Assembly: GCF_007856155.1 (NCBI RefSeq)
Contig: NZ_CP042266.1
Location: 1,302,001-1,366,000, forward strand
From: Streptomyces qinzhouensis
Lineage (GTDB): Bacteria > Actinomycetota > Actinomycetes > Streptomycetales > Streptomycetaceae
Direction: 5' to 3'
Length of the DNA stretch: 64,000 bases
Position numbers and translations under genes: made by a program. Positions 1 through 64,000 of the stretch are shown here, in pieces. Under the pieces are notes generated by a model. That model was not told the DNA's origin. It was given only the letters and a program-made list of their open reading frames with translations, and did no database searches. How positions within the stretch are numbered: the stretch's first letter is position 1; every line of letters starts with the position of its first letter.

Positions 1-498
1 CACTTCCGGACCAAGGACGAGATCCTCGAAGCGGTCGCGGACGCGGTCAGCGACCGGATCGACCTCTCGATGTTCGACCCGGACGACGGGCGCGACTGGC
101 ACACCGCGCTGCACGACTGGGCGCATTCGCACCGGGCGGCACTGCGGGCCCATCCGAATATCGTGCCGGTCTTCGCCCGCGGCCCCGGCCGCCGTCCGGC
201 CGGGCTGCGGGTCGCCGACGCGGTGTTCGGTGCGATGGTGCGCGCGGGCTGGCCGGCCGCCCAGGCCACCCGGATCGGCGCGCTGATGCGCTACTTCATC
301 ACCGGCTCGGCGCTGGGCTCCTTCGCCCGGGGCTTCGTGGACGACGCCACGGCGTACGACCCCGCCGTCTATCCCCATCTGGGCCGCGCGCATCTGCTGG
401 CGGAGCACCAGGAGCAGGTCGACGAAGGCGCGTTCGAAACCGGCCTGCGGGCGATCATCGACGGACTGTCCGTCCAGTACGCGGCCCTGGACCGGTAG
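1..498 (+). CDS. TetR-family transcriptional regulator, C-terminal part (5' end outside window)
   Basis: The reading frame is open from base 1. It begins inside the recognition-helix end of a TetR HTH (HFRTKDEILEAVAD), so only the last HTH residues and the ligand-binding domain are present, about 165 residues. The body (W-rich helix, RGPGRRPAGLR, then a helix around ALMRYFITGSALGSFARG) looks like a TetR C-terminal domain. Such proteins repress genes in response to small ligands. The regulated gene is probably outside the window, since the next gene is convergent. The ligand cannot be predicted. Confidence 0.85.
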   Translation, partial: HFRTKDEILEAVADAVSDRIDLSMFDPDDGRDWHTALHDWAHSHRAALRAHPNIVPVFARGPGRRPAGLRVADAVFGAMVRAGWPAAQATRIGALMRYFITGSALGSFARGFVDDATAYDPAVYPHLGRAHLLAEHQEQVDEGAFETGLRAIIDGLSVQYAALDR

Positions 499-594
499 GC
501 CCCCTTCCGGATCCGGCCCGGCGGCCGAACGGCCGCGCCCCGGCGACCGATGAGGTCGCCGGGGCGCTGTGGGGGGAGGGGAAGGCGCGGGTGG

Positions 595-2046
595 TCAGAT
601 GATGCCGAAGAGCACTCCGGCGGCGAGGACCACGAGCGAAGTGAGCGCCGCCCATTTGACGGTGAACCGGGTGTGGTCGCCGAACTCCACCTTGGCCATG
701 CCGACGAGGACGTAGACGGCGGGCACCAGCGGGCTGGACATGTGCAGCGCCTGGCCGACGAGGGACGCCCGGGCGATCTCCAGCGGGGACACCCCGTGGG
801 CGGCACCGGCCTCGGCGAGCACGGGCAGGACGCCGAAGTAGAAGCCGTCGTTGGACATGAAGTACGTGAGGGGCAGGCTCAGCAGACCGGTGACGATGGC
901 CATATGCGGACCCATGCCCTGGGGAATGGCGTCGACCAGCCAGTCCGCCATGCTCTTGACCATTCCGGTGCCGGTGAGGACACCGGTGAAGACGGCGGCG
1001 GCGAAGACCATTCCGGCCACATTGAGGACGTTCTCGGCGTGGGCGCCGATCCGCTCCTTCTGCTCGGCCATATTGGGGTAGTTGACCGTGAGCGCGAGGG
1101 CGGCGCCGAGCAGGAACAGCACCGGGATGGGGAGCAGCTCCATGATCATCGCGGTGAGGAGGGCGATGGTGAGCCCGGCGTTGAACCAGTAGAGCCTGGG
1201 CCGCAGGGTGGGCCGGTTGGGGTCGAGGCCCTGGAAACCGTCCGTATCGTCGCCACCGGGGGCGCCGGCGGAGTCGGAGGCATCGTCGCCGGGGCCGCTG
1301 ACGGCGGCGGAAGCACCCGAGGAACCCGAAGAGCCGGCGGCGCCCGAGGCGGCCTTGCCGGTGCCCGTACCGGACGTGACCAGCACCGTCTCGGAGCCCT
1401 TCCCGGTCTCCAGCACCTCGTCCAGGGAGAGGTAGCCGACGCGCTTGCGCTCCCGCAGCCCCAGGAAGTAAGCGAGGATGAAGACGAAGAGCAGACCCAC
1501 CAGCAGCGCGGGGATCATCGGCACGAAGATATCGGCGGCGTCGAGCTTCAGCGCGGTCGCCGCCCGGGCGGTCGGGCCGCCCCAGGGGAGGGTGTTCATC
1601 ACGCCGTTGGCCGTGGCGGCGATGCCGGTCATCACGACCAGGCTCATCTTCAGGCGCTTGTAGAGGGGGTACATCGCCGAGACGGTGATCATGAAGGTGG
1701 TGGAGCCGTCGCCGTCGAGAGAGACGATGGCGGCGAGCAGCGCCGTACCGACCACGACCCGCATCGGGTCCGCCTTGCAGAACTTCAGAATGCCGCGGAC
1801 GATCGGGTCGAACAGACCGACGTCGATCATGACACCGAAGTAGACGATCGCGAACATCAGCATCGCGGCGGTCGGCGCGAGGTTGCCGACACCTTCGATG
1901 ACGTAGTCCCCCAGCTGTGCGCCCTGCCCGACGAGGACGCAGAAAAGCGCGGGGATCAGGACCAGCGCCGCGATGGGCGACATCTTCTTCATCATGATCA
2001 GGACCAGGAAGGTCGCGATCATGGCGAAGCCGAGGATTGTCAGCAT
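595..2046 (-). CDS. CitMHS-family metal-citrate:proton symporter
   Basis: This 483-residue integral membrane protein has about 12 hydrophobic segments and the CitMHS pattern: N-terminal MLTILGFAMI, a DGDGSTTFMITVSA segment near residue 110, and a late YFMSNDGFYFGVLP segment. The family imports citrate complexed with Mg2+ or Ca2+ together with protons. A Ser/Gly/Ala/Asp-rich cytoplasmic loop of about 45 residues (roughly 220-265) separates the two halves. The start is the ATG after a weak AGGTAG. A TetR gene lies upstream on the same strand across a 162-bp gap and is a candidate regulator. Family call is strong; exact substrate is inferred. Confidence 0.9.
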   Translation of the reverse strand: MLTILGFAMIATFLVLIMMKKMSPIAALVLIPALFCVLVGQGAQLGDYVIEGVGNLAPTAAMLMFAIVYFGVMIDVGLFDPIVRGILKFCKADPMRVVVGTALLAAIVSLDGDGSTTFMITVSAMYPLYKRLKMSLVVMTGIAATANGVMNTLPWGGPTARAATALKLDAADIFVPMIPALLVGLLFVFILAYFLGLRERKRVGYLSLDEVLETGKGSETVLVTSGTGTGKAASGAAGSSGSSGASAAVSGPGDDASDSAGAPGGDDTDGFQGLDPNRPTLRPRLYWFNAGLTIALLTAMIMELLPIPVLFLLGAALALTVNYPNMAEQKERIGAHAENVLNVAGMVFAAAVFTGVLTGTGMVKSMADWLVDAIPQGMGPHMAIVTGLLSLPLTYFMSNDGFYFGVLPVLAEAGAAHGVSPLEIARASLVGQALHMSSPLVPAVYVLVGMAKVEFGDHTRFTVKWAALTSLVVLAAGVLFGII

Positions 2047-2056
2047 GGGGGGCTAC

Positions 2057-2107
2057 CTAACGTTCATCCTTGAACTCCCACCGAGGCGGCGGTCCGGATG
2101 ACGTTAG
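2057..2107. promoter_or_regulatory. Imperfect inverted repeat upstream of the CitMHS gene (candidate operator)
   Basis: CTAACGTTCATC (2057-2068) and GATGACGTTAG (2097-2107) are reverse complements apart from one inserted base. They sit just upstream of the CitMHS start. This could be an operator for the adjacent TetR protein or a structured leader; nothing here decides between them. Confidence 0.3.
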
Positions 2108-2208
2108 GTCGCGCCAAATGGCGTTAACAAGATGTTGACGTGCGAGCAATACGAGCAAAACACCAGGTGAACGCGGGGCCGCGGGCCGGATCCGGCGGAC
2201 CGGGCCGG

Positions 2209-2853
2209 TCAGCCCGCCGTATCCCCGGCGGCTCGGGGGTCGAGGGCCCCGGCCAGATAGGCCCGCAGCAGCAGCCGTGCCTCCGCGATGACCGCCGCGT
2301 CCCCCTCCGCGGTGATCCGGAAGGCGAGCTGGAGCACCGCGTCCGCCGCCTCCACGGCGACCAGGACGGTACGGCGCAGACCGGCGTCCGGGTCCCGCCC
2401 GATCTGGGCGGCGAGAAAGTGGACGAGCCGGTCGGCGAGCGCGTGCTCGGCGCCCTCGGGCGGGCTGCCGACGGGAATCCGGTACCCGAAGTCCACCAGG
2501 GAGAATCCCGGGGCGGTGCGCTTCATCAGCACATATTCGTCGAGGACGGCGTCCAGCAGTCCGCACCAGTCGCCCGGGGGCAGGGCCGCCACCCGTTCGG
2601 CCACCCGTTCGCCGTACCGGTCGAGGTTACGGGCGGCGAGCGCGTCCACGAGGGCGCGCTTGTTGCCGAAGAAACGGTAGACGGACCCGATCGGCACCCC
2701 GGCCCGCACGGCGACCGTCCGGGTGGACAGCTCCTCGTACCCCGACTCGTCGAGCAGCTCCGCACAGGCATCGAGAATCCGCGCGAGCCGCTCCGCGCTG
2801 CGCGCCTGGACGGGTTCCCGGCGTAGATGGGGATGGGGCACGCGCTCCATCAT
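2209..2853 (-). CDS. TetR-family transcriptional regulator
   Basis: This 214-residue protein has a clear TetR HTH at about residues 15-60 (ARILDACAELLDESGYEELS, then VAVRAGVPIGSVYRFFGNK). The ligand domain that follows resembles the Streptomyces TetR_C group, with DEYVLMKRTAPGFSLVDFG. The frame stays open upstream, but that extension is low-complexity and lies over the hmgA promoter, so I chose the double ATG at 2853/2850. There is no strong ribosome-binding site, so translation may be leaderless. It diverges from hmgA and lies upstream of the CitMHS gene; either could be its target. Confidence 0.85.
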   Translation of the reverse strand: MMERVPHPHLRREPVQARSAERLARILDACAELLDESGYEELSTRTVAVRAGVPIGSVYRFFGNKRALVDALAARNLDRYGERVAERVAALPPGDWCGLLDAVLDEYVLMKRTAPGFSLVDFGYRIPVGSPPEGAEHALADRLVHFLAAQIGRDPDAGLRRTVLVAVEAADAVLQLAFRITAEGDAAVIAEARLLLRAYLAGALDPRAAGDTAG

Positions 2854-3006
2854 GCTGCATCCGACGGCGCCGAACAGGCACTTCGCCCGCGAAGTCCACG
2901 TTCGGCCGACGCCGGACCGATGCCGTGGCGGAGTCCGGCCCGCACGTGCCCCTGCACACTTCCCGCACAGGTGAGCCGGGCGTCGCCGTTGACGGGGGCC
3001 TCCGGC

Positions 3007-3030
3007 AATCCTACGGTTGTCCATAGGATT
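3007..3030. promoter_or_regulatory. Perfect 7-bp inverted repeat upstream of hmgA (candidate operator)
   Basis: AATCCTA (3007-3013) and TAGGATT (3024-3030) are perfect inverted repeats separated by 10 bp. They lie 14 bp before the ATG at 3044 and 47 bp before the preferred hmgA start. The position suits repression by the downstream GntR/UTRA protein or the divergent TetR. Confidence 0.4.
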
Positions 3031-3076
3031 CATGAGGGTATCCATGAAGGACCTTCCTCCGGCACCGGGAGTGGCG

Positions 3077-4438
3077 ATGAGCGGAAGCGGGCAGGCGGCG
3101 CAGGGGTACGCGGGGGCGGTGGAGCGGGCGCGGGAGGTCGCGGGGGCGCTGGAGTACACCGGGGGGTTCGGCAACGAGCACGCATCCGAGGCGCTGCCGG
3201 GGGCCCTGCCGGTCGGGCGGAACTCACCTCAGCGCGCACCTCACGGCCTGTACGCGGAGCAGCTCAGCGGCTCCGCGTTCACCGAGCCCCGGGCGGTCAA
3301 CCGGCGTTCCTGGCTCTACCGGATCCGGCCGTCGGCCGCGCATCCGCCGCTGCGCCGGATCGACAACGGAAGCGTGCGCAGCGGCCCGTTCGCCGAGGCG
3401 ATCCCCGACCCGAACCGGCTGCGCTGGAACCCCCTGCCGGAGCCGGCGCCCGGCACCGACTGGCTGGCCGGGCTCTGGACCCTCGGCGGCAACGGCGACC
3501 CCGCCGAGCGCTCCGGCACGGCCGTGCACCTCTACCACGCGAACGCGCCGATGGTGGACCGGGTGTTCGGCGACTCCGACGGCGAACTGCTGATCGTCCC
3601 GGAGTCGGGCGGGCTGCTGCTGGTGACCGAGCTGGGCCTGCTGGCGGCGCGCCCCGGGGAGGTCGCGCTGATCCCCCGCGGGGTCCGGTTCCGGGTCGAG
3701 CTGCTGGACGAACGGGCCCGCGGCTATGTCTGCGAGAACTACGGCCGGCCGTTCCGGCTGCCCGATCTCGGCCCGATCGGCGCCAACGGTCTCGCCAACC
3801 CCCGGGACTTCCTCGCCCCCGTCGCCGCGTACGAGGACGTCGAACGCCCGGTCGAGGTCGTCACGAAGTACTGCGGCCACCTGTGGGCCGCGACGTACGA
3901 CCACTCCCCGCTCGATGTCGTCGCCTGGCACGGCAGCCATGTGCCGTACGTCTACGATCTGAAGCGCTTCAACGTCATCGGCAGCATCTCCTACGACCAC
4001 CCGGACCCGTCGATCTTCACGGTCCTCACCTCCCCCACCGACACCCCCGGCCTCGCCGATGTCGACTTCGTGGTCTTCGCCCCGCGCTGGCTGGTCGGCG
4101 AGGACACCTTCCGGCCGCCGTATTTCCACCGCAATGTGATGAGCGAGTACATGGGCCTGATCGAAGGGGCGTACGACGCGAAGACGGCGGGCGAGGGCGG
4201 TTTCGTGCCGGGCGGCGGCTCGCTGCACCCCATGATGTCGGCGCACGGGCCCGACCGGGAGACCTTCGAGCGGGCGAGCGCGGCCGAGCTGAAGCCGCAG
4301 AGACTGGACGACGGACTCGCCTTCATGTTCGAGACCCGGCGGCCCCTGGTGGTCACCCGGCAGGCCGCGGAGGCCCGGCACCGCCAGAAGGAGTACGACA
4401 GCGTGTGGCAGGGTCTGGAGCGTCACTTCCCGTCCTGA
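3077..4438 (+). CDS. hmgA: Homogentisate 1,2-dioxygenase
   Basis: HmgA opens the ring of homogentisate to maleylacetoacetate in tyrosine and phenylalanine catabolism, using a non-haem Fe(II). This 453-residue cytoplasmic protein carries family hallmarks: [16 protein letters not shown] near the N-terminus, [35 protein letters not shown], and the iron-ligand region [14 protein letters not shown] with [11 protein letters not shown]. Two starts are plausible: ATG 3044 (GAGGG, 6-7 nt spacing) and ATG 3077 (GGGAG, 5 nt). I prefer 3077 because the protein then begins close to the conserved region. A GntR gene follows 39 bp later and is probably co-transcribed. No maleylacetoacetate isomerase or fumarylacetoacetase gene is in the window. 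Confidence 0.95.
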
Positions 4439-4477
4439 CCCCACGGTCTCGCCCGACCCGGAGATACGGAGCCCCCC

Positions 4478-5230
4478 GTGACCTCCTCCTTCGCCCCTGA
4501 TTCGCTCGTCCTCAACCGCAAGCTGCCGCTGTGGTACCAGGTTTCGCAGTCGCTGCGCGCCTCCATACTGGGCCGGGCGCCCGAGGCGTCCCTGCGGCTG
4601 CCGACCGAGGAGCAGCTGGCCGGGCATTACGGCGTCAGCGTGCTGACCATGCGGCAGGCGCTGAAGGAGCTGGAGGAGGAGGGGCTGATCAGCCGGCACC
4701 GGCGGCGCGGCACCTTCATCGAGCCGGGGGCCCGCCGGGGCGCCCCCCGGCGGCTGCTGGGGTCGATCGACGCGATCGTGGCCCAGCAGTCGGGCGAGCG
4801 GACGACGGTCCTCGGCCATGGCCGGGAGCCGGTACCGGTGGAACTGGCCGAGCACTTCCCGGGGCTGTCCGAGGTGGTGACGTACCGCAGGCTGCGGCGG
4901 GACGGGGAGACCGGCGAGCCGACGAACTGGGCGGAGAACGCGGTCCGGCCCGATATCGCGGCCCTGCTCGACATCGCCGATCTGGAGCGGTGGCCGATGA
5001 CGAAGGTACTGCGGGACGCGGTGGGGGTACGGATCGGCCGGATCACGGACACGGTCGAGGCCCGGCTCGCGGACCCGCCGACCGCCGAACTCCTCCAGGT
5101 GCCGCTGCTGAGCCCGATCCTGCACTACACGGGGGTCACCCATGACACGGAGGGCCGGGTCGTCGATGTGGCCCGGATCCGCTACCGGGGCGACCGGTTC
5201 TCCTTCTCGGTCACGGTCGACGCGCCGTAG
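4478..5230 (+). CDS. GntR/HutC-family regulator with UTRA ligand-binding domain
   Basis: This 250-residue protein has an N-terminal winged helix (residues about 15-75: LPTEEQLAGHYGVSVLTMRQ, then LEEEGLISRHRRRGTFIEPG) and a C-terminal UTRA domain of about 150 residues. It starts at GTG after GGAG. Its position 39 bp behind hmgA suggests regulation of homogentisate or tyrosine breakdown through the inverted repeat at 3007-3030. UTRA domains bind small metabolites, so an aromatic intermediate would be a reasonable effector; that is inference. Confidence 0.85.
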   Translation: MTSSFAPDSLVLNRKLPLWYQVSQSLRASILGRAPEASLRLPTEEQLAGHYGVSVLTMRQALKELEEEGLISRHRRRGTFIEPGARRGAPRRLLGSIDAIVAQQSGERTTVLGHGREPVPVELAEHFPGLSEVVTYRRLRRDGETGEPTNWAENAVRPDIAALLDIADLERWPMTKVLRDAVGVRIGRITDTVEARLADPPTAELLQVPLLSPILHYTGVTHDTEGRVVDVARIRYRGDRFSFSVTVDAP

Positions 5231-5486
5231 CTCCGGGAACGCATCACGCGCCCGGCCGCGGTGCGGCGGGGCGCGGTTTCGGCGCGAGGTGAGGCGGGTG
5301 AGGGTGTGAGCGGGCCGCTCGCCGAGCGGGGAGCGGACGGCGTGGCCGCCGGAGAAGGGACACCGGCGGGGAGACCAGGGCCCACAGAGGTGCTGTCGCC
5401 GCCTGAGCGCGGGGCCGCCCAGGCGGTGACACGTGACGCGGAGTGCACGACGGCGGCTCGGGTGGCGGCCGCCCGGCAGCCGAAGG

Positions 5487-5753
5487 TCAGTGGCGGCTGC
5501 CGAGGAGCGTACGGCGCAGTCTGCGCAGCGGGGCGAAGAGGGACACCCGTCCGGTCCTGCCACGGCTACGCTCGTGCGCACCGTCGCGCGCGGTGAGCTC
5601 CAGCATCAGGGACGTCGCCTCGATCGTCTCGCGCTGCGGGACGGCGGGGCCGCCCAGCACCGAGAGATGTCGGTCGAGGCGCGAGCTGGTCGCGCTGTTC
5701 CCGCAGGTGATCGCAGGCACTCGCGGCCTGCTCCGCACTGTTATCTGTTCCAT
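5487..5753 (-). CDS. Conserved small protein of unknown function (88 residues)
   Basis: The start is an ATG with a strong GGGGAG ribosome-binding site 5 nt upstream. The protein (MEQITVRSRPRVPAITCG, then LDRHLSVLGGPAVPQR, ending in a basic LFAPLRRLRRTLLG tail) has the look of a small protein conserved across Streptomyces; that is recollection, not a search. It has no signal peptide or membrane segment. The C-terminal third is strongly basic and could bind nucleic acid or membrane. It diverges from the Ser/Thr kinase gene across about 430 bp. No function can be assigned. Confidence 0.6.
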   Translation of the reverse strand: MEQITVRSRPRVPAITCGNSATSSRLDRHLSVLGGPAVPQRETIEATSLMLELTARDGAHERSRGRTGRVSLFAPLRRLRRTLLGSRH

Positions 5754-6184
5754 GACACTCCCCACCCGTAACGACGCACCCGGCCCGGGCAGGTTAACCC
5801 TATCGCCCCCAGGTGACACTCGTGTATCCCGTCTACCCGATTCACCATGCCCGTACGCGAGTTGACGGCCCCCTGTCCAGCAGTGGCCAATTCGGTCTAT
5901 TCCCCGGCGAGTTGGACAGTTCACGGCATCACCGCCGCCATGTCACAGCCGTCACAGCAGTCCCGGCCGAGACAGGAAGTGATCGCGCTCACAGCGGCAC
6001 CACGGGCGTCCGGCGTTGGTGACAAGCGGGTGACAGGAGGGTGCCGAGCCCGCTCCAAGTCCGTTCCCGGGGGGCTGCGGCGGGCCGGATTCCGGCTAAC
6101 TTGAAAGGGTTTCCCCCCGGCCTCCGGCGGGGTTCCGGGATGTCGTGCACCGCCGTACCTCCGCCCTTACGGATGGGAGCCCTG
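5754..6184. other. Divergent intergenic region between the 88-residue protein gene and the kinase gene
   Basis: No convincing gene is visible. The region is less GC-rich than its surroundings and must hold the two divergent promoters. CTGTCCA (5873-5879) and TGGACAG (5913-5919) form a 7-bp inverted repeat with a long 33-bp spacer, which may be chance. On the minus strand a TAGGGT near 5795 could be a -10 element for the small gene. Confidence 0.35.
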
Positions 6185-7858
6185 ATGCACGGAAGACTCG
6201 TCGCCGGCCGGTACCGTCTGGACGCCCCCCTGGGCGAGGGCGGTATGGGTGTGGTGTGGCGCGCCAGGGACGAAGTGCTGGGCCGCGAGGTGGCCGTCAA
6301 GGAGGTACGTGCCCCGGGCGGGCTCGGCACCGAGGACCTCCGGCGGCTCTACGCCCGGCTGGAGCGCGAGGCCCGGGCCGCGAGCCGGGTCTCCCACCGC
6401 AATGTGGTGACGGTGTACGACGTCGTGTTCGACCGCGGCGGGGCGGACGGCCCGGGCGACGGCGAGGACAACGGCCACGGGGCGGACGGCGACCGGCCGT
6501 GGATCGTGATGGAGCTGGTGCGGGGCCTGTCGCTGGCCGAGGTGCTCACCGCCGAGGGCCCGCTGACCCCGGAGCGGACCGCGCGGATCGGCGCCGAGGT
6601 GCTGGCCGCGCTGACGGCCGCCCATGAAGCGGGCGTACTGCACCGCGATGTGAAACCGGGGAACGTTCTGATCGGCAATGACGGGCGGGTGGTGCTCTCG
6701 GACTTCGGCATCGCGACCCTCGAGGGCACCGCTCAGCTCACCATGACGGGTGAACTCGTCGGCTCTCCCGAATTCCTCGCGCCCGAGCGGGCCCTCGGGC
6801 GGAACCCCGGTCCGGCCTCGGACCTGTGGTCGCTGGGGGTGCTGTTGTACGCGGCGGTGGAGGGCGCGTCGCCGTTCCGCCGGAACACGGCGCTGGGCAC
6901 CCTGCAGTCGGTGGTGGAGGACCGGCTGCCGCCGCCCCGGCGGGCCGGGGAACTGGCACCGGTCATCGCCGGGCTGCTGCACAAGGACCCGGCGGAGCGG
7001 CTGGGAGCGGCCGAGGCGACGAGGGCGCTGCGGGTGGTGGGCGCCGGAGGTACGGCCCCCCGGACGACGCCGCCCTCGGGGCCGTACGCGCCGACCGTCA
7101 CCACGGCGGTACCGGGCCGGGGCCCGGCACCGGTGCCCGTCGTGTCCCCCGGGCCCGGGGCGACCGCCCCCGTACCGCACTCCGCCGGGGCGGATCCCCG
7201 TACGGCGCGGCGGTCGAGGGCCGTTCCGGCGGCGGGGGCCGCGCTCGCGGTGATCGCCGCGGCCGGGGTGGCGTGGGCGCTGGTCGAGGGGCTCGGGGGC
7301 GGCGACGGCAGCGACGGCCGGTCCGGCGGTACGTCGTCGTCCGCCGCCCGGACCCCGGGCCCACCGGCGAAGGCGCCGGTCGCCGGGACCGGTGGTACGC
7401 GGAGCGCGCCGGCGGCGAGCGTCCGGACGTCGCCGTCGCCCTCGCCGTCGCCGGAGGTCCGGCAGCGTGTGACGGTCACCGTCGAGACGGTACGGGACCG
7501 GTGGGCCGGCACCTGTCCGCCGCCGGACTCCGACGCCCCGGCCTTCCGGGCGCGGATCACGGTCGGCCCGACCCCGGCGGTCGTCGAGTACCGCTGGACC
7601 ACCGAGAACGGCACCGGGACCGATACCCGTTGGCGGACCCTCGACTTCGGGCGGTACCAGGAGCGGACACGAACGGTGGAGCACACGGTGTCCGCCCGTG
7701 GGGACGGCGAGACCCTCCGCGACCGGATCCGGCTGGAGGTCCGGAAACCGGTCACGGCGCGTTCCGAGTGGGTCGCGTTCACGGTGACGTGCGACCGGAC
7801 TCCGTCGTCCCCCGCCGGATCGTCCGCGAGCGCGCCGGCCGGCGGCTCGGGCGGGTGA
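6185..7858 (+). CDS. Membrane-anchored eukaryotic-type Ser/Thr protein kinase
   Basis: This 557-residue Hanks-type kinase has its P-loop GEGGMG at 17-22, catalytic Lys39 (VAVKEV), catalytic loop HRDVKPGN at 153-160 and DFG at 173-175, so it should be active. A Gly/Asp-rich insertion lies in the N-lobe at about residues 84-103. After a Pro-rich linker a single membrane segment (AALAVIAAAGVAWALVEGL) leads to a Ser/Pro/Thr-rich stretch and a compact extracytoplasmic domain with two cysteines (WAGTCPPPDSDAP and FTVTCDR), likely one disulphide in an Ig-like fold. No PASTA repeats are present, so the sensed signal differs from PknB. ATG 6185 has GGGAG 5 nt upstream; the longer frame is unsupported. 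Confidence 0.92.
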   Translation: MHGRLVAGRYRLDAPLGEGGMGVVWRARDEVLGREVAVKEVRAPGGLGTEDLRRLYARLEREARAASRVSHRNVVTVYDVVFDRGGADGPGDGEDNGHGADGDRPWIVMELVRGLSLAEVLTAEGPLTPERTARIGAEVLAALTAAHEAGVLHRDVKPGNVLIGNDGRVVLSDFGIATLEGTAQLTMTGELVGSPEFLAPERALGRNPGPASDLWSLGVLLYAAVEGASPFRRNTALGTLQSVVEDRLPPPRRAGELAPVIAGLLHKDPAERLGAAEATRALRVVGAGGTAPRTTPPSGPYAPTVTTAVPGRGPAPVPVVSPGPGATAPVPHSAGADPRTARRSRAVPAAGAALAVIAAAGVAWALVEGLGGGDGSDGRSGGTSSSAARTPGPPAKAPVAGTGGTRSAPAASVRTSPSPSPSPEVRQRVTVTVETVRDRWAGTCPPPDSDAPAFRARITVGPTPAVVEYRWTTENGTGTDTRWRTLDFGRYQERTRTVEHTVSARGDGETLRDRIRLEVRKPVTARSEWVAFTVTCDRTPSSPAGSSASAPAGGSGG

Positions 7859-7933
7859 CAACGGTAGGCCGCCCGTCACCTCTGCGACGTTCGGGCGTTC
7901 GGGCGTTTCGGGTGTTCAGGCCGTTCCGGGTGT

Positions 7934-8743
7934 TCAGGCGTTCGAGCGGAAGACGGGCAGATAGCCACCGGACTGCCCGGCCGCGGTCGGGTGGTACGAG
8001 TCGCCGATATTGGTCCAGTTGACGCTGTGCAGCCAGGGCGCGGAGGAGCAGATCTCGTGCCCGGTGAAGGCCGGGACGACACTGCCGAAGGTGTAGCCGT
8101 GGTCCGCGGCGCGCTTCGCGACGGCGGTGTTGAGGTGGTCGGCCGCGCCGTTGATCGCGGTCCGCTCGTTCTCGCTCAGCCCGAGCAGACAGCCGCCGCC
8201 GAGCTTGTAGAAGCGGGGGTAGCCGAGGACGACGACCCGGGCGGCCGGCGCCTTGGCGCGGATCGCGCCGTACACGCTGTCGAGCCGGCCGGGCAGGGTG
8301 GCGTCGACGTACGCCTTGGCCTGGTTGACCCGGTTGATGCAGGCGGACTCGGACTGGAGGACACAGGTCATCATCACGTCGGAGAAGCCCGCGTCGTTGC
8401 CGCCGACGGTGACGGAGACGAGGTCGGTGCCGGAGTTCAGCGGGCCGAGCTGGTTCGCCGTGACATCGTTGGTCCGGGCGCCGGAGCAGGCGGTGAAGGC
8501 GAACGAGGAGGGTGCGTTCGAGGCCGCCCAGAGCTTCGGGTAGGCGCGGTTGCTGCGTTTGCAGTCGCCGCTCGCGCTGTCGTAGTCGCCCGCGCCGACC
8601 CCGGAGGAGTAGGAGTCGCCGAGCGCTACGTAGTCGACGGGGGCTGCCGCCGTTCCGGCCTGCGCCGGGGCGGCGCCGACGACGGCGAGTAAGGCACCGA
8701 GCAGGAGTGTGGACGAGAGCGTCACGATACGGGTCAGTCTCAT
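7934..8743 (-). CDS. Secreted SGNH-fold (GDSL) lipase/esterase
   Basis: This 269-residue exported hydrolase has a signal peptide (MRLTRIVTLSSTLLLGALLAV, cleavage near AQA-G). The catalytic Ser lies in ALGDSYSSGVG (block I), the oxyanion GGNDAGF is block III, and SYHPTAAGQ supplies the C-terminal His. Several cysteines suggest the disulphide-bonded Streptomyces lipase/phospholipase A group. ATG 8743 has AGGGAG. It converges with the kinase gene across 75 bp of short TTCGGG-type repeats. Substrates are probably acyl esters of lipids; specificity is unknown. Confidence 0.9.
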   Translation of the reverse strand: MRLTRIVTLSSTLLLGALLAVVGAAPAQAGTAAAPVDYVALGDSYSSGVGAGDYDSASGDCKRSNRAYPKLWAASNAPSSFAFTACSGARTNDVTANQLGPLNSGTDLVSVTVGGNDAGFSDVMMTCVLQSESACINRVNQAKAYVDATLPGRLDSVYGAIRAKAPAARVVVLGYPRFYKLGGGCLLGLSENERTAINGAADHLNTAVAKRAADHGYTFGSVVPAFTGHEICSSAPWLHSVNWTNIGDSYHPTAAGQSGGYLPVFRSNA

Positions 8744-8916
8744 GGAATCTCCCTGGGGCAGGATCGCTGCGCCAACCGTGGTATCAGACAATCCGATCGA
8801 CAGAAAATGAACATGACAAGAGAGATGAGTCACTCCTGCCGCTCTTCTTGACGTGGGATCAACCGCGGTTCAGCATGTAGGGCTCCACACCAGGCTGCCC
8901 GGGAGCACAACCGCCC

Positions 8917-9315
8917 ATGCGGGACCACGACGACACACCCTCGACGATCGGGAACGATCTTCCACCGATCCTCGCCGGAGCGGTGTGCGCCACGGCCGGA
9001 ACCGGCGCCGCGTTGGCCGTACTGGGCAGCGATTCACCCCTTCGCGCGCCCTTCGTCCTGCTCTTCCTCGTGGCCGCTCCGGCCGCCGGGCTCTTCGCGC
9101 TGCTGCGCGGGCTGGAGCCCGGAGCACGCGCGGCGACCGCCGTCGCCGGGGCGGGCGCGATCGACCTCGGAGCCGCGGCAGCACTGTCCGGGCTGGAGGT
9201 GCTGTCAGCGGGTTCATCCGTGGCGGTTATCGTGGCTGTCACCGCACTGCTGTTCGTCGGAGCGGCGGCGGACCGGAGGAACGAACGGTCCACGGCGGAA
9301 CACAAGCACCACTGA
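8917..9315 (+). CDS. Small integral membrane protein, function unknown
   Basis: This 132-residue protein has four hydrophobic stretches (ILAGAVCATAGTGAALAVL; FVLLFLVAAPAAGLFALL; AATAVAGAGAIDLGAAAAL; VAVIVAVTALLFVGAAA) and a short His-rich C-terminus (EHKHH). It precedes a glycosyltransferase-deacetylase cluster on the same strand but is separated by 377 bp, so it may or may not belong to it. The GGGAG upstream of the ATG is rather distant (11 nt). Confidence 0.65.
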   Translation: MRDHDDTPSTIGNDLPPILAGAVCATAGTGAALAVLGSDSPLRAPFVLLFLVAAPAAGLFALLRGLEPGARAATAVAGAGAIDLGAAAALSGLEVLSAGSSVAVIVAVTALLFVGAAADRRNERSTAEHKHH

Positions 9316-9692
9316 CCGCACAATCGGTCTGAAAAAATGCAAAACCAAGTCCACGTTCCTGGGCTTGTCATACAGTCGCCAACATCAATACCGTCAGACA
9401 ACCACTCGTTTTGAGACATCGCGAAGCGGCTCAAGGGGAGGGCTCGCGCGCCGCGGTGGCTCGGAGCGGGTGGGCGCGGTAGGGGGGTGCCGTGCCCGGT
9501 TCGCGTACTCGTATTCGTGCTCTTCATCGACTGCGTACCGAGGCGTACCGCGCGGCCAGTTCTGCAACTCGTCCCACGGTGCGGAGTACCGCTCCGTCGT
9601 GGCCCGGCGAGAAGTAACCCCCCTTTAAACCGGACATGCGTCCGGGTCGCCCGGGCGCGGGCGGTCCAACCGGTGGAGAGGGAAACAATCCA
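9316..9692. other. Intergenic region before the glycan-biosynthesis cluster
   Basis: The first 110 bp are relatively AT-rich and probably hold the promoter for the downstream cluster. A short frame from GTG 9487 ends in a TGA overlapping the glycosyltransferase ATG, but its mixed codon use and a TTA codon do not support it as a gene. I see no terminator hairpin. Confidence 0.4.
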
Positions 9693-10607
9693 ATGAGTTC
9701 AGTTCTGCGTCCGGCCGATCCGGGGCACGTTCCGACGACCGCCGACCAGGGGCACGGCCCCGACGGCGGCGCCGCCCCGCGTACGGAGCGGGGGCCGGGC
9801 ACCGATCCGGCCGGCGACTCCGACGGCAGCGCCGCAAGACGTTACCGCCCGGTCTCCTCTCATCTGGCGATCGCCCCGCCCGTGAGCGTGGTGATCCCGG
9901 CGATGAACGAGGCGCAGAACCTCCCGCACGTCTTCAAGACGCTGCCCGACTGGATCCACGAGGTCGTGCTCGTCGACGGGAACTCCACCGACGACACCGT
10001 CGAGGTCGCCCGGCAGCTGTGGCCGGACGTCAAGGTCGTCACCCAGGAGGGCAAGGGCAAGGGCGACGCGCTCATCAGCGGGTTCGCCGCCTGCACCGGC
10101 GACATCATCGTGATGGTCGACGCGGACGGCTCGGCCGACGGCAACGAGATCGTCTCCTATGTCTCCGCCCTGGTCTCCGGCGCCGACTTCGCCAAGGGCT
10201 CCCGCTTCGCCAACGGCGGCGGCACCGACGATATGACCTTCATCCGCAAACTGGGCAATCGCGTCCTGTGCGCCACGGTCAACGCCAAGTTCGGCGCCCG
10301 CTACACCGATCTGTGCTACGGCTACAACGCCTTCTGGAAGCACTGCCTGGACGACATCAGCCTCGACTGCACCGGCTTCGAGATAGAGACGCTGATGAAC
10401 ATACGCGTCGTCAAGGCCGGGCTGCGGGTGCAGGAGGTGCCGAGCCACGAGTACGTCCGCATCCACGGCGTCAGCAACCTCAGCGCGGTCCGCGACGGAC
10501 TGCGGGTGCTGCGGGTCATCCTGAAGGAGAAGGGCGTCACGCGCGCGGACCGCCGCCGCGCTCCGGGCGGTCTCGGGGTCCGGGCCGCGCGCGGGGAGAC
10601 TTCGTGA
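9693..10607 (+). CDS. Family 2 glycosyltransferase, dolichyl-phosphate mannosyltransferase-like
   Basis: This 304-residue cytoplasmic GT-A enzyme has a roughly 55-residue disordered N-terminus. The GT2 core starts at VSVVIPAMNEAQNLP, followed by VVLVDGNSTDDTVE and the DxD region MVDADGSADG. CYGYNAFWK and GFEIETLMNIR resemble DPM/DPG synthase-like GT2 enzymes that transfer a sugar from a nucleotide sugar to a lipid or glycan acceptor. ATG 9693 follows GGAGAGGGA. Its stop overlaps the GTG of the next GT2 gene, so the two are translationally coupled. Donor and acceptor are unknown. Confidence 0.88.
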   Translation: MSSVLRPADPGHVPTTADQGHGPDGGAAPRTERGPGTDPAGDSDGSAARRYRPVSSHLAIAPPVSVVIPAMNEAQNLPHVFKTLPDWIHEVVLVDGNSTDDTVEVARQLWPDVKVVTQEGKGKGDALISGFAACTGDIIVMVDADGSADGNEIVSYVSALVSGADFAKGSRFANGGGTDDMTFIRKLGNRVLCATVNAKFGARYTDLCYGYNAFWKHCLDDISLDCTGFEIETLMNIRVVKAGLRVQEVPSHEYVRIHGVSNLSAVRDGLRVLRVILKEKGVTRADRRRAPGGLGVRAARGETS

Positions 10608-11725
10608 GCGAGGGCACCGGCCCGGCGATCGAGGTCCCGGCGGACGCCCGGGCGGACGAGGGCCGCCGCTTCTCGGTGGTCGTCTGCGTCTATACGGAGG
10701 ACCGCTGGGACGACATCCTCGAAGCCGTCGCCTCGGTCCGGGGCCAGTCGCTGCCCGCCCTGGAAACGCTGCTGGTCGTCGACCACAATCCGGCGCTCCT
10801 CGACCGGCTCGCCCGGGAGTACAAGGAGTACTCGCCGGACCTGCCGGACCTGCCGGCGGGCGCCGCGGTCCGGGTGCTCGCCAACGCGGGCCCCCGCGGT
10901 CTGTCCGCCGGGCGCAATACCGGCATCGCCGCGGCCCGCGGCGAGTTCGTCGCCTTCCTCGACGACGACGCGACGGCCGAGCCCGACTGGCTGCGCGTCT
11001 TCGCCGAGGGCTACGACGATCCGGCGGTCGTGGCCGTCGGCGGGCGGACCGACCCGGCCTGGGCATCCGGCCGGCGCCCGGACTGGTTCCCCGAGGAGTT
11101 CGACTGGGTCGTCGGCTGTACCTACCGGGGTCTGCCCCCGGGGAAGGTACGGGTCCGCAATGTCCTCGGCGGCAACGCCTCCTTCCGGCGTACCGCCTTC
11201 GACGCCGCCGGGGGGTTCGCCACCGGCATCGGCCGCGACGGCGACAAACGGCCGCTGGGCTGCGAGGAGACCGAGCTCTGCATCCGGCTGTCGAAGGCGC
11301 TGCCGGACGCGGTACTGCTGATCGACGACCGGGCGGTGATCCACCACAAGGTGCCCGCGGTCCGGGAGCGGTTCGCCTACTTCCGTACCCGCACCTATGC
11401 CGAGGGGCTGTCGAAGGCGCTGGTCGCCAAGAGCGTGGGCGCGGGCAAGGGGCTGGAGTCCGAGCGCCGTTACACCACGCGCGTCCTGCCCGCCGGAGTG
11501 GTCCGGGGGCTGCGGGACGCGGCCCGGGGCCGCCGGGGCGGCGCGGGCCGCGCCGGGGCGATCGTCACCGGGGTAGCGGCCGCCGCCGGGGGCTACGCCC
11601 TGGGAACCCTCCGCGCCCGCCGGGGCGGGGTCACCTTCGCCTCGGGGCCGATCGCGCCCCTGCCCGGCGACCACCCGGCCACGGCCGGCCGGACCGACAC
11701 GACCGGGGAGACCGGCACCGTATGA
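10604..11725 (+). CDS. Family 2 glycosyltransferase
   Basis: This 373-residue enzyme starts at GTG (GGGGAG, 5 nt) within the stop of the preceding gene. The GT2 core begins FSVVVCVYTEDRWDDILEA, with VVDHNPAL and the DxD-type LDDDATAEPDW. The acceptor region has VLGGNASFRRTAFDAAGGF and the CEETELCIRLS motif common in GT2 enzymes for surface glycans. The C-terminal 100 residues are Gly/Arg-rich with a weak hydrophobic stretch (IVTGVAAAAGGYALGTL) that may touch the membrane. It also overlaps the next gene by ATGA. Together the three genes look like an extracellular polysaccharide or glycolipid module. Confidence 0.87.
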   Translation: MSEGTGPAIEVPADARADEGRRFSVVVCVYTEDRWDDILEAVASVRGQSLPALETLLVVDHNPALLDRLAREYKEYSPDLPDLPAGAAVRVLANAGPRGLSAGRNTGIAAARGEFVAFLDDDATAEPDWLRVFAEGYDDPAVVAVGGRTDPAWASGRRPDWFPEEFDWVVGCTYRGLPPGKVRVRNVLGGNASFRRTAFDAAGGFATGIGRDGDKRPLGCEETELCIRLSKALPDAVLLIDDRAVIHHKVPAVRERFAYFRTRTYAEGLSKALVAKSVGAGKGLESERRYTTRVLPAGVVRGLRDAARGRRGGAGRAGAIVTGVAAAAGGYALGTLRARRGGVTFASGPIAPLPGDHPATAGRTDTTGETGTV

Positions 11726-12543
11726 ACACGCCCGTTCCCGTACTGATGTACCACGCGGTGGCCGACGCCCCGGCGAAGGAGACCTACGGACTCTCCGTCA
11801 CCCCGGCGGCCTTCGCCGAACAGATGGCGGTCCTCGCCGAACGCGGTCTCACCCCGGTGACCACGGCCGAGCTGGGGGCCGCCTGGCGGTCCGGCGACCG
11901 CAGGCCGCTGCCCGCCCGTCCGGTGCTGATCACCTTCGACGACGGATACGAGGGCGTGCACCGGCACGCCCTGCCCGTACTGGCCGGACACGGTTTCGCC
12001 TCGACCCTCTTCGTCTCCACGGGCTGGCTGCGCGGTGCCCACGAGGAGGGCGGCGCGCTCGACACCATGCTCGACTGGGACCAGGTCAGGGAACTGGCCG
12101 CGGCGGGCTGTGAGATCGGTGGCCACACCCACAGCCATCCGCAGCTGGACCAGATCGACGACGCACGGCTGCGGTTCGAGACCGAGCACTGCCGGGACGT
12201 CGTCGCGGGTGAGCTGGGCGAGGTGCCCCGGTCCTTCGCGTACCCCTACGGCTATTCCAGCCGCCGGGTCCGCGAAACGGTCCGCGCGGCGGGCTTCGCC
12301 CAGGCCTTCGCGGTCGGCAACGGACTGGCCCGGCCCGCCCAGGGTCCGTACGCCGTCGAACGGCTGACCGTGCGCCGCCGCACCGGTCTCGACGAGTTCA
12401 CCCGCATCGTGGAGGGCCGGTCGATCGTCCGTACCTTCGCCGGGGACCGGGTGCTCACCAAGGGGTACGCGGCGGTGCGCCGCACCCGCCGGGCGGCGAC
12501 GCTGCTGCGGGAGGCGGCCGGCTCCGGATCCCGGACGCACTGA
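11722..12543 (+). CDS. Polysaccharide deacetylase (NodB/CE4 domain)
   Basis: This 273-residue protein carries CE4 motifs: LMYHAV at the start, TFDDGYEG (motif 1, catalytic Asp and metal Asp) near residue 73, and GGHTHSHPQL (motif 2, metal His) near residue 133. SFAYPYG is motif 3. The family removes N- or O-acetyl groups from glycans with a divalent metal. No signal peptide is visible, so it may act on a lipid-linked precursor inside the cell or be exported in another way. It overlaps the preceding GT2 gene (ATGA), implying a shared glycan product. Confidence 0.9.
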   Translation: MNTPVPVLMYHAVADAPAKETYGLSVTPAAFAEQMAVLAERGLTPVTTAELGAAWRSGDRRPLPARPVLITFDDGYEGVHRHALPVLAGHGFASTLFVSTGWLRGAHEEGGALDTMLDWDQVRELAAAGCEIGGHTHSHPQLDQIDDARLRFETEHCRDVVAGELGEVPRSFAYPYGYSSRRVRETVRAAGFAQAFAVGNGLARPAQGPYAVERLTVRRRTGLDEFTRIVEGRSIVRTFAGDRVLTKGYAAVRRTRRAATLLREAAGSGSRTH

Positions 12544-12595
12544 CACACCACGACGCGCCCCGGCCTCGCACCGAACCCCGTACCGGCACGCGCAC

Positions 12596-12660
12596 CGAAC
12601 CCCGGGCCGGAACCCGGGCGAACCCCGGGCCGGAACCCGGGCGAACCCCGGGCCGGAACA
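12596..12660. repeat. Short tandem repeat, 23-bp unit, about 2.8 copies
   Basis: Copies start at 12596, 12619 and 12642 with unit CGAACCCCGGGCCGGAACCC plus GGG; the third copy is truncated. Degenerate CGAACCCCGT pieces flank it on both sides (about 12571-12690). It fills the gap between the deacetylase and ATPase genes. With no spacers or cas genes it is not CRISPR. Confidence 0.75.
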
Positions 12661-12749
12661 CGTACGAACCCCGTGCGAACCCCGTACCGGAACCGCGCCG
12701 GGGACAAAAGCCGGTGCGCGGCCGGGGCCGGTGACGGATCATAAGGCGC

Positions 12750-13892
12750 ATGTCAGTGCCGCACCCCCAGGACGCCCTGCCGATCCGGCTCCACCTCAGC
12801 GACGACGACTCACCCGCCGATGTCATCGACGCCCTGTTCATCAGCCGCTTCGCCAGCGGGGACCAGTCCTACGCGCATTCCGTCACCATCGACCCCGTCC
12901 GCCCCGACGCACCGCTGCTGCCGCCCGGCGCGCGGGTGCTGCGGGAGTCCGTCGGGGCCAATCGCCGCAGTTCGGTGCTGGCGGAGGGCGACGGCTGGAC
13001 GCTGCTGGCCTCCCGCTGGCAGCAGGGCGCGGACATCACGGTGACGGCCGTCTCGGCGGCGCTCGCCCGGGAGGTCCTGGAGCGGGCGGCGCGGGACGCG
13101 GCGGACAAGCCGGAGCCGTCGCCGGAGAACGTGACGATGGGTTTCTGGTACCACTCCCCCGGCCGCGGCCCGCGCCGGACCAGCCGGCTGATCACGGCGG
13201 GCTCCTGGGAGGAGGTGCGGGGCAACTACGCGGCACCGGTCGGCGAGGCCTTCGACGGACTGATGAAGCTCACACCCGATGACATCACCGGCCGGCTGCT
13301 GCTGCTCCACGGCCCGCCGGGCACCGGCAAGACGTCCGCGCTGCGGACGCTGGCCCGGTCGTGGCGCGACTGGTGCCAGTTCGACTGCGTCCTCGACCCC
13401 GAGCGGCTCTTCAACGACGTCGGCTATCTGATGGACATCGCCATCGGCCAGGACGACGACGAGGAGGAGACCGACGACGAAGCCGGGGACGGGGCGGGCG
13501 GCACCCCGAACAAGCGCTGGCGGCTGCTGCTCCTGGAGGACTGCGACGAGCTGATCCGCGGCGAGGCCAAACACGCCACCGGACAGGCGCTCTCCCGGCT
13601 GCTGAATCTGACCGACGGTCTGCTCGGACAGGGCCGCAACATCCTCGTCGGCGTCACCACCAACGAGGACCTCGAACGGCTCCATCCGGCCGTCGTCCGC
13701 CCCGGCCGCTGTCTGGCCCGGATCGAGGTCGGCCCGCTGTCGCGCGACGAGTCCGTCGCCTGGCTGGGGACGCCCGAGGGCGTGGGCCGGGAGGGTTCGA
13801 CCCTGGCCGAGCTGTACGCGCTGCGCCGGGGCAGCACCCCGCCGTCGGTCCCGGGCCAAGCCCAGGCGCCGGGCGCGGGACTGTATCTGTGA
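12750..13892 (+). CDS. AAA-family ATPase with N-terminal DUF5925-like domain
   Basis: This 380-residue protein has an N-terminal domain of about 180 residues that I associate with DUF5925 in Streptomyces. The AAA core follows: Walker A GPPGTGKT near residue 193, Walker B LLLLEDCDEL, and an Arg finger/sensor region VVRPGRCLARIEV. An acidic Asp/Glu-rich insertion of about 20 residues lies between Walker A and B. It is cytoplasmic with no neighbour that defines a substrate. Similar AAA proteins act as remodelling ATPases. The GC-rich tail after WLGTPEGVG is poorly conserved in appearance. Confidence 0.8.
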   Translation: MSVPHPQDALPIRLHLSDDDSPADVIDALFISRFASGDQSYAHSVTIDPVRPDAPLLPPGARVLRESVGANRRSSVLAEGDGWTLLASRWQQGADITVTAVSAALAREVLERAARDAADKPEPSPENVTMGFWYHSPGRGPRRTSRLITAGSWEEVRGNYAAPVGEAFDGLMKLTPDDITGRLLLLHGPPGTGKTSALRTLARSWRDWCQFDCVLDPERLFNDVGYLMDIAIGQDDDEEETDDEAGDGAGGTPNKRWRLLLLEDCDELIRGEAKHATGQALSRLLNLTDGLLGQGRNILVGVTTNEDLERLHPAVVRPGRCLARIEVGPLSRDESVAWLGTPEGVGREGSTLAELYALRRGSTPPSVPGQAQAPGAGLYL

Positions 13893-13917
13893 GCCGGTCC
13901 GGGCGGCGGGGGCCGGA

Positions 13918-14289
13918 TCAGTTCCCGGTGCCGTACGCGGCGCGCAGCGCGTCCCGGACGGCCGCCGTCGCTTCACCGGGGGCCGCGCCGAGCCGGTGCG
14001 CCCGTTCGGCGAAGACGTCCGCCGCCCGGGCCAGTTCCCGGGCCGCCACGTCGCCCCCGGCCGCGACGAAGGTGCCGTTGCGGCCCCGGGTCTCGACGAC
14101 CCCGTCGCTCTCCAGGGCCCGGTAGGCCTTGGCCACGGTGTTGGGGGCGAGCCCGAGCTCTTCGGCGAGCCCCCGGACGGTCGGCAGTTTGTAGCCGGCC
14201 GGCAGCGCTCCGGACCGGGCCTGTTCGGCGATCCGGGCGCGAAGCTGTTCGAAGGGGGCGACACCCGATGCGGTATCGATGGCGATCAT
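13918..14289 (-). CDS. GntR-family regulator, short YtrA-like type
   Basis: This 123-residue protein has a GntR winged helix (PFEQLRARIAEQARSGALPA, LPTVRGLAEELGLAPNTVAK, then GVVETRGRNGTFV) and a tail of only 45 residues, typical of the YtrA branch, which usually lacks a large effector domain. The start is ATG 14289 or GTG 14298; the GTG has GGGGAG 10 nt upstream. It diverges from the DUF402 gene and converges on the AAA ATPase gene. YtrA-type regulators often control ABC transporters, but none is adjacent. Confidence 0.85.
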   Translation of the reverse strand: MIAIDTASGVAPFEQLRARIAEQARSGALPAGYKLPTVRGLAEELGLAPNTVAKAYRALESDGVVETRGRNGTFVAAGGDVAARELARAADVFAERAHRLGAAPGEATAAVRDALRAAYGTGN

Positions 14290-14359
14290 GAGGGTCACGG
14301 GCCCGATTCTCCCCCATCCCCGTCCGTACGACGGCCCGGCAGGGGCCGGTGGAGGCACG

Positions 14360-14854
14360 ATGACAGCGACCGCGAACACCCCGGTGGAGGTACGTCTGAC
14401 GAAGGCGGGCCGCACCAAGATCACATATCCGGCGGAGCGGATCGGGGACGACGGCACCCGGGTGGTGGTCCGGGCCCCCTGGGCGGCGCCCGGGGTCCGG
14501 GACTTCGGCTTCGTCCGCTTCGAGCCGGGGGATGTGTTCACCGAGTACTACTGGCGGGACCGGTGGTACGCGGTGAAGGAGGTCCGGGCCGCGAACGGCC
14601 GGCTCAAGGGCTGGTACTGCGACATCACCCGGCCGGTGGCGGTGGCCGGCACCGTCCTGACGGTGGAGGACCTGGACCTCGACCTGTGGGTGCCGCCGGA
14701 CGGCGGGCCGGTACTCAGGCTGGACGAGGACGAGTTCGCGGCGAGCGGTCTCGCGGAGCGGGATCCGCGGGCGGCCGCGGCGGCCCTGCGGGCGCTGGAC
14801 GGACTCGAGGAGCTGGCCGGGGAACCCGGCGGGCTCGCGGCCCTGCTCGCGTAG
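14360..14854 (+). CDS. DUF402-domain protein
   Basis: This 164-residue protein has the DUF402 pattern DRWYAVKEVRAANGRLKGWYCDITRP, then LDLDLWVPPDG and LDEDEF, residues associated with metal binding in the FomD/DUF402 fold. Known members include nucleotide phosphatases and the fosfomycin-pathway FomD, so nucleoside di/triphosphate or nucleotidyl-ester hydrolysis is possible. ATG 14360 is preceded by GGAGG. It stands alone between a divergent GntR gene and a convergent GNAT gene. Confidence 0.8.
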   Translation: MTATANTPVEVRLTKAGRTKITYPAERIGDDGTRVVVRAPWAAPGVRDFGFVRFEPGDVFTEYYWRDRWYAVKEVRAANGRLKGWYCDITRPVAVAGTVLTVEDLDLDLWVPPDGGPVLRLDEDEFAASGLAERDPRAAAAALRALDGLEELAGEPGGLAALLA

Positions 14855-14905
14855 GCCCTGTCCGGGCGATCCTGCCGGGCTCCGGAAGGCTCCGGAAGGC
14901 AGAAC

Positions 14906-15346
14906 CTAAGCGAGGGGTTTGCGGTAGTGGATGCGGTCGTACGGGCCGTCCACCCGGCGCTCCGTCATCTCGTAGCCGTAGCGGGCGTAGAGGTTCTGGT
15001 TCTCCCACATCAGGGCGTTGGTGTAGAGCCGGATCTCCTTCAGGCCCAGCTCCCGCGCCCGGCTCTCGGCCAGTTCGAGGAGGACCCGGCCGAGGCCGGT
15101 GCCCTTGGCGTCGGGGTGGACCGCGATCGACTCCAGGAAGAGGTGGTCGTCGCGGGGGACGAGGACGATCACACCCCGGACGGGGTCCCCCGTGACGAAC
15201 ACCCGCCCCGCCGCCACATCGGCGGCGTGGTCCGCCTTCATGGGGGCGGGCACGACTCCGATCCGTTCGATGTAGTGGTGGTAGGCCGCATCGGTCACGG
15301 TCTTCACCAGTGGCACATCACCGGGGACGGCGGGGCGGGTGTCCAT
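14906..15346 (-). CDS. GNAT-family N-acetyltransferase
   Basis: This 146-residue single-domain GNAT has motif A visible as LESIAVHPDAKGTGLGRVLLE (acetyl-CoA pyrophosphate loop) and motif B as LYTNALMWENQNLYARYGYEMTERR. The family transfers acetyl from acetyl-CoA to an amine. No substrate can be deduced. It lies 20 bp upstream of tctA's 3' end on the same strand. Confidence 0.88.
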   Translation of the reverse strand: MDTRPAVPGDVPLVKTVTDAAYHHYIERIGVVPAPMKADHAADVAAGRVFVTGDPVRGVIVLVPRDDHLFLESIAVHPDAKGTGLGRVLLELAESRARELGLKEIRLYTNALMWENQNLYARYGYEMTERRVDGPYDRIHYRKPLA

Positions 15347-15365
15347 GGTTATCTCACATCCGGGG

Positions 15366-16862
15366 TCATGACGTGATGTTACGACGGCGCAGGACGAGCT
15401 TCTTCAGCAGTGGCCACGCCAGCAGGATCGCGATGATCACGTACACGGTGACGGAGAAGCCCGTGTTCACCAGGCCGGAGACGCTGCCGTCGCTGAGCTG
15501 GAGGGCGCGCCGCAACTGCTGCTCGGCGCCCGGGCCGAGGATGACACCGATGACCGCGGGCAGGATCGGCAGCCCGTAGCGGCGCATCCCGAAGCCGAGC
15601 AGACCGATGATCAGCAGGATCACCAGGTCGAGGGCCTCGCCGCCGACCGCGTAGGCACCGACTCCGGCGAAGAAGAGGATGCCCGCGTAGAGGTACGGCC
15701 GCGGGATCCGCAGCAGCTTCGCCCAGACCGGGGCCAGCGGCAGGTTCAGCGCCAGCAGCAGGACCATGCCGACGAAGAGGGAGGCGATCAGACCCCACAC
15801 CAGATCGGGCTCGCGCTCGAAGAGCAGCGGTCCGGGCTGGATGCCGTACTGCTGGAACGCGGCGAGCATCACGGCCGCGACCGCGGTGGTGGGCAGGCCG
15901 AGGGTGAGCATCGACACCAGGGTGCCCGCCGCCGAGGCGGACGCCGCCGACTCCGGCCCCGCGACGCCCTCGATGGCGCCCTTGCCGAACTCCTTCTTGT
16001 TCTTGGAGAGCCGCTTCTCGGTGACGTACGAGAGGAAGGTGGGGATCTCCGCGCCGCCCGCGGGGATCGCACCGAACGGGAATCCGATGAACGGGCCGCG
16101 CAGCCAGGGCTTCCAGGTGCGCTTGACATCCTCCTTGGCGAGCCAGGGGCGGCCGACCGGGATCGGGGCGGAACCACCGCGGCGCAGATGGGCGGCGACC
16201 CAGAGGGCCTCGCCGATGGCGAAGAGACCGACGGCCACGATGACCACGTCCACACCGTCGGCCAGCTGGAGCGAGCCGAAGGTGAGCCGCTGCTGTCCGG
16301 TCATCGAGTCGAGACCGACGAGTCCGATGGTCAGACCGATGAGCAGGGACGCCAGTCCGCGGATCCGGGAGGAGCCGAGGACGGAGGTGACGGCGATGAA
16401 CGCCAGCACCATGATCGCGAAGTAGTCGGGGGCGCCGATGTCGACGGCGAGTTCGGCGACCTTGGGCGCGAGGGCGACCAGCAGGATCGTGCCGATCATG
16501 CCGCCGGCGAAGTGGCCGATGGCGGCGGCGGCCAGCGCCTGGGAGCCGCGCCCCGCTTTCGCCATCGGATTGCCTTCGATGGCGGCGACCACCGCCGCGC
16601 TCTCACCCGGCGTATTGAGCAGGATGGAGGTGGTGGAGCCGCCGAACATGGCTCCGTAGTAGATACCGGCGAACATGATGAACGCGCCGGTCGGTTCGAG
16701 ACCGTAGGTGACGGGCAGGAGCAGGGCGACGGCCATCGCGGGGCCGATACCGGGCAGGACACCGATCGCGGTGCCCAGGAGCACGCCGATCGCCGCCCAG
16801 AGAAGGTTGATCGGCGTCAGCGCGGTGCCGAAGCCGTCGATCAGTGAGTTGAACGAATCCAT
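15366..16862 (-). CDS. tctA: TctA-like large permease of a tripartite tricarboxylate transporter
   Basis: This 498-residue membrane protein has about 12 segments. TctA signatures are [20 protein letters not shown] near residue 42, [20 protein letters not shown] near 75, and a second-half repeat with [20 protein letters not shown]. It forms the channel-like subunit that imports a carboxylate captured by TctC, driven by ion gradients. The gene follows tctB by 4 bp in a tctC-tctB-tctA operon. The substrate (citrate, other carboxylate or aromatic acid) cannot be told from sequence. Confidence 0.93.
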
Positions 16863-16866
16863 CGGG

Positions 16867-17427
16867 CTACAGCACCCCCATGAGCGGGCCACCCGGCAGC
16901 GGAACACCGAGCAGGTTGTTGAAGAGGTAGTACGTGCTGAGCGCGAGCCCGGCGGCGATCAGCGGGTCGCGGTGGAAGTGCCTGCTCCCGAGGGCGAACG
17001 CGGCGCCCCAGAAGAGCAGGGTTCCGGCGATCGGGAAGCCGATCGGCCCGATGAGCACGGCGAAGGCGAGGAACACGCCCGCGAGAAGGAGGACGGTCTG
17101 CCAGTCGCTGGGTTCGCTGAGGTCGATGTCCTCGCCGCCCTCGGCCTCGCCGCGGCCGCCGCGCAGCACATCGACGGCGAGCAGGACGGCGACGATCAGC
17201 AGGCCGATGCCGACGACGATCGGCACGGTCTTGGGGCCGACCGGGCCCCGCTGGGCTATTTCGACGTCCATGGTGAGGGCGTCGCCGAGGACGAGCACAC
17301 CGATGGCGAACAGCAGCACGCTGACGCCGAGTTCGGAGTGGTCGCGCAGCCAGGATCCGCGGCTTTCGGGGGCCTTCGCGGACGCGTTCTCCGCCGACTG
17401 CGTGGCGGGAGTCTCCTGCGGCTTCAC
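16867..17427 (-). CDS. tctB: TctB-like small permease of a tripartite tricarboxylate transporter
   Basis: This 186-residue protein has four predicted membrane helices ([57 protein letters not shown]; the last around [17 protein letters not shown]) with the usual TctB layout of two pairs split by an acidic loop. It supports TctA in the membrane. The GTG start overlaps the tctC stop (GTGA) with AAGGAG 8 nt upstream, so the genes are translationally coupled. Confidence 0.9.
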
Positions 17428-18407
17428 AGTCCCAGCTCCTTCAGCACCTGGTCGACGCTCTTGTTCTGCGCCTCGAGGAAGTCACCGAACTCGTCACCGG
17501 CGAGGTAGGCGTCGTTCCAGCCGTGCTTCCTCAGCGAGTCCTTCCACTGGGGCGAGGCGTGCAGCTTCGCGACCAGGCTGGTGAGCTTCTCCCGCTCCCG
17601 GTCCGAGAGGCCGGGGGGTGCGACGATGCCGCGCCAGTTGATGAACTCGGTGTCCAGCCCGGCCTCGCGGAGGGTGGGGGCTTCGAGGCCGGGCACCCGC
17701 TGGGCGCCGGTCACGGCCAGCAGCCGCAGCTCGCCGGATTTGATCTGGTCGAGGTACTCGCTGACGCCGGAGACGCCGAAGGCGACCTTGCTGCCCAGGA
17801 TGGAGGCGAGCAGTTCGCCGCCGCCGTCGAAGGGGATGTAGTTGACGGACTTGGGCTGGATGCCCGCCGCCTGGGCCATCAGCATGGGGGCGAGGTGGTC
17901 GGGCCCGCCGGGGGACGAACCGCCGCCGACCGTCAGCTTGCGGGGGTTCTCCTTCCAGGCCGCCAGCAACTGCTGGATCGTCTTGTAGGGGGAGTCCTTC
18001 GAGACGACGACGATGCCCTGTTCCTGGGTGAGCCGGGCGATCGGGGTGGTGTCGTCGAGGGTCTTCGGGGTCTTGTTCGCATGGACGGCGCCGACGACGC
18101 CGAGACCCATGGACATGACGAGCTTGCCGTTGCCGTGCTCGCTGACCAGCCGGGAGAGTCCGACCGTGCCGCCGGCACCGGGGAGGTTGAAGACCTCGAT
18201 GTCGTGGGTGAGGTTGGCGTCCTCGGCGTTCTTCGCCGCGGTACGCGCGGTGATGTCGTAGCCCCCGCCCGGAGTGTTGGGGACCATGAACCGCAGCCCG
18301 GGGATCTTCGTGCCGGTGTCGGAGGTGTCGCCCGTATCGAGCAGGGGCGGCCCCACGAGCACCAGCAACGCAGCCCCGAGCAGGGCGAGGGGAGTGCGCA
18401 ATTGCAC
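17424..18407 (-). CDS. tctC: TctC-like substrate-binding protein of a tripartite tricarboxylate transporter
   Basis: This 327-residue extracytoplasmic receptor has a hydrophobic N-terminus (LRTPLALLGAALLVLVG) without a lipobox cysteine, so it is secreted or membrane-tethered rather than a lipoprotein. TctC/Bug motifs include FMVPNTPGGGYD (ligand loop), NLPGAGGTVGLSRL and GGSSPGGPDHL. GTG 18407 has GAGAGG 8 nt upstream; the longer frame has no ribosome-binding site. It is the first gene of the operon and diverges from a response-regulator gene across 124 bp. Confidence 0.92.
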   Translation of the reverse strand: MQLRTPLALLGAALLVLVGPPLLDTGDTSDTGTKIPGLRFMVPNTPGGGYDITARTAAKNAEDANLTHDIEVFNLPGAGGTVGLSRLVSEHGNGKLVMSMGLGVVGAVHANKTPKTLDDTTPIARLTQEQGIVVVSKDSPYKTIQQLLAAWKENPRKLTVGGGSSPGGPDHLAPMLMAQAAGIQPKSVNYIPFDGGGELLASILGSKVAFGVSGVSEYLDQIKSGELRLLAVTGAQRVPGLEAPTLREAGLDTEFINWRGIVAPPGLSDREREKLTSLVAKLHASPQWKDSLRKHGWNDAYLAGDEFGDFLEAQNKSVDQVLKELGL

Positions 18408-18531
18408 GTGAGCCGCCTCTCGGTAGGAGTTGTGTGAGGTGGCCCACATGTTGCCGTCGCGTTAAGAAAGTGTCTCTCTTCCGGAATCAACGGACGTTGT
18501 GGTCATTGTGGTCCCGGCTTAGCGTGAGCTC

Positions 18532-19224
18532 GTGACGAATGTGCTGGTGGTGGACGATGACTTCATGGTCGCCAAGCTCCACAGCCGCTTTGTGTCGGCC
18601 ACCGACGGCTTCCGGGTCGTGGGGGTCGCCCACAACGGCGCGGAGGCGCTGCGTGCGGCCGAGAAGCTCAGGCCTGATCTCGTATTGCTTGATATCTATC
18701 TGCCCGATATGGACGGGCTGAGTGTGCTGCGTGAGCTGCGGGCCGCGGAGGAACGGGATCCCGGGCGGGCGACGGTCGACGCCCTGTTCATCACGGCTGC
18801 CCGGGACGCGGAGCTGGTCCGGGCCGCGCTGCGGGCGGGCGCCCTGCACTATCTGATCAAGCCCTTCACCCAGTCCGCGCTCCAGGAGCAGCTGCGGCAC
18901 GTGGCGTCGCTGCGCTCCCGCTTCGACCGGCTCGGCCAGGCCCGGCAGGAGGACGTCGACCAGATCTTCGGCACCCGGCCGCCGGGGGCCCGCGGTCTGC
19001 CGAAGGGGCTGGCGCCGCACACCGCCGAGCTGGTGGAGCGCGTCCTGCGGGAGCATCCGGGCGATCTGTCGGCGTCGGAGTGCGCCGAGGCGGGCTCGCT
19101 GTCACGGGTCAGCGCCCGCCGGTATCTGGAGTACTTCGTGGAGACGGGCCGGGTGGAGGTTACTCTGCGTTACGGAGGTACGGGACGGCCCGAGCGGCGG
19201 TACCGGATCGCCGGGCGCCGCTGA
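18532..19224 (+). CDS. CitB/DcuR-type response regulator
   Basis: This 230-residue protein has a receiver domain with acidic residues VVDDD near the N-terminus, phospho-acceptor Asp in LVLLDIYLPDMDG (about residue 54) and Lys in YLIKPF (about 106). A C-terminal HTH contains SASECAEAGSLSRVSARRYLEYFVETG, as in CitB/DpiA/DcuR regulators of dicarboxylate and citrate uptake. It diverges from tctCBA, so that operon is the obvious target. No sensor histidine kinase gene is adjacent, although such regulators usually have one. Confidence 0.92.
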   Translation: MTNVLVVDDDFMVAKLHSRFVSATDGFRVVGVAHNGAEALRAAEKLRPDLVLLDIYLPDMDGLSVLRELRAAEERDPGRATVDALFITAARDAELVRAALRAGALHYLIKPFTQSALQEQLRHVASLRSRFDRLGQARQEDVDQIFGTRPPGARGLPKGLAPHTAELVERVLREHPGDLSASECAEAGSLSRVSARRYLEYFVETGRVEVTLRYGGTGRPERRYRIAGRR

Positions 19225-19310
19225 ACGCCGCCGAACGCCTCCGGATACCGCCCGCCGCCGATGGATCCCGGCGGGCTCGCCGGACCTCCCGTACCTCCGT
19301 TTCAGCAGGT

Positions 19311-19333
19311 CGGAGCCGGTCCGCCCGGCTCCG
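19311..19333. terminator. Bidirectional hairpin between convergent genes
   Basis: CGGAGCCGG (19311-19319) pairs perfectly with CCGGCTCCG (19325-19333) around a 5-nt loop. It lies between the response-regulator stop and the stop of the convergent PPOX gene. As usual in Streptomyces there is no clear U-tract. Confidence 0.6.
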
Positions 19334-19336
19334 GAC

Positions 19337-19777
19337 TCAGCTGCCCAGGTCGGCCGTCAGCCAGCGCTGGGGACGCATCCGGAAGACCGACTGCTCGCCG
19401 AAGACCGCGACGGCGGACTCCACGTAGGCCGCCACCCTCTCCGGCGGGAGATAGCGCCGGGTGATCTCCTCCAGCTCCGCGAGGGTGGCGGGCTCGACGG
19501 AGACGATCGGACCCTCCACCGAGACATATCGGACGGTGGGCACCATCCGGTCCACCATCAGCGAGAAGCGGCCCGCCTTGGTGAGGAGCACACCCTTGCG
19601 GGATGTGGTGCCGGTCATCACCCACAGCTCGCCGCCGGGCTCGTACTGGTACCAGATGGGCAGGGTCAAGGGCGCCCGCCCCTCTTCTCCGGAGTCCACC
19701 GAAAGGGCCGCGATATGCGGTTCGGACAGGAACTCCTCGCGTTCTTCCCGGCTCAGGGCGTTGCTTTTGTCTGCCAT
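19337..19777 (-). CDS. Pyridoxamine 5'-phosphate oxidase-fold flavin-binding protein
   Basis: This 146-residue split-barrel protein has PLTLPIWYQYEPGGELWVMT and SRKGVLLTKAGRFSLMVDR, the usual strand pattern of the PPOX/FDOR superfamily, which binds FMN or F420. Such proteins are oxidoreductases or haem/flavin-binding proteins. Its length suits the single-domain group. ATG 19777 has GGAGGAAG. It is too short and lacks residues needed to call it a true PdxH. Confidence 0.85.
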   Translation of the reverse strand: MADKSNALSREEREEFLSEPHIAALSVDSGEEGRAPLTLPIWYQYEPGGELWVMTGTTSRKGVLLTKAGRFSLMVDRMVPTVRYVSVEGPIVSVEPATLAELEEITRRYLPPERVAAYVESAVAVFGEQSVFRMRPQRWLTADLGS

Positions 19778-19961
19778 GGACGCTCTTCCTCCGCTTCGGG
19801 TCGTTGCTTGCGCTGCCGATGCCGAGCGGGCCGGGCGGCGACCGGGGCCGCTTCCTCAGCCCGCGCTTAGCGCCTCCTTAAAACAAGGATAAGGATCGGC
19901 ATCTTCCCTTCACAGCAGGGGACTTCGGCGCTCCGACGGGTTAGCTTCTGAACGCCGGAGA

Positions 19962-19975
19962 TTGGTCCGGACCAA
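19962..19975. promoter_or_regulatory. Perfect 14-bp palindrome resembling a DasR (dre) operator
   Basis: TTGGTCCGGACCAA is a perfect palindrome 85 bp before the LPMO start. Its TGGTC..GACCA arms match the DasR-responsive-element consensus TGGTCTAGACCA; the two central bases differ (CG instead of TA). DasR controls chitin and N-acetylglucosamine genes, which fits an LPMO. Confidence 0.45.
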
Positions 19976-20060
19976 GTGCGCAAGAGGTGAACGACGGGCT
20001 GCGCACCCCTTCCGGACCGCTCCGGCTCCCCCCAATGTTTGTCCTGAGGAGAACGTCACG

Positions 20061-21047
20061 ATGACCGCTCGCCGCAAGGTCACCATGGCCGCCGCAGCAC
20101 TCGGCCTCGCGCCGCTGGCACTGGCCGGGCTGACGGCCACCCCCGCCGCCGCCCACGGCTCCATGACGGATCCGGTCAGCAGAATCGCCGCGTGTCACGC
20201 GGAAGGTCCGGAGAGCCCGGACTCGGCCGCCTGTAAGGCGCTGGTCGCCGCCGGTGGCACCCAGCCGCTGTACGACTGGAACGAGGTCAACCTGCCCGAC
20301 CCGGCGGGTGCCCACAAGAGCCGGATCCCCGACGGCAAGCTGTGCAGCGCCGGCCGGGACAAGTACAAGGGTCTGGACGCGCCGCGTACCGACTGGCCGT
20401 CCTCGCCGATGGCCGCCGGTTCGAAGACCTTCCAGTGGCGTGCCACTGCCCCCCACAAGGGCACGCTCGACCTGTACATCACCAAGGACGGGTACGACCC
20501 CACCAAGCCGCTGAAGTGGTCGGACCTGGAGGCTCAGCCCTTCTCGTCCGTCACCAACCCGCAGGTGGTCAACGGCTCGTTCGTCTTCCAGGGCACCGTC
20601 CCGCAGAAGTCGGGCCGCCACCTGATCTACTCCATCCTCCAGCGCTCGGACTCGCCGGAGGCCTTCTACACCTGCTCGGACGTGGTGTTCGGCGGTGGTA
20701 CGGGCGGTGCCCCGGCGGCCGCCGCCCCGTCGGAGAAGCAGATCCAGCAGGGCGCGGCGAAGTCGTCCGTCGACCACTCCGGTCACGGCGGCGACTCCGC
20801 GTCCGAGACCAAGGCCAATGCCGCCTACGCCGCCGGGCACTCGGACCACAAGGGTTCCGAGGGCGCGAAGACTCAGCTCAACGGTGCCGCCCCGGCGGCG
20901 GCCCAGGCCGAGTCCGAGAAGCTGGCGGCGACCGGTGGCGAGAACAGCACGCCGTACATCGCGGCGGGCGGCGGGCTGGTCCTCGCCCTCGGCGCCGGTG
21001 TGGTGTTCGCCTCGGCGCGGCGCAGGACGACGGCCGGCGGCCGCTGA
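20061..21047 (+). CDS. AA10 lytic polysaccharide monooxygenase with C-terminal sortase signal
   Basis: This 328-residue exported protein has a signal peptide ending PAAA, so the mature protein starts with His32 (HGSMTDP), the first ligand of the copper histidine brace. A second His is in KSGRHLIYSIL. The AA10 domain (about 32-232) cleaves chitin or cellulose-like glycans oxidatively. An Ala/Ser/His-rich linker follows, then LAATGG (288-293), a membrane segment and an RRR tail, which is a class E sortase (LAxTG) cell-wall signal. ATG 20061 has GAGGAGAA 8 nt upstream. A dre-like palindrome lies upstream. From memory, homologues in S. coelicolor have been linked to hyphal-wall glycan processing. 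Confidence 0.92.
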   Translation: MTARRKVTMAAAALGLAPLALAGLTATPAAAHGSMTDPVSRIAACHAEGPESPDSAACKALVAAGGTQPLYDWNEVNLPDPAGAHKSRIPDGKLCSAGRDKYKGLDAPRTDWPSSPMAAGSKTFQWRATAPHKGTLDLYITKDGYDPTKPLKWSDLEAQPFSSVTNPQVVNGSFVFQGTVPQKSGRHLIYSILQRSDSPEAFYTCSDVVFGGGTGGAPAAAAPSEKQIQQGAAKSSVDHSGHGGDSASETKANAAYAAGHSDHKGSEGAKTQLNGAAPAAAQAESEKLAATGGENSTPYIAAGGGLVLALGAGVVFASARRRTTAGGR

Positions 21048-21085
21048 CCGTCCCCTGCCCCCTGCCGTCCGAAGCGGCACCCCGG

Positions 21086-21118
21086 CTGCGCGTCCGTCAT
21101 CCGATGACGGACGCGCAG
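21086..21118. terminator. Strong bidirectional hairpin between LPMO and lipase genes
   Basis: A perfect 15-bp stem, 21086-21100 with 21104-21118, closes on a CCG loop. The left arm contains the lipase stop codon (TGA, 21097-21099). It should end transcription from both convergent genes. Confidence 0.75.
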
Positions 21119-21978
21119 TCCGTTTTCCGGGCGTTCGCCGGGTCGAGCGCGCCCGCGACCTCGTGGAAGACGATCCGGTCGACGGTGGCGATGGCGACAT
21201 GCTCGGAGAAGTCGAGCGGACAGAGGTCCTGGAGCAGAACGTTCCGGACGCCGGGGCCGTTCAGGAACTGGCTGCGGTACGGGGTCACCACCTGGTCGTA
21301 GCGGGTCGCGATGACCGTGTAGCGGACCCCGGGGACGGTGTCGCCGCCCTCGTTCAGCCTGGTGAGGAAGGGGGATCCGGCGATCTGATCGGTGAGGGCC
21401 GGTGCCGTGGCGCCGATCGCCTCCTCGGCACCGGGGAAGTAGCGCAGCAGCCGGGTGAGCCCGAGCAGATCGGTGCCGCGGTTGCTGGGCGCGATCCCGA
21501 TCAGGGCGTTGACCTCGGCGGCGCCGCCGAGGAACTTCAGATAGTGGCGGGGCATCATGCCGCCCTGCGAGTGGCCGACGAGGTCCGCCTTCGCGGCGCC
21601 CGTGACGGCGAGCACCCGGTCGACGAAGGTGTCCAGCTGTCCGGCGGAGCGGGCGACCGGGCCGAGGCCGTGGAAGAACGGCACCCCGGGCAGCTGCCCG
21701 TAGTCGAGTGAGTAGACGCAGTAGCCGCGGTTGACCAGGTACGGGGCGAGCCCGAGCCAGTTGTCGACCGCGTTCCCGAAGGTGCCGTGGACGAGCACCA
21801 CGGGCCGGGGGTGGGCGGCGGAGGGTTTGCAGGACCAGTTGTTCCAGCCCCGGTCGGGAGCGGCGGCGGCCCGGGGGGCGGATTCGGCGGCGGCGGTCGC
21901 GGTACCCGGCCCCAGCGCGATCAGGGCGGACAGCAGCAGGGCGGCCAGGGGCCGGATGCGGCGGTTCCGGAGCGGCAT
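21097..21978 (-). CDS. Secreted alpha/beta-hydrolase lipase (lipase class 2-like)
   Basis: This 293-residue enzyme starts with a signal peptide (MPLRNRRIRPLAALLLSALIAL, cleavage near the AAA region). VVLVHGTFGN near residue 57 provides the oxyanion region, GHSQGGMM the nucleophile Ser, and FSEHVAIAT the C-terminal His. This pattern matches Streptomyces extracellular triacylglycerol lipases. ATG 21978 has GAGGAG 8 nt upstream. It converges on the LPMO gene; the pair is an extracellular degradative set. Confidence 0.9.
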   Translation of the reverse strand: MPLRNRRIRPLAALLLSALIALGPGTATAAAESAPRAAAAPDRGWNNWSCKPSAAHPRPVVLVHGTFGNAVDNWLGLAPYLVNRGYCVYSLDYGQLPGVPFFHGLGPVARSAGQLDTFVDRVLAVTGAAKADLVGHSQGGMMPRHYLKFLGGAAEVNALIGIAPSNRGTDLLGLTRLLRYFPGAEEAIGATAPALTDQIAGSPFLTRLNEGGDTVPGVRYTVIATRYDQVVTPYRSQFLNGPGVRNVLLQDLCPLDFSEHVAIATVDRIVFHEVAGALDPANARKTDCASVIG

Positions 21979-22537
21979 CGAGCGGTCTCCTCGCGGCTCG
22001 GAGGGTGGGGGACGGCCGCCCGGGAGGGAGGACCGGACGGCCGGAGCACCGGGAACAACGGTCATGCGAAATGTGGTGCTCACGACAAGTTACGCATGGG
22101 TAATCCGATGAGGGGAAGTTACGCGTCGGTAAAAACTGAGCACATGTCAGAAGGTCCACCGCGCCCCCCGACGGCGACCGGGCGAGCCGGGCCCCGCACC
22201 GGGGCCGCACCGGGCGCGCCCGCGCCCGGGCCTTCGCCGAGACCCCTCGGGGCGCGCCCGCGACTCCCGGCCCCGCGCCCGATCGGCATCCTGGCCGGGC
22301 CCCCGGCCCGTACCGAAAGACCGCTCGGGGCGCGACCGTGACTCCGGTACGGGCTCCGCGCCCGGCCCGGGCGGGTATCCGGCAGGCCGCACGGCCCGGC
22401 GCGGCGCCCCGGCGGCGTTCTCCCCCTGCCCGGGCCCGGGCCCGGGCCCGGCGCCGCGCCCCGCCCGGGCTCGGGCCCGTCGCCCGTTCGGCCCCCTTCC
22501 GCCTGCGCGGAACCCGCCGTCCACCGACCGTGGGGCC
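21979..22537. other. Very GC-rich intergenic region with CCCGGG repeats
   Basis: The 559 bp between the divergent lipase and membrane-protein genes holds no gene I can support. A short AT-richer stretch near 22080-22145 probably carries promoters. The rest is dominated by Pro/Gly/Arg-type GC runs, including a self-complementary (CCCGGG)n block near 22430-22456. Confidence 0.45.
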
Positions 22538-23674
22538 ATGACGCGGACCACGGACGGCGACCGGCCCACCCCTCACCCCCCGGCCGGAACACCCCCGCGC
22601 CCCGGCTTCCTCGACGAGGTCAGGGACGCGGTCAGCCTCCGCGCGGCACTGTTGATCATCGGGGTGCTCGCGCTCCAGCTGGGCTTCATCACCTCCTACA
22701 TCGGCGCCTTCCACCATCCGAAGCCCACGGACATCCCGCTCGCGGTCACCGCGCCCACCGCCGCCGCCACCGAGCGGGCGGTACGGGAGCTGGCCGCACT
22801 GCCCGGTGACCCGCTCGACCCCGCCGCCGCACCCGACGAGGCGACCGCCCGGGCCCGGATCGCCGACCGTGACGTCGACGGCGCCCTGATCCTCTCCCCC
22901 ACGGGCCCCGACCGCCTGCTGGTGGCCAGTGCCTCCGGGGCCTCCCTGGCCGACGCCCTGACGGCCGTCGTCACCCGGGCCGAGAAGGCCCGGGGCCGTA
23001 CCGTCGACGTGGTGGACGTGGTCCCCGACGCCCCCGGCGACGCCCGCGGGCTCACCTCCTTCTATCTGGTCGTCGGCTGGTGCGTCGGCGGCTACCTCTG
23101 CGCGGCCGTCCTCGCCATCAGCGCGGGCGCCCGGCCCGCCAATCCGGCCCGCGGGCTGATCCGGCTCGCCGTGCTGCTGCTGTACGCGATCGTCACCGGA
23201 CTGCTCGGGGCGGTGATCGCCGGACCGGTACTCGACGCGCTGCCCGGGAGCGTGCCCGCGCTCTGGGGCCTCGGCACCCTGCTGGTGTTCGCCGTCGGGG
23301 CGCTCACCCTGGCCCTCCAGGGCCTGGCCGGGATCATCGGCATCGGTCTGGCGATCCTGCTGGTGGTCGTGCTGGGCAACCCCAGCGCGGGCGGCGCCTA
23401 TCCGTATCCCCTGCTGCCGCCGTTCTGGAAGGCCATCGGCCCCGCCCTGCCGCCCGGCGCGGGCACCTACGCGGCCCGGTCCATCGCCTACTTCCGCGGC
23501 AACGGCGCCCTCGGCCCGATGCTGGTGATCGCGGCCTGGGCGCTCGGCGGGGCCATCGTCACCATGGTCTGTGCGGTACTGCGGCGGCGCGCCACGGAAC
23601 GGGAGGCGTCCCCCGGAGCAGCCGCCCCGGCGGCCCCGGCGGCCCCCGGCGACGGAACCGCCCGGGGGGCGTAG
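22538..23674 (+). CDS. Multi-pass membrane protein, ABC-2/YhgE-Pip-like
   Basis: This 378-residue protein has one membrane helix near residue 45 (ALLIIGVLALQLGFITSYIGAF), then a roughly 130-residue extracytoplasmic domain containing IADRDVDGALIL. Five more helices follow. This helix-large loop-helices layout matches ABC-2-type or YhgE/Pip (DUF3533-like) proteins that help export lipids, peptides or polymers. No ATPase is adjacent. The C-terminus is Ala/Pro-rich. Topology is clear; cargo is unknown. Confidence 0.75.
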   Translation: MTRTTDGDRPTPHPPAGTPPRPGFLDEVRDAVSLRAALLIIGVLALQLGFITSYIGAFHHPKPTDIPLAVTAPTAAATERAVRELAALPGDPLDPAAAPDEATARARIADRDVDGALILSPTGPDRLLVASASGASLADALTAVVTRAEKARGRTVDVVDVVPDAPGDARGLTSFYLVVGWCVGGYLCAAVLAISAGARPANPARGLIRLAVLLLYAIVTGLLGAVIAGPVLDALPGSVPALWGLGTLLVFAVGALTLALQGLAGIIGIGLAILLVVVLGNPSAGGAYPYPLLPPFWKAIGPALPPGAGTYAARSIAYFRGNGALGPMLVIAAWALGGAIVTMVCAVLRRRATEREASPGAAAPAAPAAPGDGTARGA

Positions 23675-23841
23675 CACCGGCGCACGGCGGCGCATCCCCG
23701 CCGCGACCGCTCTCGAATCTGCCGCCAAGGGATGGAAAAACCTGCTGAGCCGCGGCACGTAATGGGTAATCATCAGGAGGGCGGGGAATCCAGACTGTTC
23801 GGCTGTCACGCCCTCCGGGGCGCGGGGCGAAGGGGGACGGA

Positions 23842-24711
23842 GTGCGACGTCGGGTGCGCACGAACGACGGGCGCCATCTGATCGCGGAACTATCGGGAGA
23901 TCCGGGGGGCAGATCGGTCTTCCTGCTCCACGGCACCCCCGGCAGCAGACTCGGTCCGGCCCCCCGGGGCATGGTGCTCTACCAGCGCGGAATGCAGCTC
24001 ATCGCCTATGACCGTCCCGGTTACGGCGAATCGGACCGGCTCGCGGGCCGCAGCGTCGCCGATGTCGCCCAGGACGTCCTGGCCATCGCCGACGATCTGG
24101 GTCTCGAACGGTTCTCGGTCGTCGGCCGCTCCGGCGGTGCGCCGCACGCCCTGGCCTGCGCCGCGCTGATGTCCGACCGGGTCGACCGGACGGCGGCCCT
24201 GGTGACCCTGGCGCCCCGGGACGCGGTCGGTCTCGACTGGTTCGACGGCATGGCCGCTTCCAATGTGGACGCCTACACCTCCGCGCTGGACGACCCCATC
24301 GCCTTCACCAAGCTGTTCACCCTGCGCTCCGACGAGATCCGCCGGGATCCGATCAGGCTCCTCAACGACCTCCGCAGCGAGCTGCCGGACTCGGACCGGG
24401 CGGTGGTCGCGGACGCGGGTGTCCGGTCGATGCTCCTGCGCAACTACCAGGAAGCCCTGCGGATGTCGGCCTGGGGCTGGATCGACGACGCCCTCGCCTT
24501 CTCCAGCCCCTGGGGCTTCGACCCGGCGGACATCGACTGCCCGGTGCTGCTCTGGCACGGCGAGCAGGACGTCTTCTCTCCGGTGGGGCACTCCCGCTGG
24601 CTGGCCGAGCGCATCCCGGGGGTGACCGCCGTCCTGGAACCGGCCGCCGCCCACTTCGACGCCCTCCACGCCCTGCCGGGCATCCTGACCTGGCTCACCG
24701 AGGAGCTCTAG
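23842..24711 (+). CDS. Alpha/beta-fold hydrolase
   Basis: This 289-residue cytoplasmic hydrolase has oxyanion motif VFLLHGTPGSR (residue about 27) and YDRPGYGESDR. The nucleophile elbow GRSGGAPHAL near residue 94 has Ser, the acid is probably in WHGEQDVFSP, and the His in AAAHFDALHALP. The start is GTG 23842. Such proteins include proline iminopeptidases, haloperoxidase-like enzymes and esterases; the GTPGSR motif suits an esterase/lactonase-like enzyme. It stands alone and ends at a strong hairpin shared with fxsT. Confidence 0.88.
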   Translation: MRRRVRTNDGRHLIAELSGDPGGRSVFLLHGTPGSRLGPAPRGMVLYQRGMQLIAYDRPGYGESDRLAGRSVADVAQDVLAIADDLGLERFSVVGRSGGAPHALACAALMSDRVDRTAALVTLAPRDAVGLDWFDGMAASNVDAYTSALDDPIAFTKLFTLRSDEIRRDPIRLLNDLRSELPDSDRAVVADAGVRSMLLRNYQEALRMSAWGWIDDALAFSSPWGFDPADIDCPVLLWHGEQDVFSPVGHSRWLAERIPGVTAVLEPAAAHFDALHALPGILTWLTEEL

Positions 24712-24773
24712 GGCAGCCCGATCCGGAAGAAAGACCCCGGGGCCGAGAAAGACCCCGGCCGCCGGGCGAGGAG

Positions 24774-24803
24774 CGGGCCGGGACGCCTTCGCGTCCCGGC
24801 CCG
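24774..24803. terminator. Strong bidirectional hairpin between hydrolase gene and fxsT
   Basis: A perfect 13-bp stem, CGGGCCGGGACGC (24774-24786) with its complement (24791-24803), closes on a CTTC loop. TTTCC follows on the plus strand. It is placed to end both the hydrolase transcript and the long FxSxx operon. Confidence 0.8.
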
Positions 24804-24822
24804 TTTCCGTCCGCCCCGCGGC

Positions 24823-27800
24823 TCACACCGCCAGCGGCTCCAGATCCCGGTGCACCCGCCGCTCGTCCCGGGCGAGCCGGGTCAGCGCATGGTCGTCCCC
24901 GAGCTGACGGCCCAGCTCCTCCACGGTCTCGATCCGCAGCACGGCGGACTCGTCCTTGCGGCCCAGCATGCCGAGGGTGACCGCGAGATTGGAGGAGACC
25001 GCGAGCACCTCGGGGTGGTGCGGTCCGAGGACCTCGCGCAGCCGGCTCACCGTCCGCTGTTCGATCTGGCGGGCCTCTTCCAGATTGCCGAGGTCCGCCA
25101 GCGCGTTGGCGAGGTTGATGGTGGTGAACAGCGCGTGCGGATGGCTGTCCCCGAGGATCGCGCTCATCCTCCGTACCACCTGCACCAGCAGTTGTTCCGC
25201 GGTCTCCGGATCGCCACAGCCCCAGTGGAAGATGCCCAGATTGTTCATGGCGGCCAGGGTGTACGGATGCTTCTCGCCCGGCACCACCATGTACTGGTCG
25301 ACGACCTCCTGCGCCAGATCCCGGGCCGCCACCGGCTCCCCGGCGGCGAACAGGTCCGCCGCCAGATTGAGGTCACAGGCCAGGGAGTCCGGATTGGCCG
25401 AGGAGTACTGCGAGCGGTAGCGGTTGCGGGTGGCCGTGGTCAGCCGCCGCGCGTCCTCCAGCTGCCCGGCCCGGCGCAGCGACACCGCGAGCGACTTCGC
25501 GGCCGCCAGCGTGCCCGGGAAGGTCCGCCCCAGCTGCTGCTTCAGCAGGTCGTACGTCCGCGCCAGCAGGACCACCGAATCCTCGTAGCGGCCGACCTCC
25601 CGCAGATCGCGGGCGAGCGACGTGGCCGAGGAGAGGGTGTACGGATGCAGCGGCCCGAGGACCTCGGTCCGCCGGTCGAACACATCCTGGTCCAGCTCGC
25701 GGGCCCGGGCGTACTGGCCGACCATCCGCAGATTCAGCGCCAGGTTGTTCGCCGCGGCCAGGGTCCGCGGGTGGGACTCGTGGAAGATCTGGCTGAAGCC
25801 CTCGTGCGCCTCGGTCGCCAGCTCCATCGCCTTGCCGTACTGCCCCAGCGTGCCCAGGTCCATCGCCAGACCGCTGGTGGTCATGTACGTATGCGGATGC
25901 GTTTCGCCCAGCACCTCGCGCTGCCGGTCGAGCGTCACCTCGTCCAGCTCCTTCGCCTCCACATAGCGGCCCTGGGAGCGCAGGATGTTGGAGAGATGGA
26001 AGCGGAGGTAGAGGTACTGGTAGTCGTTGTTGCCCAGCATCTCGCGCCAGGTCTCGCGGACCTCGGTGGCGATGGCCAGGGCGGACTCCCAGTCACCGCG
26101 CTTCCACAGATAGCGGACCCGGTCGATCAGCAGCCTGCGGGTCTCCGGCTCCCGGCAGTTACGCGCCTCCGAGGTGGCCAGATGCGGCCAGATGGTGGCG
26201 AACTGCGGCCAGGTGGAGGGGTTGTCGATGGGCTCGTCGTCATCGGGCCGGGAGCCGGCCAGCACCTGGTGGACGGCGTGCCGCGCCTTCTGCTGCTCCT
26301 CGTCGCTCAACTGGGCCCTGATCACGGCCTGCACCAGCCGGTGGACCTGGATGCTGTTGTTGACCTGGTCCACCTTGGCCAGCGCGAACCGCCCGATCTC
26401 CCGGATCACCCGGCCCAGGACCAGCTTCTCCTGGAGGGAGGGGTCGTACGGCTTGAGAGCGTCGATCATCTCCTTGCTGTACAGCAGATTCGCCGAGATG
26501 GGCTCGGGGGCGAAGAAGGCACAGAGCTGAAGGAGGCGCACCGCGGCGGGCGAGCGCTCCTTGAGCCGTTCGATGGAGACGTTCCAGGTCGCGGCGACCG
26601 GCTCCGGATAGCCCGGGGGCTGGTTGAGCGCCAGCACACTGGTGGTCTGCTCCTTCAGCTGCTCCAGATACTCGGCCACCGGCGTCGCGGTCTCCGCGAT
26701 CCAGGCGGCCGCCTGCTCGACGGCGAGCGGCAGATCGCCGACGGCCATGGCGACCTGGTCGGCGTCGACGTCGCTCAGCCCGCGGGCCCGGCGCTGGAGG
26801 TGCTCGATGGACTCCTCACGGGTGAAGACGTCGATGGGCAGCGCGTCGCCGTACTGCGACCAGGTCTGGTTCCGGGAGGTGACGAGGATGTGCCCGGGCC
26901 CCTGGGGCGGGAAGAACCGCTTCAGCTGCTCGGGGTCGTCGGCGTTGTCGAAGACCAGCAGCCAGCGGGTCGACGGCACCCCCCGCCGCAGCAGATCGAT
27001 CGCCTCGCGGGAGGCCGCCGCCATGTCCTCCCCGGACTGCGCCCCGAGCCGGCTGGCGAGTTCGGCGAGGCTGGCGACGACATCGTCGACCTGTTCCGCG
27101 GAGATCCACCACACCAGGTCGTAGTCGGCCATGAAGCGGTGGACGTACTCGATGGCCACCTGGGTCTTGCCGACGCCGCCGAGTCCGTAGATCGTCTGCG
27201 GCTGCGGCAGCACCGCGGCCACCGACATCCCGCCGCCGAGCTGGTCCCGCATCCGCTCCAGGACAACGGCCCGCCCGGTGAAGCCGGGGTTGCGCGGCGG
27301 CGCGTTCCAGATCTTGGGGACGGTGCCGGGGAACCGGGGGCCGGGCGCCGAACTGTCCGGCAGCTGGACCGGCCGGTCCAGCGCCCGCAGCAGGGTGCTG
27401 GTGGCCTGCACCTCGTCGAGCCGGAAGAGATCGACGGGATTGCGGTCGATGTACGGGGTGGTCAGCCGGACGTCGCCGACCCGGATGGGCAGCAGATGCT
27501 GCCGGCCGCCCCCGGGGTCGTCGGCCACGGCCCGGGACCAGACCTCCACCGCCCGACTGGACTTCATGTACGCGGAGGAGAGCAGCACCACCGTCCGCGC
27601 GGCGCTCTCCGGGGTGATCCCGCTCTCGCCGGGTTCGCGCTCCACCGAGACGTCCCGGGGCACGACCCGGAATCCGGCCCGGGTCAGCAGCGACTCGATC
27701 CAGTCGGCCCACATCCGGTTCTCCGCCACATAGCTCAGGAAGAGATCGGCGGGCAGGGCGGGGCGGCGGCGGGTGAAGGCGTCCTTGATGCGCAGCCGGG

Positions 27801-28764
27801 AGTCCTCGCCGACGGTCGGCATGGCGGTGACATCGTGCTCGGTGATGACCGAGGTGAGCCGTTCGAAGGCGGAGAGCAGCGAGTTGGTCAGACCGGCCTC
27901 GTCGCCGAAGGTGGCGAGGGTCTCCTCGTAGGCGTAGTAGGGGCGGTACGGGATCTCCACCGCGCCCCAGTAGGCGGTCAGCTCCTCGCCGGCGAGCCCG
28001 CTGGGCAGCCGGTCGAACTTGACCCGCGCCAGCGCCCGTCCGGCGTCGGCCTTCTCCTTCTCGCCCTCGTCGATCCGCATCGGCACCGGGTAGATCTTGA
28101 TGTTCCGGCCGCCGTAGCGCTCGTCGATCTGGCGGGCGACGGACGCCGCGCCGTCGATGGACTGGTCGCTGAGGGTGAAGCAGTCGACGAGGATGTCGGG
28201 GAGGTGGACGGTGCAGATGTCGGCGATGTCGGAGAGGCCGGTACGGCTGTCGATGAGGACGTAGTCGTAGTTGGCCTTCATATCGTCGCGCAGCGCGTCG
28301 AAGAAGAGACCGCCGCCGAGCCGGTCGTAGAAGTTGTCCCAGTCGAAGGTGGAGACGGTCGCCGAGTACTCCCGGTTCTGCTTGCCCGCGGAGACGAAGT
28401 CGAGCGTGCCGCCGTCGGGGAACTCCCAGCCGAGGATCTCGGGGGTGAGGGAGACCGCGTGCGGCTGGACCCGGGCGTAGTCCCGGTGCCAGTCGTCGCG
28501 GCGCGCGGTGTCGGGGGTGATCGCGGCCCAGGCGTACTCCGTGATCAGGTCGATGACACCGGTGGTGGCCCCGAGGGTGGAGGGGTCCAGAAAGGGATGG
28601 AAGAAGCGGTGGAGTCCCGGCGCCTCGAGGTCCCAGTCGACGGCGAGCACCCGCTTGCCGTTGGCCGCCAGGATCCAGGCCGTATTGGCCAGGGCCATCG
28701 TGCGGCCCGTGCCGCCCTTGTACGAGTAGAAGGTGACGATGCGTCCGTCACGACTGGCTGTCAT
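24823..28764 (-). CDS. fxsT: FxSxx-COOH system protein FxsT: ParA-like/TIR/NB-ARC/TPR multidomain protein
   Basis: This 1313-residue cytoplasmic protein is the last gene of the FxSxx operon. Its N-terminus is a MinD/ParA-type P-loop ATPase (FYSYKGGTGRTMALAN, residues 12-27; VDWDLEAPGLHRFF; LIDSRTGLSD). A TIR-like domain begins near 340 (ADLFLSYVAENRMWADWI; SSAYMKSSRAVEVW holds a candidate catalytic Glu). An NB-ARC STAND ATPase begins near 515 (IYGLGGVGKTQVAIEY; LVFDNADDPEQL). About ten TPRs run from roughly 890 to the end. The architecture is that of a signal-transducing or immune-type switch. ATG 28764 has GGAGG at 6 nt and overlaps fxsC by 17 bp. Its role in the system is not established. 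Confidence 0.9.
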   Translation of the reverse strand: MTASRDGRIVTFYSYKGGTGRTMALANTAWILAANGKRVLAVDWDLEAPGLHRFFHPFLDPSTLGATTGVIDLITEYAWAAITPDTARRDDWHRDYARVQPHAVSLTPEILGWEFPDGGTLDFVSAGKQNREYSATVSTFDWDNFYDRLGGGLFFDALRDDMKANYDYVLIDSRTGLSDIADICTVHLPDILVDCFTLSDQSIDGAASVARQIDERYGGRNIKIYPVPMRIDEGEKEKADAGRALARVKFDRLPSGLAGEELTAYWGAVEIPYRPYYAYEETLATFGDEAGLTNSLLSAFERLTSVITEHDVTAMPTVGEDSRLRIKDAFTRRRPALPADLFLSYVAENRMWADWIESLLTRAGFRVVPRDVSVEREPGESGITPESAARTVVLLSSAYMKSSRAVEVWSRAVADDPGGGRQHLLPIRVGDVRLTTPYIDRNPVDLFRLDEVQATSTLLRALDRPVQLPDSSAPGPRFPGTVPKIWNAPPRNPGFTGRAVVLERMRDQLGGGMSVAAVLPQPQTIYGLGGVGKTQVAIEYVHRFMADYDLVWWISAEQVDDVVASLAELASRLGAQSGEDMAAASREAIDLLRRGVPSTRWLLVFDNADDPEQLKRFFPPQGPGHILVTSRNQTWSQYGDALPIDVFTREESIEHLQRRARGLSDVDADQVAMAVGDLPLAVEQAAAWIAETATPVAEYLEQLKEQTTSVLALNQPPGYPEPVAATWNVSIERLKERSPAAVRLLQLCAFFAPEPISANLLYSKEMIDALKPYDPSLQEKLVLGRVIREIGRFALAKVDQVNNSIQVHRLVQAVIRAQLSDEEQQKARHAVHQVLAGSRPDDDEPIDNPSTWPQFATIWPHLATSEARNCREPETRRLLIDRVRYLWKRGDWESALAIATEVRETWREMLGNNDYQYLYLRFHLSNILRSQGRYVEAKELDEVTLDRQREVLGETHPHTYMTTSGLAMDLGTLGQYGKAMELATEAHEGFSQIFHESHPRTLAAANNLALNLRMVGQYARARELDQDVFDRRTEVLGPLHPYTLSSATSLARDLREVGRYEDSVVLLARTYDLLKQQLGRTFPGTLAAAKSLAVSLRRAGQLEDARRLTTATRNRYRSQYSSANPDSLACDLNLAADLFAAGEPVAARDLAQEVVDQYMVVPGEKHPYTLAAMNNLGIFHWGCGDPETAEQLLVQVVRRMSAILGDSHPHALFTTINLANALADLGNLEEARQIEQRTVSRLREVLGPHHPEVLAVSSNLAVTLGMLGRKDESAVLRIETVEELGRQLGDDHALTRLARDERRVHRDLEPLAV

Positions 28765-30082
28765 CCGTGTCCTCCGCATCGGGGGCAGTTCCACGCAACG
28801 TGTCCGGGACGTACTGGGTGGTGCCGTAGTCGGCCATGGGGCCGCGGAGTCTGGGGCGTTCGCCGCGGGCGGCGCCGGGCGGTGGTGCGGGCGGATAGAC
28901 CTCGGCATGGCGCAGATACTCCTGCGCCGAGGCCTCCACGACCTGGGGCAGGATCTGGCCGAACGCCTCGATGCTGAAGACGCCCCGGGCAGCCGCCCGG
29001 CAGGCGGGCCGGCCGTGGTTCATGGCATGAGGCATGGTCCGTTCCAGCCGTTCGGCGAGTTCCGCCTCGGAGTGGCGGCTCTGGGGATCGTCGCGGTTCC
29101 AGGGGACTACCACCGTGACCCAGGGACGGGGGGTGGCGTCGAAAGCGGCCAGCCGGGCGCAGCGCCGGTCGTCGACGAGCGCCCAGCGGTCGACGACCAG
29201 GATCTCCGGCCGGGCGGGCGGCTGCGTCGGATCGGGCAGCGTCTCGTGGTCGAAGGAGGAGACCGTCGCCTGGTAGTCGAGCGAACGGACCAGTTCCTGG
29301 GCCACCAGCGCCAGGGGCCGTGCGGAGTCGGGATGGTAAGGGTTCCAGTCCTGCGAGAGTTTGCCGTAGTAGTCCGGGGCGCGGCCCTCGGGGAGGTCGT
29401 GATGGGTGGGGGCGGCCACGGTGAGATGCATGGGCCGCGGTCCGCCGGGCCGGCCGAAGGCGCTGGGCGCGTGACGGTAGTCGACGGGACTGCCGGGAGT
29501 GACCCGGGTGGAGTCGGCGACGGCGACAATGCGCTTGGCGAGTTCATAGACCGCCGCCTCGTACTCCTCGGCGAGTATCCGCAGTTTGATCAGGCCGTAG
29601 AGCCCGTCGGTCACATAACGGTCGCCGAAGGCCCGGTGGTTGAACTGAAGCCGCTCCGCCGGACCCGGGAGTTGTTCGGGCGGCATCGGAACCCAGAGCG
29701 CCGGCACGATCGCCTCGGCCGAGCGGTTGCTCTTCGCCTGGTGATAGATCGCCCGCTGGGCAAATGCGTACCACTCCTTTCCGCACATCTCGCTGGCGAA
29801 ATAGCGGGGGGAGAAGAGCGGGACGAACACCCGGCAGTTCGCCAGTACATCGCCCAGCCGCTCGGACCATCCCTCGCCGGAGCGGATCTCCCGGTCCATG
29901 AAGCCCGCCGGAGCACCGGCGGGCAGATCGGTCATGGCCATCACATGACCGCAGAGATCACGGAAGAGCCGCTCCACCCACATGTCCGGGTCGGGGCCCC
30001 CTGCGCCGTACCGCGGTGTGTGTGCGTAACTCAAGAAGAAGTACGGCCGATGGTCCGCCGTACGTTGCGCTGTTTCCGACAC
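28748..30082 (-). CDS. fxsC: TIR-like protein FxsC
   Basis: This 444-residue protein begins with a TIR-like domain (YFFLSYAHTPRYG; DMWVERLFRDL; VFVPLFSPRYFASEMCGKEW, where the last Glu fits the TIR catalytic position). The middle region (MHLTVAAPTHHDLPEG, YYGKLSQDWNPYHP) and a domain starting ILVVDRWALVD are characteristic of FxsC in FxSxx-COOH operons. It is cytoplasmic with no membrane segment. Its 3' end overlaps fxsT. Whether the TIR domain consumes NAD or only scaffolds is unknown. Confidence 0.9.
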   Translation of the reverse strand: MSETAQRTADHRPYFFLSYAHTPRYGAGGPDPDMWVERLFRDLCGHVMAMTDLPAGAPAGFMDREIRSGEGWSERLGDVLANCRVFVPLFSPRYFASEMCGKEWYAFAQRAIYHQAKSNRSAEAIVPALWVPMPPEQLPGPAERLQFNHRAFGDRYVTDGLYGLIKLRILAEEYEAAVYELAKRIVAVADSTRVTPGSPVDYRHAPSAFGRPGGPRPMHLTVAAPTHHDLPEGRAPDYYGKLSQDWNPYHPDSARPLALVAQELVRSLDYQATVSSFDHETLPDPTQPPARPEILVVDRWALVDDRRCARLAAFDATPRPWVTVVVPWNRDDPQSRHSEAELAERLERTMPHAMNHGRPACRAAARGVFSIEAFGQILPQVVEASAQEYLRHAEVYPPAPPPGAARGERPRLRGPMADYGTTQYVPDTLRGTAPDAEDTDDSQS

Positions 30083-30193
30083 ACGACCCCCGTCCTGTGT
30101 GAACGCCCGCCCTCGCGCCCGACATCGAGGGGAGATGCGAGCGAATTAATCATTACGGAGCCCGGACACTCCTTCCCCCCGTGGTTCAGTCAA

Positions 30194-30958
30194 TCAACGC
30201 CGCTTTTCAGACATCCAGCGGTCCGCATGGCGAACCGCTTCCTTGATCGGGAACAACCGGGTCCGGCGTCCTCCCAACTGCCCCGTCCGTACCAGTCCGG
30301 GAGGGAAATCAGCACCGATCGTGTCAAATTCCAGGTCGTCCAGGACGACATCTTCGTACGTTGTCCATTTCTTACCCCCATTGGGCCGCCGAACCACACA
30401 GGAGTAGGGCCTGCGGGGTGCACTCGGGTGGTACTCGGCGAGATGGAAGGCCGTGCATACCGAGAAATCCACATTGATCATCAATACCCGGGCCCCGGCC
30501 CGGTGCAGGGCTCCGAGGGGAGAGTCCCAGCCCAGATGGGAGGTGAGGGGATGGTGGGCCAGGAGTTCGGCCGCCCGGGCACCGAGTGCGGTGAACGAGG
30601 TCTGCGGATGGGAACTGCGCACCGCGCCCGGCGCGGTGCGTACGGACTCGGCCAGTCTGCCCATCCCCTCGCTCGGGGTGACGGCCGGATCGAAGGCCGG
30701 CATCCGCTCCCTGAAGTCCCGCACCCGGTCGGCCGTCATCCCGTCGATCCGGTCCAGATGCGCCTGGGAGGTGGTGGAGTTCGCCGGGGTGAAGGCGGGG
30801 GTGACCAGGGTGCCGCCGGGGCCGAGGGCCGCGACGAGGGCGTCCCGCAGGGTGTCGGCGGCCAGTCCGGTGCCCCGGAGGGCGGCGTGGACCAGCAGGA
30901 TCGACCCCGGTTCGACGCCCAGGGCGGTCAGCTCCGCGGTGATCCCCGGATCAGCCAC
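30194..30958 (-). CDS. AAC(3)-family acetyltransferase of the FxSxx operon
   Basis: This 254-residue protein starts at GTG 30958, overlapping the fxsB stop by 8 bp. AAC(3) features include GSILLVHAALRGTG near residue 20, LGPGGTLVTPAFTP, and SHPQTSFTALG. The family His lies in TAFHLAEYH. The usual GYGEGSP-type segment is replaced by LGWDSPLGAL, so it is a divergent member. AAC(3) enzymes acetylate aminoglycosides, but related enzymes modify other amines. Its place between the maturase and fxsC suggests N-acetylation of the RiPP product or of a pathway ligand; self-resistance is less likely. Confidence 0.85.
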   Translation of the reverse strand: MADPGITAELTALGVEPGSILLVHAALRGTGLAADTLRDALVAALGPGGTLVTPAFTPANSTTSQAHLDRIDGMTADRVRDFRERMPAFDPAVTPSEGMGRLAESVRTAPGAVRSSHPQTSFTALGARAAELLAHHPLTSHLGWDSPLGALHRAGARVLMINVDFSVCTAFHLAEYHPSAPRRPYSCVVRRPNGGKKWTTYEDVVLDDLEFDTIGADFPPGLVRTGQLGGRRTRLFPIKEAVRHADRWMSEKRR

Positions 30959-33221
30959 GCCCGCCGCTCTCCCCGGCGGCGGATGCCCCCCGGAGGTCCC
31001 GTCGCTCGGCTCGCAGTCCGGCCAGCAGGGCGTGCCCGGCCGCGGTGAGCTCCGGTGCGCGCGCCAGGGTCTCCAGGGCGGTGTCGGTCCCGGTCGCCGC
31101 CGCGCCGTCGAGGGCGGCGAGCCCGATGCGTACGTACACCTCCTCCAGGAGGACCGAGGCGGGTACGGGGGCCGGGGCCCAGGGCGAGGGGTGGTGCCAC
31201 TGGCCGTCCTGGGCGAGCAGCCCGCCCACCCGGTGCAGGGCACGGAGTTTGGCGCGCCGCATGCCGCGCAGCAGCTCCGCGGCGAACGCCTCCGGCGAGG
31301 GCGGCAGGGCGAGCCCGAGCGCTCCGTACCCCGGTTCGCCGGGGTCGGGAAGCCCGGGCCGGCGCGGGCCCGGCACCCCGGTGGCCGCCAGGGGGGTGAG
31401 GGTGGTGAGGGAGACGGCCGTCTCGGCGGCCTGCCGGGGCGCGGCGGCGCGCAGCAGCGGCCAGGCCCCGGCGAGCAGCCGGTCCCAGGCGGCGGCCTCG
31501 TCGTCCCCGAGCCGGGGGGCGGCCGGGGTCTCGTGGCAGTCGCGGTAGGGGTCGAGGTCGTCCAGGAGAAGTGCGGGGATACCGTCCTGTCCGCCGACGG
31601 TCCTGACCGCGCGCCAGCCCGGCACTTCGGCCCCGGTGAGCGGGATTCGCACCGGCGGCCGGTCCGCGAGCTCGACGAGGAAGCCGTCGCCGTCCGGGCG
31701 TACGACCGCGGCGGCCGGGCCGTCGAGTGTCAGTTCCCCGAGGGCGGGCAGCCTCAGCACCCCGTCGTCGCAGGGCACCCGCACCGCGGGGCCCGAGCCG
31801 TCACGGACGCAGGCGGCCGCCAGATAGGCGGGCAGCCGGCCGGCGAGCGCCGGGGCGTCCGGGCGGGCCTCGCGCAGCGCGGCGAGGGTGTCCGTGAGCC
31901 AGTTCCGGGTGTACGGATGGCCCCAGAGCCGGTCGAGGACGTCCCCGCTCTCGTCGAGCGCGAGCAGCAGTTCCCAGGCGTCGTCCCAGCCGGCCCCGCC
32001 GCGTCCGGCGAGTTCACCGGTGAGGGTGCCGCTGAGCATCCGGGTGATGTCCTGGTCGTCGGCGAGGAGGGCACCGGGTTCCGTGATCGCCAGGGGCACC
32101 AGTTCCCCGCCGATGCGCCGTTCGATGCCGTGGATCAGGGCTTCGAGGTCGGTGCAGTAGACGGAGGTGTTGTCGAACTCGCCGGCCGTGCGGTAGCGGT
32201 GGGTGTAGAGCCCGCCGCCGCAGGAGCGCACCACGGGGCAGTCACGGCAGGTGTCGCTCACCGAGGCGAGCCCGAGCTGCCGGCTCCGGACCCCGGGGTG
32301 GGCGGCGACCTCGTCGAAGGTGTGCCGCAGTACGTCGAATCCGGTCGCCGCGGCGCCTTCGTAGGCGCTCTTGAGGGAGTCGACCTGCTCCAGGGCGCCG
32401 TCGGTCTCCACGACCACCAGGTCGGTGGGGGCCAGACCGAGGGACTCGGTGAGGCTGGGGCCGCCCGCGAGGGTGGAGAAGACGGATTCGAAGAGCCGCA
32501 CGGGGACCGGCCGGCCGTCGGCGTCCCAGCGGTCGAAGATCGTCAGCAGCCAGTCGGCGTACGCGGTGGGCGAGCCGTCCGGCCGGACCGGGGGCTGGTC
32601 CCAGGTCGCGTGCGGCAGCAGGAAGTCGATCCGCGGCGGCTCCAGTTCGGCCAGCGCGTCATAGACGGCGACGGGGTCGTTGGCCACGTCGACGGTGCAC
32701 AGCAGGCCGAGATAGAGATGGCGGTAGCGCTCCTGACGGAGCAGTTCCACGGCCTTCAGTACGAGGGGGTGGCTGGTGCGGCCGTCGGCGAAGCGGCGGT
32801 GCCGGTCATTGGCGGAACGGTCGCCGTCGAGAGAGATACCGACCTTGAGGCCGAACTCGGCGAAGAGGTCGAGATACCGGGGGCTCAGTTGTAGACCGTT
32901 GGTGTGGATACGGAGATCCAGTTCGGCGATGCCGTCCAGCGCCCGGGTCAGTTCCTCGCAGACGCGGCGCAATCGCGCGGGCCCCGCCAGCAGTGGCTCC
33001 CCTCCGTGCAGGATCACTGACACGGAGGGCAGGGCATGATTTTTGGCATGCTCGGCCAGTCGCAGAGCTGTCCAGGTAATCGCTTCGTCAGAGATTGCCT
33101 TCGGGCGGGTTCGCCAGCTCTGATCAGCGTGTTCGTAGATATAGCAGTGGTCGCAGGCGAGATCGCACCGGCTGTGCACCTTGAGAACGATCTCGCGGAA
33201 TGGGACCAGCGGTCCTGTCAT
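30951..33221 (-). CDS. fxsB: FxsB radical SAM/SPASM peptide maturase with degenerate HExxH-type extension
   Basis: This 756-residue enzyme has the radical SAM Cx3Cx2C at C19, C23, C26 and a SPASM cluster region (C325, C328, C334, C356; DTCRDCPVVRSCGGG). FxsB enzymes install a cyclophane (aromatic ring to side-chain carbon) in the precursor. Residues about 370-756 form an extension related to the HExxH beta-hydroxylase-like domain of other FxsB forms. Where HEFQH-type residues are expected there is LLRGMRRAKLRAL (650-662), so the metal site is lost. It overlaps the acetyltransferase gene and lies 56 bp behind fxsA. Confidence 0.93.
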   Translation of the reverse strand: MTGPLVPFREIVLKVHSRCDLACDHCYIYEHADQSWRTRPKAISDEAITWTALRLAEHAKNHALPSVSVILHGGEPLLAGPARLRRVCEELTRALDGIAELDLRIHTNGLQLSPRYLDLFAEFGLKVGISLDGDRSANDRHRRFADGRTSHPLVLKAVELLRQERYRHLYLGLLCTVDVANDPVAVYDALAELEPPRIDFLLPHATWDQPPVRPDGSPTAYADWLLTIFDRWDADGRPVPVRLFESVFSTLAGGPSLTESLGLAPTDLVVVETDGALEQVDSLKSAYEGAAATGFDVLRHTFDEVAAHPGVRSRQLGLASVSDTCRDCPVVRSCGGGLYTHRYRTAGEFDNTSVYCTDLEALIHGIERRIGGELVPLAITEPGALLADDQDITRMLSGTLTGELAGRGGAGWDDAWELLLALDESGDVLDRLWGHPYTRNWLTDTLAALREARPDAPALAGRLPAYLAAACVRDGSGPAVRVPCDDGVLRLPALGELTLDGPAAAVVRPDGDGFLVELADRPPVRIPLTGAEVPGWRAVRTVGGQDGIPALLLDDLDPYRDCHETPAAPRLGDDEAAAWDRLLAGAWPLLRAAAPRQAAETAVSLTTLTPLAATGVPGPRRPGLPDPGEPGYGALGLALPPSPEAFAAELLRGMRRAKLRALHRVGGLLAQDGQWHHPSPWAPAPVPASVLLEEVYVRIGLAALDGAAATGTDTALETLARAPELTAAGHALLAGLRAERRDLRGASAAGESGGRG

Positions 33222-33277
33222 TCCACCAGTCTAGTGGTCCGGCGACGGCAAAGTAGCCGAAACGCAGACCAAGCAGA

Positions 33278-33424
33278 CTAGAGCGACGAGTTGAACGTGG
33301 CGATGCGCACGGGACGTTCGGCGGCCGGAGCGGCCCCCGTCGACTTCTTCACCGCGCCACGCTCGGACTGCGGCAGGGAGACTCGGTTGCGCTTCGCCGC
33401 GGCGAAGGAGGCGGAGATCGTCAT
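33278..33424 (-). CDS. fxsA: FxsA RiPP precursor peptide (48 residues, ends FNSSL)
   Basis: The peptide runs from MTISASFAAAKRN to RPVRIATFNSSL and stops right after the FxSxx motif (Phe44, Asn45, Ser46, Ser47, Leu48), which defines the system. ATG 33424 has AAGGA 8 nt upstream; a longer upstream frame is not needed. Residues 1-40 are the leader, basic and Ala-rich. By family knowledge FxsB would crosslink Phe44 to the residue two positions on (Ser46). No protease or dedicated exporter is adjacent, so the product may stay inside the cell or remain uncleaved. Confidence 0.93.
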   Translation of the reverse strand: MTISASFAAAKRNRVSLPQSERGAVKKSTGAAPAAERPVRIATFNSSL

Positions 33425-33661
33425 GGGGGCCGTCCTTATTGATCTGTGTACATGATCGCGCACGATCTGGCTGTACAGCACGGATAACCAGGCGCCATTG
33501 CGGCGTCCGGCGGCACGACTCTACTCTCAAGTTCACCCGTAGCAACTCAGCACGTGAACACGTAACAGTTAGAGTTGCTTCATATTCTGTCAGGAAGGCG
33601 CGGAGGAAGCGATTCCACCTCTTGGGTGAGGGTGACGGCATAACTGCAGACAGGGGGAGGC
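33425..33661. promoter_or_regulatory. Divergent promoter region of fxsA and the DUF4231 gene
   Basis: This 237-bp stretch is clearly AT-richer than its surroundings. TGTACA occurs twice (33447-33452 and 33472-33477), flanking a GATCG..CGATC pair, and could be an operator. It must hold the promoters of the fxs operon (minus) and of the DUF4231 gene (plus), so the two may be co-regulated. Confidence 0.5.
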
Positions 33662-34591
33662 ATGTCCGGCAATCCCGGCCCGGCGGACGGCATCGTGTTC
33701 CGCAATACCGATCTACCTGCGCTTTTTCATCACACGGATGCCGTGGCCATCACCCGCCAGCGCGAGGCGATCGGCTCCGTACGCCGCCAGCTGCTGCTGC
33801 TCGTGGTGGGCGCGGCGGCGGCCGCACTGCCCGTGTGGAAGCTTGGTGACACGATCCAACTGGCGGGCGCCGTCAGCGTATTGGCCTATGCCGGGGTGCT
33901 GGCGATCGGCGCCCGGGCGTCGCACAGCGGGGCGAAGTCGCACTGGCAGCTGAACCGGTCCGCCGCCGAGTACATCAAATCGATGTGCTGGCGATATTCC
34001 GTGCATGGAACACCTTTTGACGCGCGCTCCACCGACCCGGACGAATTATTTGCCCAGCGCATCGAAGAAGGACTCCGGGAGCTGTCCAAAGTGGGCTGGC
34101 AGGATCCCCGGCCGCACCGTCCCGAGGTGGCGGCGGGAGAACTCGTCACCCCCGCCATGCGGAGGCTGCGGGATCAGTCGTTCGGGCTGCGCCGGGAGAC
34201 TTATATCCGCGACCGGCTGATCGAACAGCGGAACTGGTACCACCGCAGCGCGGAGACCTCTCGCCGGGTGACCCTGGTGTGGTCGGGGACGCTCGGGGTG
34301 CTCACACTGCTGGCGCTCGCCCTCTCGCTGTTGCACACCTTCTCCGTCGCCGAGTCGGCCGACGCGCTGGGCACCCTCTCCGCCGCGGCGGCGGCCTGTC
34401 TGGCCTGGAGCGAGATCCGCCGCCGCCGGCCGCTGATCGCCGCGCACTCCCTGGTGGAGGAGGACCTCGCGGCGATGCACTCGGCGATGGAGACCTCGGT
34501 GACGGAGTCGCAGTGGCCGTCGGCGGTGTACGAGACGGAGCGCATCGTGTCTCCGCAGCACACGGACTGGCTGGTCCGTCACCGCAGTTGA
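33662..34591 (+). CDS. DUF4231/SLATT-like membrane protein
   Basis: This 309-residue protein has two pairs of membrane helices: LLLLVVGAAAAALPVWKLG with LAGAVSVLAYAGVLAIGA, and VTLVWSGTLGVLTLLALALSLL with LSAAAAACLAWSEI. Each pair is followed by a helical cytoplasmic segment. The RDRLIEQRNWYHRSAE segment before the second pair is typical of DUF4231/SLATT 2-TM effector domains, predicted (Burroughs and Aravind) to form membrane pores in nucleotide-signal conflict systems. ATG 33662 follows GGGGGAGG closely. It diverges from fxsA and converges on a SLOG gene. Confidence 0.8.
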   Translation: MSGNPGPADGIVFRNTDLPALFHHTDAVAITRQREAIGSVRRQLLLLVVGAAAAALPVWKLGDTIQLAGAVSVLAYAGVLAIGARASHSGAKSHWQLNRSAAEYIKSMCWRYSVHGTPFDARSTDPDELFAQRIEEGLRELSKVGWQDPRPHRPEVAAGELVTPAMRRLRDQSFGLRRETYIRDRLIEQRNWYHRSAETSRRVTLVWSGTLGVLTLLALALSLLHTFSVAESADALGTLSAAAAACLAWSEIRRRRPLIAAHSLVEEDLAAMHSAMETSVTESQWPSAVYETERIVSPQHTDWLVRHRS

Positions 34592-34619
34592 GCCCCGGCC
34601 GGGTTCGTCCGGGAGCCGG

Positions 34620-35141
34620 TCAGGGGCGCCGGAGACCGTCCTGCCAGATGACCGTGACGGGTTTCCCGAGGTCGCGGGCGTAGTGGACGATGTCGGCCGT
34701 CCCGCCGAGGCCCCGGGAGGGGCCGCCGTCCCAGACCGCCAGCAACCGGTCGCAGTTGTCGGCGATATAGGCACCGGCCGCGTAGTACGCCTCGTCGGTG
34801 GAGTGCCGGAAGCCGAGCCGCACCTCCCGGGCCGCCCGGCGCCGGTAGTGGCGGAGGCTGTCCAGCTCGCCGGCGGCGAAGCCGTTCTCGTAGTCCTCGC
34901 TGGGGATCACGGCGGTCAGCGCCGCGCCGCATTCCAGTGCGATGTCGGCGAACAGCTGGTCGGCGCCGATCGCCAGACTGGAGTACGCCTCCAGACCTTC
35001 CTCGCCGAGGCGGAAGGCGGCGAGCAGGCCCGCGCGGATATGCGCATGGCCTTCCGGGGGAATGATGCGGTGGCCGGTGATACCGATGCGCTTCACTGCC
35101 GTACGACCCCCGTATCCCGCGTCCTTCTTACGCTCCGACAT
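34620..35141 (-). CDS. SLOG-domain (Rossmann-like ligand sensor) protein
   Basis: This 173-residue protein has RIGITGHRIIPP, a YSSLAIGADQLFADIAL strand-helix unit, TAVIPSEDYENGF, and RLLAVWDGGPSRGLGGTADIVHYAR. GGTADIV matches the SLOG nucleotide-derived-ligand loop (the YspA/LOG-related superfamily). SLOG proteins often pair with SLATT membrane effectors as sensor and pore. The start is ATG 35141 with a poor ribosome-binding site; GTG 35096 (VKRIGITGHR) is an alternative. Its 3' end is 28 bp from that of the DUF4231 gene. Confidence 0.82.
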   Translation of the reverse strand: MSERKKDAGYGGRTAVKRIGITGHRIIPPEGHAHIRAGLLAAFRLGEEGLEAYSSLAIGADQLFADIALECGAALTAVIPSEDYENGFAAGELDSLRHYRRRAAREVRLGFRHSTDEAYYAAGAYIADNCDRLLAVWDGGPSRGLGGTADIVHYARDLGKPVTVIWQDGLRRP

Positions 35142-35310
35142 GGTCCCAGAACGCGGCCCGGCGTCGAGACCCCGTCCGTATGGAGGACGGGCGCGCCGGG
35201 TCGCGGGTTGACCGGCGGCCGGCGCCACGGCGCCCGGTGTGCGACCAGGCGCCCGCTGTCGGGGGTTTGGCCGTACGGGGCCGGGGTCGCGGGGGCGGGC
35301 GGTGCGCCCG

Positions 35311-36153
35311 TCAGCGGGTCAGTGCGCGCCGCTCCCCCGCCGTCACCGGCACCGGCAGGGTGTTGCCCGGTGGCGGGAACGGACAGATGAAGTGGTCGGC
35401 GAAGGCGCAGGGCGGGAGCAGGGCGCGGTTGAAGTCGACCGTGACCGTGCCGTCCGCCGCCGGGGGGCGGGGGCGGAGAAATCGGAACCGGTAGCTGCTG
35501 GGCTCGCCGCCGGTGCCGGTCGGGTCGGCGAACACGGCCCACAGGGAGCCGTCGTCCTCGACCGCCACCCGCAGGGTCCGCTCGGCGCCGTCGAGTTCGA
35601 AGACGATCTCGCCGTCGAGGCCGAGGCCCCGGTCCACGCCGTCCGCGTTCCGCACCCGCAGTCCGGTCCGCTCCGGATAGGGGACGTAGCGTCCGGGCAG
35701 CGCCCAGCGGGCGTCGTACGCCGTCGCCTCGATTCCGGCGAAGGCCCGCCGGGCGGGGGCGCCGGGGTCGAAGTCGCGTACCGCCCAGAGCCCTTCGCGG
35801 TGCAGCACCGGAAACCGGCGCTCCCCGTGGCCGGCCCGGGCTTCCCCGATGGGCCCGTGGTCGGCGGTGAGCCGTGCCTCCCCGGTGAACGGGGCGCCGT
35901 CGAGGGTCAGCCCGTCGCCGTCGGCCGCGGTGAGCCGTACGGCATCGCCCTCGGCGGTCCACCGCCCGGGAAGACCGGGGATCCGTCCGTCCGGATGGTC
36001 GTCCAGCCAGTGGGTGCCGGTGAGGGCGAGCGGTCCGTAGGCACCGGAGACGACCGCGGTGCGGCGTTCGTGCCAGAGCTGCCACTCCGCCGCCGCGCGG
36101 GCCTCGTCGGACGGACCGTCACCGGTCCCGGTGTGCTGTACGTGACCGGCCAT
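35311..36153 (-). CDS. DUF1684-family protein
   Basis: This 280-residue protein has DUF1684 marks: EWQLWHERR near the N-terminus, LTGTHWLDD, RFPVLHREGLWAVRDFD, YVPYPERTGLRVRN, and the very conserved end VDFNRALLPPCAFADHFICP. It has no signal peptide. The family is common in actinomycetes; its biochemical role is unknown to me. ATG 36153 is chosen over the longer frame because it precedes the first conserved block. Confidence 0.85.
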   Translation of the reverse strand: MAGHVQHTGTGDGPSDEARAAAEWQLWHERRTAVVSGAYGPLALTGTHWLDDHPDGRIPGLPGRWTAEGDAVRLTAADGDGLTLDGAPFTGEARLTADHGPIGEARAGHGERRFPVLHREGLWAVRDFDPGAPARRAFAGIEATAYDARWALPGRYVPYPERTGLRVRNADGVDRGLGLDGEIVFELDGAERTLRVAVEDDGSLWAVFADPTGTGGEPSSYRFRFLRPRPPAADGTVTVDFNRALLPPCAFADHFICPFPPPGNTLPVPVTAGERRALTR

Positions 36154-36263
36154 GCCCGTCACCTTGCCATGCGGGGGCGCGTCGGCACAGGACCGGGGCG
36201 TATCGCGCGCCCCGAGGCCGTTCTGCGCCTCCGCCCGGACGGCGAGGGGCCGGGCGGTCCTCG

Positions 36264-37559
36264 TCAGCCGTCGCAGGGGCAGCAGCAGCCGCATTCGCAG
36301 CAGTTGCAGAGCTCGCAGCAGTTTCCGTCGAGACCCTTGCGTCTTCTGCGGGACCAAGGGCCCTCCCAGCTCTCGCGGCAGCAGGGCTGACAGGTGCCGC
36401 AGACCAGGAGGGCGGCCCCACAGCCGCCGAGGAAGCTGCGGGGCCCGGGGCGGCCGCCGCCGGGGCCCGGGGCGCCGCCCGGTCCGGGTGGCGGGTCACC
36501 GTCCCCCCGTCCGCCGCCACCGTTTCCGGAGCCCGCACTCAGGCGCCCGCCGTACAGGCCTCCCCCACCGTCCGGACTCCCCCCGCCGTTTCCGGAGCCC
36601 GCACTCAGGCGCCCGCCGTACAGGCCTCCCCCACCGTCCGGGCTCCCGGTGCCCGGCCCGGAACCGGGCGCCGATATCCGTCCCTCGTGGCGGTGCGTAC
36701 AGGAGACGGTCCCGAAGGCCCGGTCCACCGCCACCGCCAGTTCATGGGCGAGCAGCACATGGACCAGCCGGTGGTCCGTGAACTCGGCGTCGCGCAGGGC
36801 GAGCCGTACCCCGTGCACGGCGTCGTCGGCGAGCCGGCGGGCCTCGGCGCGGGAGGTGCCGGTCGCGGTCAGCGGGTTCCAGGCGCCCGCCGCCGCGTCC
36901 GCCGCCTGGTCCTCCACGGCGTCCAGCAGATGCGCGAGACGGCCGAAGAGCTTCCCGGCCTCGGCCAGCGGCACGGTATTGCCCGGTCGTCCGGCGAGGA
37001 CGGCGGTGTGGGCGAAGGCGGCCGCGGTCGCCGTCTCGGTGGGCTCGACCACGGTGAGCAGGGAGGTCCCGGGCCCGGCCGAGGTCTCGAGACCGGCCTG
37101 CCGGTCGACGGCGTCGAGCAGGACGGCGGTGTCGAAGCCCAGTTCGGCGCCGGCGCGGGTACCGGCCCGGTCCCAGCCCGCGGCCACCCGGCGGGCGGCC
37201 CCGGCCAGCGGACGGCGGGCCAGCACCCCGTCCCGGTCGGTGACATGGTCGCGTACCTTCGCCGATGCCAGCACCAGCGAGACGGCGGCGGCCAGCTTCG
37301 CCCCCTCGCCCCCGGCCACCGGCGCGGTGCGCATACCGCGCAGCGGGCAGGGGCCCGCGGTACGGCGTGCGCCGGGCGCACGTTCTGACTGAGCCTCCGT
37401 CAGAACCGAGATGATCAACCCGTCGTAGTTGGTCACCACCCGGGCGAGCTGCCCGTGATCGGCGCGGAGCGCGAGACAGAGTCCGCACAGATGGGCCATC
37501 CACTCGGCTCTCAGTCCCTCGGTCAACCGATGGGCACAAGGCCTGACGATTCCGAACAA
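36264..37559 (-). CDS. DUF5685-family protein with cysteine-rich tail
   Basis: This 431-residue protein starts at TTG 37559 (GGGGGG 5 nt upstream), giving the family N-terminus MFGIVRPCAHRL. A helical core of about 290 residues carries spaced cysteines and histidines (CAHRL, HLCGLCLALRADHG, CPLRGM, CTHRHEG), a possible metal site. Two copies of a 22-residue Gly/Ser repeat follow, then a Pro/Gly stretch and a tail with about 18 Cys in the last 60 residues (CGTCQPCC; NCCELCNCCECGCC). The tail resembles metal-binding or acylated Cys clusters. It diverges from sflA. Function unknown. Confidence 0.8.
   Translation of the reverse strand: MFGIVRPCAHRLTEGLRAEWMAHLCGLCLALRADHGQLARVVTNYDGLIISVLTEAQSERAPGARRTAGPCPLRGMRTAPVAGGEGAKLAAAVSLVLASAKVRDHVTDRDGVLARRPLAGAARRVAAGWDRAGTRAGAELGFDTAVLLDAVDRQAGLETSAGPGTSLLTVVEPTETATAAAFAHTAVLAGRPGNTVPLAEAGKLFGRLAHLLDAVEDQAADAAAGAWNPLTATGTSRAEARRLADDAVHGVRLALRDAEFTDHRLVHVLLAHELAVAVDRAFGTVSCTHRHEGRISAPGSGPGTGSPDGGGGLYGGRLSAGSGNGGGSPDGGGGLYGGRLSAGSGNGGGGRGDGDPPPGPGGAPGPGGGRPGPRSFLGGCGAALLVCGTCQPCCRESWEGPWSRRRRKGLDGNCCELCNCCECGCCCPCDG
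36521..36647. repeat. 66-bp tandem duplication inside the DUF5685 gene
   Basis: Copy one is 36521-36586 and copy two starts at 36587; the first 55 bp are identical and similarity continues to 36647. The unit is in frame (22 residues, Gly/Ser-rich with LYGGRLSAGSGN). The near-perfect identity suggests recent slippage. Confidence 0.85.
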
Positions 37560-37865
37560 AACATCCCCCCGTGCAAGCCGTTCAGCGGCGATTGTCATAC
37601 CGACCGGGCATGGTAACCACACGCTTGTACGACACCGGGCGGTTCCCGGCGTCACCCATCCGGCTCGACTTTCATATTTTGAGCAGATCATGCGCCTTAT
37701 TCGGGAAGGAACCTGACGAACCGCCACAAGTTCTGCACCAGTACCGTCACGAATCCCCTGCGCCGCGGCAATCCACGTGGCACCCGGTCCGCATGATGGA
37801 CGACCATAGGGGCAGGGACGACAACAGACCGCCGAGACGGCGGACCACGGAGAAAGGAGGCGTCG
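37560..37865. promoter_or_regulatory. Divergent intergenic region of the DUF5685 gene and sflA
   Basis: These 306 bp hold no supportable gene. The middle (37600-37760) is less GC-rich than average and probably carries both promoters. A near-consensus ribosome-binding site AAAGGAGG lies at the right edge for sflA. Confidence 0.45.
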
Positions 37866-38315
37866 ATGGGATCTGTTCGCAAGGCGAGCGCCTGGCTGGG
37901 CCTCGTCGAGGACAACGACGACCGCTACTACGCCGACGGCTACGACGGCGAGTACGCCGAGAGCGCCGAGCCCGGCGAGGTCTGGGCCACCGACCCGCGG
38001 GTCAGAGTCGCCTCCGAATCCGTTGCCCAGGAGGACGGCCGCCGGATCGCGACCGTCTCCCCCACCTGCTTCCGGGACGCCCGGGGCATCGGTGAGCTGT
38101 TCCGTGACGGTGTGCCCGTGATCATCAATCTGACGTCGCTGGAGCCCGCCGACGCCAAGCGGGTGGTGGATTTCGCCGCCGGGCTGACGTTCGGGCTGCG
38201 CGGTTCCATCGACCGGGTCGCGACCCGGGTCTTCCTGCTCAGCCCCGCGGACACCCGCGTCGTCAACGGCGAGGGACCGGGCCGCGCCCAGGACGGTTTC
38301 TTCAACCAGAGCTGA
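37866..38315 (+). CDS. sflA: SepF-like cell-division protein (SflA-type paralogue)
   Basis: This 149-residue protein has the SepF layout: an N-terminal amphipathic [13 protein letters not shown] for membrane binding, an acidic Tyr/Asp-rich linker, and a C-terminal SepF domain (about 60-140) with [34 protein letters not shown]. SepF tethers FtsZ to the membrane. Streptomyces has SepF in the division cluster and two paralogues, SflA and SflB. This copy is outside any dcw cluster, so it is a paralogue; the SflA name is from remembered gene order. The ribosome-binding site AAAGGAGG is nearly ideal. Confidence 0.85.
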
Positions 38316-38350
38316 GCGGGTGCGGCGCGCCACCGGTCCGCCGCACCCGC
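38316..38350. terminator. Bidirectional hairpin after sflA
   Basis: GCGGGTGCGGCG (38316-38327) pairs perfectly over 12 bp with 38339-38350 around an 11-nt loop. It starts at the base after the sflA stop and lies before the convergent acyl-CoA dehydrogenase gene. Confidence 0.7.
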
Positions 38351-38419
38351 CGGGTCGACAGCGTCACTCTCCGCCGGTCCCCCGCCCCTCCCGCCCCCGG
38401 CGCTCCGCTCCCTTCCCCG

Positions 38420-39610
38420 TCACCGGAAGGCGTCCTGTCCGGTCAGCGCCTTGCCCAGGACGAGCTGGTGCATTTCCACCGTGCCCTCGTAGGTGAGTAC
38501 GGACTCCAGATTGGTCGCGTGCCGCATCACCGGGTACTCCAGCGAGATGCCGTTCGCGCCGAGAATCGTGCGCGCGGTGCGGCAGATCTCGATGGCCTCG
38601 CGGACGTTGTTGAGCTTCCCGAAGCTGACCTGCTCGGGACGGAGCCGGCCCGCGTCCATCCGGCGCCCCAGATGGTGGGCAAGCAGAATCCCCTTGTGCA
38701 GTTCCACGGCCATATCGGCGAGCTTGGCCTGGGTGAGCTGGAAGCCGCCGATGGGCCGGCCGAACTGCTCCCGGGTACGGGAGTACGCGAGCGCGGCGGC
38801 GAAACTGGACCGCGCCGCGCCCATGGCCCCCCAGACGATGCCGTAGCGGGCATGGTTGAGACAGCTCAGCGGTGCGCGCAGCCCGTCCGCCCCGGGCAGG
38901 ACGGCGTCGGCGGGCAGTCTCACCCCGTCGAGCACCAGCTCACTGGTGACACTGGCCCGCAGCGACCACTTGCGGCGGATCTCCGGGGCGCTGAAACCCG
39001 GTGTCCCGGCCGGTACGAGGAAGCCCCGGATCCCTTCGTCCGTACCCGCCCAGACGACGGCGACCCCCGCGACGGAGCCGTTGGTGATCCACATCTTGCG
39101 TCCGTCGAGCACCCAGTCGGAGCCGTCCCGCCGGGCCCGGGTGCGCATCCCGGCCGGGTCGGAGCCCTGGTCGGGTTCGGTGAGCCCGAAGCAGCCGATG
39201 ATCTCGCCGGCCGCCATTCCGGGCAGCCAGCGCTCCCGCTGCTCCTCGGAGCCGTAGCGGTGGATCGCGTACATCGCGAGCGACCCCTGGACGGAGACGA
39301 GGGAGCGGATACCGGAGTCGGCGGCCTCCAGTTCGAGGCAGGCCAGTCCGTACTGCACGGCGCTCGCGCCCGTACAGCCGTAGCCGGTGAGCGTCATGCC
39401 GAGGGCGCCGATCGACCCCAGTTCCCGGGCCAGTCCGTGGATGTCGGGCAGCCGGCCCTGCTCGTACCATTCGGCGATCCCCGGCAGGATCCGGGCGGCG
39501 GCCCAGTCCCGCATGGTGTCGCGGACGCCCAGTTCGTCGGGGGCGAGCAGTTCGTCGAGGCCCAGGGGGTCGTCCGGGTCGAAGGGCGGGGGTTTGGCGG
39601 GCACGGTCAT
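38420..39610 (-). CDS. Glutaryl-CoA dehydrogenase-like acyl-CoA dehydrogenase
   Basis: This 396-residue flavoenzyme has acyl-CoA dehydrogenase signatures: GCFGLTEPDQGSDPAGM (near 140), WITNGSVAGVAVVWA, and SRTREQFGRPIGGFQLTQAKLADM (near 290). The C-terminal segment ISLEYPVMRHATNLESVLTYEGT, with catalytic Glu in TYEGT, resembles glutaryl-CoA dehydrogenase more than straight-chain enzymes. GCDH oxidises and decarboxylates glutaryl-CoA in lysine or tryptophan catabolism. ATG 39610 has GGAGG 8 nt upstream. No electron-transfer flavoprotein gene is nearby. Confidence 0.88.
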   Translation of the reverse strand: MTVPAKPPPFDPDDPLGLDELLAPDELGVRDTMRDWAAARILPGIAEWYEQGRLPDIHGLARELGSIGALGMTLTGYGCTGASAVQYGLACLELEAADSGIRSLVSVQGSLAMYAIHRYGSEEQRERWLPGMAAGEIIGCFGLTEPDQGSDPAGMRTRARRDGSDWVLDGRKMWITNGSVAGVAVVWAGTDEGIRGFLVPAGTPGFSAPEIRRKWSLRASVTSELVLDGVRLPADAVLPGADGLRAPLSCLNHARYGIVWGAMGAARSSFAAALAYSRTREQFGRPIGGFQLTQAKLADMAVELHKGILLAHHLGRRMDAGRLRPEQVSFGKLNNVREAIEICRTARTILGANGISLEYPVMRHATNLESVLTYEGTVEMHQLVLGKALTGQDAFR

Positions 39611-39725
39611 GGCGGCAACCTCCGGGCGCTCGTCGGCGGCGGCGCCCGGGGCGGGCTGCCGCCGCACCGAAAACTAGCAGCGATAGCCCACGGGGGTGCG
39701 GCAATCGGGTCCCGGGAGAACCGGC

Positions 39726-41384
39726 TCAGCTCCGGTGCGCGACCTCGCGGCCCGGGCCGCGGCTCGGCGGCACGGACGCCGCGCGGTTCCGCCGGACGGA
39801 CTCGGCGCCCTCGCCGGGTTCGCGGACCGGCTTCGGGCAGGCGGGGGCCTCGGTGTCCATGGTTCTCGGCAGTCTGAGCGCCGCCAGCGCGCCGATCAAC
39901 AGCAGTGCCGCGCTGACCAGGAGCGTGGCATGCAGTCCGCGGACGAAGGAGTCCCGGGCGGTGGCCCGCAGCAGCTCCCCGGCGGCACCGCCGAGCCGGT
40001 CGGCCACCTGCTGGGCCTCCCCCAGGGAGTGCGCCGCGTCCTCGGCGGCGGACCGGGGCACTCCGGGGAGGGCGCCGAAGCCGGGGGCGTACGCGGCGTT
40101 CATCACGCTGCCCAGCAGGGCGATGCCCATCCCGGCGCCGAGCTGGTACGAGGTCTCCCCGATGGCGGCCGCGCCGCCCGCGTGCTCCTGGGGCGCCTCG
40201 CTGAGCATCGACTCGTACGCGGCGAAGAGCGTCGTCTGCAGCCCGAAGCCGAGCAGCACAAAGCCGACGGTGAGCAGAACGGGCCGGTCGTGCTCGCCCA
40301 TCAGCGTCAGCAGCAGCACCGCGCCGGCGGTCAGCACGAAACCGCCGCCCGCCATCCGCCGCGGGCCGATCCGCCGCAGGGTGTACGAGCCGGTGGCGCC
40401 CGCCGCCATGGCCGCGAAGGTCAGCGGCAGCAGCCGCAGCCCGGTCTCCAGGGGGCTCAGCCCGAGCACGAGCTGGAGGTACTGGACGGCGATCAGTTCG
40501 AGGCCGACCAGGGCCAGCATGCACAGCACGATGCAGCCCACGGAGGTGGAGAAGGCGGGCGCGGCGAACATCCGGACGTCGATCAGCGGATGGCGGAGGC
40601 GTCGCTGCCGCCGGGTGAAGAGCGCCAGCAGTGCGGCACCGGCCAGCAGCGGGAGGACGGTGGCGGGGTCGAAGGGGTCGTGGCCGACCCCGAGCCGCTT
40701 CACCCCGAGGACCAGGGCGAGCACTCCGCCCGCGGCCATCAGCGCGCCCAGAACGTCCCAGGGCCCGTCGAGGTCGCCCCGGGACTCCGGCAGCAGCCGG
40801 GCGCCCAGCGGCAGGATCAGCGCCATCAGCGGGATGTTGATCAGGAAGACCGAACCCCACCAGAAGTGTTCGATCAGAAGGCCGCCGAGGACCGGACCGG
40901 CCGCCGCGCCCACGGCGGCGACCGCGGTCCAGATGCCGATGGCGGTGGCCCGCTCGCGCCGGTCGGGGAAGACGGACCGCAGGACGGAGAGCGTGGCCGG
41001 CATGATCATCGCGCCGCCGACGCCCAGCAGGACCCGGGCCCCGATCAGCATTTCGGGGGTGTCGGCGTAGGCGGCGAGCGCGGAGGCCACGCCGAAGATC
41101 CCATAGCCGATGAGCAGCACCCGCCGCCGTCCGACCCGGTCGCCGAGGGTGCCGAAGAGGATCAGGAGCGCGGCGCAGACCAGCGGATAGGCGTCGACGA
41201 TCCAGAGGAGTTCGACACCGGTGGGGCGCAGATCCTCGGTGACGGCCGGGACCGCGACATGGAGCACGGTCGCGTCCACGGCGACCAGCAGCAGGCTGAC
41301 GCAGAGGACGAGAAGAACGACCCAGCGGTTGGCCCCGCCGTCCGCGGTGCGCATCCGCGCCATGGCACCGGTCGTCCCTGCCAT
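39726..41384 (-). CDS. MFS transporter, DHA2 (14-TMS) drug-exporter type
   Basis: This 552-residue protein has about 14 helices. Motif A is GTLGDRVGRRRVLLIG (near residue 75), motif B/C-like segments include GARVLLGVGGAMIMPATLSV, and ERATAIGIWTAVAAVGAAAGPVLGGLL is the antiporter motif. This places it with EmrB/QacA-type proton-driven multidrug exporters. The C-terminal 50 residues are charged and probably cytoplasmic. ATG 41384 has GGAGG. No regulator is adjacent, so the substrate is unknown. Confidence 0.92.
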   Translation of the reverse strand: MAGTTGAMARMRTADGGANRWVVLLVLCVSLLLVAVDATVLHVAVPAVTEDLRPTGVELLWIVDAYPLVCAALLILFGTLGDRVGRRRVLLIGYGIFGVASALAAYADTPEMLIGARVLLGVGGAMIMPATLSVLRSVFPDRRERATAIGIWTAVAAVGAAAGPVLGGLLIEHFWWGSVFLINIPLMALILPLGARLLPESRGDLDGPWDVLGALMAAGGVLALVLGVKRLGVGHDPFDPATVLPLLAGAALLALFTRRQRRLRHPLIDVRMFAAPAFSTSVGCIVLCMLALVGLELIAVQYLQLVLGLSPLETGLRLLPLTFAAMAAGATGSYTLRRIGPRRMAGGGFVLTAGAVLLLTLMGEHDRPVLLTVGFVLLGFGLQTTLFAAYESMLSEAPQEHAGGAAAIGETSYQLGAGMGIALLGSVMNAAYAPGFGALPGVPRSAAEDAAHSLGEAQQVADRLGGAAGELLRATARDSFVRGLHATLLVSAALLLIGALAALRLPRTMDTEAPACPKPVREPGEGAESVRRNRAASVPPSRGPGREVAHRS

Positions 41385-41855
41385 GCCTGCTACCTCCAGT
41401 GATTCGCTCGCACCCGGCGGGCCCGGCCGTAGGGGAAGACGGGGACGATCCCAGCGGCGTTCCGGCATCGGCGTACGAGTGAGCCGCAAGCGTACGCGAG
41501 TTCAGGCCACCGACGAGTGGTCCGGCGCACAACCGGGCGCACACCGGGGTGTGGCGTACGCCACCCTCGCCCGTGGTTCCCGTATGAGAAAAAATTCATA
41601 CGGCCATGCGATGAACGCAATTGGGGAGCGGCGGGTATCGAAAGGGCTTTCCGGCCGCCCGGGGCCCGGTCGAAACCCGGCCGGTCCGGCGGGCAAACGG
41701 CGGACGGCTCCCGGGCATTACGCGACGGCTGTTCCGGGATTTCCCGAATGAGCCGTCTTAAATTCGGCGTCAGGAGACATAGTCCACATCACATGGTCAT
41801 CACGAACCCGCCGGATCGGCCGGGTCGCACACTCACTCCCTGTAACGTCGATAGG
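41385..41855. other. Intergenic region between MFS and PAP2 genes
   Basis: The 471 bp hold divergent promoters. No gene is convincing; an ATG at 41793 extends the PAP2 frame but has its GGAG 16 nt away. Local AT-rich patches (41575-41620 and 41755-41800) suggest promoter elements. Confidence 0.4.
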
Positions 41856-42845
41856 GTGCGTACCGACATCTTCGCCCGACTGGACCGGGAGCCGGAACCA
41901 CCGAAGATAGAGATCCCGCGGATGAGCCGCACCCGTCTCGCCCTCTTCGGCGGAACGGCTGCCTTCTACACGGCCATCGTCGTGGCCGTGCTGGTGCCCT
42001 CCTGGCTGGTGATCATCGACTGGAAGGTCATGCTCTTCCGGCCCTACCAGCAGTGGCCCGAGTTGCATGCCTTCCTCGACTACTTCGTCGTCCTCGGCCA
42101 GCGCGGCCCCACGGCGGTCATGGTCGCCGCCTGGCTCGGCTGGCGCTCCTGGCGCATGCACACCCTGCGGCCGATGCTGGTGCTCGGCGCCGCGCTGCTG
42201 CTGCTCAATGTGACCGTCGGCTCGGTCAAGCTGGGCCTGGGCCGGCTCGGCCCCCACTACGCGACGCAGATCGGCTCGACCGAGATGTTCGCGGGCGGGG
42301 ATATATTTCCGTCCGGCCACACCGCGAACGCGGTGGTGACCTGGGGCATCCTCGCCTATATGGCGACCACTCCGCGGACCCGCCGCAATCTGTCGGCGCT
42401 GTCGGCGACGGTCTCCCTGGGCGTCGGTCTCACCACGGTCTATCTCGGCACGCACTGGCTGAGCGATGTCCTCCTCGGCTGGGCGGCCGGACTGCTGGTC
42501 CTGCTGGCCCTGCCGTGGTGCGAACCGCTGATCGCCCGGGCGGAGGCCCGGATCCTCGATCTGCGCGACCACTGGCGGACCCGCCGTCTGCCGCTGCCGT
42601 CGCTGCCGGTGGCCGCGGGCGGTCCCCGTCCGGGCCACTCCGTGCGGAACCCGGCCCCGGGCCATGGGGTGCCCGTCGCGAAGCGCTCCCACGGTTCCCG
42701 GCCGTCCGTGGTCGGCCTGGGCGCCTCACTGCCCGGGCCGTCCTCCCGGGCGCATCCGCCGAAGCCCGCGGGGCCGTCCGACGGCGTACCCGCTCCGGCC
42801 CGGCGGTCGGGGCGGGAAGCGGTCACGCCGTCGCGCGGCGGCTAA
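41856..42845 (+). CDS. PAP2-family membrane phosphatase
   Basis: This 329-residue protein has about five membrane helices and the three PAP2 motifs: KLGLGRLGP, PSGHTANAVVTW, and TTVYLGTHWLSDVLLG with the catalytic His. PAP2 enzymes remove phosphate from lipid phosphates such as undecaprenyl pyrophosphate or phosphatidate on the outer membrane face. The last 90 residues are Pro/Arg/Ser-rich and disordered. I chose GTG 41856 (RTDIFARLD); there is almost no leader, so it may be leaderless. Confidence 0.88.
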   Translation: MRTDIFARLDREPEPPKIEIPRMSRTRLALFGGTAAFYTAIVVAVLVPSWLVIIDWKVMLFRPYQQWPELHAFLDYFVVLGQRGPTAVMVAAWLGWRSWRMHTLRPMLVLGAALLLLNVTVGSVKLGLGRLGPHYATQIGSTEMFAGGDIFPSGHTANAVVTWGILAYMATTPRTRRNLSALSATVSLGVGLTTVYLGTHWLSDVLLGWAAGLLVLLALPWCEPLIARAEARILDLRDHWRTRRLPLPSLPVAAGGPRPGHSVRNPAPGHGVPVAKRSHGSRPSVVGLGASLPGPSSRAHPPKPAGPSDGVPAPARRSGREAVTPSRGG

Positions 42846-42970
42846 GGGCTGTCCCGTAGGGAGTTTCTTTCGGATCCGGCCGGAAGCGGAACCAACCGGG
42901 GGCGGGTCCCCGGCCCGAGCGGCCGGGGGCTCGCCCCTTTCTCCGCCGCGGCCGGCCGGGGTATGTCCGC

Positions 42971-43195
42971 TCAGCCGCGCCAGCAGCGGATCACGGTGCC
43001 GTTCTCGACCTCGAAGTTGATCCGGCCCCGCAGATACTCCAGGGTGATGATCGCGCCCGGTGGCAGGGACCGGACGGTGGTCCAGCCGCTCGCCCGGGCG
43101 CGGCGTTCGGCGGCGCCGGCGCTCAGACCGACATACGCCCCGGTGGAATCGTCCGGCTCTTCGGACGGATGCGGAACAGGTGCCATGCCTCCCAC
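42971..43195 (-). CDS. Small protein resembling I78-family peptidase inhibitors
   Basis: This 74-residue protein contains AYVGLSAGAAERRARASGW, then VRSLPPGAIITLEYLRGRINFEVEN and ends IRCWRG. This is the compact fold pattern of I78/potato-inhibitor-I-like small inhibitors. It has no signal peptide, so any target would be intracellular, which is unusual for a protease inhibitor. GTG 43195 has GGAG 9 nt upstream; an internal ATG (43186) is too close to its GGGAGG. The family call is by eye and moderate. Confidence 0.65.
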   Translation of the reverse strand: MGGMAPVPHPSEEPDDSTGAYVGLSAGAAERRARASGWTTVRSLPPGAIITLEYLRGRINFEVENGTVIRCWRG

Positions 43196-43510
43196 CGTAA
43201 GAGGCTCCGGACAAGAACAAAAGCCCGGCGCCGGACGGGCCCGCGGTACCGGCCGATCCCGTTCCCCGGATCCCCTTACCGGATCCCGTCACCGCCTGTG
43301 CTCGCGGCCGCCCCGGCCGTCCCGGCGCCATGCGTTCGACGGAAACCCGGCCCCTCCGAACGGCGCGTTCGACACCGCCTCCGGCAATTCCGTACGGATG
43401 GCCGATGACCGGGAATTGCGGTAAGAAATTGGCGGAACGGCAGCGGGGGTGAATTGCCGGGACCGCCGCCGCGTTCACGATTTCCTCACAGAATCCGGAA
43501 GCGGCCGGGC
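43196..43510. other. Intergenic region downstream of the WYL regulator gene
   Basis: I see no gene, hairpin of note or repeat in these 315 bp beyond short GGATCC/CCGG palindromes (around 43265-43290). The right end (43400-43500) is less GC-rich. Confidence 0.35.
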
Positions 43511-44467
43511 TCAGCCGACGGCGCGCCCCAGCCGGTCCCGCAGGACCCTGATGTGCTCGGCCAACTCCACCGGCTCGACCACCTCGAAGTCCACACCCAT
43601 CAGCATCACGTGGATCACCATCACATCCGGGCTGGTCGCCCCGGCGTGCAGCAGACAGTGGCCGTCGTCGACCGGCTCGACCACCCCGTCCGACGGCGAG
43701 AGCTGCTCCAGGGCGCGCTCGGCGGACATATGCAGCCTGATCACGGCCTTGGTGGCATAGGCGCGGATCGACACACCGCGGGACACATAGGCCGCCAGAT
43801 CCTCGGCGGGCGGCGGGCGCGGGGTGAAACGCGGCCCGTGGGGCGGGGTCGGCACGATCCGGTCGGCGCGGAAGGTGCGCCAGTCCTCCCGGTCGACGTC
43901 CCAGGCGACGAGGTACCAGCGGCGTTCGGTGCACACCAGCCGGTGCGGTTCGACGGTGCGCCGGGTGGCGGCACCGCCGTGGTCCTCGTAGCGGAACCGC
44001 AGCCGCTCGCTGTCCCGGCAGGCATGGGCGAGTTCGGTGAGGACCGAGGCGTCGAGCCGGGCGCCGGGGGTACGCAGCAGGGGCACGGTGACGGCGTTGA
44101 GGGCGCCGACCCGGCGCCGCAGCCGGTCCGGCAGCACCTGCTCCAGTTTGGCGAGGGCGCGTACGGAACTCTCCCCGATGCCCTCGATGCCCTGACCGGC
44201 CGCGGTGCGCAGCCCGACGGCGACGGCCACCGCCTCCTCGTCGTCGAGGAGCAGCGGCGGCAGCCGGGCACCGGCCCCCAGCTGGTAGCCGCCGCCGGTC
44301 CCCGGGCCGGCATGCACGGGATAGCCCAGCTCGCGCAGCCGGTCCACGTCCCGGCGGACCGTGCGCGAGGTGACACCGAGCCGCCGGGCCAGCTCGGCGC
44401 CGGACCACTGGCGGCGGGCCTGGAGCAGCGAGAGCAGTCGCAGCAGTCGTGCGGAGGTCTCCAACAT
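43511..44467 (-). CDS. HTH/WYL-domain transcriptional regulator
   Basis: This 318-residue protein has an N-terminal DeoR/HTH_11 winged helix (RLLRLLSLLQARRQWSGAEL, LGVTSRTVRRDVDRLRELGYPV) and a WYL domain (about 140-220) with EPHRLVCTERRWYLVAWDVDREDWRTFRADRI. The WYL core is thought to bind nucleic acid or nucleotide ligands. A WCX-type C-terminal domain follows. ATG 44467 is the start. Its neighbours on this strand (a GT4 gene upstream, a small inhibitor gene downstream) give no clue to its target. Confidence 0.9.
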   Translation of the reverse strand: MLETSARLLRLLSLLQARRQWSGAELARRLGVTSRTVRRDVDRLRELGYPVHAGPGTGGGYQLGAGARLPPLLLDDEEAVAVAVGLRTAAGQGIEGIGESSVRALAKLEQVLPDRLRRRVGALNAVTVPLLRTPGARLDASVLTELAHACRDSERLRFRYEDHGGAATRRTVEPHRLVCTERRWYLVAWDVDREDWRTFRADRIVPTPPHGPRFTPRPPPAEDLAAYVSRGVSIRAYATKAVIRLHMSAERALEQLSPSDGVVEPVDDGHCLLHAGATSPDVMVIHVMLMGVDFEVVEPVELAEHIRVLRDRLGRAVG

Positions 44468-44539
44468 GGCACGCAGTCTGCCAAGGATCGCGGACCGTTC
44501 CGGTCCGCGATCCCCGGCCGCCGGACCCCGCCGGGCGGC

Positions 44540-45823
44540 CTACCGGGCCCGGACCCGGCGCAGGGCCGTCGCGGCGAGGTGGCGCAGCGCGTAGTAACTT
44601 CCGTAGCACCCGCCGCGGAGCCGGTACGCCAGGTCCCGCAGGGCTCCGCCGGGACCCCGGGCCCCGGCGCGGGCCAGCAGTTCGGTGAAGACGGCCTCGT
44701 GGCGGGCGGCGATCGCGGCCGGGTCGAAGCGTCCGGACGCGGCCAGCGCCGCCGCCCCGGCCCGGCGGCGGCGTTCGTCGTCGCCGATCAGCTCCAGCAG
44801 CGCGGCCGCCACGGCGTCGGCGTCGCCGACGGGCACCAGCCTGCCGTCCACCCCGTCCTCGATGATCTCCCTGGGCCCGTTGGGGCAGTCGGTGGCGACC
44901 ACCGGCAGTCCGCACCGCATGGCCTCCACGATGGTCATCCCGAAGGCCTCCTTGGTGGAGGTCACGGCGGCGATCGACCCCTTGACCCACTCGGGTTCCA
45001 GCGGATGGACGTTGCCCATCAGGAAGACGTGGTCGCCCAGGTCCCGGTCGGCGATCAACCGGGTCAGGGCCGCGTGTTCGTCGCCGGTGGCATCACCGCC
45101 GCCGTAGATACGCAGCCGCCAGTCGGGCCGTGCGGCGACGACCTTCGCGAAGGCCTCGACCAGCAGGTCGAACCGCTTCACCCGGGTCAGCCGGCCGGCC
45201 GCGACGACGAATTTGGCCCGGCCGTCGGCGGGTGCCACGGCCGGACTCGGCACTCCGTTGGGTACGGCGTCGATCCGCACTCCGGGCAGCCTGAGCCGGG
45301 TCCGGTAGGAGCGGGCGTCGGCCTCGGTGACCGTGGTGATCGCGTCCAGCCGCGCATAGCGGTAGCCCAGTTCGCGGCGGAGGCGGTAGCCGTGGCCGTC
45401 GAGCGTGAGGTGCTCCTGCCCGACCCTGACCGTGCCGCGGGGGGCCTGCCGGGCGATATGGACATTGAGCCCGGGCCGGGTGCCGACGACGACATCCGCG
45501 TCGAGGCTCCGCAGATGGGCCCCGATCCGGGCGTCGGTGAGCCTGCTGTACTGCCGGTGCCGGCCGTCGCCGCGCGGGAACACCCGTGCGGGTCGGGCGT
45601 GTTCGGGGTCGCCGGCCGCGTACTCCGGGCTGTCCTTGCGGAGTTCCACGAGCGCGCGGAGGCCGACGCCCTTGGGCGCTCCCATCCGGGGCGTCTCGCG
45701 GTGGCGGAAGACCGAGACGATCTCGACCTCGTGCCGTTCGGCGAGCGCTTCGGCGAGCGTGAAGGTGGTACGGATCGTTCCCCCGATGCCGTACGCGTTG
45801 TGGAGCAGGAAGGAGATGCGCAT
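44540..45823 (-). CDS. Family 4 glycosyltransferase
   Basis: This 427-residue GT-B enzyme begins MRISFLLHNAYGIGGTIRTT (acceptor domain glycine loop). The donor domain has AGRLTRVKRFDLLVEAF and the EX7E motif in STKEAFGMTIVEAMRCGLPVVATD. The C-terminal 50 residues (YRLRGGCYGSYYALRHLAAT) are basic and amphipathic, likely touching the membrane. It probably makes a cell-surface glycan or teichoic-acid-like polymer using a nucleotide sugar. AGGA precedes the ATG closely. Confidence 0.9.
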   Translation of the reverse strand: MRISFLLHNAYGIGGTIRTTFTLAEALAERHEVEIVSVFRHRETPRMGAPKGVGLRALVELRKDSPEYAAGDPEHARPARVFPRGDGRHRQYSRLTDARIGAHLRSLDADVVVGTRPGLNVHIARQAPRGTVRVGQEHLTLDGHGYRLRRELGYRYARLDAITTVTEADARSYRTRLRLPGVRIDAVPNGVPSPAVAPADGRAKFVVAAGRLTRVKRFDLLVEAFAKVVAARPDWRLRIYGGGDATGDEHAALTRLIADRDLGDHVFLMGNVHPLEPEWVKGSIAAVTSTKEAFGMTIVEAMRCGLPVVATDCPNGPREIIEDGVDGRLVPVGDADAVAAALLELIGDDERRRRAGAAALAASGRFDPAAIAARHEAVFTELLARAGARGPGGALRDLAYRLRGGCYGSYYALRHLAATALRRVRAR

Positions 45824-46056
45824 ACGTCCTGGCGTCTCTCGTCATGAATGGTCGGATCATGAAGTGGTCGGACCAGACTCTACTGGCCGTCAGATGCCTT
45901 ACGGGACGGGGTCGCTGCCCGACCGGAGGGTCATACCGTTCCGGTGGCCGTCCGCGCGTGACCCCGGCCTGGATCGCCCGTTGAACCAGTGTGAGCCGGG
46001 AGCAGCCCGGCCCTGTGCGATCACGCATCAAGCACCATCAGGACGAGGAGCCATCC

Positions 46057-46851
46057 GTGCCCCGCATGCTCGATGTCAGCGCGGACGTACGCGCCGAGCT
46101 CGGCAACGAAGAAGCCGACCGGCTGGTCGCCGGCGACTCCGAGACCCCGGCCAGCTATGCCTGTGCCTCCTGCCGCACCCCGGGCGACCCCGAGCAGGAG
46201 CGGACCAGCACTCTGCTGTTCGTCGGCGAGGAGACGGCCGTCCTCGCCTTCGCCCATGCGACCTGCATTCCCTCGCAGGTCGTCCGGCTCGCCGAGGACC
46301 AGCTCGCGGGAGCCGTGGAATCCATCACCGGTACCGAGGAGCCCGCTGTGCCCATGACCACCGACCCCACCTCCCTGAACACCGCCCCCGGTCAGGCGGT
46401 GCTCGGCGTCACCAGCGGTCTGATCCTGGTCGACGGCGATCTGCACCCCGCCTTGGTGGTGGAGCCCACCGCGCCCATCGCCCGCCCGGGCACCACGGGA
46501 GAGGGCGGGGACGACTTCCTGACCCTGCTCATCGAACAGGGCTTCGTCCCGGTCCACGACGTCAACCAGCTGCCCGGCGCGCTCGACGGCTGGTCGGTGC
46601 TGCTCGCCATGGGCCGGCTGCACGCGATCCTCCAGCCGGGCGCGGTGGCCTGGTGGAAGGCGCACCAGCCGCTCCAGGTCACCGAGGGCTGGCGGGCCGC
46701 GGTCAACAAGTCCCACACGGTGCTGGTGTTCTGCGCCCCCGTCGGTTCGATCGGCCAGCAGCCGCGGGAGGACCTGCTGCGGGACGCGCTGGAGAAGGCG
46801 GCGGCGGGCGGGCGTCTGGTGGCCGCGGCGATGCCGCTGGCGGGTACGTGA
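46057..46851 (+). CDS. Conserved hypothetical protein (264 residues)
   Basis: GTG 46057 has GAGGAG 6 nt upstream. The N-terminal third carries CASCRTPGD and HATCIP, a spacing compatible with a small zinc-binding fold. The C-terminal part (FLTLLIEQGFVPVHDVNQLP, then WSVLLAMGRLHAILQPGAVAWWKAH) is well folded in appearance. It has no membrane or signal sequence. I do not recognise a family beyond a sense that it is common in Streptomyces. Confidence 0.75.
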   Translation: MPRMLDVSADVRAELGNEEADRLVAGDSETPASYACASCRTPGDPEQERTSTLLFVGEETAVLAFAHATCIPSQVVRLAEDQLAGAVESITGTEEPAVPMTTDPTSLNTAPGQAVLGVTSGLILVDGDLHPALVVEPTAPIARPGTTGEGGDDFLTLLIEQGFVPVHDVNQLPGALDGWSVLLAMGRLHAILQPGAVAWWKAHQPLQVTEGWRAAVNKSHTVLVFCAPVGSIGQQPREDLLRDALEKAAAGGRLVAAAMPLAGT

Positions 46852-47021
46852 TCCCGTCCTCCGTCGCCGGGTGACCTCCGGTCCCGTACGGGAACCTCAC
46901 CGGGGGGAGAGTGCCGTTCGGGTGCTCTCCCCCCGGCTCGTGCCCGCGGCCGCCCGCTGGACGGCCGGGTGGTTCCCGCGGCCCGGCAGTGACGGGCCGG
47001 GGTATGGATCGTTGCAGGTAC

Positions 47022-47330
47022 GTGCAGACATACGAGCCCACCCGCCAGCCGTATCCCAGCCCGATCCCCGGTATGCGCCCCGCGCACGAGGCAGCGGCGG
47101 GCTTCTCCCTGACGCCCATCTTCGACGCCCTGTACTCCGAGTACCGCCGGTCGTTCCGGGCCCTTCCCGGGGACCGGTCGGGCGAGGAGCACCTCGGCTT
47201 CCTCGCATTCTCCACCCAGGCCATGGCCCGGGGCGCGGGGCAGTTGCCGTACGCGGGCGCGGGCTGGCAGCCGTATCCCGTACGGCAGCATCCGGTGGCC
47301 CTGCCTCCGGGGCCGCGCCCCGGCCACTGA
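47022..47330 (+). CDS. Hypothetical protein (about 102 residues)
   Basis: The plausible body is YEPTRQPYPSPIPGMRPAHE, then FSLTPIFDALYSEYRRSFRALPGD and EEHLGFLAFSTQ. The helical middle and Pro-rich ends suggest a small conserved actinomycete protein. The start is uncertain: GTG 47022 has a weak AGG, and ATG 47004 has GGGG with only 1 nt spacing. The C-terminal 25 residues are Pro/Tyr-rich. It ends before a strong hairpin shared with der. Confidence 0.6.
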   Translation: MQTYEPTRQPYPSPIPGMRPAHEAAAGFSLTPIFDALYSEYRRSFRALPGDRSGEEHLGFLAFSTQAMARGAGQLPYAGAGWQPYPVRQHPVALPPGPRPGH

Positions 47331-47347
47331 CCGGAGGGGTACGAAGC

Positions 47348-47392
47348 GGCGCGCCGCCCCGGGCCGGGATCACCGGTCCGGGGCGGCGCGCC
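47348..47392. terminator. Bidirectional hairpin upstream of the der 3' end
   Basis: A perfect 15-bp stem, 47348-47362 with 47378-47392, flanks a 15-nt loop that can itself partly pair (CCGG..CCGG). It sits between the convergent hypothetical gene and der. Confidence 0.7.
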
Positions 47393-47415
47393 CGCGCCCG
47401 TACCCGCGGTAAGGG

Positions 47416-48864
47416 CTACTTCTTGCGGCCGCGCTTCTCGCGGACCCGCACCGAGATGTGCAGCGGGGTGCCCTCGAAGCCGAACTCCTCCCGCAGCCGG
47501 CGCTCCACGAAGCGGCGGTAGCCGTGCTCCAGGAAGCCGGAGGCGAAGAGGACAAACCGCGGCGGCTTGGTGCCCGCCTGGGTGCCGAAGAGGATCCGCG
47601 GCTGCTTGCCGCCCCGGATCGGATGCGGGTGGGACGCGACGATCTCGCCGAGGAAGGCGTTCAGCCGGCCGGTGGGGACCCGGGTCTCCCAGCCGGCGAG
47701 CGCGGTCTCGATCGCCGGGACCAGCTTCTCCATATGGCGGCCGGTGGTGGCGGAGACGTTCACCCGGGGCGCCCAGGCGATCTGGGCGAGCTCGGTCTCG
47801 ATCTCGCGCTCCAGGTAGTAGCGGCGCTCCTCGTCGAGGGTGTCCCACTTGTTGTACGCGATCACCATCGCGCGGCCCGCTTCGACGGCCATGGTGATGA
47901 TCCGCTGGTCCTGGACGCTGATGGACTCGCTGGCGTCGATCAGGACGACCGCGACCTCCGCCTTCTCCACGGCGGCTGCGGTGCGCAGGGATGCGTAGTA
48001 GTCGGCGCCCTCCTGGAGGTGGACCCGGCGGCGGATACCGGCGGTGTCGACGAACTTCCAGGTCACGCCGCCCAGCTCGATCAGCTCGTCGACCGGGTCC
48101 CGGGTGGTGCCGGCCATTTCGTTGACGACCACCCGCTCCTCGCCCGCGACCTTGTTGAGCAGGGACGACTTGCCGACGTTCGGACGGCCGATGAGGGCGA
48201 TCCGGCGCGGTCCGCCGACCGCCGAGCCGAAGGTCTGGGCGGGGGCGTCGGGCAGGACGTCGAGGACGGCGTCCAGCATGTCGCCGGTGCCGCGGCCGTG
48301 GAGCGCGGAGACCGGGTGCGGCTCGCCGAGGCCGAGCGCCCAGAGCATGGCCGCGTCGGCCTCGCCGCTGGGTCCGTCGACCTTGTTGGCGCAGAGCACC
48401 ACCGGCTTCCCGGACCGGCGCAGCAGTTTGACGACGGCCTCGTCGGTGTCGGTGGGGCCGACGGTGGCGTCCACGACGAAGACGACCGCGTCGGCGGCCT
48501 CGATGGCGAACTCGGCCTGGGCGGCGACGGAGGCGTCGATGCCGAGGACGTCCTGCTCCCAGCCGCCGGTGTCGACGAGCTTGAAGCGGCGGCCCGCCCA
48601 CTCGGCCTCGTAGGTGACGCGGTCGCGGGTGACGCCGGGCCGGTCCTCGACGACCGCCTCACGGCGGCCGATGATCCGGTTCACCAGGGTCGACTTGCCG
48701 ACATTGGGCCGGCCGACGACGGCGAGGACGGGCAGCGGGCCGTGACCGGCCTCGTCGATGGCTTCTTCGACGTCCTCGGCGTCGAAGCCCTCGACCGCGG
48801 CAAGCTCCATGAACTCCGCGTACTCGGCGTCGCCGAGCGCTCCGTGGTCGTGCTGGTCGTTCAT
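47416..48864 (-). CDS. der: Ribosome biogenesis GTPase Der (EngA)
   Basis: This 482-residue protein has the two tandem GTPase domains unique to Der. G1 motifs [12 protein letters not shown] (about 50) and [12 protein letters not shown] (about 225) are each followed by DTGGWE or DTAGIR (G3) and ANKVDG or YNKWDT (G4). A C-terminal KH-like domain follows ([14 protein letters not shown], then [28 protein letters not shown]) with a basic end. Der helps assemble the 50S subunit. The acidic N-terminal 45 residues are an actinobacterial extension. ATG 48864 has GAGGAAA 8 nt upstream. It lies 86 bp downstream of plsC in a cmk-plsC-der arrangement. Confidence 0.97.
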
Positions 48865-48950
48865 GAAGTCCGTTTCCTCGTATCTCGACCGGACCGTGGT
48901 TCCCGGGGTCGGGTGGTCCGGATGTCCCGGATGATCCGGATGGTCAAGTC

Positions 48951-49634
48951 TTACCCGGTGCGCCCGGTGAGGCGCCTGGCGTTTTCCAGATGGGTGGTGA
49001 GCCGCTGCTGAATCCGTACCGTGGCCTGGTCCAGGGCGGTGCGGGTACGGCGGCCCGATCCGTCGCCGGCCTGGAAGGCATCGCCGAAGACGACGTCCAC
49101 CCGGCCGCGCAGCGGGGGCATCGCACTGATCAGCCGTCCGCGGCGCTCGGTGCTTCCCAGCACCGCCACCGGGACCACCGGGGCACCGGACCGTACCGCG
49201 AAGTACGCGAGACCGGCGCGCAGGGACGCGAAGTCGCCCTCGCCCCGGGTGCCCTCCGGGAAGATCCCCAGGACGTCGCCGCGCTCCAGGATCCCGAGGG
49301 CGTTGGTGACGGCGGTCCGGTCGGTGCCCGACCGGTCGACCTTGAGCTGACCGATGCCCAGCAGAAAGGGGTCCAGGGGGCCGACGAAGGCCTCCTTCTT
49401 GATCAGGAAGTGCACAGGCCTGGGCGCGGTCCCCATCAGCATGGGGCCGTCGACGGCATGGGAGTGGTTGACGGCGAGGATCACCGGCCCTGCGGCGGGG
49501 ACCCGCCAGGCGCCGAGCACCCGGGGGCGCCACAGCCCGTTCATCAGGCCGATGCCGATCAGGCGGCCGACGGCCGCGCCCGGGGCGGAGGGCAGGGTGA
49601 CCGCGCGGCCGCCCGGGGCCGAGGGGAGGGTCAC
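48951..49634 (-). CDS. plsC: 1-acyl-sn-glycerol-3-phosphate acyltransferase (PlsC family)
   Basis: This 227-residue acyltransferase has the HX4D motif in [13 protein letters not shown], the glycerol-phosphate-binding [11 protein letters not shown] and the VPVAVLGS block. It would acylate lysophosphatidate in phospholipid synthesis at the membrane. GTG 49634 overlaps the cmk stop (GTGA). The first 20 residues contain an 11-residue duplication (VTLPSAPG twice) from a 33-bp tandem repeat. An alternative start after the repeat cannot be excluded. Confidence 0.9.
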
Positions 49635-49643
49635 CGGGCGGCC
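49578..49643. repeat. 33-bp tandem duplication at the cmk/plsC junction
   Basis: Units 49578-49610 and 49611-49643 match at 29 of 33 positions. They encode the duplicated VTLPSAPG segment of PlsC, and the second unit spans the cmk stop codon. Confidence 0.75.
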
Positions 49644-50308
49644 GCCCGGCGCTCCTCGACGAGGGCCACCACCCGTTCGACGACCTGCTGGAGGGTCAGC
49701 TCGGTGGTGTCGACCTCGACCGCGTCGGCGGCCATCGCCAGCGGGGACGTGGCCCGGCCGGAGTCGGCCGCGTCCCGCTTGACCAGCGCCTGCCGGGTGG
49801 CCTCGACATCGGCGCCGGCCAGCTCCCCGGCGCGGCGGGCGGCGCGGGCCTCGGGCGAGGCGGTGAGGAAGATCTTGAGATGGGCGTCGGGAAGGACGGT
49901 GGTGCCGATGTCCCGGCCCTCGACGACGATCCCGCCCTCCGCGGCGGCGGCGATGGCCCGCTGGAGGCCGGTGATCCGGGTCCGGACATCGGGCACCGCG
50001 CTCACGGCGCTGACCTGGGCGGACACCTCGGAGGTACGGATGGGCGCGGAGACGTCCTCGCCGTCCACGGTGATCGTGGGACCGGCCGGGTCGGTGCCGG
50101 AGACGATCGCGGGCTTGTCCGAGGCCGTGGCGATCGCGGCGGGGTCGGCGGTGTCCACTCCGTTGGTGATCATCCACCAGGTGATCGCGCGGTACTGCGC
50201 GCCGGTGTCGAGGTAGCGCAGCCCCAGGGCGGCGGCCACCGCCTTGGACGTGCTCGACTTGCCGGTGCCGGCGGGGCCGTCGATGGCAACGATCACGGCG
50301 GATTCCAC
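49631..50308 (-). CDS. cmk: Cytidylate kinase
   Basis: This 225-residue NMP kinase has P-loop [18 protein letters not shown], the substrate segment [17 protein letters not shown], and [22 protein letters not shown] with the LID region that follows (ARAARRAGE). It phosphorylates CMP and dCMP. Possible starts are GTG 50308 (AAAGG 11 nt upstream) or GTG 50320; 50308 gives the usual length. It is the first gene of cmk-plsC-der. Confidence 0.96.
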
Positions 50309-50501
50309 GGTGTCGGACACCTTTCGTTCTGGGTTTCCCGCGGGGCGGGGCGGCCTTCCCGCGGGGCGGGGACGGCGGACTCCGCTGGCGGGAGTCCCGT
50401 ACCAGGTTACCGACTGCCGGACCCTGCCCACGCCCGCGCCGACCTGCACCGGGCCGGACGGCCCCGGCCCGGGAGGAGCGCAGGTCAGGGCGGAGTACGG
50501 G

Positions 50502-51587
50502 TCAGGGACGGACCGACCAGCCGCGCTCGCGCAGGGAGGCGCCGAGGGCGGTGACCGCCGCGGGTTCCACCATCAGTTGCACCAGGCCCGCCTGCTGGCC
50601 GGTGGCGTGCTCGATCCGGACGTCCTCGATATTGACGCCCGCCCGTCCGGCGTCGGCGAAGATCCGGGCCAGTTCGCCGGGCCGGTCGCTGATCAGGACG
50701 GCGACGACCTCGTACGCGGCCGGGCCCGCGCCGTGCTTGCCCGGGACCCTGGCCCGTCCCGCGTTGCCGCGCCGCAGTACGTCCTCGATACCCGAGACCC
50801 CTTCGCGCCGCTCACCGGCCTCGGCGGAGGTCAGCGCCCGCAGCGCCCGGACCGTCTCGTCGAGGTCGGCGGCGATGGCCGAGAGCACCTCGGCGACCGG
50901 CCCGGGGTTGGCGGAGAGGATGTCCACCCACATCCGGGGGTCGGACGCGGCGATCCGGGTGACATCGCGGATGCCCTGCCCGCAGAGCCGTACGGCGGTC
51001 TCGTCGGCCTCCCGGAGCCGGGCGGCGACCATCGACGACACCAGCTGGGGGGTGTGGGAGACCAGCGCGACGGCCCGGTCGTGGGCATCGGCGTCCATGA
51101 CGACGGGGACGGCCCGGCACAGGGCGACGAGTTCCAGGGCGAGGTTGAGGACCTCGGTGTCGGTGTCCCGGGTGGGGGTGAGGACCCAGGGGCTGCCCTC
51201 GAAGAGGTCGGCGCTCGCGGCCAGCGGGCCCGAGCGCTCCTTGCCCGCCATCGGATGCGTACCGATATAGCCGGAGAGGTCGAGGCCGAGGGCTTCCAGT
51301 TCGCGGCGGGGCCCGCCCTTGACGCTGGCGACGTCGAGGTAGCCGCGGGCGAGCCCGGACTCCATGGCCGCGGCCAGCGCCCCGGCGACCCTGGCGGGGG
51401 GTACGGCGACGATCGCGAGGTCGACGGGGCCCTCCGGGGGCTCCTCGGTGCCCGCGCCGAGGGCGGTGGCGGTACGGACCCGTTCGGCGTCGTGGTCCAC
51501 CAGATGGACCACGACGCCGCGGCCCGCGAGGGCGAGGGCGGCGGAGGTACCGATCAGTCCGGTTCCGATGACGGCGGCGGTTCTCAC
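50502..51587 (-). CDS. tyrA: Prephenate dehydrogenase
   Basis: This 361-residue enzyme has a Rossmann NAD(P) loop AVIGTGLIGTSAALAL at the start, THPMAGKERSGP (active-site His and Lys region) and DAHDRAVALVSHTPQLVSS. A C-terminal ACT domain (VAVLISDRPGELARIFADAG) suggests feedback control by tyrosine. It converts prephenate to 4-hydroxyphenylpyruvate. GTG 51587 overlaps the aroH stop (GTGA). The 193 bp to cmk hold no gene. Confidence 0.95.
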   Translation of the reverse strand: MRTAAVIGTGLIGTSAALALAGRGVVVHLVDHDAERVRTATALGAGTEEPPEGPVDLAIVAVPPARVAGALAAAMESGLARGYLDVASVKGGPRRELEALGLDLSGYIGTHPMAGKERSGPLAASADLFEGSPWVLTPTRDTDTEVLNLALELVALCRAVPVVMDADAHDRAVALVSHTPQLVSSMVAARLREADETAVRLCGQGIRDVTRIAASDPRMWVDILSANPGPVAEVLSAIAADLDETVRALRALTSAEAGERREGVSGIEDVLRRGNAGRARVPGKHGAGPAAYEVVAVLISDRPGELARIFADAGRAGVNIEDVRIEHATGQQAGLVQLMVEPAAVTALGASLRERGWSVRP

Positions 51588-51946
51588 TGGGCGATGTCCT
51601 TGCGCAGGGCGGCGGCGGTGCCGAGGTACACATGGGTGACGGCGGACCGGTCGAGGCCGGTTTCCGCGTGGGCCAGAATCCGGACGACCCGGGGCATGGC
51701 ACCCTCGACATCCATTTCCTGGGCGCATATGAGCGGAACGTCCGTGATGCCGAGGCGGCGGGCGGCGGCGGCCGGGAAGGCGCTGCGCAGATCGGGGGTC
51801 GCGGTGAACCAGACGCTGATCAGTGCGTCGGCGGTGAGGGCGTTGCGCTCCAGTACGGCGGTGAGCAGCTCGCCGACCCGCTCGCCCATATGCTCCGCGT
51901 CGTCCCGTTCCAGCTGGACGGCCCCGCGGACCGCTCGTACCGCCAC
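51584..51946 (-). CDS. aroH: Monofunctional chorismate mutase (AroH type)
   Basis: This 120-residue protein matches the Bacillus-type AroH fold: VRAVRGAVQLERDDAEHM, LLTAVLERNALTADALISVWFTATPDL, and VPLICAQEMDVEGAMPRVVRILAH with the active-site Arg/Glu/Tyr set. It converts chorismate to prephenate, the substrate of the adjacent TyrA. GTG 51946 has GGAGAG about 7 nt upstream and gives the family length; an ATG 27 bp earlier is less likely. Confidence 0.93.
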   Translation of the reverse strand: MAVRAVRGAVQLERDDAEHMGERVGELLTAVLERNALTADALISVWFTATPDLRSAFPAAAARRLGITDVPLICAQEMDVEGAMPRVVRILAHAETGLDRSAVTHVYLGTAAALRKDIAQ

Positions 51947-52221
51947 GTCCGTACTCTCCTGCCTGATGCACATCTGTTCCTGACGGCCAGCCTAACCAGC
52001 CGGGCGGGGACGGCAGCACGGCGGCCGGTGGGCGAGACGGCCGTCCGGTCCGTTACGGGAAGGGCCGGTACCGGCATGTCCGGTCCACCGCGGCGGGTGG
52101 CGGCGATGAGCCGGCCGCCCCGATCACGGTCACCGGAGACGCCGTCCCGCTCCCCTGAGCCGACCGCGGGATCCGGGCCTCCCCCCGGGCGCCGCGGGGC
52201 CCTGGCCCTACGCTTGCCGCC

Positions 52222-52956
52222 ATGCGCAGCGGCCCGACACCCGAACAGCTCGTCCGTGACCACACCGTCTACTCCTGTGTGATGGGGTCGCGGGCCTTCG
52301 GGCTCGCGACCGGGGACAGCGATACCGACCGCCGGGGCGTCTTCGTCGCCCCCACCCCGCTGTACTGGCGGTTCGAGAAGCCCCCGGCGCATGCCGAGGG
52401 GCCGCTGCCGGAGCAGTTCTCCTGGGAGCTGGAACGGTTCTGCGAGCTGGGCCTGCGGGCCAATCCGAACATCCTGGAGGTACTGCACTCCCCGCTGGTG
52501 GAGCGGATCGACGCCACCGGCCGGGAACTGCTGGCGCTGCGCGGCGCCTTCCTCTCGCGGGAGGTCCACCGCACCTTCGTGCAGTACGCGCACGGGCAGC
52601 ACCGGAAACTGGGGGCGAGTCCGCGGCCGGGCCGTGAGCCGCGCTGGAAACCGGCGATGCATCTGCTGCGGCTGCTGCTGTGCTGCCGCGATCTGCTCCG
52701 CTCGGGTGAGCTGGTGCTCGATGTGGGCGAGGAGCGGGAGGCTCTGCTGGCGGTACGGCGCGGCGAGGTGCCCTGGCCGCGGGTCGAGGCCCGGCTGGCC
52801 GGTCTGGTGGCGGAGGCGGACGAGGCGCTGACCCGCTCCCCGCTCCCGGCGGCCGCGGACCGGGCCCGGGTGGCGGACTTCCTGATCCGGACCCGCCGCG
52901 CCTCAGCCCTGGAGCCTGACCCGTACGACCAGATCGCCGAGGGCGTCGCGGGCTGA
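52222..52956 (+). CDS. Predicted nucleotidyltransferase (pol-beta superfamily, RlaP-like)
   Basis: This 244-residue protein has the pol-beta nucleotidyltransferase signature GSRAFGLATGDSDTDRRGVFV (GS..D.D) at residues 22-42. A helical C-terminal domain follows with ANPNILEVLHSPLVER, conserved in the Nuc-transf_3/RlaP group. Such enzymes transfer a nucleotide to RNA, protein or a small molecule. Its last 54 bp overlap the 3' end of the second, convergent nucleotidyltransferase gene, a paralogue. Confidence 0.85.
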   Translation: MRSGPTPEQLVRDHTVYSCVMGSRAFGLATGDSDTDRRGVFVAPTPLYWRFEKPPAHAEGPLPEQFSWELERFCELGLRANPNILEVLHSPLVERIDATGRELLALRGAFLSREVHRTFVQYAHGQHRKLGASPRPGREPRWKPAMHLLRLLLCCRDLLRSGELVLDVGEEREALLAVRRGEVPWPRVEARLAGLVAEADEALTRSPLPAAADRARVADFLIRTRRASALEPDPYDQIAEGVAG

Positions 52957-53652
52957 GGGCGCCTCCGGCAGCGCCGTGCCGGACTGCGCGAAGTCCAGGG
53001 CGGCGTGGAGCGCGGCGATATCACCGGCGACCGAGTCCGGGACCAGCCCGGCGGCCGTCCCGTGCTCGGCCTCCGCCTTGGCGGCGATCAGCTCGGGCAG
53101 GAAGGACGGGGCCGGTATCTCCGCCAGCAGCTGCGGCAGATCGGCCAGTACCCGGCCGCTGTTCATCAGGTGGATGCCGGTGAGGAGCGCGCGGAAGGTG
53201 TACAGCAGCGGCTTCAGCTCCCCGGTCGTCTCCCAGAGCTTCCACTGGGTCTTCGCGAACCCGCGGTAGTGGTGGGCGTGCCGGCCGGTGAGCACCCCGG
53301 GCGCGAGGGCGGTCAGTTCGGCGTGGACGTCGGTGGTGTGCACGACCAGCGGGGACAGCAGCTGCTCCAGCACATAGCCGTTGGGGCGGAGCATCAGCCG
53401 TACGAACTTGAGCAGATCGTGGGTGACGAGATCCAGCTCCACGCCGTCCCGGTCCCACATCCGGGTGCGGGTCTCCTCGGGGTCGGTCAGTCCGATCAGC
53501 TCCGCCACCGGCAGCAGATGCACCCCGCGCAGATCCACGTCCGAGTCACGGGACGGGAATCCGTAGAGATGGGCGCCGGAGACGGTGGCGAAGAGCAGGG
53601 GGTCGGGCTGGTCCGCGACGACCGGGGCGAGATCGAACTGTTCGAGGTCCAC
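52903..53652 (-). CDS. Second predicted nucleotidyltransferase (RlaP-like), convergent paralogue
   Basis: This 249-residue paralogue has the catalytic loop VSGAHLYGFPSRDSDVDLRGVHL near residue 26, then ELDLVTHDLLKFVRLMLRPNGYVLEQLLSPLVV, matching its neighbour's LGLRANPNILEVLHSPLVE. The active-site GS is GA here (SGAHLYG), a mild deviation. The start is GTG 53652 or TTG 53661; neither has a clear ribosome-binding site. It lies 44 bp behind the ADP-ribosylglycohydrolase gene and is probably its operon partner. Confidence 0.85.
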   Translation of the reverse strand: MDLEQFDLAPVVADQPDPLLFATVSGAHLYGFPSRDSDVDLRGVHLLPVAELIGLTDPEETRTRMWDRDGVELDLVTHDLLKFVRLMLRPNGYVLEQLLSPLVVHTTDVHAELTALAPGVLTGRHAHHYRGFAKTQWKLWETTGELKPLLYTFRALLTGIHLMNSGRVLADLPQLLAEIPAPSFLPELIAAKAEAEHGTAAGLVPDSVAGDIAALHAALDFAQSGTALPEAPSARDALGDLVVRVRLQG

Positions 53653-53696
53653 GATCGCCAAGCATCGCAGCCGGGCCCCGGGGCCCGGCGGGCGGG

Positions 53697-54749
53697 TCAG
53701 GCGTCCCAGAGGGCCCCCAGGGTCATCAGATCGCCGCGGTGTTCGACATGGTCGGCCCAGGCGCTGGGCCAGGCGGCGGCGCCGAGGTGGGCTCCGGCGA
53801 AGGCGCCGGTGAGGGCGGCGATGGAGTCGGAGTCGCCCCGGGTGCAGGCGGCGCGGCGCAGGGCGGTGAGGGGCTCCTCGGGGAAGAGGAGGAAGCACTG
53901 GAGGGCGGTGGCGAGGGCTTCTTCGGCGATCCAGCCGTCGCCGGTGGTCAGGCAGGGGTCGTCCGCCGGGTGGGCGGTGGGCAGGACCTCGGCGAGGCGG
54001 TGCAGGATCTCCTGGCATTCGTCCCAGCCGCGGGCGATGTAGGCCTGGGGTGTGGGGTCTTCGGCGCGCTGCCACAGATCGCCGAGCCAGCGGTCGTGGT
54101 AGCGGGAGCGGTTCTCGTACGCGTACGAGCGGAGCATGCCGACGAGGCCCAGGGGTTCGGTGCCGCGGGCGAGCAGGTGGACGGCGTGGGCAGTGAGGTC
54201 CGCGGCGGCCAGGGCGGTCGGGTGGGCGTGGGTGAGGGCGGCCTGGAGCTGGGCGGCGCCCGCGCGGTGCAGGGGGCTGAGGCCGGGGACGAGTCCGACG
54301 GGCGCGACCCGCATATTGGCCCCGCAGCCCTTGGATTCGACGACTCCGGCGTACTGCCAGGGCAGTCCGGGGTCGTCGAGGCGGCGGCAGGCTGCCAGGC
54401 AGGTGCCGCCGGGGGCCCGGTTGTTCTCCGGGGAGTGGTACCAGGCGGTGAACTCGGCGCGCAGCGGCGGCACGAACCGGGACGCGTCGAGGGCGCCCCG
54501 GTCCATGGCGGTGCGCAGGGCCCGGGCGACGGCGAGGGTCATCTGGGTGTCGTCGGTGATGTACGCCGGGCGGGGCAGCGGCATCTCGCGCCAGGGGCCG
54601 CACTTGGCGAGGATCTGCGGCACGTCGTTGAACTCCGTGGGGAAGCCGAGGGCGTCCCCGAGGGCGAGTCCGATCAGCGAACCGGTGGCGGACCGGCTGA
54701 TCCGGGTCCGGGTCCGGGTCCGGTTCGGGGTGGTCCCGAGAATGGTCAT
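53697..54749 (-). CDS. ADP-ribosylglycohydrolase family protein (DraG-like)
   Basis: This 350-residue protein starts GSLIGLALGDALGFPTEF and has ITDDTQMTLAVARAL (metal-binding DDT) and CTRGDSDSIAALTGAFAGA (second metal motif GD.D.I). DraG-type hydrolases remove ADP-ribose from proteins or metabolites. ATG 54749 has GAAGGA and overlaps the stop of the upstream Nudix gene (ATGA), so the two are coupled. The context points to NAD or ADP-ribose turnover. Confidence 0.92.
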   Translation of the reverse strand: MTILGTTPNRTRTRTRISRSATGSLIGLALGDALGFPTEFNDVPQILAKCGPWREMPLPRPAYITDDTQMTLAVARALRTAMDRGALDASRFVPPLRAEFTAWYHSPENNRAPGGTCLAACRRLDDPGLPWQYAGVVESKGCGANMRVAPVGLVPGLSPLHRAGAAQLQAALTHAHPTALAAADLTAHAVHLLARGTEPLGLVGMLRSYAYENRSRYHDRWLGDLWQRAEDPTPQAYIARGWDECQEILHRLAEVLPTAHPADDPCLTTGDGWIAEEALATALQCFLLFPEEPLTALRRAACTRGDSDSIAALTGAFAGAHLGAAAWPSAWADHVEHRGDLMTLGALWDA

Positions 54750-55483
54750 GGCTGGCGTCCTTCCGGGCGCAGGAGGGGTGGGTGAAGGGTTACGGCGGTG
54801 CCCGCGCGGTAGAGGGCGGCGGGTTTGCCCCGGCCGCCGGTGCGGCGCGGGGGGCCTTCGGCGGGCTCCACGAAGCCGGGAGCGGCGAGGACCTTGCGCC
54901 GGAAGTTGGGCCGGTCGAGGGGGACGCCCCAGACGGTCTCGTAGACCTGCTGGAGCTCCCCGAGGGTGAAGGCGGCGGGACAGAAGCTGGTGGCCAGGCC
55001 GGTGTACTCGAATTTGGCGCGGATCCGGTCGACGGCGTCGGCGAGGATGCGGTCGTGGTCGAAGGCAAGCCGGGAGACGTCCGCCCGGGGCGTCCAGCGG
55101 GCGGCGGCCGCGTCGCCGCCGCCGCGCGGTTCGGGCAGATCGGGCAGGAGCGCGGTGTACGCGACGGAGACGACCCGCATCCTGGGGTCCCGGTCGGGGT
55201 CGCTGTAGGTGCGGAGCTGTTCGAGGTGGAGGCCGTGGACGGTCTCGTGGGAGAGCCCGGTCTCCTCGGCGAGCTCCCGGCGGGCGGCCTGTCCGGCGGA
55301 TTCGCCGGGCCGGACGAAACCGCCGGGCAGCGCCCAGTCGCCCCGGTAGGGGTCTTCGCCGCGCTCCACCAGCAGAACGTTCAGCTGCCCGGCGCGGACG
55401 GTGAAGACCGCCAGATCGACGGTGACCGCGAAGGGCGGGAAGGCGTACGGGTCGTAGGCGGCGGCGTCGGGCGCGGGGGGCAT
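54746..55483 (-). CDS. NrtR-type Nudix regulator/hydrolase
   Basis: This 245-residue protein has an N-terminal Nudix domain (VDLAVFTVRAGQLNVLLVER; Nudix box GGFVRPGESAGQAARRELAEETGL) and a C-terminal winged helix (FTLGELQQVYETVWGVPLDRPNFRRKVL), the NrtR architecture. NrtR senses ADP-ribose and represses NAD-synthesis and salvage genes. GGAG lies 8 nt before ATG 55483. The frame stays open upstream into a NadR-like fragment, so a fused product from 55819 is also possible. The perfect palindrome at 55996-56018 is its likely operator. Confidence 0.88.
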   Translation of the reverse strand: MPPAPDAAAYDPYAFPPFAVTVDLAVFTVRAGQLNVLLVERGEDPYRGDWALPGGFVRPGESAGQAARRELAEETGLSHETVHGLHLEQLRTYSDPDRDPRMRVVSVAYTALLPDLPEPRGGGDAAAARWTPRADVSRLAFDHDRILADAVDRIRAKFEYTGLATSFCPAAFTLGELQQVYETVWGVPLDRPNFRRKVLAAPGFVEPAEGPPRRTGGRGKPAALYRAGTAVTLHPPLLRPEGRQP

Positions 55484-55819
55484 CAGCGGTGCTCCGTGAG
55501 ATCGGGTACGGGGGTGCGGCCGGCGGGCACCGGCGAGGTCCCGGCCCGCGTCGGGGGCGGCGGCCCCCAGCGCGGGGTCGCGTCGGGGTCCCGAGGGGTC
55601 GCCGACGGTGCCGAAGATCCGGATCCCGGTGCCCGGACGGGCCTCCCGCATCCGGGCCACCCGGTCGGCGAGCGGTACGGACTCCGCCGGTGCCGCGCGG
55701 ACCAGGACGGTCAGCCGCTCGCGGCGGTCGGCCGCGGCCGCGGTCGCGACGAGACGGCGGTGCCCGGCGTGGGGTGGACAGAACCTGCCGGGAACCAGTC
55801 CGTGCCGGCAGCACCTCAT
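55484..55819 (-). pseudogene. Truncated NadR-like NMN adenylyltransferase, in frame with the Nudix gene
   Basis: ATG 55819 has an excellent GGAGG at 7 nt. The first 70 residues read as the N-terminus of a NadR-type nucleotidyltransferase: HGLVPGRFCPPHAGHRRLV holds the (F)xPxHxGH catalytic motif, then RLTVLVRAAPAESVPLADRV and ARMREARPGTGIRIFG. After about residue 80 similarity fades into Pro/Arg-rich sequence. The remaining adenylyltransferase half and the ribosylnicotinamide-kinase domain are missing. The frame runs unbroken into the Nudix gene, so this is a deletion relic or an unusual fusion. Confidence 0.65.
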
Positions 55820-55995
55820 ACGGTCACCTCCACGGGCCGCGGGCCGGTACGCGACCGGATCCGGGACCCGCTCGAACGGAGCTCCGGGGGTACCGGCGCA
55901 CGGCGCCGGGACATCGTGGTGTCCCGGTCCGATGCACCGGTGGGCCGGACGGCTGCCGCCGCGGCGTTCCGGTACGTCCATGAGCCCCCGCCCCC

Positions 55996-56018
55996 TTTAT
56001 AGTCATCATGACTATAAA
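55996..56018. promoter_or_regulatory. Perfect 23-bp palindrome, candidate NrtR operator
   Basis: TTTATAGTCAT, a central C, and ATGACTATAAA form an 11+1+11 perfect palindrome. It stands out as AT-rich in a very GC-rich setting and lies directly upstream of the NadR-relic/Nudix/ADP-ribosylglycohydrolase operon. The GTCA..TGAC core resembles known NrtR sites. Confidence 0.75.
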
Positions 56019-56062
56019 CACTCTGTGACGGGCGGCACAAGGCCTCCGGGCCGGGAAAACGG

Positions 56063-56099
56063 GAGGGGCCCGCGGCGCGCAGTGCGCCGCGGGCCCCTC
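56063..56099. terminator. Strong hairpin downstream of rluB
   Basis: A perfect 16-bp stem, 56063-56078 with 56084-56099, closes on GCAGT. It lies 20 bp past the rluB stop on the minus strand and also insulates the NAD-operon promoter. Confidence 0.8.
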
Positions 56100-56118
56100 A
56101 GAGCCGTATCCGGGGGGC

Positions 56119-57234
56119 CTACAGGCCCACCTCGTTCATCAGCATCCCGACCTCGGTGTTGGTCAGCCGCCGCAGCCAGCCGGACTTCTGGTCGCCCAGA
56201 GCGATCGGGCCGAAGGCCGTACGAACCAGCTTGTCGACCGGGAAGCCGGCCTCCGCGAGCATCCGGCGGACGATGTGCTTGCGCCCCTCGTGCAGGGTGA
56301 CCTCGACGAGGTAGTTCTTGCCGGTGTTCTCCACGACCCGGAAGTGATCGGCGCGGGCGAAGCCGTCCTCCAGCGGGATACCGTCCTTGAGCCGCTTGCC
56401 CAGCTCGCGCGGGAGCGGGCCCTGGATCGCGGCCAGATAGGTCTTCTTCACGCCGTAGCGGGGGTGGGTCAGCCGGTGGGCCAGCTCGCCGTGGTTGGTG
56501 AGCAGGATGATGCCCTCGGTCTCGGTGTCCAGCCGGCCGACGTGGAAGAGCCGGGTCTCCCGGTTGGTGACGTAGTCGCCGAGGCACTGGCGGCCGTCGG
56601 GGTCCTCCATGGTGGAGACCACACCGGCGGGCTTGTTCAGCGCGAAGAAGAGGTACGACTGGGTGGCCACGGTCAGACCGTCGACCTTGATCTCGTCCTT
56701 GTGCGGGTCGACCCGGAGCCCCTGCTCGATGACGATCTGCCCGTTGACCTCGACCCTGGACTGGTCGATCAGCTCCTCGCAGGCCCGCCGGGAACCCATT
56801 CCGGCGCGGGCCAGCACCTTCTGCAGCCGCTCGCCCTCCTGCTCGGCACCGGGAAACGTCTTGGGGGTCCGGATCTCCGGCTTGTTCGCGTACCGCTCGC
56901 GGTTGCGCTCCTCGGTCCTGGCGTCGTACTCACGGGAGCGGGCGGGCGCACCGCGGCCGGCGCGGGAGTCCGGCTGCTTCGGGGACTGGCGGGGGCCGCC
57001 CTTGGCTCCGCCGCGCGCCGTGCTGCCGCGGCCCTTCTTCGGCCCATCGGCCGAACCGGAACCGCCGGCGGGACCGCCGACGTCGTAGCGGCGCTCCTCG
57101 GGACGGGGCTTGCCCGCGCGCTTCTGCTTGTCGTCGCGGCCGGTGCCCGCGCCGCGGGGGTTACCGCGTCCGCCGCTCTTACCGCTGCCGCCGGTCCTAC
57201 CGCTGCTGTTCCTGCCGCTGCCGCTGCTTCGCAT
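56119..57234 (-). CDS. rluB: 23S rRNA pseudouridine synthase (RluB/RsuA family)
   Basis: This 371-residue protein has a basic Gly/Arg/Ser-rich N-terminal extension of about 130 residues. An S4 domain follows (ERLQKVLARAGMGSRRACEELI), then the synthase with HVGRLDTETEGIILLTNHGELAHRL, containing the catalytic Asp in GRLD. The C-terminal HEGRKHIVRRMLAEAGFPVDKLVRTAFGPI is typical of the family. ATG 57234 overlaps the scpB stop as TGATG (the frame also opens at an upstream TTG). It is the last gene of the parA-scpA-scpB-rluB string, a conserved actinobacterial order. Confidence 0.94.
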   Translation of the reverse strand: MRSSGSGRNSSGRTGGSGKSGGRGNPRGAGTGRDDKQKRAGKPRPEERRYDVGGPAGGSGSADGPKKGRGSTARGGAKGGPRQSPKQPDSRAGRGAPARSREYDARTEERNRERYANKPEIRTPKTFPGAEQEGERLQKVLARAGMGSRRACEELIDQSRVEVNGQIVIEQGLRVDPHKDEIKVDGLTVATQSYLFFALNKPAGVVSTMEDPDGRQCLGDYVTNRETRLFHVGRLDTETEGIILLTNHGELAHRLTHPRYGVKKTYLAAIQGPLPRELGKRLKDGIPLEDGFARADHFRVVENTGKNYLVEVTLHEGRKHIVRRMLAEAGFPVDKLVRTAFGPIALGDQKSGWLRRLTNTEVGMLMNEVGL

Positions 57235-57896
57235 CAAGTTTCCGTCGTCTTGTCATCTTCGTCCGGTACGGATCGTGTGTCCGGTTCCGGAGCGTCCGGA
57301 TCGAACGACGGCACGCCCTCCTGCGTCTCGGCCTCGATCGCCTCGGCCTCGGGGAGGAAGGGCGCCAGCTCCGGCAGCTCGTCCAGGCCGCGCAGGCCCA
57401 TCCGCTCCAGGAAGTAGTTCGTCGTCCTGTACAGGATCGCACCTGTTTCGGGTTCCGCGCCCGCCTCCTCGACCAGACCCCGCTGGAGCAGGGTCCGCAT
57501 CACGCCGTCGCAGTTCACCCCGCGCACCGCGGAGACCCTGGAACGGCTGACCGGCTGGCGGTACGCGACCACCGCGAGGGTCTCCAGGGCCGCCTGGGTG
57601 AGCCGGGCCTGCTGACCGTCGAGGACGAACCGTTCGACGGCCGGAGCGCAGGCGGCCCGGGTGGCGAACCGCCAGCCGCCGGCGACGTTGCGCAGCTCGA
57701 AGCCGCGGCCCTGTGCGGTGTACTCGTCGGCCAGCTCGCGCAGGGCGTCGGCGACGGCCCGGCGGGGCCGTTCCAGCACCTTGGCCAGATGCTCCTCGGC
57801 GGCCGGTTCGTCGACCACCATCAGCACCGCCTCCAGGGCGGGTTTCAGGGCCGGGTCCGCGCCGGCGGACCCGGTTTCCCTCGCATCGGCGCTCAT
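57234..57896 (-). CDS. scpB: Segregation and condensation protein B
   Basis: This 220-residue protein has two winged-helix domains: LKPALEAVLMVVDEPAAEEHL and LTQAALETLAVVAYRQPVSRSRVSAVRGVN with TLLQRGLVEEAG. ILYRTTNYFLERMGL is a family hallmark. ScpB binds ScpA and completes the SMC condensin. The acidic C-terminal 40 residues are probably disordered. ATG overlaps the scpA stop (ATGA). Confidence 0.96.
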   Translation of the reverse strand: MSADARETGSAGADPALKPALEAVLMVVDEPAAEEHLAKVLERPRRAVADALRELADEYTAQGRGFELRNVAGGWRFATRAACAPAVERFVLDGQQARLTQAALETLAVVAYRQPVSRSRVSAVRGVNCDGVMRTLLQRGLVEEAGAEPETGAILYRTTNYFLERMGLRGLDELPELAPFLPEAEAIEAETQEGVPSFDPDAPEPDTRSVPDEDDKTTET

Positions 57897-59083
57897 GCCG
57901 TGACCTCCGTCTCTCTGCCGGTCCGCCGGTCCGCCCGCTCCGCCGGCCGGTCGAACTCGTCGGTGACCGCCGCCGCGGTGTCCCCACCGGTCCAGCGGAC
58001 CAGCAGCTCGCCGAGGGCCTCCTCCTGCTCCAGGGCGACCGCCTTGTCGCGGTACAGCTCCAGCAGCGCGAGGAAGCGGGCGACGACGGTCAGGGTGTCC
58101 TCGGTGTCGCGGATCAGCTCCTGGAAGCCGACCTCGCCGCGCTCCCGCAGCAGGGCCACCACGTACTCCCCCTGCTCCCGCACGCTCACCAGGGGCGCGT
58201 GGATGTGGTCGACGTACACCTGCGGCCGTGGTCTGGGCTGCATCGCCTTGACCGCGAGCCGTGCGAAGCCCTCGGCGCCGATGCTGATCACCACATCGGG
58301 CAGCAGCTCGGCGTAGCGCTCCTCCAGGCCCACGGTCCGGGGGTGACGCAGCGACTCGGCGGCCATCCGCTCGCCGAAGATCTCCGCGATGCGTTTGTAC
58401 GCCCGGTACTGGAGGAGCCGCGCGAAGAGCAGGTCACGCGCCTCCAGCAGGGCGAGATCCGCCTCGTCCTCCACCTCGGCGGCGGGCAGCAGCCGGGCGG
58501 CCTTCAGATCCAGCAGGGTCGCGGCGACGACCAGGAACTCGGTCGTCTGGTCGAGGTCCCAGTCGTCGCCCATGCCCCGGATATGGGCCATGAACTCGTC
58601 CGTGACCTTCGACAGCGCGACCTCGGTGACGTCCAGCTTGTGCTTGGCGATCAGCTGGAGGAGCAGATCGAAGGGCCCCTCGAAGTTGGCGAGCCGCACG
58701 GTGAACCGCCCGTCCGCCGCGGGCTCCGCCCCCGGCGGGACCGCCGGGGCCGCGAACTCCGCGGGATCCACCGGGCCCTCGGGCGGTACATCGGCATCCG
58801 CCGCAGTGCCCCGCACGGGTCCGTGCGGGTGCGGTGAGGTGGCGTCCGCGCCCGACCGGTGGCTTGTCGCGCGGTTCCCCGCGCCACCGAACGCCCTCGT
58901 CGCCCTTGCCTCCGGCACGCCTTCCCGCTCTCCCGGAGGAGCCCCGGCCGTGCCGGGGGCGGCGCCGGCGGACCCGGCGGGCTCCTCACCCGCGCGGGCC
59001 CCGGGCTCCGGAGGCGGAGGCGTGCCCGGCCCGCGGCCCAGGGGCCGGCGGGACGAGCGGGGCGGCGGGGCGGCCGGGGGCAT
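57893..59083 (-). CDS. scpA: Segregation and condensation protein A
   Basis: The kleisin region starts near residue 127 with FTVRLANFEGPFDLLLQLIAKHKLDVTEVALS and WDLDQTTEFLVVAATLLDLKAARLLP. It ends with a winged helix (VVALLRERGEVGFQELI, then FLALLELYRDKAVALEQ). ScpA bridges the SMC heads. The first 125 residues are Pro/Ala/Gly-rich and unlike the family, so the true start may be internal, for example near the VRGTAADAD stretch. Confidence 0.94.
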   Translation of the reverse strand: MPPAAPPPRSSRRPLGRGPGTPPPPEPGARAGEEPAGSAGAAPGTAGAPPGEREGVPEARATRAFGGAGNRATSHRSGADATSPHPHGPVRGTAADADVPPEGPVDPAEFAAPAVPPGAEPAADGRFTVRLANFEGPFDLLLQLIAKHKLDVTEVALSKVTDEFMAHIRGMGDDWDLDQTTEFLVVAATLLDLKAARLLPAAEVEDEADLALLEARDLLFARLLQYRAYKRIAEIFGERMAAESLRHPRTVGLEERYAELLPDVVISIGAEGFARLAVKAMQPRPRPQVYVDHIHAPLVSVREQGEYVVALLRERGEVGFQELIRDTEDTLTVVARFLALLELYRDKAVALEQEEALGELLVRWTGGDTAAAVTDEFDRPAERADRRTGRETEVTA

Positions 59084-59130
59084 GGGCGGTCCAGGGGGAC
59101 GGGACGGTGCGGGGCAGCGCGAGGCTACCC

Positions 59131-59691
59131 TCAGCGTCCGCGCAGACGGCGGACGAGGATGCTCGCCTCGCCGCGTTGTTCGAGGTCGGCCAGGACCACC
59201 GCGACCGCCTCACGGACGATCCGGCCGCGGTCGACGGCCAGCCCGTGCTCGCCGCGCAGCACCAGCCGCGCGTGTTCGAGGTCCATCAGCTCCTCGGCGG
59301 AGACATAGACGGTGATCTTCTCGTCATGGCGCTCACGGCCGCTGGGCCGGCGGTTCGCGGCCCGGCCCCGCCGCCGCGGTGCCGCGGCGGCCCCAGGGGC
59401 TTCCTGGACGCCCTGGGAACGCCGGGACCGGGCCGATACCCCGGGGACCGGTGTATCGGGCTCCTCCGCCCGGCTGCGCCCCTCCGTGCCGCCCTCCGCC
59501 TCGGCCGCCGTGTGCTCCTGCGACGAGGACGGGGCGAGCGCGGCGGCGTCGAGCGGGTCGGTCTCGCCCGCGGGGGCCGGAACCCTCGGTTCGCCGTTCG
59601 CCGCGCGCCGCGGCGAGGACGACTGGAGCGCCATGCCCCCGGTCGTACGGAACAGTTCGTCGGCTCCGGGCAGACTCACTCGGCGTGACAC
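59131..59691 (-). CDS. ParA-linked protein with ribbon-helix-helix-like C-terminus
   Basis: This 186-residue protein starts at GTG 59691, inside the parA 3' end (16-bp overlap). Residues 1-120 are disordered (Ala/Pro/Ser/Arg-rich). The C-terminal 60 residues, KITVYVSAEELMDLEHARLVL then GRIVREAVAVVLADLEQRGE, have the strand-helix-helix look of an RHH DNA-binding dimer. Beside a ParA ATPase this suggests the DNA-binding partner of a ParA-type system. It is not ParB-like. The role is inferred from position. Confidence 0.75.
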   Translation of the reverse strand: MSRRVSLPGADELFRTTGGMALQSSSPRRAANGEPRVPAPAGETDPLDAAALAPSSSQEHTAAEAEGGTEGRSRAEEPDTPVPGVSARSRRSQGVQEAPGAAAAPRRRGRAANRRPSGRERHDEKITVYVSAEELMDLEHARLVLRGEHGLAVDRGRIVREAVAVVLADLEQRGEASILVRRLRGR

Positions 59692-60890
59692 CGGGCGAGC
59701 ACCTCCCTGGCCAGTTGGCGGTACGCGGCGGCGCCGACCGAATTCGACGCATAGGTAGTGATCGGCTCACCGGCGACCGTGGTCTCCGGGAAGCGGACCG
59801 TCCGCCCGATGACGGTGTGGTAGACGTGGTCGTCGAAGGCCTCGACCACCCGTGCGAGCACCTCACGGCTGTGCACGGTCCGCGAGTCGTACATGGTGGC
59901 GAGGATGCCGTCCAGCTCCAGTTCGGGGTTGAGCCGCTCCTGCACCTTCTCGATGGTCTCGGTGAGCAGGGCGACACCGCGCAGCGCGAAGAACTCGCAC
60001 TCCAGCGGGACGATCACCTTGTGCGCCGCGGTCAGCGCGTTGACGGTGAGCAGGCCGAGGGAGGGCTGACAGTCGATCACGATGTAGTCGTAGTCCGACA
60101 ACAGCGGCTTCAGCGCCCGCTGGAGCGTGGACTCCCGGGCGACCTCGCTCACCAACTGCACTTCCGCGGCGGACAGGTCGATATTGCTCGGGAGCAGGTC
60201 CATATTGGGCACGGCCGTCTTGAGCAGTACCTCGTCGGCCGACATGCCCCGCTCCATGAGCAGGTTGTAGACCGTCAGGTCCAGTTCCATCGGGTTGACG
60301 CCGAGGCCGACCGAGAGGGCGCCCTGCGGGTCGAAGTCGACGAGCAGCACGCGCCGTCCGTACTCCGCGAGTGCCGCGCCCAGATTGATGGTCGACGTGG
60401 TCTTGCCGACGCCGCCCTTCTGGTTGCACATCGCGATGATCTTCGCGGGGCCGTGGTCGGTCAGCGGGCCCGGGATCGGGAAGTACGGCAGCGGGCGGCC
60501 GGTGGGGCCGATCCGCTCACGGCGCTGGCGCGCCGCGTCGGGCGCGAGGGTGGCCGCGTACTCGGGGTCGGGCTCGTATTCGGCGTCGGGGTCGTAGAAG
60601 TGCCCCTCGGGGAGTTCCTCGTAGGCGGCGAAGTGCGTGGACTCTCGGCCACTCTCGTCGCCTGCCGTGGCGTTCACGTGTAGGCCGTCCGTCATCGTCA
60701 TCGTGTGGGCTGTCGTCATGTGCGTGGTGTGCGGGGCGCCCCGGTGTGCCGTGGCGGTCCGCGCAGCGACGGGACCGGCGGTGCCGGAGGTTCCGGCGAA
60801 GCCGACAGTGTCCCGCCCGAAGGGCGGGGCCGGGAGCGTCGAAGGCGTTCCCGAGTAACCGCCTCCGGGAGTAAATGTCGACTCATTCAC
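59676..60890 (-). CDS. ParA-family ATPase (second, scpAB-linked copy)
   Basis: This 404-residue protein has a roughly 140-residue low-complexity N-terminus. The ParA/MinD core is IAMCNQKGGVGKTTSTINLGAALAEYG (deviant Walker A), VLLVDFDPQGALSVGLG (A') and YIVIDCQPSLGLLTVNAL (Walker B). It lacks the ParB neighbour and parS context of the origin-linked ParA, so it is an extra ParA with a role tied to SMC-ScpAB or another cargo. GTG 60890 has GGAGG 11 nt upstream. Confidence 0.93.
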   Translation of the reverse strand: MNESTFTPGGGYSGTPSTLPAPPFGRDTVGFAGTSGTAGPVAARTATAHRGAPHTTHMTTAHTMTMTDGLHVNATAGDESGRESTHFAAYEELPEGHFYDPDAEYEPDPEYAATLAPDAARQRRERIGPTGRPLPYFPIPGPLTDHGPAKIIAMCNQKGGVGKTTSTINLGAALAEYGRRVLLVDFDPQGALSVGLGVNPMELDLTVYNLLMERGMSADEVLLKTAVPNMDLLPSNIDLSAAEVQLVSEVARESTLQRALKPLLSDYDYIVIDCQPSLGLLTVNALTAAHKVIVPLECEFFALRGVALLTETIEKVQERLNPELELDGILATMYDSRTVHSREVLARVVEAFDDHVYHTVIGRTVRFPETTVAGEPITTYASNSVGAAAYRQLAREVLARCHAE

Positions 60891-61318
60891 AAGTCGTCTT
60901 ACCTCCTCGGCCGCGGTTTGGGCTTCATCTGGCTTTATCGATAGGTCAGCGTGGCATCATGCCGACGGTTGGCGACTCTATGGCGTGTCACCGCTCCGCA
61001 GCAACACAATCCACCGGACCCGGCCCGATGTGTCGGCGCCGGAACACCCCGGTGTCAAGAGCGCGCGGCCACCGGAGTGTGATCCGTCCCACTGGTTTCG
61101 GAAGGGACGCGTCCACTGACGAGCGGCGTTGGTGCCGCGTTGAACGACCTCGCGCCGGACCGCCGCGGGACGCTGCCGGGACATACGCCGCCGGCCGGAC
61201 CTTGCTCAGCAAGATCCGGCCGGGGGCGCGAAGTTGACGGTGTCCGTTGACTCGCCGGGACCGGTGTCCGGGCCGGGCGCGCCAAGGGTTCCGCGGGACC
61301 GCGGCCGTCTGGAGGAGG
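60891..61318. other. Intergenic region between parA and ald
   Basis: These 428 bp contain no gene I can support on either strand. The right of the parA start (60915-60965) is AT-richer (TTTATCGATAGG) and likely holds the parA promoter. Downstream of ald I see only short GC palindromes. Confidence 0.4.
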
Positions 61319-62443
61319 TCAGCCGATGAGCGTGCTCAGCTCGGTGTGCGGCAGACCGTGGGCCTCGGCGACGGGGCCGTAGACGACCTGTCCGTCATGG
61401 GTGTTGAGACCGAGCGCGAGAGCGGAGTCACGGCGCAGCGCCTCGGTCCAGCCGCGGTTGGCGAGTTCGACGATGTACGGGAGCGTCGCGTTGGTCAGTG
61501 CGTACGTCGAGGTGTTGGGCACCGCGCCGGGCATGTTGGCGACGCAGTAGAAGACCGAGTTGTGGACCGTGAAGGTCGGCTCGGCGTGGGTGGTCGGCCG
61601 GGAGTCCTCGAAGCAGCCGCCCTGGTCGATGGCGATGTCGACAAGGACACTTCCGGGCTTCATCTTGGCGACCAGCTCGTTGGTGACCAGCTTCGGGGCC
61701 TTGGCGCCCGGGATGAGAACGGCACCGATGACGAGGTCGGCCTCGACGACGGCCTTCTCCAGCTCGTAGGCGTTGGAGACGACGGTCTGCACCTTGGTGC
61801 CGAAGACCTTGTCGGCCTCGCGCAGCTTGTTGATGTCCCGGTCGAGCAGGGTGACGTGGAAGCCCATGCCGACGGCGATCTGGGTGGCGTTCCAGCCGGA
61901 GACGCCGCCGCCGATCACGACGGCCCGGCCCGCGTGGGTGCCCGGGACGCCGCCCGGCAGCACACCGCGGCCGCCGGCCGAGCGCATCAGGTGGTAGGCG
62001 CCGACCTGGGGGGCGAGCCGGCCGGCCACCTCGGACATCGGGGCGAGCAGCGGAAGCTGGCGGTTCGCGGTCTCGACCGTCTCGTAGGCGATCGCCGTGG
62101 TGCCGGACTCCAGGAGCGCGTCGGTGCACTCGCGGGAGGCGGCCAGGTGGAGGTACGTGAAGAGGGTCTGGTCCTTGCGGAGGCGGTGGTACTCCTCGGC
62201 GACCGGCTCCTTGACCTTGAGCAGCAGATCGGCGACGGCCCAGACCTCGTCGGCGGTCGGCAGGATCGCGGCCCCGGCGGCGGTGAACTCCTCGTCGGTG
62301 ATGGAGGAGCCGACACCGGCGTTCCGCTCGATGAAGACCTGGTGACCGTTGCGCACCAGCTCGTGCACGCCGGCGGGGGTGATCGCCACCCGGAACTCGT
62401 TGTTCTTGACCTCGCGGGGGATGCCGACCTTCACGTCGATCAC
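61319..62443 (-). CDS. ald: L-alanine dehydrogenase
   Basis: This 374-residue enzyme starts KVGIPREVKNNEFRVAITPAGVHELV, with LLLKVKEPVAEEYHRL (substrate Lys) and TYLHLAAS (catalytic His region). The NAD loop is VVIGGGVSGWNATQIAVGMG and the C-terminal domain has DIAIDQGGCFEDSRPTTH. It interconverts alanine and pyruvate with NAD, assimilating or releasing ammonium. Starts GTG 62443 (AAGGA 2 nt away) and GTG 62434 (11 nt away) are both possible. Confidence 0.97.
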   Translation of the reverse strand: MIDVKVGIPREVKNNEFRVAITPAGVHELVRNGHQVFIERNAGVGSSITDEEFTAAGAAILPTADEVWAVADLLLKVKEPVAEEYHRLRKDQTLFTYLHLAASRECTDALLESGTTAIAYETVETANRQLPLLAPMSEVAGRLAPQVGAYHLMRSAGGRGVLPGGVPGTHAGRAVVIGGGVSGWNATQIAVGMGFHVTLLDRDINKLREADKVFGTKVQTVVSNAYELEKAVVEADLVIGAVLIPGAKAPKLVTNELVAKMKPGSVLVDIAIDQGGCFEDSRPTTHAEPTFTVHNSVFYCVANMPGAVPNTSTYALTNATLPYIVELANRGWTEALRRDSALALGLNTHDGQVVYGPVAEAHGLPHTELSTLIG

Positions 62444-62578
62444 GGTCCTTGGCTCAGGGGATAAGGAGGGTATGTACAGATAAACCCGGACGCACAGGGC
62501 GCAAGGGTGCACACCGCGAGATAACGCGATGGAGCCAGTATTAATGAAGGGTTTCCCGCTGTCTAGCCTTACAAACCA

Positions 62579-64000
62579 TTATTCTCGTCTGGCACCACTA
62601 CGGATTTCGTAGGTAGAACCCTCCTTCTCGCCTTCGTCTCCACCGAGCCCGCCGGTGTTCCCCGGAGCCTCTCCCGGCTCAACCGCGTCCACCGGGTCCG
62701 GCCCGCCGTCCGCCGCGGGCCCGTCGCCGGTCTCGTCGGCCGTCTCCAGCAGCCGCTCGGCGCCGGTTCGCTGCAGCCGGGCCGCCGCCGGATCGCCCAG
62801 CCGGTCCAGGGTGTCGGCCAGCCGCAGCCGCAGTGCGGCCTGGAGCCGTACATCACCGGCCTGCCGTGCCCACTCCACCGCCTCCCGGCAGGTCCGCAGC
62901 GACTCCTCGGGCCGTCCCGCGTACTCCTGCACCCGGGCCGCCTCGCTCAGCGCCCGCGCCTGCGCCGGCAGATCGCCCACCCGCCGGTATCCGGCGACCG
63001 AGGCGCGCCAGCAGCGCAGGGCCTCGCCGTACCGCCCCGCGTAGGTGTGGGCGGTGCCCAGCCGTCCGTACAACCGGGCCTCGTCCGCCCGCTCGCCCCT
63101 GGTCTGCCGCCGGGCCAGCGCCCGGCCGTACCAGTCGGCGGCCCGCTGCCAGTCGTCCAGCTCCTGCCAGGCACCGCCTACGGATTCCATCGCGCGGCTG
63201 ATCGCATAGGGGTCGTCGGCGGCCCGCCCGGCGTCCAGCGCGGCCCGGTAGCGGGCCAGGGCGTCCTCGGTACGGCCGGTCTCGGCGTCCAGATCGCCGA
63301 GGTTCAGCAGCGCGGCCGCCGCCTCCCGGTGCAGCCCCCGGCGCTCGGCCACATCGAGGACGAGCTGATGGAGCCCGTACAGATCGGCGGCCGCCGCATC
63401 GGTACCCCGATGTGCCGCCAGCGCCCTGACCAGGGCCGCGACCAGCCGTCTCGCCAGGGTGTCCAGTTCACCGTCGCCGACCGCGAGCCGGGCCGCGGCC
63501 AGCAGCCCGGGGCGGCGGATCCGCAGCCAGTCGGCCGCGGCCGGCACATCGGGGAAGCGGAGCGAACGCGGCAGCGAGTCCACGGCGGTCCGGGCGGGCG
63601 ACCCCTCGGGTTCGGTGGCCGCCCGGCACGACTGGAGCTGCCGGACCGCCCGCTCCAGCATCCGGGCCCGGGCCAACTGGACCTCGCCCGGTTTGTCGTG
63701 CGCCTCGGAGAGCGCCCGCATCAGCGGGACCAGGGCCCCGGGAACGCCGTACAGCCCCTCGCCCCGCCGGTGCAGCACCCCCAGGGCGACATACCCCTCC
63801 AGGGCGCCGTGGGCCTCTTCGGGAGAACAGGCCCCGAGCGCCGAAGCGGTCTGCGGATCGACGATCCCGGCGGGCGCCAGCGCCAGCAGCCGCAGCAGCC
63901 GCGCGGCGCCCGTCGGCAGCGAGCCGTGCACCAGCCGGAACGCCCGGGACATCGGCCGCAGCGCCTGCGGCACCTCTTCGTCATCGGGCAGCGCCCGCAG
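62579..64000 (-). CDS. TPR-repeat protein, C-terminal part (NB-ARC/SARP-type regulator; 5' end outside window)
   Basis: The frame is open to the window edge, so the visible 473 residues are the C-terminal part. LRPMSRAFRLVHGSLPTGAARLLRLLALAPAG is the winged-helix-like segment that follows an NB-ARC ATPase in STAND regulators. From about residue 210 on, TPRs follow (ALLNLGDLDAETGRTEDALARYRAAL; RLGTAHTYAGRYGEALRCWRASV; RTCREAVEWARQAGD). A charged Gly/Glu-rich tail ends it. It is probably a STAND-type signalling regulator. The 135-bp gap to ald carries the ald promoter. Confidence 0.8.
   Translation of the reverse strand: MRALPDDEEVPQALRPMSRAFRLVHGSLPTGAARLLRLLALAPAGIVDPQTASALGACSPEEAHGALEGYVALGVLHRRGEGLYGVPGALVPLMRALSEAHDKPGEVQLARARMLERAVRQLQSCRAATEPEGSPARTAVDSLPRSLRFPDVPAAADWLRIRRPGLLAAARLAVGDGELDTLARRLVAALVRALAAHRGTDAAAADLYGLHQLVLDVAERRGLHREAAAALLNLGDLDAETGRTEDALARYRAALDAGRAADDPYAISRAMESVGGAWQELDDWQRAADWYGRALARRQTRGERADEARLYGRLGTAHTYAGRYGEALRCWRASVAGYRRVGDLPAQARALSEAARVQEYAGRPEESLRTCREAVEWARQAGDVRLQAALRLRLADTLDRLGDPAAARLQRTGAERLLETADETGDGPAADGGPDPVDAVEPGEAPGNTGGLGGDEGEKEGSTYEIRSGARRE

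Follow-up and report, generated by a model that had tools for sequence, protein, structure and literature searches.

An FxSxx-COOH locus of Streptomyces qinzhouensis with an inactivated hydroxylase half in FxsB and a linked SLATT-SLOG pair: a putative intracellular alarm circuit

Described systems and layout of the locus

FxSxx systems, in which a precursor with a C-terminal FxSxx motif accompanies a radical SAM/SPASM enzyme, an AP-ATPase (NB-ARC) with TIR, a MinD/ParA-like domain and TPRs, were predicted to be conflict modules (Kaur et al., 2020; PMC7159879). In the available part of that paper, the conflict systems treated are found preponderantly in multicellular prokaryotes, the zincin-like (HExxH) part is read as a precursor-cutting peptidase, and SLATT, SLOG and alpha/beta-hydrolase are not mentioned alongside FxSxx systems. 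Among triceptides, MscB forms a C4(Phe)-Cbeta(Ser) link from residue i to i+2 (available part of the review PMC11002830), and radical SAM/SPASM enzymes followed by a hydroxylase-fold extension are represented by the aKG-HExxH beta-hydroxylase fusions (ChlBH; cited in PMC12636437). In Thoeris, the TIR protein ThsB signals to the SLOG of ThsA (SIR2-SLOG), and SLATT is regarded as a predicted ADPr-regulated effector (PMC9503650); phage defence by DRT10 (reverse transcriptase, ncRNA and SLATT) needs SLATT (PMC12632851). The available extracts of PMC7159879, PMC9503650, PMC12632851, PMC12483538 and PMC11256431 draw no link between SLATT and FxSxx systems.

The locus analyzed here lies in a window of 64,000 nt (the whole stretch of DNA that was analyzed) from the soil bacterium Streptomyces qinzhouensis (NZ_CP042266.1). 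It possesses all the components listed above for the FxSxx systems, but its HExxH motif is lost. With triceptides it shares an FxsB-type enzyme and, by prediction, the Phe-to-Ser link, whereas the motif here occupies the very C-terminal end of the precursor and the neighbouring genes are immune-like. Similarly to Thoeris, a TIR protein with a conserved Glu and a SLOG protein occur in one locus; however, the SLOG is freestanding and paired with SLATT instead of SIR2, its fold matches ThsA more weakly than YpsA/DprA, and the locus has two further elements, a RiPP and an NLR-like receptor. As in DRT10, SLATT could serve a defence system as its membrane partner, although the trigger arm differs and no reverse transcriptase was found among the scanned locus proteins. 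The ChlBH-type order of domains recurs in FxsB, but with RGMRR in place of the metal-binding HExxH. The features are as follows.

23854..24711, + strand: alpha/beta-hydrolase (Abhydrolase_1; PF00561 on ORF 23842-24711), convergent with fxsT; possibly a peptidase or a hydrolase of another kind
24823..28764, - strand: fxsT, ParA/MinD-like P-loop (KGGTGRT), TIR, NB-ARC and TPR (NF040586, 1053.3 bits, cut-off 300; NF047398; Pfam TIR_2/NB-ARC/TPR)
28748..30082, - strand: fxsC, TIR domain with Glu103 and FxsC C-terminal domain (NF040588, 235.7 bits, cut-off 130; TIGR04276, 217 bits, cut-off 55)
30194..30958, - strand: AAC(3)-like homologue of N-acetyltransferases (Antibiotic_NAT; PF02522, 220 bits), optional in these loci
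30951..33221, - strand: fxsB, cyclophane maturase of the radical SAM/SPASM type, extended at the C terminus (TIGR04269, 585.9 bits, cut-off 370; NF040587, 352.3 bits)
31005..32093, - strand: apparently inactivated aKG-HExxH beta-hydroxylase-like extension, FxsB residues 377-739 (NF040587; TIGR04267, 44.6 bits, cut-off 40)
31254..31268, - strand: RGMRR at the HExxH site, FxsB residues 652-656 (alignments)
33278..33424 including stop, - strand: fxsA, precursor of 48 residues with diverged leader; core FNSSL at 33281-33295
33541..33579, no strand: inverted repeat AGCAACTC...GAGTTGCT in the intergenic region that fxsA and SLATT share, possibly operator-like
33662..34591, + strand: SLATT_3 + SLATT_1 protein with four hydrophobic segments (PF18184, PF18181, hydropathy), divergent from fxsA; membrane effector candidate
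34620..35096, - strand: SLOG-fold protein of 158 residues, convergent with SLATT; ligand-sensor candidate

The core of the locus is already known from the curated NCBIfam models for fxsB, fxsC and fxsT and from the conflict-module prediction of Kaur et al. (2020). The operon described in the initial annotation was confirmed: fxsA, fxsB, the AAC(3)-like gene, fxsC and fxsT all lie on the - strand, FxsB, FxsC and FxsT pass their family models, and a small ORF with an FNSSL end adjoins fxsB. The genes indeed follow one another with overlaps or short gaps, namely 56 nt between fxsA and fxsB, an 8-nt overlap of fxsB with the AAC(3)-like gene, 111 nt from the latter to fxsC, and a 17-nt overlap of fxsC with fxsT if fxsT starts at 28764. 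This start most likely replaces the 28908 given earlier, because of the overlap with fxsC and the length of the relatives. The bounds of the AAC(3)-like gene were corrected to 30194-30958. The same annotation regarded the operon as complete, which falls short of the locus, to which the divergent SLATT, the SLOG-fold protein and the alpha/beta-hydrolase also belong. Neither the SLATT/SLOG pair nor the dead hydroxylase half of FxsB appears in that annotation. Our scan of 33200-33760 detected no sigma-70 promoter or terminator; the inverted repeat is still recognizable, with changes, in six aligned relatives.

For comparison, a genus search provided 56 loci (those of 41/41 other genomes that exceed the NF040587 cut-off, plus 15 matches of lower score, picked almost in score order) and a class search 20 loci, chosen from FxsB places; the class-search count of 16/29 is a by-eye reading. 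Clustering covered the 75 loci with a called FxsB and the tree 70 loci; L049, L112 and L092 were omitted, and loci whose FxsB scored at most 450 bits (among them L088-L091) were excluded. Genes were called by a simple codon-usage script that missed some of them (SLATT in L051 and L065, and in L068 the hydrolase, present by homology), and all locus counts are inflated by the relatedness of the genomes.

FxsB, its precursor and the candidate peptide-processing genes

FxsB, whose type we take to be family IPR026335, was initially assigned to the radical SAM/SPASM maturases, and the alignment agrees: the CxxxCxxC motif (CDLACDHC) and the SPASM cysteines, as in triceptide enzymes, are intact. Its C-terminal half reads as a dead hydroxylase, which still passes TIGR04267 with RGMRR at the site of the beta-hydroxylase HExxH. 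In the FxsB tree, HExxH is lost in 47/47 FxsBs of the window's clade, and this form is already held in NCBIfam as NF040587, the 'inactivated beta-hydroxylase extension form'. Since the whole clade retains the dead domain, the product should carry a ring without a hydroxyl; we infer that FxsB links Phe44 to Ser46 of FxsA with no hydroxylation. That HExxH loss underlies the association with SLATT+SLOG was not supported, as L099 has an intact HEFQH with both genes, and L082-L084 and L087 have lost HExxH with neither present. Replacement of the hydroxylase by AAC(3) was likewise unsupported, given that 3 intact-HExxH loci have AAC(3) and 15 SLATT-bearing loci with lost HExxH do not.

The 48-residue precursor was found as annotated, and its start is supported by the ribosome-binding site AAGGACGG, identical across 7 aligned sequences; FxsA matched no NCBIfam model. 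Directly upstream of fxsB, an ORF ending in F-x-S-x-x is present at 54/70 loci (window included) compared with 0/428 antisense control ORFs, and a looser C-terminal pattern at 59/70 compared with 4/428, so that such ORFs exceed chance. Stop-to-stop reading with a wider pattern, run without a control, gave an FxSxx-type ORF at 64/70 loci. Loss of FxSxx from all close relatives, named initially as grounds for dropping the annotation, is thus not seen. The window's FxsA leader, read by eye from the alignment because the first automatic leader-helix pattern was too strict to be useful, is unusually diverged and lacks the stretches common to its clade; hence, this particular copy may be poorly modified.

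By clustering, the alpha/beta-hydrolase is present at 59/70 fxs loci with an intact triad (S in 58/59, with one gap, D and H in 59/59), and of the genus genomes that carry this type of FxsB, 42/42 have a homologue at E <= 1e-50. An AAC(3)-like gene is found at 36/70 loci. Because the window's copy scores 133.7 bits on AAC_3, far under the curated cut-off of 270 (the broader PF02522 is passed), and lies inside the operon, we did not class it with aminoglycoside resistance genes. In the clade to which the window belongs, 30 loci are bordered by secreted proteases of the alpha-lytic type, which could hint at extracellular processing there; none was found in the window stretch examined. Transporter-like families reach at most 12 of the 75 clustered loci (YhgE/Pip-like 12, purine permease 8, ABC ATPase 7). 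The earlier interpretation is therefore partly supported: the maturase, the conserved C-terminal F-x-S and the scarcity of transporters agree with it and with an intracellular role of the product, while its statement that no protease is visible is incomplete, as it passes over the hydrolase, a candidate peptidase.

Possibly, the locus is a conventional RiPP cluster. FxsB would then mature FxsA, the hydrolase or secreted proteases would trim it, the AAC(3)-like enzyme would acetylate it, and the released peptide would be bioactive or serve as a signal, with FxsC, FxsT and SLATT as regulators or self-protection. The conserved maturase and precursor, together with the hydrolase, acetyltransferase and protease counts given above, are consistent with this scheme. 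We nevertheless consider it unlikely, given that transporter-like families are few, the acetyltransferase is frequently missing, and an NB-ARC/TPR protein, a conserved-Glu TIR and a SLOG-SLATT pair would be unusual for export clusters.

The SLATT and SLOG pair

SLATT was reportedly defined in a paper from 2015. The protein encoded divergently from fxsA scored 123.8 bits on PF18184 and 116.1 bits on PF18181 (gathering 26.3 for both). Its 158-residue neighbour, which matched no Pfam or NCBIfam model, fits the SLOG Rossmannoid fold and is closer to YpsA and DprA than to ThsA; hence, its ligand may not be an ADP-ribose. Unlike the SIR2-SLOG effector of Thoeris, it is a SLOG alone, and no SIR2 occurs among the Pfam matches of the locus proteins. 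A PDB sequence search with SLOG and SLATT gave no usable match.

SLATT adjoins fxs in 40/42 genus genomes with inactivated-type FxsB (in 39 of these at 2.0-7.7 kb from fxsB within one contig; in the remaining one next to the 5' part of fxsB, where the contig ends), and SLATT_3 occurs in 9/108 others, of which G007 and G057 were inspected. SLOG accompanies SLATT at 43/44 loci and is found at 0/26 loci without SLATT, with a gap of 4-1490 nt (median 27, 41 pairs). In the partly overlapping named-genome set, both were present at 30/47 loci and one alone at 0. Moreover, the pair survives rearrangement in one altered layout (9 loci) and in another (L107).

The pair could also be an independent, adjoining two-gene conflict module hitch-hiking with the fxs operon. 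It has its own strand arrangement, is absent from 26/70 fxs loci, which suggests that the FxsA-B-C-T core can do without it, and lies away from fxs in G057 (L114). However, the L114 SLATT nests within the fxs-linked SLATTs of the SLATT tree (98) and is therefore probably a leftover. The linkage also recurs with the distant FxsBs of L099, L107, L108 and L115 (the tree carries a long-branch warning for L099 and L108), SLATT_1/DUF4231 proteins are linked to fxs in L102, L109 and L110, and 41/42 genus SLOG matches above 200 bits lie in an fxs locus or, in the case of G079, ~14 kb away from the fxsB of that genome. Hitch-hiking thus seems to us quite improbable.

FxsC, FxsT and a putative alarm circuit

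FxsC Glu103, which from known TIR enzymes we presume to be catalytic, is conserved in 49/51 aligned sequences, as would be expected of a Thoeris-like TIR; the AF2 model of FxsC (pLDDT 84.4) has the plant TIRs RUN1 and L7 as its top PDB matches. In FxsT, the NB-ARC Walker A Lys and Walker B Asp are each present in 68/68 sequences, and the P-loop of the ParA domain is conserved and matches a KGGVGR-variant model. The TIR Glu of FxsT is not conserved in the alignment of relatives, which points to a division of labour with FxsT as the receptor and FxsC as the TIR with the conserved Glu. Searches of PADLOC matched the ParA-like part of FxsT to the candidate PDC-M28B (5.4e-23), FxsB to pVip (1.2e-8) and, weakly, SLOG to ShosA (0.0012), whereas FxsA, FxsC, SLATT, the AAC-like protein and the alpha/beta-hydrolase matched nothing there.

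What can be taken from sequence is the gene content, motif state and linkage of the locus. We lean, with modest confidence, towards the view that this FxSxx-COOH system, whose FxsB has an inactivated hydroxylase half and which is enlarged by SLOG-SLATT and the alpha/beta-hydrolase, works as an intracellular immune-like alarm circuit, not as a source of secreted antibiotic. FxsB would join Phe44 to Ser46 without adding a hydroxyl, and the FxsA cyclophane would remain inside the cell and determine the state of FxsT. The latter would be an NLR-like receptor of the NB-ARC/TPR type, and its TIR may be a scaffold. Triggered FxsT would recruit FxsC, whose TIR would consume NAD+ to yield an ADP-ribose-type signal; the SLOG protein would detect it, and SLATT would alter membrane permeability, leading to cell arrest. 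The FxsA peptide or another small ligand might be trimmed or acylated by the hydrolase and, where present, the AAC(3)-like enzyme. We count in favour of the circuit the SLATT/SLOG linkage, the apparent SLOG-fxsT fusion remnant beside the broken hydrolase of G005, FxsC Glu103, the FxsT Walker residues, the SLOG fold and the Thoeris, DRT10 and conflict-module precedents. Against it we count the ordinary chromosomal neighbours, the loci devoid of SLATT+SLOG, the resemblance of SLOG to YpsA/DprA, the sparse PADLOC matches, the flanking secreted proteases and the diverged FxsA leader.

The neighbours, along with the preponderance of such conflict systems in multicellular prokaryotes (available part of PMC7159879), also suit a developmental or stress switch of multicellular actinobacteria, in which the modified peptide would be an internal cue read by FxsT, driving a membrane or NAD+ response in differentiation and not against phages. 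The 20 genes of the window that were sampled nearby resemble ordinary chromosomal, housekeeping-like genes, and flanking clusters 6 and 7 are common to 30 and 28 loci, respectively. Yet the distribution is patchy (42/150 species of the genus pass the NF040587 cut-off for FxsB), and G005 shows decay, with a broken hydrolase beside an apparent fused SLOG-fxsT remnant; we regard such a switch as unlikely too.

Within the alarm circuit, the cyclophane RiPP might be the built-in ligand of a bacterial NLR, an idea that we put forward tentatively and with more doubt than belief: FxsB-modified FxsA would lock or arm FxsT, and disturbed making or binding of the peptide would fire the FxsC (TIR) nucleotide signal, which would pass through SLOG to SLATT. 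The SLOG-SLATT output and the FxsT/FxsC split make the 'signal or effector' proposal testable through NAD+ use, a nucleotide signal, membrane damage and peptide dependence. If the NLR-ligand idea is true, the locus would amount to a Thoeris-like abortive-response circuit gated by a peptide and would give FxSxx peptides their first role.

The fxs operon, its precursor and the FxsB extension

The initial annotation had placed fxsA, fxsB, an AAC(3)-like gene, fxsC and fxsT on one strand, and this arrangement was borne out, since all five genes lie on the minus strand and FxsB, FxsC and FxsT are matched by NCBIfam models. FxsA matched no NCBIfam model; its call is supported at the sequence level by its position, by a AAGGACGG ribosome-binding site that is identical across seven aligned sequences, and by its relatives. 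The genome holding the window is a single contig of 8.15 Mb, and the genes considered here are:

23854-24711, plus strand: alpha/beta-hydrolase, convergent with fxsT (from gene clustering)
24823-28764, minus strand: fxsT (NCBIfam model well over cut-off)
28748-30082, minus strand: fxsC (NCBIfam model well over cut-off)
30194-30958, minus strand: AAC(3)-like gene
30951-33221, minus strand: fxsB (NCBIfam model well over cut-off)
33278-33424, minus strand: fxsA (position, ribosome-binding site, relatives)
33662-34591, plus strand: SLATT_3+SLATT_1 protein with four hydrophobic segments, divergent from fxsA
34620-35096, minus strand: SLOG, 158 aa, convergent with SLATT

We clustered 75 fxsB loci, comprising 56 fetched out of a search of 150 genus genomes, 20 picked out of a search of 394 class genomes, and stretch 22001-38000 of the window, minus loci without a called FxsB; 70 FxsBs entered the tree, and a set of 47 named loci partly overlaps these 70. 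An ORF with an F-x-S-x-x end stands directly upstream of fxsB in 54/70 loci versus 0/428 antisense control ORFs; a wider FxsA pattern, counted without a control, is found in 64/70, and 44 of the 47 named loci hold an F-x-S-x-x-type precursor. The end is shifted by one residue in two loci (FQSSIG in L082, FSSSVG in L083), and therefore the motif is not invariably an exact FxSxx-COOH.

PLxx[IVLA] is absent from the leader of the window's FxsA, a trait shared with 22 of the 63 other precursors, and, read by eye, an [LIVM]-[GSAN]-R stretch is missing from it alone among the 31 of its FxsB clade; both stretches are kept by most named Streptomyces relatives. Set against homologues in L037-L165, the missing stretch is L-x-R-V-like and the core FNSSL is intact, and the DNA alignment has a 9-nt in-frame gap in the window's fxsA. 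Either FxsB tolerates this odd leader or the window's fxsA copy is fading. Upstream of fxsA, a block conserved in six relatives (window 33505-33585) carries a GCAACnCT / GAGTTGCT inverted repeat, with changes, after which comes AGAGTAAAGTCGTGCCGCC in the fxsA sense; this block is possibly an operator and promoter common to fxsA and the divergent SLATT gene.

Residues 377-739 of FxsB match NF040587, the "inactivated beta-hydroxylase extension form" already known to NCBI, and in alignments the window's protein has RGMRR at the HEFQH position of relatives. Among the 70 tree FxsBs, HExxH is intact in 15 and lost in 51, the extension being absent from four; a single clade (SH-aLRT 98) unites 47 of the 51. 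The hydroxylase-like domain is retained at full length, and hence this dead domain probably still serves binding or structure. Within the genus, loci with an intact or almost intact HExxH have the FxsA core FQS[SA][VL] (five found; L078-L081, L085, L086), and those that have lost it show mostly FNSAL, FSSAL or FDSAL; this rule is not general, because the L093-L099 group, with HExxH intact, reads FNSSI.

Companion genes of the fxs loci

Besides the five operon genes, three families recur widely around the 75 fxsB loci, namely the alpha/beta-hydrolase, SLATT and SLOG. Among the 42 genus genomes that pass the NF040587 cut-off, 40 carry SLATT_3 (the exceptions being G054 and G040), as do 9 of the 108 others (Fisher p 3e-25, relatedness ignored). 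In 39/40 it lies on the same contig as fxsB at a distance of 2.0-7.7 kb, and in G028 it sits at a contig end, next to the 5' portion of fxsB. Two of the nine genomes outside the NF040587 group were inspected: in G007, SLATT_3 lies inside an fxs locus whose FxsB is without the extension, and in G057 the copy nests among fxs-linked SLATTs. In the class sample, FxsB occurs in 79/394 genomes and SLATT_3 in 29/394; the latter, read by eye, is at most about 8 kb from FxsB in 16 of 29 (three families) and away from it in 13, and three weak matches (L102, L109, L110) are SLATT_1/DUF4231 proteins.

The 158-aa SLOG protein has no Pfam match up to E 10, nor has the longer ORF of its gene an NCBIfam match. 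SLOG shares a fetched locus with SLATT in 43 of 44 SLATT loci and occurs in none of the 26 loci without SLATT, while both are present in 30/47 named loci and one alone in 0/47. In the 41 pairs whose genes were called, they stand 4-1490 nt apart (median 27); SLOG lies ~11 kb from SLATT in the 44th SLATT locus (L073, G079) and ~4 kb away in G028. They are kept together in a rearranged layout of nine loci (L054, L055, L057-L062, L111: hydrolase, fxsB, AAC, fxsC, fxsT, SLATT, SLOG reversed) and in L107, which has a further, different gene order. Judged by this linkage, SLATT and SLOG are a pair; L071 (G040) has neither, though nested in a clade with both. The FxsBs of L107, L108 and L115 are distant and lack the extension, yet the SLATTs of these loci fall in one 14-row group (support 99, with a long-branch warning for L108), suggesting that the pair moves from one fxs type to another. 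The SLATT of L099, where HExxH is intact, is distant (best identity 33%) and may represent an old or independent link. Elsewhere in the window's genome there is another SLOG relative of lower score (G000:C1:4014492-4014968, 130.7 bits), with no SLATT_3 match at that place.

The alpha/beta-hydrolase is present in 59/70 loci, with triad Ser in 58/59 and Asp and His in 59/59 each. A homologue at E <= 1e-50 was found in 42/42 genus genomes over the NF040587 cut-off versus 15/108 others, of which at least five (G049, G057, G063, G067, G104) hold other fxs loci. Another, G005, holds an fxs remnant (L113:8194-9450), where a hydrolase broken in three frames adjoins one apparent SLOG-fxsT fusion ORF, which matches SLOG residues 13-74 at 73 bits and the final portion of fxsT at 35 bits; the fusion is likely a deletion scar of a decayed locus.

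Families after these three are restricted to clades. Alpha-lytic-type secreted serine proteases (cluster 6) flank 30 loci in the clade of the window, frequently on both sides (e.g., L056:13735-14637 and L038:1635-2720, both minus), with none in window 22001-38000; these proteases may reflect either shared synteny or a processing role. Cluster 7 (DUF1684) occurs in 28 loci, including the window, and a luciferase-like enzyme family in 16. No transporter-like family exceeds 12 clustered loci (YhgE/Pip-like 12, purine permease 8, ABC ATPase 7). Adjoining the hydrolase, the window encodes a membrane protein (22538-23674, plus) with several hydrophobic segments and a weak YhgE/Pip C-terminal match; because its cluster occurs in 12 loci only, it is no general exporter of the fxs system. 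Eight loci hold, between SLATT and fxsB, a 223-aa protein (L039:12313-12984, minus, and seven similar) that has roughly two hydrophobic segments and matches nothing in Pfam. Farther out, the window encodes an ADP-ribosylglycohydrolase family protein (PF03747; 53697-54749, minus) ~19 kb from the SLOG gene, with no sign of a link to it, and, near its left end, a protein kinase domain protein (6173-7858, plus) and a DUF5925-AAA ATPase (12750-13892, plus).

Proposed TIR roles and a candidate circuit

The NB-ARC part of FxsT keeps the Walker A Lys and the Walker B Asp in 68/68 sequences each, and at the usual TIR catalytic place FxsT has E in 17/68, D in 17/68 and other residues in the rest. FxsC keeps the TIR Glu, presumably the catalytic residue, in 49/51: in 34/34 SLATT-bearing rows and 15/17 rows without SLATT, the two Q rows (L086, L103) both being without it. 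In structural comparison FxsC matched plant TIRs best, among them the NADase RUN1, the scores being modest (E 7e-4; 0.47 for the TM-score by target). The simplest reading of these motifs is that FxsT would be receptor and scaffold and FxsC the predicted TIR enzyme.

Neither the FxSxx operon nor the inactivated FxsB is new, and the conflict prediction has been made before. In earlier work, the TIR protein ThsB makes cADPR variants that ThsA senses through its SLOG, and SLATT is a predicted ADPr-regulated membrane effector (PMC9503650); DRT10 phage defence requires SLATT, for which pore formation is predicted (PMC12632851); and FxSxx systems with AP-ATPase and TIR are predicted to yield a "peptide toxin or signal" (PMC7159879). 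Among the literature matches listed, which cover few subscription papers, we found neither the SLOG-SLATT pair and hydrolase as fixed fxs companions nor the FxsT/FxsC split of TIR roles.

Several observations stand against a circuit joining the operon to the pair: SLATT and SLOG are missing from 26/70 fxs loci, 20 sampled window genes look chromosomal, flanking genes are partly common to several loci, secreted proteases flank many relatives, and PADLOC matches are limited to the ParA-like part of FxsT (PDC-M28B), FxsB (viperin-like) and, weakly, SLOG (ShosA). From the gene composition, motif state and linkage observed at the locus, we nevertheless infer that a circuit running from FxsA-FxsB through FxsT, FxsC and SLOG to SLATT is most likely. 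FxsB would close a ring on FxsA; the peptide would remain intracellular and gate FxsT, its completion or removal possibly falling to the hydrolase or acetyltransferase; and FxsC would then produce a signal sensed by SLOG, with SLATT as the putative executor.
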